From the IMG/VR virus record IMGVR_UViG_3300042691_033063, positions 1-25,901 of that record: a stretch of 25,901 nt of DNA, one strand, 5' to 3'. The position numbers and the translations under genes were made by a program. How positions within the stretch are numbered: the first letter of the stretch is position 1; each line of letters opens with the position of its first letter. This stretch comes from a virus. Positions 1-25,901 of the stretch are shown here, one piece after another. The notes under the pieces are model-generated. The model saw only the letters and a program-made list of their open reading frames with translations. It searched no databases and was not told the DNA's origin.

Positions 1-785
1 TTTGGGGTCCTGAGGCTCAAGGGGATATCGTCAGGTGGTTCCAACTTGGGGGACTATGGACTTTTGTGGCACTCCACGGATCTTTCGCTCTGATTGGATT
101 CATGCTTAGGCAGTTTGAGATTGCCCGTCTTGTAGGCATTCGTCCTTATAATGCTATTGCCTTCTCTGGACCCATCGCAGTCTTCGTGAGCGTGTTCCTG
201 ATGTACCCTCTGGGGCAATCCAGTTGGTTCTTCGCACCTTCATTTGGTGTAGCAGCAATCTTCAGGTTCCTGCTGTTCCTGCAGGGTTTCCACAACTGGA
301 CCCTTAACCCCTTCCATATGATGGGAGTTGCTGGTATACTAGGAGGAGCATTGCTCTGTGCCATTCACGGAGCAACTGTAGAAAATACGCTGTATGAAGA
401 TGGAGATGCGTCAAACACATTTAAAGGTTTTGAACCTACTCAGGAAGAAGAAACCTATTCAATGGTTACTGCAAACAGATTCTGGTCTCAGATTTTTGGT
501 ATTGCTTTCAGTAATAAGCGTTGGTTGCATTTCTTTATGCTTTTCGTCCCTGTTATGGGTCTTTGGACTTCCAGCATCGGTATCATCGGTCTTGCTCTTA
601 ATCTACGTGCTTACGACTTTGTAAGTCAGGAAATTAGAGCAGCAGAGGACCCAGAGTTTGAAACGTTCTACACAAAGAACATTCTGTTAAACGAAGGTCT
701 TCGTGCTTGGATGGCACCAGTAGATCAACCTGGAGCAAATTTCCAGTTTCCCGAAGAGGTCTTGCCAAGAGGCAACGCACTCTAA
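1..785 (+). CDS. psbD: Photosystem II D2 protein, 5'-truncated by window edge
   Basis: D2 reaction-centre protein of photosystem II in the thylakoid membrane; with D1 it carries the primary charge-separation cofactors and binds the quinone QA. The reading frame is open from base 3 and gives 260 residues, about residues 93-352 of a normal 352-residue D2. Visible landmarks are the LQGFHNW stretch (chlorophyll-ligand His), the PFHMMGVAG stretch and NKRWLHFF (the two His ligands of the non-heme iron), and the standard C-terminus [12 protein letters not shown]. The match to cyanobacterial D2 is near-identical over most of its length, and no frameshift or intron is seen. Phage psbD is a known auxiliary metabolic gene thought to keep electron transport running in infected cells. 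A strong terminator follows 10 bases after the stop. The family call is certain; the N-terminal third lies outside the window. Confidence 0.98.
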
Positions 786-786
786 A

Positions 787-794
787 AATAAATA
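787..794 (+). promoter_or_regulatory. T4-type late promoter-like box
   Basis: AATAAATA matches the NATAAATA form of the T4 late promoter box (7 of 8 to TATAAATA). It lies just after the psbD stop and abuts the terminator hairpin at 796, so a transcript starting about 6 nt downstream would begin inside that hairpin and could escape termination. The sequence match is simple and could be chance in an AT-rich spacer. Confidence 0.3.
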
Positions 795-795
795 C

Positions 796-821
796 AAGGA
801 GTTCTCCGAACTCCTTTTTTT
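796..821 (+). terminator. Rho-independent terminator after psbD
   Basis: Perfect 9-bp stem, AAGGAGTTC (796-804) with GAACTCCTT (808-816), a 3-nt loop and a run of seven T residues ending the stem and following it (815-821). It sits 10 nt after the psbD stop codon and would end the psbD transcript. Confidence 0.9.
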
Positions 822-896
822 ATGCTTCTCATTCTCATTCTTTTCCAACTTTTTGGAATCTTAATGTTTATATTATCTGTTATGCAAGACTTATGA
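822..896 (+). CDS. Possible 24-residue hydrophobic membrane peptide
   Basis: A short open frame starts with ATG directly after the T-tract of the psbD terminator and ends in TGA at 894-896. The product is almost one transmembrane helix: rich in Leu, Ile, Phe and Met, with Gln14 absent of charge neighbours and the only charged residue an Asp near the C-terminus. Its stop overlaps the ATG of the next small frame (ATGA, 893-896), the arrangement used repeatedly in this region. No convincing Shine-Dalgarno is seen; the AAGGAG inside the terminator stem is about 20 nt upstream in the unfolded RNA. It resembles single-helix photosystem or cytochrome b6f subunits only in size and hydrophobicity, so no identity is claimed. 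Confidence 0.4.
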   Translation: MLLILILFQLFGILMFILSVMQDL

Positions 897-1012
897 TATC
901 CTCAACAACTCCATATAAACTAGCAGAGATCATTAGAGATACTTGGCCAAACCTTTACAGACCAGCAAAAGAAACCTATAATACAAAAAGTCAGAAGAAA
1001 AAGAATGTATGA
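893..1012 (+). CDS. Hypothetical small basic protein (39 aa)
   Basis: Unrecognised 39-residue frame. It starts at the ATG overlapping the stop of the preceding micro-ORF (ATGA) and ends 8 nt inside the next gene, which starts at 1005. The sequence has a helix-like middle (KLAEIIRDTW) followed by a Lys-rich tail ending KKKNV. The chain of overlaps on both sides argues for translational coupling and hence a real gene. A longer version of the frame reaches back into the psbD 3' end but would cross the terminator, so the 893 start is preferred. No function can be inferred. Confidence 0.5.
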   Translation: MISSTTPYKLAEIIRDTWPNLYRPAKETYNTKSQKKKNV

Positions 1013-1289
1013 GTATTGGGTAGTGACAGATAAAACCACAGGTAGAGTAATCGCACACTGTGGCGAAGAAAAAGATGCTCTAATGTTAATTGGATTTGAT
1101 AAAGATAAAAGAACTTATCGCAAGCAAAAGTTCATCTTAGATCAAGTCATTACCATAACGTCAACGACAGACAAACAACTTCCTGGTCAACAAGGACTAC
1201 CTGCAGCAAAAGAAGAACTTCCTCCTATGGATCTTCAGCAGCAAGTATGGTTACCTGAAGGACAAGGAGTTCCAGTTAACGCTAAATAA
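1005..1289 (+). CDS. Hypothetical protein (94 aa)
   Basis: Unrecognised soluble protein that starts with MYEYWVV and overlaps the end of the previous frame by 8 nt. The first ~50 residues look like a small beta-rich domain (EYWVVTDKTTGRVIAHCGEEKDA); the second half is Gln/Pro-rich (QLPGQQGLP, PPMDLQQQ) and probably disordered. It is followed after 21 nt by the glutaredoxin gene. Small proteins of this kind fill the spaces between auxiliary genes in cyanomyoviruses; no function can be named. Confidence 0.7.
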   Translation: MYEYWVVTDKTTGRVIAHCGEEKDALMLIGFDKDKRTYRKQKFILDQVITITSTTDKQLPGQQGLPAAKEELPPMDLQQQVWLPEGQGVPVNAK

Positions 1290-1310
1290 CTTTCAGTTTT
1301 ATAACGAATT

Positions 1311-1547
1311 ATGAAGTTTACAGTTTATTCAAAAGATGGTTGCCCATATTGCACCAAAGTCCAACAAGTGCTAGAGTTGACGGGGTTGCAACATGTTGTT
1401 TATAAATTAAATGAAGATTTTACTAAAGATGAATTTTATTCTGAATTTGGATATGGTTCTACTTTCCCCCAAGTAATTTTGAATGATAAACATATTGGGG
1501 GATGTTCTGATACAGTACAATACCTTAAGGAGCAAAATCTAGTTTAA
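1311..1547 (+). CDS. nrdC: Glutaredoxin
   Basis: A 78-residue glutaredoxin, the full length of the small phage form. The active site is the classic CPYC (Cys11-Cys14), with the cis-proline segment STFPQV (Pro53) and the glutathione-binding GGCSD (63-67). The protein reduces disulfides with electrons from glutathione; in T4-like phages NrdC-type proteins supply electrons to phage ribonucleotide reductase, so it probably supports deoxynucleotide synthesis. The start ATG is the first in frame, and the stop overlaps the ATG of the next gene (TAATG). The nrdC symbol follows T4 usage; grxC-like naming would be equally valid. Confidence 0.93.
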   Translation: MKFTVYSKDGCPYCTKVQQVLELTGLQHVVYKLNEDFTKDEFYSEFGYGSTFPQVILNDKHIGGCSDTVQYLKEQNLV

Positions 1548-1906
1548 TGAATAATAATCTTCACGAAGTTTATAATGACGTTGAAAAGGCTATTGATTAT
1601 GCTTTTAACGGTCAATTTGTCTTAAAATTTTACGACTATCTAAAAGTTCGTGGAACAAAGAGAGTTGAGGTTGGAGAATTTATTGAAAGTTCTACAGCTC
1701 ATGAAATCAATAATCTTGTGATGGACTTGGATGATTATCTTGAGGGTGGGTCTGATGAGATTCATAAACAACTTAGGGAGGGGTACGGTCATATTCCAAA
1801 ACCCCAAGCAAGAAAAATAAGAAATTACCTATACGGTATTCTTGAGGATGCCTGGAGATATAATCATGATAAACGACCAGGAAGAAGAAAAAAGGAAACT
1901 AAATAA
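1547..1906 (+). CDS. Hypothetical protein (119 aa)
   Basis: Unrecognised, mostly helical and charged protein. Its ATG overlaps the glutaredoxin stop (TAATG at 1545-1549), so the two are probably translated together. The N-terminal half contains an aromatic stretch (FVLKFYDYLKVRG) and the second half an acidic patch followed by HIPKPQARKIRNYLYGIL and a very basic C-terminus ending RRKKETK, which could contact nucleic acid. The 3' end overlaps the next gene by 41 nt. No family is recognised. Confidence 0.75.
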   Translation: MNNNLHEVYNDVEKAIDYAFNGQFVLKFYDYLKVRGTKRVEVGEFIESSTAHEINNLVMDLDDYLEGGSDEIHKQLREGYGHIPKPQARKIRNYLYGILEDAWRYNHDKRPGRRKKETK

Positions 1907-2072
1907 GTCAGGACCTCAAATTAACAGAGGCATTGAATTATTACTACGCAATAGGAGGAGGAAATCATTAACGCCAAAGACTTTTCAAGTGAAGTTTGGT
2001 AAAATGATTTCTCTCTTTCGAAGAGAGTTTCATTTCTTTATAGAATTTCACTTTGATGTTAGAAAAAAATAA
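1866..2072 (+). CDS. Hypothetical small basic protein (68 aa)
   Basis: Unrecognised basic protein beginning MINDQEEEKRK and ending in FHFDVRKK. Upstream in-frame TTG (1842) and ATG (1848) codons exist, but the ATG at 1866 has a GGAGA Shine-Dalgarno (1854-1858) at about 7 nt and is preferred. It overlaps the preceding gene by 41 nt in another frame. The C-terminal half has alternating aromatic and charged residues (FRREFHFFIEFHFD) that look like paired beta strands. The RRRK cluster suggests nucleic-acid or membrane contact, but that is inference only. Confidence 0.65.
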   Translation: MINDQEEEKRKLNKSGPQINRGIELLLRNRRRKSLTPKTFQVKFGKMISLFRREFHFFIEFHFDVRKK

Positions 2073-2090
2073 ACTCTCTGGAGAAGGAAA

Positions 2091-2330
2091 ATGGAAACAG
2101 CATATGTAATAACATTTGTTACGATGTTCACATTGCTCTTTTTTATGGTAGGAGGTATAATTGGTTGGTTAACTTATAGACATTTACTAGAGTCAAGACC
2201 TCCATATTTACATCCAGAGTTCTTTGATGAAAATGGCCAGGTGATACCTGACGAAATAGTATCTGTACGATTTGAAAATAGCGATTACGATTATGACTAC
2301 GACGACGAAATCGAAGAGAACGACGACTGA
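2091..2330 (+). CDS. Small single-pass membrane protein with acidic tail
   Basis: Unrecognised 79-residue protein with one N-terminal transmembrane helix (about residues 4-28, YVITFVTMFTLLFFMVGG onwards) followed by a soluble domain and an acidic Asp/Tyr repeat tail (residues 66-79). A GGAGAAGGA Shine-Dalgarno lies just upstream of the ATG. Positive residues directly after the helix (YRH) suggest the C-terminal part is cytoplasmic. The last 38 nt, coding the DYDYDYDD tail, also encode the N-terminus of the next gene in another frame. This type of small membrane protein is common in cyanomyoviruses, with no known role. Confidence 0.8.
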   Translation: METAYVITFVTMFTLLFFMVGGIIGWLTYRHLLESRPPYLHPEFFDENGQVIPDEIVSVRFENSDYDYDYDDEIEENDD

Positions 2331-2865
2331 GAAACCGATTGAAACTCTTCCAACAAATCCTTTTGTATTTGAAGTATTAGAACTTGCATCTAAACAAAAG
2401 TCTAATGCAAAGAAAGTTGAAGTTCTTAAAACATACGAACATGATTCACTGAAAGCCATTTTTATTTGGAACTTTGATGAATCCGTAATTTCACTTCTTC
2501 CTGAAGGAGAAGTTCCGTATGCTAATGCGGAAGAACAATCTGTTTACTCAGGAACCCTATCTGAAAATCTGAGGAGAGAATCTCTAGGTGGAGAATCTGC
2601 TACAGGTCAAGATCTTGATGGTAGAGGAAAAACTTCTCTTCGAAGAGAGTATCAGAATCTTTATCATTATTTAAAGGGTGGTAATGATTCTTTAACTACC
2701 ATCCGTAGAGAAATGATGTTTATCAATTTACTGCAAGGTCTTCATCCAAAAGAAGCAGAACTATTGATTCTTACAAAGGATAAGAAACTTACGGATAAAT
2801 ATAAGATATCTTTTGAAAATGTAAAAGAAGCATATCCCGATATTCAGTGGGGTGGGCGTTCATGA
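2293..2865 (+). CDS. Conserved phage protein of unknown function (DUF6433-like C-terminus)
   Basis: 190-residue protein starting at the ATG at 2293, inside the end of the previous gene; an upstream TTG at 2272 is a weaker choice. The N-terminus is Thr/Lys-rich (MTTTTKSKRTTTEKP) and probably disordered, then comes a conserved-looking core (NPFVFEVLELASKQKSNAKK, FIWNFDESVISLLPEGEVPY). The C-terminal ~50 residues (EMMFINLLQGLHPKEAELLI and ending DIQWGG) resemble the phage family I remember as DUF6433; this is from memory and was not checked. The function of that family is unknown. The stop overlaps the next ATG (ATGA at 2862-2865). Confidence 0.8.
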   Translation: MTTTTKSKRTTTEKPIETLPTNPFVFEVLELASKQKSNAKKVEVLKTYEHDSLKAIFIWNFDESVISLLPEGEVPYANAEEQSVYSGTLSENLRRESLGGESATGQDLDGRGKTSLRREYQNLYHYLKGGNDSLTTIRREMMFINLLQGLHPKEAELLILTKDKKLTDKYKISFENVKEAYPDIQWGGRS

Positions 2866-3197
2866 CAGTAGCTGTAGGGGAAAAGAAGGAGATGGCAGAA
2901 AACAAAAATAAAATTAGTAAAGTTCTGCCGCATGAATATGGGTGCGAAATTCTTTTCGAAAAAACTACTATAGAAAAAGTAAAAGATTCATCACTTCCTA
3001 ATGATGCATATTTGATTTGGTATAATTTTGAAGATAAAGAATATATTGATCTCGTAAGAGGAACAAGAGTACGTATTTTTGATATGTACTATGATAAGTA
3101 TGGTCCTGATGTAGTTAGAAAAATTGATTTTGGATATGGTAGAACTAATCCAAAATTGTGGGGTATTAAGCAACCGGAGAAAAAGAAAAGGAAATGA
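2862..3197 (+). CDS. Hypothetical protein (111 aa)
   Basis: Unrecognised protein. The ATG at 2862 overlaps the previous stop (ATGA) and is preferred. An internal ATG at 2892 is preceded by AAGGAG but with no spacer, too close for normal initiation. The core has a beta-rich look (DAYLIWYNFEDKEYIDLVRG, RVRIFDMYYDKYG) and the C-terminus is basic (KKKRK), suggesting a small nucleic-acid-associated or regulatory protein, which is inference only. The stop overlaps the next start, again ATGA, continuing the coupled series that leads to speD. Confidence 0.75.
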   Translation: MTVAVGEKKEMAENKNKISKVLPHEYGCEILFEKTTIEKVKDSSLPNDAYLIWYNFEDKEYIDLVRGTRVRIFDMYYDKYGPDVVRKIDFGYGRTNPKLWGIKQPEKKKRK

Positions 3198-3418
3198 GTG
3201 CAGGATTTGGTGCCGAAAGAGCAAAAAATGGCAAAGCAGTAGTTATAATCAATGATGATGAAGTAACTAAACTTCTAAAAAAATATAAAAAATTAAAGAA
3301 ATATAGAAATTCATCATTATATAAAATTAAGACAATGGATGGTACTGAGACTATCATAAGTTCATTGTTGGACGAATTAGAAGTGGGACTTGACGATGGG
3401 CAAACATTATCTACTTAA
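3194..3418 (+). CDS. Hypothetical small protein (74 aa)
   Basis: Unrecognised small protein starting at an ATGA overlap with the previous gene, with AAAAGGAA just upstream serving as ribosome-binding site. The middle is a strongly basic helix (KLLKKYKKLKKY) and the end is acidic (SLLDELEVGLDDG). The last 23 nt overlap the start of speD in another frame, so it is probably co-translated with speD. No domain is recognised. Confidence 0.7.
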   Translation: MSAGFGAERAKNGKAVVIINDDEVTKLLKKYKKLKKYRNSSLYKIKTMDGTETIISSLLDELEVGLDDGQTLST

Positions 3419-3722
3419 CTTATACGGATGTTCGTTTGTCCTTTTAGATGATGAACGTTGTCTTATAGATTTACTAGAAAATGCAGCAATTGCAAGTGGT
3501 GCTACTGTGGTTCAGACTATCTCTAAAAAGTTTGATCCACAAGGTGTCACTGTAATTTGTTTGTTGTCGGAAAGTCACATCAGTATTCATACTTGGCCTG
3601 AAGAAGGTAAGGCAGCAGTAGATGTATATACATGTGGCGATTGTAATCCAAAAATTGGATGTGATATGATTATTCATCAACTTTACGCGCAAAATCACAC
3701 CTTAAGTTACATAGAACGGTAA
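3396..3722 (+). CDS. speD: S-adenosylmethionine decarboxylase proenzyme
   Basis: 108-residue prokaryotic class 1B (SpeH-type) proenzyme. It decarboxylates S-adenosylmethionine to supply the aminopropyl group for spermidine. The self-cleavage site is clear: SESHISIHTWPE, with cleavage expected between Glu59 and Ser60, Ser60 becoming the pyruvoyl cofactor. His65 in SIHTWPE and Cys80 in YTCGDC match the processing and active-site residues of the Thermotoga-type enzyme. Length is slightly short but complete. A TTG two codons upstream is possible, but ATG at 3396 gives the usual MGKHYLLNLYGC start. speD is a known cyanophage auxiliary gene. Polyamines may aid DNA packing or translation in infected cells. 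Confidence 0.93.
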   Translation: MGKHYLLNLYGCSFVLLDDERCLIDLLENAAIASGATVVQTISKKFDPQGVTVICLLSESHISIHTWPEEGKAAVDVYTCGDCNPKIGCDMIIHQLYAQNHTLSYIER

Positions 3723-3740
3723 CAAAAGTTACAGAAGTTT

Positions 3741-3769
3741 TTGCATAACTATACTAACAGGTCTATAAT
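3741..3769 (+). promoter_or_regulatory. Sigma70-type promoter driving the riboswitch operon
   Basis: TTGCAT (3741-3746), 17-bp spacer, TATAAT (3764-3769). The expected start near 3776-3777 coincides with the first base of the RNA aptamer, which supports both calls. It lies just after the speD stop and resembles a host-recognised early phage promoter. Confidence 0.85.
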
Positions 3770-3776
3770 GACCTTA

Positions 3777-3872
3777 CGTTCATCCCTCTGGGACGGAAGT
3801 AAGCCGACGCGGAACGGAACGTTCATTCGCTATTCGCAAATAGCGAACGCAAACGCCGACTGAAGGAACGCT
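3777..3872 (+). promoter_or_regulatory. Glutamine riboswitch (Downstream-peptide / glnA-type aptamer) in 5' leader
   Basis: The leader contains, in order, CGTTCATCCC, a 3-nt loop, GGGACGGAAGTAAGCCGAC, a long insert, and GCCGACTGAAGGAACGC. This is the pattern of the glutamine-binding Downstream-peptide/glnA aptamers known from cyanobacteria and their phages. P1 is CGTTC (3777-3781) with GAACG (3866-3870). P2 is TCCC (3783-3786) with GGGA (3790-3793). The GGAAGTA segment fits the internal E-loop and GAAGGAACGC the conserved 3' side. In the family, glutamine binding controls a short downstream ORF, which is exactly what follows. The P3 region (3803-3860) is longer than usual and contains a perfect 9-bp hairpin. 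The identification is from remembered consensus, not a covariance search. Confidence 0.85.
3826..3847 (+). repeat. Perfect 9-bp hairpin within the riboswitch insert
   Basis: TTCGCTATT (3826-3834), loop CGCA, AATAGCGAA (3839-3847). It is not followed by a T-tract, so it is a structural element rather than a terminator. It caps the extended P3 arm between the two GCCGAC copies. Confidence 0.85.
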
Positions 3873-3902
3873 CTTTAACCTAAACCATTAAGGAGAACCC
3901 TA

Positions 3903-4040
3903 ATGTCTAAAGTAGTATATCGCGGTGTTGAGTATGACACCCAAAAGCGTCTTGAGTATCAACAACAAATGATGCAGCAACCCCAACAGTACGACGAAAC
4001 CTATCGTGGTGTTAAGTTTGTAAAGGAGGGGCACAAATGA
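3903..4040 (+). CDS. 45-residue peptide with two YRGV motifs (DUF4278-like)
   Basis: First ORF under the putative glutamine riboswitch. A TAAGGAG Shine-Dalgarno (3888-3894) lies 8 nt before the ATG. The peptide has two YRGV copies (VVYRGVEYD at residues 4-12 and ETYRGVKF at 32-39) separated by a Gln/Met-rich linker. YRGV-containing small proteins of the DUF4278 type occur in cyanobacteria; membership is likely but was not tested. By analogy with cyanobacterial small proteins under glutamine riboswitches that bind and inhibit glutamine synthetase, a regulatory peptide is plausible, but no glutamine-synthetase inhibitor signature is recognised here. It ends in an ATGA overlap with the next micro-gene. 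Confidence 0.8.
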   Translation: MSKVVYRGVEYDTQKRLEYQQQMMQQPQQYDETYRGVKFVKEGHK

Positions 4041-4135
4041 AAAAACTCAATGTACTTCAACTCATTAAAGAGCAGAAGCAAAAAGAACAACGTCGTCATC
4101 AAGCACTCCTTGCAAATGCAGGAGCAGGAAAATGA
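4037..4135 (+). CDS. 32-residue basic helical micropeptide
   Basis: Second micro-gene of the riboswitch operon. It has a very strong Shine-Dalgarno, AAAGGAGGGG (4022-4031), and starts at an ATGA overlap with the preceding stop. The product is a Lys/Gln/Arg-rich predicted amphipathic helix (LIKEQKQKEQRRHQALLA) ending in GAGAGK-like small residues. It could bind RNA or a protein partner; function unknown. The overlap and strong ribosome-binding site make it a credible gene despite its size. Confidence 0.7.
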   Translation: MKKLNVLQLIKEQKQKEQRRHQALLANAGAGK

Positions 4136-4218
4136 TTGCTACGATTGCTGCTATTACTGGTGCATCAACAGCATTTATTTTTTTAATCTATTTTGAAATT
4201 TTGTTGTTGAGTAAGTAA
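4132..4218 (+). CDS. 28-residue transmembrane micropeptide
   Basis: Third micro-gene, again starting at an ATGA overlap, with GCAGGAGCAGG upstream. The peptide is a single hydrophobic helix (about residues 2-26: alanine/isoleucine-rich then FIFLIYF and EILLL) with a short SK end. The single Glu within the hydrophobic span is notable. A strong terminator begins 9 nt after the stop, closing the operon. It is a probable membrane peptide of unknown role. Confidence 0.65.
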   Translation: MIATIAAITGASTAFIFLIYFEILLLSK

Positions 4219-4226
4219 ATATTTTA

Positions 4227-4256
4227 AGAGAGGGACTTGACTCCCTCTCTTTTTTT
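4227..4256 (+). terminator. Rho-independent terminator of the micropeptide operon
   Basis: Perfect 9-bp stem, AGAGAGGGA (4227-4235) with TCCCTCTCT (4242-4250), a 6-nt loop and a T-tract through 4256. Its loop and 3' strand carry the -35 box of the next promoter. Confidence 0.93.
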
Positions 4257-4265
4257 ATGTATAAT
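4237..4265 (+). promoter_or_regulatory. Sigma70-type promoter embedded in the terminator
   Basis: TTGACT (4237-4242), 17-bp spacer, TATAAT (4260-4265). The -35 lies in the loop and first base of the 3' stem of the upstream terminator. The expected start near 4272 leaves a leader of about 17 nt with GAGG before the ATG at 4289. It would drive the acidic small protein and thyX, and perhaps phoH onwards. Confidence 0.85.
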
Positions 4266-4288
4266 TACCTTTGTCGAGGTTGATAAAA

Positions 4289-4462
4289 ATGGATAGAGAA
4301 AAACTTAGGTTAATTGTCAGAAACCTTGAGTCTCTGGTAGAATGTCTAAAGTCAGAGATTGAACCTAAAACTAAAGATCTTCAGTATGAGGAGATTAAGA
4401 CTTTTTTAAACGATTACGACGAAGTATTTTATGACGAGGAAGATGAATACGATGTTCGATGA
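4289..4462 (+). CDS. Small acidic protein (57 aa)
   Basis: Unrecognised acidic protein with a helical N-terminal half (EKLRLIVRNLESLVECLKSE) and an Asp/Glu/Tyr-rich end (DYDEVFYDEEDEYD). ATG 4289 is preferred over the in-frame TTG at 4271 because GAGG lies just upstream and the promoter start is near 4272. The 3' end overlaps the thyX start by 11 nt. Its charge suggests a DNA-mimic or regulatory protein, but there is no direct support for that. Confidence 0.7.
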   Translation: MDREKLRLIVRNLESLVECLKSEIEPKTKDLQYEEIKTFLNDYDEVFYDEEDEYDVR

Positions 4463-5162
4463 TTTTGAGTTTATGAAACCAGAAGTAAAACTAATCAGTG
4501 TTACTCCTGACGCAGAAAAGCATATGGCATACTGTGCTCGCGTAAGTAACCCTGCAAATCAAGAGAATGAAAAGTTCTCTGGACTACTTAAGTATTGCAT
4601 TCAACATCAGCACTGGAGTATCTTCGAACAAGCCAGTATGACAGTTGAGATTAATACCACAAGAGGCATTGCGGCTCAAATCCTTCGACACCGTTCGTTT
4701 ACATTTCAAGAATTTTCACAACGGTATGCTGATGCCAATCTTCTGAATAATACTATTCCTCTTCCAGAACTGCGTCGTCAGGATACAAAGAATCGTCAGA
4801 ACTCAATCGATGATATTCCTGATTATCTCAAACTGACTTTGCTTGAGGACATTCGCGTTCATTTTGAGAGTGCTCTACGCCTCTACAACCGCCTTCTGGA
4901 TAAGGGAGTGGCAAAGGAGTGTGCTAGGTTTGTACTGCCCTTAGCGACGCCCACAAGACTCTATATGACTGGCTCTGTAAGGTCATGGATTCATTATATT
5001 GATCTTCGTTCATCTCACGGTACACAGAAGGAACATATGGAGATTGCAGAACTAGTTCGTTGTATTTTTACTTGTCAGTTCCCTGCAGTATCTGAAGCAC
5101 TTGGTTGGTCTCGTGATGGGTGTACTGAGTGTATTGATCCCCCCTCAGTGATTATTGAATAA
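4452..5162 (+). CDS. thyX: Flavin-dependent thymidylate synthase
   Basis: 236-residue ThyX, which methylates dUMP to dTMP using methylene-tetrahydrofolate, FAD and NADPH. The signature RHRX7S is present as RHRSFTFQEFSQRY (residues 79-92), followed by helical segments and YMTGSVRSWIHYIDLRSS with the substrate-contacting Arg residues expected for the family. Upstream in-frame ATGs at 4431 and 4443 are possible. ATG 4452 is chosen because GAGGAAG (4436-4442) lies 9 nt before it, whereas it directly abuts 4443. Length is normal for the family. It supplies thymidylate for phage replication and is typical of cyanomyoviruses. Confidence 0.95.
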   Translation: MFDDFEFMKPEVKLISVTPDAEKHMAYCARVSNPANQENEKFSGLLKYCIQHQHWSIFEQASMTVEINTTRGIAAQILRHRSFTFQEFSQRYADANLLNNTIPLPELRRQDTKNRQNSIDDIPDYLKLTLLEDIRVHFESALRLYNRLLDKGVAKECARFVLPLATPTRLYMTGSVRSWIHYIDLRSSHGTQKEHMEIAELVRCIFTCQFPAVSEALGWSRDGCTECIDPPSVIIE

Positions 5163-5165
5163 ATA
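5158..5165 (+). promoter_or_regulatory. T4-type late promoter-like box
   Basis: AATAAATA overlaps the thyX stop codon and lies about 27 bp before the next start. Expected initiation near 5171 leaves a short leader containing the GGAGGA ribosome-binding site. It fits the NATAAATA late pattern but is short. Confidence 0.45.
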
Positions 5166-5191
5166 TCCTTACATACAATGGAGGAATAAAT

Positions 5192-5440
5192 TTGGCGACT
5201 TATCCTGTTATTAATAAAGACACAGGAGAACAAAAAGAAGTTGTTCTTAGTGTTTATGATTGGGACAAATGGAAACAAGATAATCCAGAGTGGGAAAGAG
5301 ATTGGTCTGATCCATCTACTTGTCCCTCATCTGGAGAAGTGGGTGAGGTTTATGATAGACTTAAAAAATCTCATCCAGGGTGGAATGACGTTCTCCACAA
5401 AGCATCAAAAGTCCCAGGTTCAACAGTAAAACCAATTTAA
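5192..5440 (+). CDS. Conserved small phage protein, TTG start (82 aa)
   Basis: Unrecognised in function. The reading frame has no ATG at the front; the TTG at 5192 is preceded by a perfect GGAGGA (5180-5185) with a 6-nt spacer, so TTG initiation is well supported. The one upstream ATG (5178) reads only three codons. The product begins MATYPVINKDTGEQKEV and contains a Trp-rich core (YDWDKWKQDNPEWERDW) and a later HPGWNDVL segment. Similar proteins in cyanophages are sometimes labelled FmdB-like regulators, but the zinc-ribbon CxxC motifs of FmdB are absent here (only one Cys), so that label is not adopted. The gene sits between thyX and phoH. Confidence 0.8.
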   Translation: MATYPVINKDTGEQKEVVLSVYDWDKWKQDNPEWERDWSDPSTCPSSGEVGEVYDRLKKSHPGWNDVLHKASKVPGSTVKPI

Positions 5441-5447
5441 TTTTTTT

Positions 5448-6203
5448 ATGGCAAGAAGAAAAAGAGTAGACGATCAACCTATTGGTGTTGGAATGACTGC
5501 AAAGCAAATGAAGCGCAGGAAGCCAATTAATTCCGATTTAATGAGGGATATAGAACCTCTCACAGATAATCAAAAACTTTTATATGAAGCATATGAAAAA
5601 GGTCAGCATATAGTTGCTTATGGGTGTGCGGGTACTGGTAAAACGTTTATTACTCTTTATAATGCACTTCAAGATGTTCTTGATGAAAGAACCCCTTTTG
5701 AAAAAATTTATATCGTTAGGTCTCTTGTCGCTACCCGTGAAATTGGTTTTCTTCCTGGTGATCATGAGGACAAGTCATCACTTTATCAAATTCCCTATAA
5801 GAATATGGTAAAGTACATGTTCCAACTGCCAACAGATGCAGATTTTGAAATGCTCTATGGAAACCTCAAAACTCAGGGAACGATTAGTTTTTGGAGCACT
5901 TCTTTTATTCGCGGAACTACTCTGGACAATGCAATCATTATTGTAGATGAATTTCAAAATCTAAACTATCATGAACTCGATAGTATCATTACTCGTGTTG
6001 GTGAGAACTCTAAGATTATGTTCTGTGGAGATGCTACTCAATCCGATTTGATTAAAACAAACGAAAGGAATGGTATTGTTGATTTTATGAAGGTTCTTCG
6101 TCTCATGCCTTCAATTGATATTATTGAGTTTGGTGTTGATGACATTGTTCGTAGTGGATTCGTTAAAGAATATATTCTCGCAAAAATGGAAGTTGGTGTA
6201 TGA
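5448..6203 (+). CDS. phoH: PhoH-like P-loop ATPase
   Basis: 251-residue PhoH family ATPase. Walker A is GCAGTGKT (59-66) and Walker B is AIIIVDEFQN (162-171) with Asp167 and Glu168; the segment around GDATQSDL forms the sensor region expected for the family. The N-terminus is basic (MARRKRV, KQMKRRK). In bacteria PhoH belongs to the phosphate-starvation regulon, and cyanophages commonly carry it; its molecular role (possibly RNA-directed helicase or ribonuclease partner) is unsettled. It lies 7 nt after the previous gene, and its stop overlaps the start of the nuclease gene (ATGA). Confidence 0.95.
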   Translation: MARRKRVDDQPIGVGMTAKQMKRRKPINSDLMRDIEPLTDNQKLLYEAYEKGQHIVAYGCAGTGKTFITLYNALQDVLDERTPFEKIYIVRSLVATREIGFLPGDHEDKSSLYQIPYKNMVKYMFQLPTDADFEMLYGNLKTQGTISFWSTSFIRGTTLDNAIIIVDEFQNLNYHELDSIITRVGENSKIMFCGDATQSDLIKTNERNGIVDFMKVLRLMPSIDIIEFGVDDIVRSGFVKEYILAKMEVGV

Positions 6204-6880
6204 GTTTTATTCATCATAATTATTTGGGTGACATTGAGTTAGAGTGTAAAACAACAGAAAGCATCCGTCTCTATAATTTACCTAATGGAAACTGGGTGCC
6301 TTCTATTACTTCTGTTACTTCGTTTTATAATCGCCAAATTTTTGCAAAGTGGAGACAACGTGTTGGACTTGAAGAAGCAAATCGTATTACTAAAAGAGCC
6401 ACTGCTAGGGGAACTGATTTTCACCAAGTTTGTCAGGACTACTTAGAAAATAAAGAACTTGTTTGGGATAATTATCAAGTCCTGACAAAACACATGTTTC
6501 ATCATGCAAAACCTTATCTAGATAAGATAAATAATATTCATGCAATTGAAAGAACTCTTTATTCGGAATATCTTGGACTTGCTGGACGAGTTGATTGTAT
6601 TGCCGAGTATGAGGGAGAGTTAGCAGTTATTGACTTTAAAACGTCAGACAAAATTAAACCAGAGGAGTGGATTGAAAACTACTTCGTACAGGAAACATTC
6701 TACGCTGCAGCATATTACGAACTTACTGGAAAAGTTGTTAAAAAACTTATCACACTCATGGTTACTCCTGGTGGTGAGGTAAAAGTATTTGACAAAAGGA
6801 ATAAAGACGATTATATTAGACTATTAGTTCGTTATATCAAAGAATTTGTACATCACAATATTAGGTCAGATGGAGAATGA
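6200..6880 (+). CDS. PD-(D/E)XK superfamily nuclease
   Basis: 226-residue protein with a clear RecB/Cas4-like PD-(D/E)XK core: GTDFHQ (His75), then GRVDCIAEYEGELAVIDFKT giving Asp132 and the Asp145-Phe-Lys147 catalytic pair, with the following glutamine in FVQETFYAAAYY as the usual motif IV (QxxxY). A catalytic metal-dependent exo- or endonuclease acting in replication, recombination or host DNA breakdown is likely. There are no cysteines arranged for a Cas4-type iron-sulphur cluster. The gene is coupled to phoH by an ATGA overlap, and a promoter for the downstream gp33 gene lies inside its 3' part. Confidence 0.88.
   Translation: MSFIHHNYLGDIELECKTTESIRLYNLPNGNWVPSITSVTSFYNRQIFAKWRQRVGLEEANRITKRATARGTDFHQVCQDYLENKELVWDNYQVLTKHMFHHAKPYLDKINNIHAIERTLYSEYLGLAGRVDCIAEYEGELAVIDFKTSDKIKPEEWIENYFVQETFYAAAYYELTGKVVKKLITLMVTPGGEVKVFDKRNKDDYIRLLVRYIKEFVHHNIRSDGE
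6789..6817 (+). promoter_or_regulatory. Sigma70-type promoter inside the nuclease gene, before gene 33
   Basis: TTGACA (6789-6794), 17-bp spacer, TATATT (6812-6817). Predicted start about 6824, giving a leader of about 46 nt to the gp33 ATG. The consensus -35 and ideal spacing make it credible although it lies in coding sequence. Confidence 0.65.
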
Positions 6881-7127
6881 ATTAGAGAAAGTATTAGAAA
6901 GTAAATTCTTTTGTCCGTCACGTTTCGCTCAGGAGATTGAAAGTCTCGTACAGGTAAACGTCGAGATGAATTACATTGATGCGATTATCTATTTCTGCGA
7001 ACAAAACAACATTGATTTAGAATCAGTTCCTAAACTTATTTCAAAACCTTTGAAGGAAAAGATTAAGTATGAAGCAATGGAACTTAATTTTCTCAAGAAA
7101 ACATCACGCGCTAAATTAGTTTTTTAA
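6870..7127 (+). CDS. 33: Late promoter transcription accessory protein gp33
   Basis: 85-residue homologue of T4 gp33, the co-activator that binds the RNA polymerase beta flap and bridges it to the sliding clamp during late transcription. The segment MNYIDAIIYFCEQNNIDLES followed by VPKLISKPLKEKIKYEAMEL aligns well with the T4 gp33 core (MSYLEATTAFLEENSI, then KFIPSGIIEKIQSEAIDENL). The C-terminal hydrophobic end RAKLVF occupies the position of the T4 clamp-binding end LDFLL. It is shorter than T4 gp33 (112 aa) at the N-terminus. ATG 6870 overlaps the nuclease gene by 11 nt; an ORF extension to 6846 lacks a better ribosome site. TAATG overlap with gene 59 follows. Confidence 0.87.
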   Translation: MENELEKVLESKFFCPSRFAQEIESLVQVNVEMNYIDAIIYFCEQNNIDLESVPKLISKPLKEKIKYEAMELNFLKKTSRAKLVF

Positions 7128-7723
7128 TGATGCCATTTGATTCATATAAATGTTATCTGTCTTTGAAAAATCATTTTACAAAAGACAGTTATGATTACTT
7201 TAAGTATTGTGGTAAATCAAGAGCAACTATTCAATCTTTTTACAAAAGAAAAGATAGAATGTGGTTTGAGAAAATTGCAAGACAAAAAACAGATCAAGAA
7301 GTAGTTGATTTCTTCGTTGCCAATTTTGTATCTTGTCCTGATCCAGAAACACTTTGGATTGGTGAAATGATTAAAGAAGGAGAAGAAAGATATCAAAACT
7401 GGCAAAAGAAAGTTCAATCACTTTCGTATGTCTTTAAGGAAGAAAGTCAATCTTTATTTGAAGAAAATAAATTCGAGGATGTTTTTAAGTGTTCTAAGGG
7501 GCATCCACCTCTTCTAAAAAAGTTCCTGAGCGGGAAGATTAGCCTGGAAACCATGGTGATCTATGACCGAATATTCCTGTACGGGAATAAGTTTGATAAG
7601 AAACTTCAAGACCCAGTGTGGCAAACCGTCAGCAGGAGGATTAAAAAATATAATCCATTCCTAAATATTGACGTATTTCGTTTTAGGCGAATCTTAAAAG
7701 AAATTATCCTGGAGGATCAATGA
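7127..7723 (+). CDS. 59: Replicative helicase loader gp59
   Basis: 198-residue homologue of T4 gp59, which loads the gp41 helicase onto gp32-coated forked DNA. Family features include the N-terminal YKCYLSLKNHF, the basic KSRATIQSFYKRKDRMWFEK segment matching the T4 SDAAYQKRRDKYFFQKL region, a middle WIGEMI segment (T4 AWIGDI), and a C-terminal half with LLKKFLSGKISLETMVIYDRIF like the T4 LLQSNIISFETFILLDSFL. Length is close to T4 gp59 (217 aa). Start is ATG 7127 overlapping the gp33 stop; a second ATG follows at 7130. It sits directly upstream of the gene 32 region, as expected for its partner. Confidence 0.9.
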   Translation: MMPFDSYKCYLSLKNHFTKDSYDYFKYCGKSRATIQSFYKRKDRMWFEKIARQKTDQEVVDFFVANFVSCPDPETLWIGEMIKEGEERYQNWQKKVQSLSYVFKEESQSLFEENKFEDVFKCSKGHPPLLKKFLSGKISLETMVIYDRIFLYGNKFDKKLQDPVWQTVSRRIKKYNPFLNIDVFRFRRILKEIILEDQ

Positions 7724-8064
7724 GTTTCTTTAGTTCCGAAGTTGTCCGCGCAGAGATGACTGAAATTGCAGAACTTCAAGAACAAATTTATAACAACATC
7801 TTTAAGTTTCCAACAATGACTAAAAGTGAAAAACTAGAGCATGTTGAAGTTCTTGAAACTCTTTTAGATAAACAAAAAGTTCTTTATACAAGAATGAGTT
7901 TATCTGATGATCCTGAGGCAAAAGAAATGAAAGAACGCATTATTAGTTCTGCCATTATGATGGGAATGCCTCCTGGCACAGATATGAATATTATTCTTGG
8001 CAACATGTCAAAGATGCTTGAGATAATGAAGCAGCAGATTGACAAAACGGGTTCAGACCTGTAG
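7720..8064 (+). CDS. DUF1825-like protein
   Basis: 114-residue helical protein beginning MSFFSSEVVRAEMTEIAELQ, which resembles the cyanobacterial DUF1825 family (MAFFDSEIVQEEA-type start, a central LETLLDKQKVLYTRMSLSDD and a C-terminal MPPGTDMNIILGNMSKMLEIM segment). The family has no established function; in cyanophages such a gene sits between genes 59 and 32, suggesting a role in replication. It overlaps the gene 59 stop by 4 nt (ATGA), with CTGGAGG just upstream as ribosome site. The gene 32 promoter lies across its 3' end. Confidence 0.78.
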   Translation: MSFFSSEVVRAEMTEIAELQEQIYNNIFKFPTMTKSEKLEHVEVLETLLDKQKVLYTRMSLSDDPEAKEMKERIISSAIMMGMPPGTDMNIILGNMSKMLEIMKQQIDKTGSDL

Positions 8065-8067
8065 AAT
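8039..8067 (+). promoter_or_regulatory. Sigma70-type promoter for gene 32
   Basis: TTGACA (8039-8044), 17-bp spacer, TAGAAT (8062-8067), across the end of the upstream gene. Expected start about 8074, giving a 38-nt leader to the gp32 ATG, which contains two GTACACA copies (8075-8081 region and 8105-8111 region) and a GAGG ribosome site. Confidence 0.75.
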
Positions 8068-8111
8068 AACGAAGTACACAAAGGCCAAATCTCAAACAAT
8101 ACGAGGTACAC

Positions 8112-9062
8112 ATGTCTAATTTCGCAAATCTTAAAAAGCAATCTTCTCTTGGTTCTCTGACTGAAAAGTTGGTAAAGCAAGTAGAAAAGATGAGTACTAC
8201 TTCCAGTGGAGCCGATGATCGTCTCTGGAAACCGGAGATGGATAAGACTGGAGTAGGTTCTGCAGTTATCCGCTTTCTTCCTGCCCCTGATGGTGAGGAA
8301 CTTCCTTGGATCAAAATGTATTCACATGCATTTCAAGGTACAGGTGGTTGGTATATTGAAAACTCCCTGACAACTCTAGGTCAAAAAGATCCCGTTTCGG
8401 AGTATAATCGTGGTCTTTGGAACAGTGGTAGTGACAAAGATAAGGATACTGTCCGTAAGCAAAAGCGTAAACTGTCCTACTACTCTAACATTTACGTAAT
8501 TAAGGATCCCGCTAATCCTCAAAATGAAGGTAAGGTATTTCTGTTTAAGTATGGTAAGAAAATCTTTGATAAGATTCTGAATGCAATGCAACCAGAATTT
8601 GAAGATGAAGAACCCATCAATCCCTTTGATTTCTGGGCTGGTGCAAACTTCAAACTGAAGATTGTGAAGAAGGATGGTTATTGGAACTACGACAAGTCTG
8701 AGTTTGATCGTGTTGCTCCTCTCCTTGATGATGACGATGCACTTGAAGCAATTTGGAAGAAAGAATATTCTCTTTCTGCTATCACTGCTCCCGATCAGTT
8801 TAAGACTTATAAAGAACTTGAGACTCGTATGAACTATGTTCTCGGTCTGAGCCAGACTAATACTCCAGTTCAGTCTCGTGCTGTAGTCGAACAAGAAGAT
8901 GAGTTTGAATCTTATTCTTCCACTCCTACTCGTGAGGATAAAGTTATGGAAGAATTGGAACAGTCTTATGTTCGCTCAAAGTCTCCTTCACTTCCTAAAA
9001 TTACTCAGGATGATGATGAAGATGATGCTCTCTCTTACTTCCAGCGTCTTGCTGAAGATTGA
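8112..9062 (+). CDS. 32: Single-stranded DNA-binding protein gp32
   Basis: 316-residue homologue of T4 gp32, which coats ssDNA in replication, recombination and repair. Domains in order: an N-terminal basic self-association segment (about 1-27), a DNA-binding core from about residue 45, where GGWYIENSL, KQKRKLSYYSNIYVIKDPAN and EGKVFLFKYGKKIFDKI match the T4 core (GKWYIET, KRKTSYWANILVVKDPA, GKVFKYRFGKKIWDKI), then an acidic C-terminal tail (about 258-316) ending in DDDEDDALSYFQRLAED for partner recruitment. His72 corresponds to T4 zinc ligand His64, but the three T4 zinc cysteines are missing and the whole protein has no Cys. It has its own promoter and a dedicated terminator. Confidence 0.95.
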   Translation: MSNFANLKKQSSLGSLTEKLVKQVEKMSTTSSGADDRLWKPEMDKTGVGSAVIRFLPAPDGEELPWIKMYSHAFQGTGGWYIENSLTTLGQKDPVSEYNRGLWNSGSDKDKDTVRKQKRKLSYYSNIYVIKDPANPQNEGKVFLFKYGKKIFDKILNAMQPEFEDEEPINPFDFWAGANFKLKIVKKDGYWNYDKSEFDRVAPLLDDDDALEAIWKKEYSLSAITAPDQFKTYKELETRMNYVLGLSQTNTPVQSRAVVEQEDEFESYSSTPTREDKVMEELEQSYVRSKSPSLPKITQDDDEDDALSYFQRLAED

Positions 9063-10076
9063 TTATTCGTAAAGTCTAGAATTATCTCCTCTCTTAAGGG
9101 TATCGCTCAAGTACTGAGTGCTACCCTTTTTATATGGCATAATTTCAGCAAGGTCATTAAACATTACATTTAGATATGCTGGTTTTAATATAAAAATATT
9201 TCTCTTTTTGTTTTCTACACCTAACTCATATTCAAAGTTTGTAATTGGATTTAAAATTGTTGATGAGGTTAGAGTTACATAATACCCAAGATTTGAGTCA
9301 AAGTATTCATAGTAGTATGAGTTTCCAGATAAACCACCAGCAAATAAAACTTCTTCAGCACCACTTGTGCTTAGAACTGGTGAAGCCACAGAAGGAACAG
9401 ATGGTAAAGCATATGTGAAGGATATTGTTAGATTGGATGATGCATCAAGACTAATAGAAGTAACTTCATATCTTCCATTATAGATTGATTCTGATATATT
9501 ATTAACTAGTACTTCTGAACCTACAGTTAAACCTTGAAGTCCAGTTTTTAATGTTATTGTTGCCGTATCCGTTGGAGTAATTCCATTTCCAGAAAACACC
9601 TGAGAAATTTTTGAATTACTCATTTCAATGAAGTTTCCATTTGTTCTCCAGGTATTTTTCATTTGAATGCCACCGGGAAGAATAACATTATTCAAAGAGT
9701 CTCTTGTCTCTATTGTTTCGTAATGATGCACTCCATTATAAAAATTATCATATGTTTCATATCTTTCTAACATTACTTTATCAAAAGTATTTTGTGAAAG
9801 AGGCCATTCAGTCTGGACGTTTAAGATATTATTAGAAAGTAGAACAACCCAATCTAAGGTTGAGTCTCCATAGAATTTAAAAGCAACATTATCTGGCCTT
9901 TCATCGCCTTGAATTTCATACTTCTCAAAAAAGGATAAGTTTTGAAAAATATCCTCACGTAATTTTGCTCTTCTGAATATATTTTTTACAGGAACATAAT
10001 TTGAAATTTCTTGGTTGTTTATGTCCCTGTTTATGTACTCAAAATTTGGTACGTTTTTAAAGTAATGATTTGCCAT
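9063..10076 (-). CDS. 53: Baseplate wedge protein gp53
   Basis: 337-residue homologue of T4 gp53, the wedge subunit that joins wedges and starts the baseplate ring. The family region is at the N-terminus, with FFEKYEIQGDERPDNVAFKF followed by YGDSTLDWVVLLSNNI (T4: YIKGSPRPEELANAIYGNPQLYWVLLMCNDN). It is much longer than T4 gp53 (196 aa): roughly residues 145-260 are an inserted beta-rich domain (LKTGLQGLTVGSEVLVNNIS, YNGRYEVTSISL). The C-terminus returns to the family pattern (FILKPAYLNVMFNDLAEIMP). The last codons, read on the other strand, form the gene 32 terminator. Its stop directly abuts the gene 32 stop. One nucleotide separates it from the upstream gp48 gene. Confidence 0.9.
   Translation of the reverse strand: MANHYFKNVPNFEYINRDINNQEISNYVPVKNIFRRAKLREDIFQNLSFFEKYEIQGDERPDNVAFKFYGDSTLDWVVLLSNNILNVQTEWPLSQNTFDKVMLERYETYDNFYNGVHHYETIETRDSLNNVILPGGIQMKNTWRTNGNFIEMSNSKISQVFSGNGITPTDTATITLKTGLQGLTVGSEVLVNNISESIYNGRYEVTSISLDASSNLTISFTYALPSVPSVASPVLSTSGAEEVLFAGGLSGNSYYYEYFDSNLGYYVTLTSSTILNPITNFEYELGVENKKRNIFILKPAYLNVMFNDLAEIMPYKKGSTQYLSDTLKRGDNSRLYE
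9096..9131 (+). terminator. Rho-independent terminator of gene 32, inside the convergent gene 53
   Basis: AAGGGTA (9096-9102) pairs with TACCCTT (9122-9128), extended by CTCA with TGAG around an AGTAC loop; one mismatch interrupts the stem. A five-T run follows (9127-9131). It lies 34 nt after the gp32 stop, entirely within the 3' coding part of gene 53. Confidence 0.85.
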
Positions 10077-10077
10077 A

Positions 10078-11439
10078 TTAGTAACCTATTGAATGCTTTC
10101 CATCATAATCCTTATCATAAATTGGTTCTAGTTCTTGGAATGATAATGTCATACTATAAGAAACCATAGTTCCATCATCATAAGTCATATAAGTTCCGAG
10201 AGGTGTATAATCAACGGAGCAATTAAGAAGAGCACACTCTTTGATTTTGTTGATACCTGGATGTTCTGTTTCTTTACCTTTGTACTTATATTCAATAAGA
10301 AATGTATTTGGTGCAGTTAAAAATATATTATCTTTAGTTGTTCTTGGTGCCATATTTTTTTTAAAGAAATTGATAATTCTTTTTATATTTTCCGCTTCCT
10401 TTTGTTCTCTTGCAGACATCTGAAATCTGAAATCAAAAGGTCTTAATTGTGGACCTGTGAAAAGAAGTTCTAAGTTTGGGTTTAGTACAGAACCAAATCT
10501 TCCAAGGAGATTTTGTATACTAACTGCTTCTCCAGCAAGAGCAACTTTAACCGCATTGGCGTTTTTAATGACATCTCCTGTTGCTTCTCCCAGTTTTGTA
10601 CCAAGTAATTGTCCTGCAGCATTTGCATCTGCAGCATTCATCAAACCAGTTGAAAGATTGACGGCTTTTCTTTCTATTGCATTTAAACTTGTACCTTGCC
10701 AATCTACAGAATTTGCATCAGTGATTGATGCCTGAACTGGTAAAAATACATGTCCTAAAGGTTTTTTTCCTTCTAGATTTGATGTTCTATCTCTACTTTG
10801 TATAGATGTAGTTGAAAGATTTCCGCTTGCAATATATTCTAGTGCAGTAAATTTAATTCTATCTTGAGCGGTTACCTTATCATCTTTATCCATACCTAGT
10901 GGATAAACCGCAATCATACTTGTGTTTTGATTTTGTGCTACTGTAGGTTTTACTCCTGTACTTACTGGAGTGCTGGATGGTCCATCTGGAGATGGTGTTG
11001 ACGATGGGCTAGGTGCAGTAGGTGCTGGGTCTGATGGTTGTGGTGGTTGAGCTCCTGGAGTTCCTGATGTACTTCTTACTCCTGGAACTGCAAGATTTCT
11101 TCCGGTAACAGGTGCATTTTTATTGAATGCATATGCTCTTTCATTATTCAATCCAGCGATTGAATTTCCAGTATAAAAATCTTTTAGTAAAGCGTCATCT
11201 GAGTTGTAGTCTAACCCTACAGGCAAGTCTTTTCTTAAATTTGAAATGGAATCGCTTGCTGAAGGCGTCCATCCCCACTTTCCAGAACCACCTGTATCTT
11301 TTGATGAACTAAAAGTTGGAAATGATGTACCTAATCTAAACCATTCAGCATTACCATTGTTATAATCTATTAATATTCTTCCGGGAAGCATTTTACCACC
11401 CAATTTCATACCATAGTTGAAAGATGTTTGGTTTGCCAT
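10078..11439 (-). CDS. 48: Baseplate tail-tube cap protein gp48
   Basis: 453-residue homologue of T4 gp48, which sits on the baseplate hub and starts the tail tube. The recognisable part is the C-terminal half: RPFDFRFQMSAREQKEAENI with KRIINFFKKNMAPR, then FLTAPNTFLIEYKYKG and NCSVDYTPLGTYMTYDDGTM followed by SYSMTLSFQELEPI, the tube-like fold. The central region (about residues 128-168) is Pro/Ser/Thr-rich and low in complexity, a likely flexible linker, accounting for the excess over T4 (364 aa). A GGAGGAG ribosome site precedes the ATG by 5 nt, and a late promoter box lies about 60 nt upstream. Gene 53 follows with a one-base gap. Confidence 0.88.
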   Translation of the reverse strand: MANQTSFNYGMKLGGKMLPGRILIDYNNGNAEWFRLGTSFPTFSSSKDTGGSGKWGWTPSASDSISNLRKDLPVGLDYNSDDALLKDFYTGNSIAGLNNERAYAFNKNAPVTGRNLAVPGVRSTSGTPGAQPPQPSDPAPTAPSPSSTPSPDGPSSTPVSTGVKPTVAQNQNTSMIAVYPLGMDKDDKVTAQDRIKFTALEYIASGNLSTTSIQSRDRTSNLEGKKPLGHVFLPVQASITDANSVDWQGTSLNAIERKAVNLSTGLMNAADANAAGQLLGTKLGEATGDVIKNANAVKVALAGEAVSIQNLLGRFGSVLNPNLELLFTGPQLRPFDFRFQMSAREQKEAENIKRIINFFKKNMAPRTTKDNIFLTAPNTFLIEYKYKGKETEHPGINKIKECALLNCSVDYTPLGTYMTYDDGTMVSYSMTLSFQELEPIYDKDYDGKHSIGY

Positions 11440-11498
11440 CAGAACTCCTCCTCACTTACAAGAGGATTAGTTATCTCAATTTTTTGTAGAGTATGAGA

Positions 11499-11506
11499 CA
11501 TTTATA
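11499..11506 (-). promoter_or_regulatory. T4-type late promoter for genes 48-53
   Basis: On the minus strand this reads TATAAATG, 7 of 8 to the T4 late box TATAAATA, in the 75-nt gap between the unknown gene at 11515 and gene 48. It is correctly placed for a leftward late transcript starting near 11493. Confidence 0.55.
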
Positions 11507-11514
11507 GGAGTTTT

Positions 11515-11901
11515 TTATTTATTTAGACGGAATTTTGCATAAGGTATTGATAGCATCTCATCAAGTTCTTCATACTTTACAACGTGAAGTTTTCCTGCAA
11601 CTTCTTCCCAAGTATATTGCCTACCTTCTCTCCAATGAAAATTGATTGCTTTGAATCCCCATCTTTCTAGTGAAGTGCAAGCAATCAGTGGATGTTGGTC
11701 GTATTCGATATTTGGTGTCTTTGGATTGTATATAAAGGTATAAAACTTTCCTGGCTCTGGATATAATACTTCCTCTTTCAAAGTATCCATAATAATCAGC
11801 ATTAAATCTTCTGGGTCATTGGTTCCAGCATCATCAATTTTCTTTTTGAGTTCTCTCATTCTTTGAGGAACATTAGCATATTGACCGAAACCTTTTGCCA
11901 T
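11515..11901 (-). CDS. Conserved phage protein of unknown function (128 aa)
   Basis: Unrecognised function. The sequence is well ordered: an N-terminal MAKGFGQYANVPQRMRELKK, a helical middle (DLMLIIMDTLKEEV), then an aromatic, probably beta-rich part (KFYTFIYNPKTPNIEYDQHP, RWGFKAINFHWREGRQYTWE) and an end SIPYAKFRLNK. Its ATG overlaps the gp4 stop on the minus strand (TAATG), so it is translationally coupled to the head-completion gene, and it lies upstream of gp48. Context suggests a late structural or assembly role. The pattern is familiar from other cyanomyoviruses as a hypothetical protein. Confidence 0.82.
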   Translation of the reverse strand: MAKGFGQYANVPQRMRELKKKIDDAGTNDPEDLMLIIMDTLKEEVLYPEPGKFYTFIYNPKTPNIEYDQHPLIACTSLERWGFKAINFHWREGRQYTWEEVAGKLHVVKYEELDEMLSIPYAKFRLNK

Positions 11902-12341
11902 TAATTAAATAACTCCTCTTCGGTAATGACTTTAAACTCTAGCATCCTATCCGCACACCATTCTTTTGCTGCTTTCCATTTTGCTTGATTTACTGCATAG
12001 GTTTTGCATTCATACAGATATGATTTCGTTACTCTAGACCTTTGCTTTGGTGGAATTGTTTGTTTCTTTGGTTTCACTTCAATCACATAAGTTTTAATCT
12101 TACCCGAAGACTCTTGAACTTTGATAAGGTAATCTGGAAAGTATCGATGCACTCTACCATCCACGGGAGACACATAAGAAATACAAAATTCTTCAGACGC
12201 CCAAGAAATTATACTTGGATTGTGGTCGCAGTAATAACAAAACTTTCTCTCCCAACTACTTCGACATATAATATTATTTGGGTTTCCTTTATATTTTTCG
12301 GGATAGGATGGTTTATAGATGCTTTTAATACTTTCTGCCAT
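11901..12341 (-). CDS. 4: Head completion protein gp4
   Basis: 146-residue homologue of T4 gp4 (also called gp50/65), needed to finish DNA-filled heads before tail joining; T4 gp4 is about 150 aa. Matching features are NPNNIICRSSWERKFCYYCD, PSIISWASEEFCISYVSPVD, GRVHRYFPDYLIKV and YVIEVKPKKQTIPP. The pattern Glu...Asp(FPDY)...Glu-x-Lys (VIEVKPK) looks like a TnsA/PD-(D/E)XK-type nuclease fold, as noted for the family; Asp74-region and EVK residues are retained, so catalytic activity is possible. It is the first gene of the leftward block, with a perfect late promoter box 31 nt upstream. No Shine-Dalgarno is obvious. Confidence 0.92.
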   Translation of the reverse strand: MAESIKSIYKPSYPEKYKGNPNNIICRSSWERKFCYYCDHNPSIISWASEEFCISYVSPVDGRVHRYFPDYLIKVQESSGKIKTYVIEVKPKKQTIPPKQRSRVTKSYLYECKTYAVNQAKWKAAKEWCADRMLEFKVITEEELFN

Positions 12342-12371
12342 TTGCTATCATACATAATATATCAGTAAAAA

Positions 12372-12379
12372 TATTTATA
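12372..12379 (-). promoter_or_regulatory. Perfect T4 late promoter box for the leftward block
   Basis: Reads TATAAATA on the minus strand, an exact match to the T4 late box. Expected start near 12366 gives a leader of about 25 nt before the gp4 ATG at 12341. It lies in the 39-nt divergent gap and forms one arm of an inverted repeat. Confidence 0.75.
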
Positions 12380-12393
12380 GATGACTATAAATA
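12372..12393. repeat. Inverted repeat of two opposed TATAAATA boxes around a start codon
   Basis: TATTTATAG (12372-12380) and CTATAAATA (12385-12393) are perfect 9-base complements with an ATGA spacer. The spacer holds the ATG of the rightward gene at 12381. The right arm reads TATAAATA on the plus strand (12386-12393) but lies inside the first codons of that gene. Confidence 0.9.
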
Positions 12394-13310
12394 GACCCCC
12401 TATCTATGATTTTGAGAATGAACAAAATGCGAGACCATATAATCCAACACCAGCTTCTGGAGTTCCTGTAATTCCTGCTCCCAGCATTCAAACTTCTGGT
12501 ACAGGAAAAAGTCCGGGAACAGGTAGTCGTGTCACATCTAATCCTGGTGGTGCTCCACCACCAAAGAATTACAAAAGTGCGCTTCAAATAAAATCATTTT
12601 TATTGAGACCTTCACTGACTTCACATTTTCAGTGTTGGTTTAATCCACCAACATCTGTTAGGGCGGTGACAAATTATAATGATGATTTTATTTCAATATC
12701 TTGTACCGAAGCATCTCTTCCTGGGTCATCTATCATTACAAATGAAATTAATGATGATTATACTGGAGTCACTGAAAGACTAGGATATCGTAGGCAATAT
12801 GATAATACTGTAGATTTTACTTTTTATGTTGATGGTGGAGTATTGAATAGTGGATATAATGTGATTAATTTTTTTGAGGGGTGGATGAGATATGCAATGG
12901 GAGAAACTTCTACTGCAGCAGATGGAAATTATAATTATAGAGTTGGATATCCTGATGGAGATAATGGATATAGAACTGAAATTTTTATTAATAAGTTTGA
13001 AAGGGATTTCAATGGAAATTATTTAAATTATACCTTCGTTAAGGCTTATCCAGTAAGCGTTGCCTCAATGCCAGTTTCTTATGATTCATCTCAGTTGCTT
13101 AAATGTACCGTCTCTTTCACTTTTAATAGATATATTCTTGCATCACGAGCATATGCACCAGAGTCTGAACCAACTCCATCAACGCCACCAGGGGTTCCAA
13201 AAAAACCAGAATATTATGGACCTGGATTGCCGGGAGAACAGGCAAATGAACTTCGAAGAGGTCTCCTCGAAGACTTTATTGTAAGACAGCAAAATAATCC
13301 TCTTTTTTAA
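12381..13310 (+). CDS. Baseplate tail-tube initiator, gp54-like
   Basis: 309-residue virion protein, close in length to T4 gp54 (320 aa), which joins gp48 to the first tail-tube ring. The first ~65 residues are Pro/Gly/Ser-rich. From about residue 68 the sequence has the tail-tube type fold shared by gp19, gp48 and gp54: SHFQCWFNPP, ISISCTEASLPGSSI, and near the C-terminus NGYRTEIFINKFERDFNG with YTFVKAYPVSVASMPVSYDS and CTVSFTFNRYI, like the closing strands of gp19-type proteins. The gp54 assignment rests on fold pattern, size and position next to 48/53/4 and 26/51, not direct residue identity. ATG 12381 directly follows an in-frame TAG, and no other in-frame start occurs nearby. Confidence 0.72.
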   Translation: MTINRPPIYDFENEQNARPYNPTPASGVPVIPAPSIQTSGTGKSPGTGSRVTSNPGGAPPPKNYKSALQIKSFLLRPSLTSHFQCWFNPPTSVRAVTNYNDDFISISCTEASLPGSSIITNEINDDYTGVTERLGYRRQYDNTVDFTFYVDGGVLNSGYNVINFFEGWMRYAMGETSTAADGNYNYRVGYPDGDNGYRTEIFINKFERDFNGNYLNYTFVKAYPVSVASMPVSYDSSQLLKCTVSFTFNRYILASRAYAPESEPTPSTPPGVPKKPEYYGPGLPGEQANELRRGLLEDFIVRQQNNPLF

Positions 13311-13325
13311 GTATTTGAGAGAAGC

Positions 13326-13333
13326 AATAAATA
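13326..13333 (+). promoter_or_regulatory. T4-type late promoter for gene 26
   Basis: AATAAATA lies in the 50-nt gap between the gp54-like gene and gene 26. Expected start near 13339 leaves a ~22-nt leader with AGGA before the ATG at 13361. Confidence 0.55.
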
Positions 13334-13360
13334 ATCACACTGAAGTTTCTATAGGACATT

Positions 13361-14080
13361 ATGCCTTTACCTAAGATTTCTACGCCAACTTATGAACTTG
13401 AGTTGCCATCCACAAGACAAAAAATTAAGTATAGACCTTTTCTTGTAAGAGAGGAAAAACTTTTAGTTCTTGCTTTAGAGTCTGAAGATACCAAGCAAAT
13501 TACTACAGCAATTAAAACTGTTATTAAGAATTGTATTGAAACAAAAAACGTCAAAGTAGAGTCTCTTCCAACCTTTGACATTGAATATCTTTTCCTTAAC
13601 ATCCGAGGTAAATCTGTCGGGGAAGAGATTGAAGTAAATGTTATTTGTCCTGATGATGAAGAGACAGTAGTTCCTGTAAAAATTTCTGTAGATGATATTC
13701 AAGTTTTAAGAGTTCCCGAACATAATAATAAAATAAAACTTGATGACTCTATTATGATGGAAATGAAGTATCCATCACTAGACCAGTTTATTAAGAGTAA
13801 TTTTGATTTGTCCTCAGACAATACTATGGACCAGTCTTTTGAATTGATATCTTCTTGTATTGATAAAATTTATACAGAGGATGATGTATGGGTTGCTGCT
13901 GATGTTACTAAGAAAGAACTGTTAGAATTTCTAGACCAAATGAATTCGGTTCAATTTAAAGAAATCGAACAGTTCTTTGAGACGATGCCAAAACTTTCTC
14001 ATAAGATTAAAGTTACAAATCCAAATACCGAAGTTGAAAGTGAAGTTGTTCTTGAAGGGTTATCAAGTTTTTTCGCATAG
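13361..14080 (+). CDS. 26: Baseplate hub assembly protein gp26
   Basis: 239-residue homologue of T4 gp26 (208 aa), required for hub assembly. Typical features are the N-terminal YELELPSTRQKIKYRPFLVR and EEKLLVLALESEDTKQ, the DIEYLFLNIRGKSVGEEIEV block, and the C-terminal helical part ending MNSVQFKEIEQFFETMPKLS, where late T4-like chaperone-type tail proteins end similarly. It lies directly before gene 51, the order seen in other cyanomyoviruses. The start has AGGA a few bases upstream. Two nucleotides separate its stop from the gene 51 ATG. Confidence 0.9.
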   Translation: MPLPKISTPTYELELPSTRQKIKYRPFLVREEKLLVLALESEDTKQITTAIKTVIKNCIETKNVKVESLPTFDIEYLFLNIRGKSVGEEIEVNVICPDDEETVVPVKISVDDIQVLRVPEHNNKIKLDDSIMMEMKYPSLDQFIKSNFDLSSDNTMDQSFELISSCIDKIYTEDDVWVAADVTKKELLEFLDQMNSVQFKEIEQFFETMPKLSHKIKVTNPNTEVESEVVLEGLSSFFA

Positions 14081-14082
14081 GA

Positions 14083-14253
14083 ATGTCCCATATGGACTTA
14101 GAGAATTATTTTAAATTAAATTTTTCTCTCATTCAGTTCCATAAATATTCATTAACGGAGATTGAAAATATGATTCCTTGGGAAAGGGACGTTTATGTTG
14201 GACTATTAAAGAATCATCTCGAAGAAGAAGAATTTAAACAAAGACAACGCTAG
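14083..14253 (+). CDS. 51: Baseplate hub assembly catalyst gp51
   Basis: 56-residue protein with the gp51 family pattern: FKLNFSLIQFHKYSLTEIEN then MIPWERDVYVGLLKNHLEEE, matching the W-E-R-(D/E)-x-Y core of T4-like gp51. T4 gp51 is needed in trace amounts for hub formation. Two ATGs are possible: 14083, with AGGA directly abutting, and 14092, where the same AGGA has a 9-nt spacer; the shorter 53-residue form MDLENYF may be the true one. It sits 2 nt after gene 26 and 6 nt before the next large gene. Confidence 0.85.
   Translation: MSHMDLENYFKLNFSLIQFHKYSLTEIENMIPWERDVYVGLLKNHLEEEEFKQRQR
14140..14147 (+). promoter_or_regulatory. Possible late promoter box within gene 51
   Basis: CATAAATA fits NATAAATA and lies about 110 nt upstream of the large gene at 14260. 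It is inside coding sequence, so chance is a real alternative. Confidence 0.25.
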
Positions 14254-14259
14254 CGATAA

Positions 14260-16533
14260 ATGAACTCAGTATCCGAAAAAATCGATGAAAGAATTCTAAG
14301 GCTACTGGGTCTTAACTATACATATGACATTGATTATGATACCTATTATACTCTCATTAGAGAAGCGATGGTGTCTGGTGCAAAAAGATTGCCACCAGAA
14401 GAACTTGCTTTACTTGCAAATGAAAGAAAAAGAATAAGAGGTAAGAAGGGTAGATTTAAACCAAAGAGTCAGAAGATAAACGCAAATAAGATAGCGACGA
14501 CTAAGTTTTTAAAACCAGCAGTACAACCATTATCAACTCCTTTAATTGCACCTGCAGGCGGAGTCCAATCTTCACAAATTCAACCTGCAAATTTGGCACC
14601 TCTTCAGGGACCTCTAGATTCTATTAAGAAAGTATTAGTTTCTTTCTTAGATTTTAAAGAAGATAGTGCCGACCAAGAAAGGAGAGACGCTGAGGCAAAT
14701 AAAAGGTCAAAAAGAGAGGCTGGACTAGAGACTGTTAAGAAAGGAATGTCTGCCGTATCTGATGCGGTAAAGAAATTTATTTCTCCATTTCAAGGAATTA
14801 TTGACCGTGTGTGGAGATTCCTATTCTTCACATTACTTGGTAATGCATTTACGCAATTAGTAAAATGGTTTCAAGACCCAAAAAATAAAAATAAAGTAGA
14901 AACTTTAAAGAGATTTGTAAAGGATTGGTGGCCTTCTTTACTTGGTGCTTTTGTTTTATTTTTCACACCATTTGGTAAATTTGTAAGAGGAATACTTGGA
15001 ATCGTTGGTGGTTTAACTGGCAAACTAGTTGGTGCAATACCCAAGATTGCTGGGGCAATAAAAGGTCTCAGTAAAGTTTTACTTAATCCTTGGGTTGCTG
15101 TTCCTGCCGCAGCAATTGGTTTAGCAGCTGCTGCTAATGAAGTTACCGGGCAAAGAAAGGCAGCAGGAGTTCAAGCAGAAAATAAAGCACGGGCACAGAC
15201 TGGAAAAGGTTTAGGTGCTCAGGGGACTGACACTATGACCGATAAGGTTCCTAGTGTTGGTAATATGGGTCCAACAACACCTTACGGACTCCTTCAGGGT
15301 GCTGCCCGTGGTGGTTCTGTGATGAATGGATATTCCGGTATAGACAATAACACGGGTCAAAGAATATCCGGATTTGGTCCTGATACTCAATTGATTGCAG
15401 CAATGCCTGGAGAGGTTGTTATTAATAAGAAAACTGTAGATGCTGTTGGTGCGGATACATTTTTAAGTCTAAACAGACATTATGGTGGTTCAGGTGCTAA
15501 CCAACCTAAGTTTGGTAGATTCTTTAATACTGGGGGAATCGTTGGTGGGTTGATGAGTCTATTCAATAGACCTAGAGGACTCAGTACAAGAGGAGTCCAG
15601 GCTGGATTTACTGGTATGGCAAAACAGGGATTTGAAGCCATTATGGGGGGTGATAAGTTTAGACTTGGAGGATGGAAACCACAAATACTTGGTAGAGGTG
15701 CATACTCTGCACCTACGTTAAAAGGAGCTCAACGATATGCTGGTTCTGCAGGGTCTCTGGGTGGAACTCAAGTTCCTGGTGGTGTAGTTAAGACAATAGT
15801 TCCTGGAGGTGCAAGAGGTATAAACATTATTGAACCACAATCTGTTGTAAATCCGTCTACATTTGATAAGGGAAAGGTTTTGGCAGATAGATTACTTTCT
15901 GGTAGGTATTCAAATAGTCCTCTTGCAAATAGACTTCGTTCTCAGTTAACAAGTGGAGTAGCACAGAGAACTGGCATGGGATTTGGAAGAACGCTTTCCC
16001 GTGGCAGTGGATTATTAAATGCTCCTGTCATCAGTGATATGTTATTTCCGGAAGGAACATCATCATATAGTCAACTTACTGGACCTAATGCATATTATAA
16101 TGCACCTGGATATAAAGGTCCTAGACCTATGCAGCGTATGGGTGGTGGATTGATTAAAGAGAATACTGGAATGGATATTCGTGGAGCAACAGCAGATAGA
16201 CAAGCCATTTTCGCTCAACCTGGAGAGTATGTTCTTCCTGTTAATACTGTAAATCGTCTTGGAACTTCTCTCATTGATAAATTAGTTGCAATGACTGACA
16301 GTGACTCAAATGCAGCTAAACTTGGTTACAGGACAAAGAATATTCCACAGATAAAACCATTGACAAGAGATGGTTCTCAAAATGTTGTAACTCTACCACC
16401 AATAGTACAATCGTCTGGAATGAAAGGTGGTGGTAGTGCTGCTGCAGGTTCTAAAGTTCCAACATTCTCAGCAACTTCTTCTAGTGGAAGTTTTGATAGG
16501 TCTACTAATGCTAGTATTTACGGGATTGCTTGA
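14260..16533 (+). CDS. Large virion protein, tape-measure/hub-like (757 aa)
   Basis: Not assigned to a named T4 gene. Features in order: an N-terminal helical segment (1-50), a basic stretch (RKRIRGKKGRFKPKSQK, about 52-70), a charged helix (QERRDAEANKRSKREAGLET), a hydrophobic segment with RFLFFTLLG (186-194), further hydrophobic helices (SLLGAFVLFFTPFG and AVPAAAIGLAAAA), then a long Gly-rich region with PGEVVINKKTVDAVG (from 383) and PGEYVLPVNTVNRLG (from 654), the kind of PGE repeats seen in tail tape-measure and internal virion proteins of many phages. Position between gp51 and gp27 suits a tape measure (T4 gp29 place) or hub component. The next gene shares the RFLFFT motif. The stop overlaps the next frame. 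Confidence 0.75.
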   Translation: MNSVSEKIDERILRLLGLNYTYDIDYDTYYTLIREAMVSGAKRLPPEELALLANERKRIRGKKGRFKPKSQKINANKIATTKFLKPAVQPLSTPLIAPAGGVQSSQIQPANLAPLQGPLDSIKKVLVSFLDFKEDSADQERRDAEANKRSKREAGLETVKKGMSAVSDAVKKFISPFQGIIDRVWRFLFFTLLGNAFTQLVKWFQDPKNKNKVETLKRFVKDWWPSLLGAFVLFFTPFGKFVRGILGIVGGLTGKLVGAIPKIAGAIKGLSKVLLNPWVAVPAAAIGLAAAANEVTGQRKAAGVQAENKARAQTGKGLGAQGTDTMTDKVPSVGNMGPTTPYGLLQGAARGGSVMNGYSGIDNNTGQRISGFGPDTQLIAAMPGEVVINKKTVDAVGADTFLSLNRHYGGSGANQPKFGRFFNTGGIVGGLMSLFNRPRGLSTRGVQAGFTGMAKQGFEAIMGGDKFRLGGWKPQILGRGAYSAPTLKGAQRYAGSAGSLGGTQVPGGVVKTIVPGGARGINIIEPQSVVNPSTFDKGKVLADRLLSGRYSNSPLANRLRSQLTSGVAQRTGMGFGRTLSRGSGLLNAPVISDMLFPEGTSSYSQLTGPNAYYNAPGYKGPRPMQRMGGGLIKENTGMDIRGATADRQAIFAQPGEYVLPVNTVNRLGTSLIDKLVAMTDSDSNAAKLGYRTKNIPQIKPLTRDGSQNVVTLPPIVQSSGMKGGGSAAAGSKVPTFSATSSSGSFDRSTNASIYGIA

Positions 16534-16535
16534 CG

Positions 16536-19274
16536 ATGGCTATTAACGTTCAGAAGTTATTACCTGCAGCAAAGACATCCGCAATTGCAAAAATTGATGC
16601 AAGTAAAATTTCATCATCACTTGTAATCAATAAGAAGAATATTGATACAAAAAAATTAACTGCCCTATCAATTCGACGTAGTGAAGACAACGTAAGTATT
16701 GTAAAAAAATCTTTAATTGATATTGATGGTCTTTTGAAATCTGTATTAACTGAAGACCAAAAAACAGAAAGAACAAAGAGAATTCGAAAAGAGCAAGAAG
16801 AAAACGAACAAAGAGAAACGAAATTAGAAACTCCTAAAGAATCTAAGAAGTTTAATCTTCCAAAAGTTTCTCTTCCTGGAATGAGTTTCTTGGATAGAAT
16901 TAAGAGATTCTTATTCTTTACCGCTCTTGGATGGTTGTTTACAAAATTCCAAGATCAACTCCCCAAATTAACTGGAATTATTAAAATCATTACACCAATA
17001 GCAGGTGTTGTTGAAAATGTATTCAAGTTTATTCTGGAGAGTGTTGTAAACTTTATAGACCGTGGATATCAAACTTACGATAAGATACGTGGTCTTGTAA
17101 AAACGGTTGGTGGCGAAAAGGCGCAGGGTGAATTTGATAAGATATCTGGAAAGTTAAATGAGTATATTAACTATGTTCTAATTGGGGGAATGGCACTCAC
17201 AGGTGCTATTAATACCTTTGCAAATAATGCAAGAAAATATAAACCACCAAAACCAACTCCACAAGGAACTCCTAGAGGACCAGTTCCACAGAGAGGTCCA
17301 GTACAAAGAGTAGTTAGACCAGTACAGGCGGCTTCGATAAAGGCATCTAGAGCAGTCATTGGAAAGCAAGCAACACGTCAACTATTGAGACTTGCAAAAG
17401 GTCCTCTATCTAGATTACCTATTGTCGGAGCACTAGTTGAGTTTGGTCTTTCTTGGGCTCTTGGAGATAACCCTGGCAAAGCAGCATTCCGAGGAGTTGG
17501 AACTCTACTTCTTGGTGCTGTTGGTTCTTTAATTATGCCTGGGTTTGGAACTTTTATTGGTGGTTATGCTGGTGCAGAACTTGCTGGAAAATTATACGAT
17601 GTTCTTTTTGCAAATAAGGCTCCTGGAACCCCAGTTCAAACTCAACGTCGTGGTGGAAAAGTTATCCGACGTTATGCAAAGGGCGGTCAAGTTTTGGGTG
17701 CTAGTGGAAGAACTCTAACAACTAAAAAATCCAAAAAACCATACATTCCACCTAAAGTAACACAACCCGGAAAAGATGTTGGTGGAAAGAAAAATATAAG
17801 AAAACTATTTCCAGACCCCTCGTACAAAATGAGTGTTGCTGAATGGAATTTAGCTGGAGGTGCTGGAACATATGCAGATTATGAAGAGCAATGGAAAAAA
17901 CAAAAAGATAAACCAAATCCATATAAGGCATTAACTAATATAGCTGCGATCCTAAAGGATATTCCTTATGGTATCGGCACATTAATGGGTTCAGCGGTTG
18001 ATGTTGCATTGGGACAAAAGACAGATGAAAATACTTTCAAGAGTATAAGTTTTGGTCTTGAGAATTTATTTGATACCTTTAGAAGTATTTCGAACAAAAC
18101 TTCTCAAGGTGTTTTTGCCATTCAAAATCAAGTTCCTACAATGGCAACTGGGGGGCAAGTTTCTAGAACCTTTACTCCATCATCTCGTGCTGATGGCGAT
18201 CCAATCAAAATTATTGGTACAAGTATCAAGCAGAGAGTAAATGAGTCAATTAGAGAAGTTCAAAAACAAATTTCTGTCAGAGGGGGGAAAAATATTCCAT
18301 CTTCATTGTTTTCTTATGAACCTCCTCCACCCAAAACAAATTACAGTGGTTCATGGAAACCTGCTTCTCCAGGATATTTCAATGCAATTGAATATATTAC
18401 TGGCGATAAAAATTATCCATCAAACTATGATTATGATGGACATGGAACTCCATTTAATTACCACGATCATATTGCTTTTGCTACTCCAAAGGATAAGGAT
18501 AATGCAAAAAAGGCTTTATTGGCAGCAGGTATTCAGACAGGAAGTGAATATCTTGATAGAATTGGTGATCCGGGATATCACGGTTCCAATCAAGCAATTG
18601 ATGTTCCCGGTCATCAATGGGGAGGAGCACCAGGTTCTCCTATAACACAAGCACAATATAATGGTTCTGCTCAAGTGAGAAGAGTATTGGGTATCGATAA
18701 AGTTCAACCAGTAAAAACAAAACCCGGTCAATTACCTTCATTGTTTGATAGACCTGGTGCAAATAAACCAGTTAAGCAAACTGGAATTGCTTCTTGGTAT
18801 GGCCCAGGTTTTTATGGTAATAAGACTGCAAATGGGGAGACATTTCGTAAGGGAGATACTGAATATACTGCAGCTCACCCAACATTACCCTTTGGTACAA
18901 AAGTAACTGTTACAAATAAATCAAATGGGAAAAGTATTCAAGTTAGAATTAATGACCGTGGACCATTTAAAGCGGGTAGAATTATTGACTTGAATAAATC
19001 TGCAAGAGATGCTTTGGGGGGTCAAGACCTTACTGATGTTGATTTGAGTTATCAAGGTGGTGGTTATATTCCAAAACAAACTCCAAAGAATAAATCAGTG
19101 TCTCTCACATCATATCCTTCTTATGCTGATGGTGGCACAAGAATCATGATTCAACCAATCATTATTAAAGAGTCTGTTCCAATTCCAGTATCAAAACGTT
19201 CTGGTGGAGCAACTACCTTTATGGTTGCCGGTGGTGTAAATAGTAGTAATATGCAAAGTTTAGTCAGAGGATAA
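16536..19274 (+). CDS. Large virion protein with C-terminal RlpA-like peptidoglycan-cleaving domain (913 aa)
   Basis: ATG 16536 is preferred over the in-frame TTG at 16530. N-terminal part: a Lys/Glu-rich helix (70-115), then LDRIKRFLFFTALGWLFT (119-136), shared with the preceding protein. Hydrophobic Gly/Ala segments follow (about 292-350). A compact domain around 620-725 has YHDH (642-645) and HGSNQAID (682-689), whose His/Asp spacing recalls metallopeptidases. The C-terminal domain, about 748-845, is RlpA-like double-psi barrel: GIASWYG (750), TANGETF with Glu768, YTAAHPTLPFGTKV and NDRGPF with Asp807, the two acidic residues needed in Pseudomonas RlpA lytic transglycosylase. It probably opens host peptidoglycan during DNA injection, replacing the lysozyme domain of T4 gp5. 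Confidence 0.83.
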   Translation: MAINVQKLLPAAKTSAIAKIDASKISSSLVINKKNIDTKKLTALSIRRSEDNVSIVKKSLIDIDGLLKSVLTEDQKTERTKRIRKEQEENEQRETKLETPKESKKFNLPKVSLPGMSFLDRIKRFLFFTALGWLFTKFQDQLPKLTGIIKIITPIAGVVENVFKFILESVVNFIDRGYQTYDKIRGLVKTVGGEKAQGEFDKISGKLNEYINYVLIGGMALTGAINTFANNARKYKPPKPTPQGTPRGPVPQRGPVQRVVRPVQAASIKASRAVIGKQATRQLLRLAKGPLSRLPIVGALVEFGLSWALGDNPGKAAFRGVGTLLLGAVGSLIMPGFGTFIGGYAGAELAGKLYDVLFANKAPGTPVQTQRRGGKVIRRYAKGGQVLGASGRTLTTKKSKKPYIPPKVTQPGKDVGGKKNIRKLFPDPSYKMSVAEWNLAGGAGTYADYEEQWKKQKDKPNPYKALTNIAAILKDIPYGIGTLMGSAVDVALGQKTDENTFKSISFGLENLFDTFRSISNKTSQGVFAIQNQVPTMATGGQVSRTFTPSSRADGDPIKIIGTSIKQRVNESIREVQKQISVRGGKNIPSSLFSYEPPPPKTNYSGSWKPASPGYFNAIEYITGDKNYPSNYDYDGHGTPFNYHDHIAFATPKDKDNAKKALLAAGIQTGSEYLDRIGDPGYHGSNQAIDVPGHQWGGAPGSPITQAQYNGSAQVRRVLGIDKVQPVKTKPGQLPSLFDRPGANKPVKQTGIASWYGPGFYGNKTANGETFRKGDTEYTAAHPTLPFGTKVTVTNKSNGKSIQVRINDRGPFKAGRIIDLNKSARDALGGQDLTDVDLSYQGGGYIPKQTPKNKSVSLTSYPSYADGGTRIMIQPIIIKESVPIPVSKRSGGATTFMVAGGVNSSNMQSLVRG

Positions 19275-19275
19275 G

Positions 19276-20601
19276 ATGCCAGCAGCAAACATTGCCGCAC
19301 AAGCAGGTGAAGCTCAAATTAAATTATTCGAAGTTCATTCAAACTACAATCAACCTACTGATATCTCTAGTGGATGTATTGAGTTTGAGTACTATGAAAG
19401 TATCCTCGATAACAGTGTGAGAGCAACAGCAATGATTATTGATACTGGTTTCAGAAAATCTAAAGAGGGAACTGCTTCTGTAGAACAAGATGACTTAAAC
19501 TTAACTGCTGGCGAAAAAGTTCATCTAAAGATTATTGATGGAAATCAATTCACTTTAGATTTAACTGGTACAAAGCAGATGAGAATTAAGGAAGTTAGAA
19601 ATATTGATGAAAGTACTAACAAAATGATGTATGTTTTGGATTTATTCTCTAAGGAATCAATTGACAATGAACTTGAGAAATGTAGAGTAAAGAAAAGATA
19701 TGACGGTAAAATATCAGATTCAGTTCAAAAGATTTTAAAAGATGTTCTAAAGACACAAAAAAATCTAGACATTGATACTACTTTAAACAAGTTAAGTTTT
19801 ATTGGGAATGTAGAAAAACCTTTTTACAAAACTACTTGGTTAGCTCCAAGGTCTGCACCAGATGCTCCTGGTGCTAAAGGAGTTCTTGCTGGATTCTTTT
19901 TTTATGAAACTTATGATGGGTTCAAATTTAAATCTATTGATAAACTCTTCGAACAAAAACCAAAGAAGAAGTTTATATTTAATAACTTAATAGAAAAAAC
20001 TCCACCTCAAGGATATGATGGAAAGATTTTAGATTATGCTTTTGATAGTACTTTAGATTTGAAAACTACTCTTCTCACAGGATCCCAATTAAACTCCAAA
20101 TTGAAGGCAGTAAATTCTTTTGAAAGTGCGTATAGAGAAAACTCTTTTGACTCTAAGAAACAGTTTAATGATAAGAATACTGGTGGAAAGGAACAACCAC
20201 AACTTGCGAAAGACCTTCAACTTCAACAAGAGACTTCTAAGATTTCTTATAAGTGGGATGACCCAGGATTTCTTGTTCCAGGAAAAAATTTAAAGGAACA
20301 ACTTCCAAAATCAACTTATATTAACTATAGTAACGATGAGATTTTGAGACAGTCTTATATGAGATATAATAATCTATTCTCTATAAAACTTTCTATTTCT
20401 GTTAAGGGTGATATGAGTTTGAGAGCCGGTGACTTAGTTGCGTGTGATTTTCCAGAAATATCATCTAAGAAAAATACAGTTGTTAGTCAGAAGAAAAGTG
20501 GCATATATATGATAGTAGATGTATGTCACCATTTAACCAAAAACGGTTGCTTCACGAGAATGAATTTAGTGAGAGAATCTATAGGAAGAAAACCTTCGTA
20601 G
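19276..20601 (+). CDS. 27: Baseplate hub protein gp27
   Basis: 441-residue protein judged to be the gp27 hub trimer subunit (T4: 391 aa). It has the two-tube-domain layout: FEYYESILDNSVRATAMIID near the N-terminus, a middle helical and beta region (EKCRVKKRYDGKISDSVQKI), GFFFYETYDGFKFKSIDKLF at about residue 207, and a C-terminal barrel with LFSIKLSISVKGDMSLRAGD, LVACDFPEI and SGIYMIVDVCHHLTKNGCFT, typical of gpD/VgrG-like hub folds. It is followed by small genes and the gp5-like OB protein, its expected partner. The start is one base after the previous stop. Confidence 0.85.
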   Translation: MPAANIAAQAGEAQIKLFEVHSNYNQPTDISSGCIEFEYYESILDNSVRATAMIIDTGFRKSKEGTASVEQDDLNLTAGEKVHLKIIDGNQFTLDLTGTKQMRIKEVRNIDESTNKMMYVLDLFSKESIDNELEKCRVKKRYDGKISDSVQKILKDVLKTQKNLDIDTTLNKLSFIGNVEKPFYKTTWLAPRSAPDAPGAKGVLAGFFFYETYDGFKFKSIDKLFEQKPKKKFIFNNLIEKTPPQGYDGKILDYAFDSTLDLKTTLLTGSQLNSKLKAVNSFESAYRENSFDSKKQFNDKNTGGKEQPQLAKDLQLQQETSKISYKWDDPGFLVPGKNLKEQLPKSTYINYSNDEILRQSYMRYNNLFSIKLSISVKGDMSLRAGDLVACDFPEISSKKNTVVSQKKSGIYMIVDVCHHLTKNGCFTRMNLVRESIGRKPS

Positions 20602-20608
20602 TAAAAAA

Positions 20609-20824
20609 ATGGAAAAATCACTTCAACAGCATATCAATAATGACAGGGATGAACTAGATAATCCAAACACAAGTAGTCAGCGTCGTCGTCATTTAGAGGG
20701 TGAACTTGATGCATTAGAGCAGTATCAAGTTAATCATCCAGATGACGACCATGATCCATCGTCTCTAGAACTTTATTGTGACGCCCATCCTGATGCTTTA
20801 GAATGTAGAGTTTATGATGACTAA
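20609..20824 (+). CDS. Hypothetical acidic protein (71 aa)
   Basis: Unrecognised. A helical N-terminal half (LQQHINNDRDELDN, RRRHLEGELDALEQY) is followed by an Asp/His-rich section (HPDDDHDPSSLELYCDAHPD) that could bind metal. It lies between gp27 and further hub genes, so is probably a minor hub or assembly factor. The stop overlaps the next ATG (TAATG). It looks like a protein common in cyanomyovirus hub operons but without a known role. Confidence 0.78.
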   Translation: MEKSLQQHINNDRDELDNPNTSSQRRRHLEGELDALEQYQVNHPDDDHDPSSLELYCDAHPDALECRVYDD

Positions 20825-21240
20825 TGGCAGATCAATATAGAGATAGTTGCATCGACAGACAGAATGTTAATAGAAAAGGACTTAATGGGAATCCAGTTGA
20901 CCCCATAAGGTTGTCTTTTTTTGATAAAGACGGGCAGAAGATCAGTGATGTTACAAGAAGTGAAGCAAATTGTATTGCAGGATTAAATTCTCAACAAAAA
21001 TTTTATTTCCAAGATGGAAATGGTTATCTAAGAGAACTCTTAATTTCTGATGTAAATAAACTCTCTTCAAATGATTGTTTAAGATCTCCAACTATTTCAG
21101 GACAATTTACTTCTGGTGTCGGTAATGGCGACTCTGATTCAACATTAAATAGTGCTGTAGAACAAGCAAACGATCCTGCTATAAATCAATTATTAGACAA
21201 AGCTAAGATTGATATTCCCGCAGACCTAGGAGACTTCTGA
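20824..21240 (+). CDS. Putative virion protein (138 aa)
   Basis: Unrecognised protein translated from a TAATG overlap. The central part looks beta-rich and compact (IRLSFFDKDGQKISDV, QKFYFQDGNGYLRELLIS), with Cys residues at 9, 47 and around 85; the C-terminal part is Gly/Ser/Asn-rich (SGQFTSGVGNGDSDSTLN) ending in a short acidic segment. It lies immediately upstream of the gp5-like gene, so a baseplate hub component is likely by context only. Confidence 0.75.
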   Translation: MADQYRDSCIDRQNVNRKGLNGNPVDPIRLSFFDKDGQKISDVTRSEANCIAGLNSQQKFYFQDGNGYLRELLISDVNKLSSNDCLRSPTISGQFTSGVGNGDSDSTLNSAVEQANDPAINQLLDKAKIDIPADLGDF

Positions 21241-21241
21241 T

Positions 21242-21829
21242 ATGAATCAGTACTCGGGTAACTTTGATTTAAACACGGTATCTTCTCTTCCAAGGTGGTT
21301 TGGTAGAGTAGTTTCTAGTGTTTCTTGGCAAGATAATATCGAGGCAGCGCATTTTGATCCAAAGAATCAGAAAGGATGGGGATATAGATATCGCGTAAGA
21401 TATTTTGGATTACATTCTGGAAATACTCAAGATCTTCCTGACGAACAACTGCCAATGGCTAATGTTGTGATGCCAGTTACTTCTGGTTCTGGTTTGGGCG
21501 GATCTTATGATACTCCAGCAATATTAGCAGGAACAATAGTAACAGGATTTTTTCTTGATGGAATGGGAGGTCAAGAACCTTATATTGATGGGTTATTGAT
21601 TAATTCAAATAATACTGTTCCAAAAAAACAACCTTCTGGTGATGATGGTGGTCTTCAACTTTTTAATGATACATATAAAGGGACAAGTTCACAAACAGGT
21701 TCTTTTGTTCCAGACTATTTGCAAACAATTAAAAAGATTGAAAGACCTTCGGCAGCAAGTAATCAATATAAAGTAACACCACAAAATAATTTAACCATAG
21801 CAGAATTGAGAGCAAGAACTAGAACATAA
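21242..21829 (+). CDS. 5: Baseplate hub OB-fold protein, gp5 N-terminal-like
   Basis: 195-residue protein matching the N-terminal OB-fold of T4 gp5 and VgrG/gpV-type spikes: LPRWFGRVVSSVSWQDNI, GYRYRVRYFGLHSG, LPDEQLPMANVVMPVTSGSG, then AGTIVTGFFLDGMGGQEPYI and DGLLINS. In T4 the OB domain is fused to a lysozyme and a beta-helix spike; here no lysozyme catalytic region follows, and the frame ends with a Gln/Ser-rich linker. A separate downstream gene (23559-24134) has the beta-helix character. The gp5 symbol therefore applies only to the OB part. Confidence 0.85.
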   Translation: MNQYSGNFDLNTVSSLPRWFGRVVSSVSWQDNIEAAHFDPKNQKGWGYRYRVRYFGLHSGNTQDLPDEQLPMANVVMPVTSGSGLGGSYDTPAILAGTIVTGFFLDGMGGQEPYIDGLLINSNNTVPKKQPSGDDGGLQLFNDTYKGTSSQTGSFVPDYLQTIKKIERPSAASNQYKVTPQNNLTIAELRARTRT

Positions 21830-21834
21830 GAAAA

Positions 21835-23556
21835 ATGACAGTACTTCCCGCAGGAACTCCTCAAACTAAAGATGTCGATCAGTCGCCAACGACGCATAGA
21901 CATTCTCAGACTTTTACTGAGATCTCTAAAGTTGCTTGGCAGCAAGATATTGACCTTAGGAATGTAGTTCATATACAAAGTCCTTGCAAAAGTGACAATA
22001 GTTCAATGAAAGGTATTCAGAGAACTATTAAAAACTTACAAACAGACTTGGAGAGAATAAAGAGATTTTCAAATGTAAATTCTGCTGTTGATGCACTTAC
22101 CCGCGAAGATCAAGAACCTGGAAAGTCTATTAAGAAGTTGGTTAATTTTGCAGCAACTGACATTTCTGGTTATGTTAAGAACATTCTAGGAAATGTTCGT
22201 GGTTGGGTGATGAATAAAGTGCAAGATGAGGCAAAAAAAAGATTACCGTTTTTGTTTCCAGGAGAGATGCCATCCTTTATCGATAAGTTGGATAAAGGTA
22301 TAAATGGTATTTCTTGTGCTTTCGCTAAAATTGTAAGAGGTCTTGCTAAAACTGTTGGCAATTTATTACTACAGATGTTAGATAAGTTTCTCAACGGACC
22401 AATGTGTTTGATTGAAAATTTTATTTCTAACTTAGTCAAGAAAATTTTAAAACCAATTGAAAAGGCTATAAAGTCTGCTGTTAAACTTATTGATTCTGGT
22501 CTAGGTAAAGCGGCAAATCTTGCAACAAGTCTATTCAATGCACTAGATTATGTTACTGGTATTTTAAATTTCTTTAAGTGTGATGATGACAAAGCATGTC
22601 CTTCAGTTCAAGAAACAACTTTATCTGGAGCGGGTCAGAACAACCCTCAAGGTGGAGATCCTGTAGGTAAAAACCCATTCACTAGATTTTTATCTGCATC
22701 TGATAGTGCTCCAGCATGTCCGACTAATCCACAACTATGCGGTCCACCAAGAATTCAATTTTTTGGTGGGATGGGAATCGGTGCTATGGCTAATGCAATA
22801 ATTAGTCCCAATTCCAATTCGATTATTGGATTTGATATTGTGAGTCGCGGTTTCAATTATCTCAATCCACCCTTTGCAAATATTGTAGATGAGTGTGGAA
22901 CTGGGTCTGGTGGTGCGATAGTCGTTCAGACTAGGCCATATAGTGGAGGAGATCCTGCAAAAGGTGGTCTTGAAATAAAAAATATTGTTGTAACTGCTCC
23001 TGGTGATGGATATCTTCCTGCACCAGATGGGTCTTTAGGTGGAAATGGATTTGTTTGGAAGGAGTCGAATGAATGCTATGTCAAAAAAGCAAATGGAGAC
23101 TATTATGTAGTTCCCGATTGTATAGAACCACCTTTAGCACCAGGTGATACTTTCTTTAGTTCTAAACCACCTGCACCAGCACCAAACTTAACATACTCTG
23201 TCGTTACTGCAATTGACGAAATATATGTTGAGGATCCTGGTTTTGGTTATCAACCAGGAGATACTTTACAAGTAGTTCCTGATAATGGTGCAGTATTAAA
23301 ACCAATTATAAATGAAAGAGGAGAGATATCTCAAATTGAAGTGGTAAAACCTGGAGTTGGATTTGTAGATCTGCCAGAGATTGTCATAAATTCACCTACA
23401 GGTTATAATGCAAGATTAATACCAGTTCTTAGGGCAATTCCTGTAGAACAAATATCAATCCTTGGTGATGTTGCACCAGGAACAGAGGTAATTTCTGTTG
23501 TTGATTGTGTTGGTAGAGTGCCACCCAGAGAAACATTTGACATAGTACCGAGATAA
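21835..23556 (+). CDS. Large putative baseplate/hub virion protein (573 aa)
   Basis: Not assigned. N-terminal ~30-95: SPTTHRHSQTFTEIS and a helical stretch (SSMKGIQRTIKNLQTDLERI). Residues ~100-250 are amphipathic helices rich in Ile/Leu/Lys (DKLDKGINGI, ENFISNLVKKILKPIEKAIK). From ~300 the protein is a Gly-rich beta region with repeating units: DIVSRGFNYLNPPFANIV, NIVVTAPGDGYLPAP, EIYVEDPGFGYQPGDTLQVV and IEVVKPGVGFVDLPEIVI, each a strand, a PG-x-G-(Y/F) turn and a strand. Several Cys occur in the DECGTGS/CPTNPQLC area. Placed between the OB-fold and spike-like proteins, it is probably a structural part of the cell-puncturing device. Confidence 0.75.
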   Translation: MTVLPAGTPQTKDVDQSPTTHRHSQTFTEISKVAWQQDIDLRNVVHIQSPCKSDNSSMKGIQRTIKNLQTDLERIKRFSNVNSAVDALTREDQEPGKSIKKLVNFAATDISGYVKNILGNVRGWVMNKVQDEAKKRLPFLFPGEMPSFIDKLDKGINGISCAFAKIVRGLAKTVGNLLLQMLDKFLNGPMCLIENFISNLVKKILKPIEKAIKSAVKLIDSGLGKAANLATSLFNALDYVTGILNFFKCDDDKACPSVQETTLSGAGQNNPQGGDPVGKNPFTRFLSASDSAPACPTNPQLCGPPRIQFFGGMGIGAMANAIISPNSNSIIGFDIVSRGFNYLNPPFANIVDECGTGSGGAIVVQTRPYSGGDPAKGGLEIKNIVVTAPGDGYLPAPDGSLGGNGFVWKESNECYVKKANGDYYVVPDCIEPPLAPGDTFFSSKPPAPAPNLTYSVVTAIDEIYVEDPGFGYQPGDTLQVVPDNGAVLKPIINERGEISQIEVVKPGVGFVDLPEIVINSPTGYNARLIPVLRAIPVEQISILGDVAPGTEVISVVDCVGRVPPRETFDIVPR

Positions 23557-23558
23557 AA

Positions 23559-24134
23559 ATGGCAAAATCCAAAAATTACGAAACAAAGACAACAGGAACA
23601 AAGGACGGGCAACTAACCTTTGGAAGTATTCATTCCGATCAGGTAAAGTCTTCGGTCATGCTTCAGGGGCAAGAGTCTCTTGAGTATATTACGATAGACC
23701 AAACTGCTCCTAGAAAAAGATGGATGACCTCTAGATGTAGAGGTAGATATCAAGTTAAATGTGGTGATGATATTCCAAAGGATGAACTTGGGATGTGGTT
23801 CAATGCTGACAGAAGTGATATTCTAATTCAGACAAAAGGTAGATTGAGACTTGAAGCTGAAAATATTGACATAATTGCTCGTGGACCTGATCCAAGTAAG
23901 GGGATTGTTAATATTATTTCAAACGAAAGTGTAAATATTGAGACCAAAAAATTCACAGCAAATGCGAATGAATCCATCAGTATTTTTACTGACGGTAGTA
24001 TGCAACAATCTGCAATAAATATTATGCGAATTTATGGTGGAAGCATTCAGAAGATGACTTCTATGAGTGCAGACAAAACACCATCGTTACCTATACTGGG
24101 TAAAATAGTACAACTAACAAAGCCGCAATCATAA
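23559..24134 (+). CDS. Beta-helix spike-like baseplate protein (gp5 C-terminal-like)
   Basis: 191-residue protein. The first half is polar with basic patches (RKRWMTSRCRGRYQVKCGDD); the second half has the strand repetition of phage spike beta-helices: DILIQTKGRLRLEAENIDII, GIVNIISNESVNIETKKF, TANANESISIFTDGSM. T4 gp5 ends in a similar triple-stranded beta-helix that caps the puncturing needle. With the OB-fold gene upstream, this probably supplies the spike of a split gp5. It starts 2 nt after the previous stop. Direct sequence identity to gp5 is not claimed. Confidence 0.7.
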   Translation: MAKSKNYETKTTGTKDGQLTFGSIHSDQVKSSVMLQGQESLEYITIDQTAPRKRWMTSRCRGRYQVKCGDDIPKDELGMWFNADRSDILIQTKGRLRLEAENIDIIARGPDPSKGIVNIISNESVNIETKKFTANANESISIFTDGSMQQSAINIMRIYGGSIQKMTSMSADKTPSLPILGKIVQLTKPQS

Positions 24135-24136
24135 CT

Positions 24137-24985
24137 ATGTCAAGTTCAAGTGATTTTGAATTAGTTCACGGACAACTCCACGTAACTAATAGAGCATCAA
24201 AACCAGAAGCATTGGGTAGAGGTTCTAAAAGTATTCATGGATCTGCATATTTTCAAGCACCAGTTCATATTGGAAAGGATAGTGATTATGGGAATGTTGA
24301 AGCATCCTTGATGATTGGTAGAGAAACAAATCCAGACACTCCATCAAATGCAAAGAGGTCTTTATTTGTAAAAGGTGATACTAAATTTGAAGGTGACGGT
24401 CAGACTCAAAACGCAGTCTACATCACAGGACCAACAACTGATGTTCTTTATATTGATGGTGATGTATTTGTTACTGGAAAAGTTGACTGTGGTAACAAAG
24501 GAAAATTGGCCGCAAGATTTGCAACTGCAGATGCTCTAGGAAAAACATTTGATATGGTTCATCCATCTAAAGGTAAAGGGTGGAGATTGTCTTATGCATG
24601 TGTGGAAGGACCTGAAATTGGTGTATATTTTAGAGGTAGAGTTACGAATAAAACTGAAATAAATCTTCCAGACTATTGGAAAGATTTGGTTCATGAAGAT
24701 AGTATATCAGTGCAACTTCAACCAATTGGATCTCATCAAAACGTTATCGTGAAGAGATGGGATGATTCTAAAATTTATCTTCAATCAAATGGTGGAATGC
24801 CTATTGATTGCTTCTATCATGTTTATGCGGAAAGAAAAGATGTTAACCCACTTCATGTAGAATATGAGGGGAATAGTTGGAAAGACTATCCAGATCCGAA
24901 TCACTTGAATAAAGATCCTGATGATGAGACTCGGAATTTGTTAGATCCACAGTACAGAGGCCCTAGAAACACGATTACCCGTTAG
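24137..24985 (+). CDS. Tail/baseplate protein with conserved C-terminal fibre-type domain (282 aa)
   Basis: Unassigned virion protein. N-terminal and middle: a beta-rich region with short repeats (GSAYFQAPVHIGKDSDYGN, NAVYITGPTTDVLYIDGDVF, VTGKVDCG) typical of phage fibre shafts. The C-terminal ~150 residues start at TFDMVHPSKGKGWRLSYACV and contain EGPEIGVYFRGR, NLPDYWKDL, QPIGSHQNVIV and FYHVYAERKD with HVEYEGNS, a pattern that recurs at the ends of phage tail proteins. It is the last gene of the hub operon; its stop overlaps a G-run that forms a short hairpin with the next promoter. Function: probable tail structural component, no receptor role shown. Confidence 0.72.
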   Translation: MSSSSDFELVHGQLHVTNRASKPEALGRGSKSIHGSAYFQAPVHIGKDSDYGNVEASLMIGRETNPDTPSNAKRSLFVKGDTKFEGDGQTQNAVYITGPTTDVLYIDGDVFVTGKVDCGNKGKLAARFATADALGKTFDMVHPSKGKGWRLSYACVEGPEIGVYFRGRVTNKTEINLPDYWKDLVHEDSISVQLQPIGSHQNVIVKRWDDSKIYLQSNGGMPIDCFYHVYAERKDVNPLHVEYEGNSWKDYPDPNHLNKDPDDETRNLLDPQYRGPRNTITR

Positions 24986-24992
24986 GGGGCTC

Positions 24993-25021
24993 TTGACGCG
25001 AACCCCCCACCGTGCTATGAT
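24993..25021 (+). promoter_or_regulatory. Sigma70-type promoter with extended -10
   Basis: TTGACG (24993-24998), 17-bp spacer, TATGAT (25016-25021), with TGC just before the -10 (extended -10). A GGGGG (24985-24989)/CCCCC (25003-25007) hairpin overlaps the -35. Expected start about 25028 leaves a 19-nt leader to the ATG at 25047. Confidence 0.82.
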
Positions 25022-25046
25022 ACATGGGTAATCAACGGACGACCGA

Positions 25047-25229
25047 ATGCAAGACGAGTACCTCTCACGCTGCGTTGTGGACCCCATCAAGCGTACAGTG
25101 TATCTGTACTCTAGCGAAGGGTCAGAGAAGCAAGTGACCTGTGATACCGTAGATGAGTTTATGAATGTGCTAGAGTTCGTTCGTGCTACAGTGGATGAAG
25201 AGACACTCTCATACGCAAGTCCTCTCTGA
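25047..25229 (+). CDS. Small hypothetical protein (60 aa)
   Basis: Unrecognised small acidic protein directly behind a strong promoter, so likely expressed early. The sequence is compact and looks conserved (MQDEYLSRCVVDPIKRTVYL, TCDTVDEFMNVLEFVRATVD, ETLSYASPL), with an alternating strand then helix layout. No Shine-Dalgarno is obvious in the short leader. It lies between the hub operon and a tRNA. No function can be given. Confidence 0.75.
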   Translation: MQDEYLSRCVVDPIKRTVYLYSSEGSEKQVTCDTVDEFMNVLEFVRATVDEETLSYASPL

Positions 25230-25231
25230 AA

Positions 25232-25262
25232 CTAAAATGGACCTTTAATTCCATTTTAGGTC
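25232..25262 (+). other. Two mutually exclusive hairpins
   Basis: CTAAAATGGA (25232-25241) pairs with TCCATTTTAG (25250-25259); alternatively GGACCT (25239-25244) pairs with AGGTCC (25257-25262). The stems share bases and cannot both form. The following tract is A-rich, not T-rich, so this is not a canonical terminator. Confidence 0.6.
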
Positions 25263-25310
25263 CAAAAAAATTCCCGGTAAAAATTGCCCCCTATTACTTT
25301 TTTGAAAAGT

Positions 25311-25514
25311 ATGCCTTACAAAATCTCATACAAAGACCTTAAAGAGGAATCTGTCAAAACTACTCCAGAGAATGTAAAAGAAGCAAATGAGGCACTTTTC
25401 TCTGCAAAGTGGAATCTTCCCAAAGCAGCAAAACACTGTGGAATGTCACAAAAAGAAATGAAGTTGACATTCTGGGAGTATATCAAGTATAATCCTAGTA
25501 CTTACAAAGCGTAA
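25311..25514 (+). CDS. Small hypothetical protein with HTH-like segment (67 aa)
   Basis: Starts at ATG 25311; an in-frame TTG at 25284 would add 9 residues but no ribosome site supports it. The C-terminal half (ALFSAKWNLPKAAKHCGMSQ then KEMKLTFWEYIKYNP) has the helix, turn, helix spacing of a DNA-binding HTH, with A-A-K-H-C-G-M-S at the turn. A small transcription regulator is plausible but unproven. Ends 8 nt before the tRNA gene. Confidence 0.75.
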   Translation: MPYKISYKDLKEESVKTTPENVKEANEALFSAKWNLPKAAKHCGMSQKEMKLTFWEYIKYNPSTYKA

Positions 25515-25522
25515 GTTTTTTT

Positions 25523-25605
25523 GGGAGCGTGGTGAAATTGGTAAACACACGACACTTAAAATGTCGCGGGCAGCGCCCTTGTCGGTTCAAGTCCGACCGT
25601 TCCTA
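25523..25605 (+). tRNA. tRNA-Leu (anticodon UAA)
   Basis: 83-nt class II tRNA. The 7-bp acceptor stem GGGAGCG/CGTTCCT has two G-U pairs. Anticodon stem is CGACA/TGTCG with loop CTTAAAA, giving anticodon TAA (25557-25559), which reads UUA (and UUG). The long variable arm is GGGC/GCCC, and the T arm is GTCGG TTCAAGT CCGAC. CCA is not encoded; discriminator base is A. It suits an AT-rich phage using UUA more than its host. Confidence 0.97.
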
Positions 25606-25648
25606 TGAGGTTCTTCCTCTAAATAAACAAAAGTAAAAAGACTATTCT

Positions 25649-25901
25649 ATGAAATACAGAATAGATGCCAGATACGTTTGGTATAATCGCGGAACTCAAA
25701 TAGTTCTAATGTATTTCATAAATCAAATTCCTTTTACTTTTGATGATCTTCCAGACGAATCAATATTCGATTTGGAATTAATCGAATTGGCAGATAACGA
25801 AAGAAGATTTGAACCAGAAGACCTTTATCAAGCATCATACTACTTAATGCTTGAAGAATGTCATCCTCTCTTATATGAGTTGGAACTGGAAAATCCAGAA
25901 A
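25649..25901 (+). CDS. Hypothetical protein, 3'-truncated by window edge
   Basis: Open from ATG 25649 to the window end, 84 codons without a stop. The start MKYRIDARYVWYNRGTQIVL is followed by an acidic, Leu/Glu-rich part (DLPDESIFDLELIELADNER, LMLEECHPLLYELELE). A leader with CTCTAAATAAAC lies upstream but does not match a promoter well. No family is recognised, and the end of the protein is missing. Confidence 0.6.
   Translation, partial: MKYRIDARYVWYNRGTQIVLMYFINQIPFTFDDLPDESIFDLELIELADNERRFEPEDLYQASYYLMLEECHPLLYELELENPE

Follow-up and report, generated by a model that had tools for sequence, protein, structure and literature searches.

A single gene for gp5 supplies phage T4 with an OB domain, a lysozyme and a beta-helix, and a virus in which an OB-fold protein and a beta-helix-like protein are encoded apart raises the question of whether its cell-puncturing device is built differently. 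The window, by which we mean the whole 25,901-base stretch of virus record that was analysed, contains genes typical of a T4-like cyanophage, including psbA, thymidylate synthase, PhoH-like protein, ssDNA-binding protein, helicase loader, baseplate wedge, tail tube cap and baseplate hub. Its hub region had zero megablast matches among phages. The genes that follow one another on the plus strand from position 14260 (757-aa protein, 913-aa protein, gp27-like protein, CP12, p138, OB, MID, BH and p282; Table 1) are the hub/spike operon of a T4-like, Kyanoviridae-like cyanophage, in which the 441-aa protein was assigned as gp27 from gene order and the annotation of relatives.

Table 1. Features of the hub/spike operon in the window, with positions counted from its first base
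Feature	Position	Strand	Basis or remark
757-aa protein, gp27-distal partner, tape-measure-like	14260..16533	+	phrog_37649 tape measure, E = 3.7e-4
gp27-proximal hydrolase carrier, TTG start, 913 aa after initiator (913/914-aa frame)	16530..19274	+	
Putative exchangeable middle cassette, aa 581-829 of 913-aa protein	18273..19019	+	window and L015 alignable at 2-580 and 830-913 only
DPBB / RlpA-like lytic transglycosylase domain, aa 749-832 of 913-aa protein	18777..19028	+	Pfam PF03330, E = 5.4e-18
gp27-like hub protein, 441 aa	19276..20601	+	phrog_350 'tail protein', E = 4.4e-81
CP12 gene, within hub operon	20609..20824	+	Pfam PF02672, E = 1.8e-13
p138, free-standing in window	20824..21240	+	homologue in most relatives is N-terminus of p138+MIDC gene
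OB-fold protein, 195 aa, gp5 N-terminal part	21242..21829	+	PHROG, Pfam, tblastn
MID, 573 aa, whole gene	21835-23556	+	
MIDN, helical middle part of cyanophage gp5, aa 1-290 of MID	21835..22704	+	
MIDC, beta-rich part of cyanophage gp5, aa 291-573 of MID	22705..23553	+	block pLDDT mostly >90 at residues 301-545
gp18-like sub-domain, aa 461-534 of MID	23215..23436	+	structural match, suggestive only
BH, 191 aa, probable trimeric beta-helix needle	23559..24134	+	trimer inferred
Extended part of BH, aa 85-150	23811..24008	+	block pLDDT about 63-85, without intrachain strands
p282, conserved BH neighbour	24137..24985	+	fused to BH in L077

The OB protein matched phrog_1922, annotated as 'baseplate hub subunit and tail lysozyme' (E = 2.5e-28, PHROG positions 20-151), and three more 'baseplate hub and tail lysozyme' PHROGs; its match to Pfam Gp5_OB (E = 4.8e-4) was below the Pfam cutoff. 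A tblastn search of phages with OB alone yielded 329 records at E ≤ 1e-5, and Escherichia phages account for 132 of these. When 26 OB domains, that of T4 gp5 among them, were aligned, 13 columns were invariant, and the resulting profile matched the T4 gp5 structures (1k28; E = 5e-22) and also, at E = 1e-12, 9f4a, a 'baseplate central spike protein' from a different phage. Since T4 is itself one of the profile's 26 rows, the independent evidence is that of the PHROG and tblastn results. Judged from these matches, OB is a homologue of the T4 gp5 OB domain and occupies the same place beside gp27; in T4 this N-terminal domain binds gp27, and for the window protein the likeness is one of homology only. 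The preliminary description had given OB a gene of its own, and the coordinates and the phrog_1922 and tblastn matches agree with it, whereas the 573-aa protein that it called unknown is instead, on sequence similarity, the remainder of cyanophage gp5.

MID matched phrog_1922 downstream of the OB part (positions 205-450; E = 7.5e-45), as well as 31 phage records, the match covering 80% or more of MID in 24 cases; 29 of the 31 were named Synechococcus or Prochlorococcus phages, and their annotation was mostly gp5. In the gp5 of cyanophages B23, S-SCSM1 and P-TIM68 (phrog_1922), homologues of OB, MIDN and MIDC follow one another in the same order, at loci with a separate, adjoining BH gene and a gp27-like gene upstream, as in the window. 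The OB and MID parts of these three phages form one gene, whereas OB is a gene of its own in the window, and p138, which lies upstream of OB here, stands at the N-terminus of MIDC in the gp5 relatives. The AlphaFold model of MID was confident and beta-rich at residues 301-545 and poor in the helical first half, and its best structural relatives among viral models were cyanophage gp5 proteins. Residues 461-534 resembled residues 99-188 of the T4 sheath protein gp18 at a level near the noise of the structural tool and suggestive only (Z 7.7, rmsd 2.5, 74 aligned). A resemblance of MIDN to dynamin-like stalks was set aside, these being helical matches of the kind that is warned about and the MIDN model poor, and Pfam matches of Baculo_PEP_C, SseC and similar families in MID and gp5 rows were judged to be coiled-coil noise.

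No Pfam lysozyme was found in OB or MID, and no Pfam hydrolase in any of 42 rows of the MID family; among 27 gp5-type proteins, Phage_lysozyme, Gp5_C and Gp5_trimer_C were each detected once, in the T4 row only. The idea that MID is a lysozyme, or an enzyme of another known kind, was rejected, there being no Pfam hydrolase, PDB sequence match or significant PDB Foldseek match. In contrast to T4 gp5, which carries lysozyme, the OB/MID pair thus has no recognisable lysozyme and contains MIDN and MIDC as extra parts.

The arrangement of these genes in relatives was mapped in 98 records, comprising the window and 97 loci (L001 being from the window itself); those loci that were picked for their resemblance to BH and OB are an uneven sample of cyanophages. 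A gp27 tree retained 49 rows after removal of records with no gp27, a gp27 shorter than 380 aa or an identical gp27; S-SM2 (L089) and Bellamy (L097), whose OB gene measures 616-627 aa, were for that reason manually reassigned to 'OB fused'. The order gp27, CP12, gp5 parts, BH and p282 was largely conserved across the 49 rows, and the cuts between genes varied. OB, MIDN and p138+MIDC were three genes in 15 rows, OB+MIDN and p138+MIDC two genes in 13, and OB+MIDN+MIDC a single gene in 12; the window's division into p138, OB and MIDN+MIDC was found in two, and other arrangements in seven. Arrangement required 14 changes on the gp27 tree (minimum 8, shuffle mean 28.2). A detached OB, present in 19 of the 49 rows, required two changes and is a lineage trait; the joining of MIDN and MIDC in one gene required 11. 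BH was separate from gp5 in all 44 relatives that hold both parts and was fused to p282 once. Five tree rows gave no BH match, among which L063, L078 and L079 end too soon; divergent candidates were recognised in S-CAM9 (hhalign probability 92%) and P-SSM2 (58%), and, outside the tree, in S-RSM4 (7.8%). A divided device looks normal for T4-like cyanophages, though it is little described.

In the window and in 18 other tree rows OB and MID occupy distinct ORFs, and this split, too, is confirmed. Sequencing error as the source of the gene boundaries was ruled out by the row closest to the window, L006, an independent relative of the same arrangement whose proteins are 85% (OB), 77% (MID) and 93% (BH) identical to those of the window. 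It is highly improbable that the split is merely apparent, with OB and MID joined in a single chain through readthrough or frameshifting. The next gene is in frame with the detached OB in 12 of 19 rows, at gaps of 3 to 12 bases, but it is out of frame in the other seven, the window among them (registers 0, 1 and 2 in 12, 4 and 3 rows), the stop is TAA in all 19, and the next gene has its own start 1-16 bases on in every row. In the window the two frames overlap by about 7 bases, and inspection by eye showed no slippery heptamer there. Given TAA throughout and mixed registers, neither readthrough nor a fixed frameshift explains the split in all 19 rows, and both were rejected on the stops, the registers and the genes' own starts.

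The BH protein belongs to phrog_26118, whose function is unannotated. DUF2345, which we take to be the VgrG beta-helix domain, matched 19 of 46 BH-family members at E ≤ 1 (best 1.7e-6). Up to E = 1 the BH profile had just two PDB matches, a VgrG (8gra; 0.17) and All3320 of the Anabaena CIS (7b5h; 0.67), the latter having been likened to the central spike of phage A-1(L) (PMC10966104). In the VIA alignment of BH, the best nine of 50 rows were all chains of contractile systems, taken from entries for a spike or a baseplate (7aef, 7b5h, 6u9e, 3pqh, 3pqi, 9cuy, 9jg9, 8gra and 6orj); a spike, VgrG or membrane-piercing protein is named in six of the nine titles, and those of 7aef and 9cuy name the machine only. 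The top values, for 7aef (Z 7.1, rmsd 3.3, 115 aligned) and 7b5h (Z 7.0), include a best Z that is inside the range the tool calls common, and the best Foldseek E-value was 0.57. A further family, DUF7305, matched 38 of the 46 BH rows.

The single-chain model of BH has an N-terminal sheet followed by a stretch of fair confidence (aa 85-150) without intrachain strands, as expected of an interdigitated trimer in which three chains would be interwound; the model fits a trimeric beta-helix, but a single chain cannot prove a trimer. An octad signal at residues 109-150 was weak (lag 8, 0.35, p = 0.011 uncorrected) and over residues 85-150 not significant. Comparison of the BH profile with T4 gp5C detected no homology by sequence (probability 0.3%), and BH was accordingly rejected as a sequence homologue of that part. 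Each match alone is weak, and the identity of BH as the needle rests on the agreement among them; taken together, DUF2345, the PDB profile matches, the model and the VIA rows bear out the early recognition of a beta-helix-like protein as a separate gene, and the puncturing beta-helix is in all likelihood BH.

It is quite unlikely that BH is some other beta-rich part of the baseplate or a fibre and that the spike tip is formed by MIDC or p282. MIDC is confidently beta-rich and a covalent part of gp5 in many relatives, the GenBank record of S-SCSM1 marks gp5 '(virion protein)' and its BH homologue not, and the individual matches of BH are weak; yet the best PDB structural matches of MIDC are to a sheath domain rather than spikes, whereas the nine best of BH are spike or baseplate entries and both of its PDB profile matches are spikes. 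The p282 protein had no PDB match worth naming.

A BH needle would have parallels in VgrG and CIS spikes (AlgoCIS 7aef, Anabaena 7b5h), whose beta-helix part resembles BH in matches that are individually weak. Canonical VgrG spikes combine hub, OB and helix in one chain, unlike the separate genes of the window. The Francisella VgrG, however, is described as a free 164-aa protein, thought to be without an OB fold, with PdpA as its possible head (PMC5924787), and provides a precedent for a free needle such as BH.

The preliminary description had supposed the lytic domain to have moved upstream, to the 913-aa protein. Its presence there is supported: the DPBB 'lytic transglycolase' domain (PF03330) of this protein scored 65.4 bits, against a Pfam cutoff of 28.8. 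The protein contains AAHPTLP and INDRGPF, which presumably hold the RlpA active site. No hydrolase domain was found in the window's 757-aa protein; relatives of that gene (39 distal homologues) have Phage_lysozyme2, GH19, glucosaminidase, amidase, Hydrolase_2 or CHAP, six families whose names likewise denote wall degradation. Homologues in the position of the 913-aa protein were picked by adjoining gp27, one per distinct sequence, and in these 43 proteins Pfam identified DPBB (10), M23 (9), VanY (7), Phage_lysozyme2 (6), Hydrolase_2 (4) and, more rarely, SLT_3 (2), SLT (2) and Amidase_5 (1), all eight families being peptidoglycan hydrolases by name. A phmmer survey of six enzyme types labelled 31 of the 43, at least that many thus carrying a hydrolase, and found none in the remaining 12, and the two upstream proteins of P-SSM2 had none in Pfam; these phages may have a diverged enzyme or encode it at another place.

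The 31 enzyme labels required 16 changes on the gp27 tree (shuffle mean 20.7), and neighbours on the tree differ in enzyme while both ends of the upstream gene stay alignable. In the pairs window/L015, L016/L068 and L008/L012, alignment holds over the first 545-634 residues and the last ~78-85 but fails in the middle, which carries different enzymes, whereas in L010/L020, which have the same enzymes, the alignment continues to residue 869 of 1021. DPBB, M23, VanY, tail-lysozyme, SLT and cell-wall-hydrolase domains are swapped in this way among relatives, and conserved ends around unalignable middles are the strongest indication that cassettes are exchanged.

Virion mass spectrometry of isolates has reported both gp5 and upstream hydrolase proteins (PMC9602691, PMC10665884, PMC3037559): gp5 in S-SM1 (PMC3037559), both proteins encoded upstream of gp27 in S-SCSM1 (PMC9602691 and the GenBank record), and two 'endolysins' adjoining the central spike genes in S-CREM2 (PMC10665884). 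In the S-SCSM1 study the homologues are discussed as acting either at entry or at release (PMC9602691), and in the S-CREM2 study the genes adjoining those for the central spike are listed as coding for endolysins that may be packaged inside the capsid (PMC10665884). In the 913-aa protein, the DPBB domain might likewise serve late lysis, or ride as an internal protein, rather than act at entry. We consider this rather unlikely, as the gene adjoins gp27 in the hub operon, its product weakly matches a tape-measure PHROG (E = 0.0036; 757-aa protein, 3.7e-4), and its homologues occur in purified virions (PMC9602691, PMC10665884). Hub-borne enzymes are described for the Anabaena myophage A-1(L), in which wall-degrading domains lie in the hub protein gp15 and not the spike, and degrade host cells in vitro (PMC10966104). 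There the enzymes are inside the hub barrel protein and the spike consists of one OB plus a beta chain, whereas the window encodes its hydrolase in an upstream gene; no cassette swapping was seen in the description of A-1(L) (PMC10966104).

Taken together, the work of T4 gp5 is probably split here among an OB/MID hub, a BH needle and a hydrolase in the upstream gene. OB, as a putative trimer, would form a collar beneath gp27, which MID would lengthen with helical and beta-rich parts, without a recognisable lysozyme. The needle would be a chain of its own, docked non-covalently, similar to T4 gp5C after cleavage. On sheath contraction BH would pierce the outer membrane below the gp27-OB collar, and the upstream protein would bring its hydrolase to the peptidoglycan, in the window's version a predicted RlpA-like lytic transglycosylase.

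The preliminary interpretation is thus supported in part, its suggestion of a different spike assembly being overstated. Separate genes alone do not imply it, because BH is separate in 44 of 44 relatives and the T4 beta-helix is itself a separate chain once gp5 has been cleaved at Ser351/Ala352 to give (gp27-gp5*-gp5C)3 (PMC3004832). In T4, dissociation of gp5C is reported to free the lysozyme (PMC3004832). What sets the window apart from T4 is a gp5 core without a recognisable lysozyme, the extra MIDN and MIDC, and an upstream gene with exchangeable hydrolase domains; the probable needle, encoded within the gp5 gene in T4, has its own gene here and no detectable sequence homology to gp5C.

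We would give even chances to a broader reading, in which the puncturing device of T4-like cyanophages is a kit of an enzyme-free OB/MID collar, an always-separate needle and a swapped hydrolase cassette. It is equally balanced whether, as such a kit implies, the OB/MID domains repeatedly split, fuse and trade places and the cassette spans at least six enzyme classes; cassette exchange perhaps tracks host cell-wall chemistry. No published account of a lysozyme-free cyanophage gp5 or of cassette swapping was found in the literature covered, subscription papers and supplements being outside its scope.

Many records label cyanophage gp5 as 'baseplate hub subunit and tail lysozyme', and those tested are without a recognisable lysozyme; the likely wall-degrading enzyme is the product of the adjoining gene, and, if this is right, many marine phage annotations should change. 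The natural splits let the hub be tested part by part. Cassette exchange of the upstream hydrolases is the part most worth following, the rest being mostly ordinary for the family, and the upstream cassette would be the place to study passage through differing cyanobacterial walls. If the kit reading is true, puncture and wall digestion would evolve independently in these phages, unlike in T4.

The small protein p138 is encoded by its own gene upstream of OB, the OB-fold N-terminal part of gp5, in the window and in the relative L006, whereas in most relatives, L008-L029 among them, it forms the N-terminus of the gene for MIDC, the beta-rich portion of the rest of cyanophage gp5; this difference in position implies that the domain has moved across two genes. 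In the near-identical contig L004, p138 is shortened and OB retains 95% identity over residues 8-195 in a broken frame, damage that may reflect an assembly fault or an indel.

Coordinates of hub features in the window and in related loci
Feature	Locus	Position	Strand	Remark
CP12 gene	window	20609-20824	+	within hub operon
p138	window	20824-21240	+	free-standing gene upstream of OB
MIDC sub-domain	window	23215-23436		
p138/OB	L004	5545-6422		
MIDC gene	L089 (S-SM2)	5633-9907		1,424 aa
MIDC gene	L097 (Bellamy)	3952-9933		1,993 aa

The MIDC gene is enlarged in S-SM2, with an annotated PA14 domain, and in Bellamy. Structural comparison suggested that a MIDC sub-domain resembles residues 99-188 of the T4 sheath protein gp18; Pfam Gp18_dom_I was matched in one of 42 MID rows (E=0.016).

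CP12, a Calvin-cycle regulator gene, immediately followed gp27 within the hub operon in 46 of the 49 tree rows. PMC3037559 already records cp12 close to gp5, as one of several variable positions.

According to PMC10665884, S-CREM2 has the longest tail among cyanomyoviruses (about 418 nm), and its 'endolysin' genes ORF208 and ORF209 (4,698 and 4,371 bases; Table 3 therein), directly before the central spike genes, are longer than their counterparts in the window. This greater length, together with the longest tail, would fit a tape-measure role.
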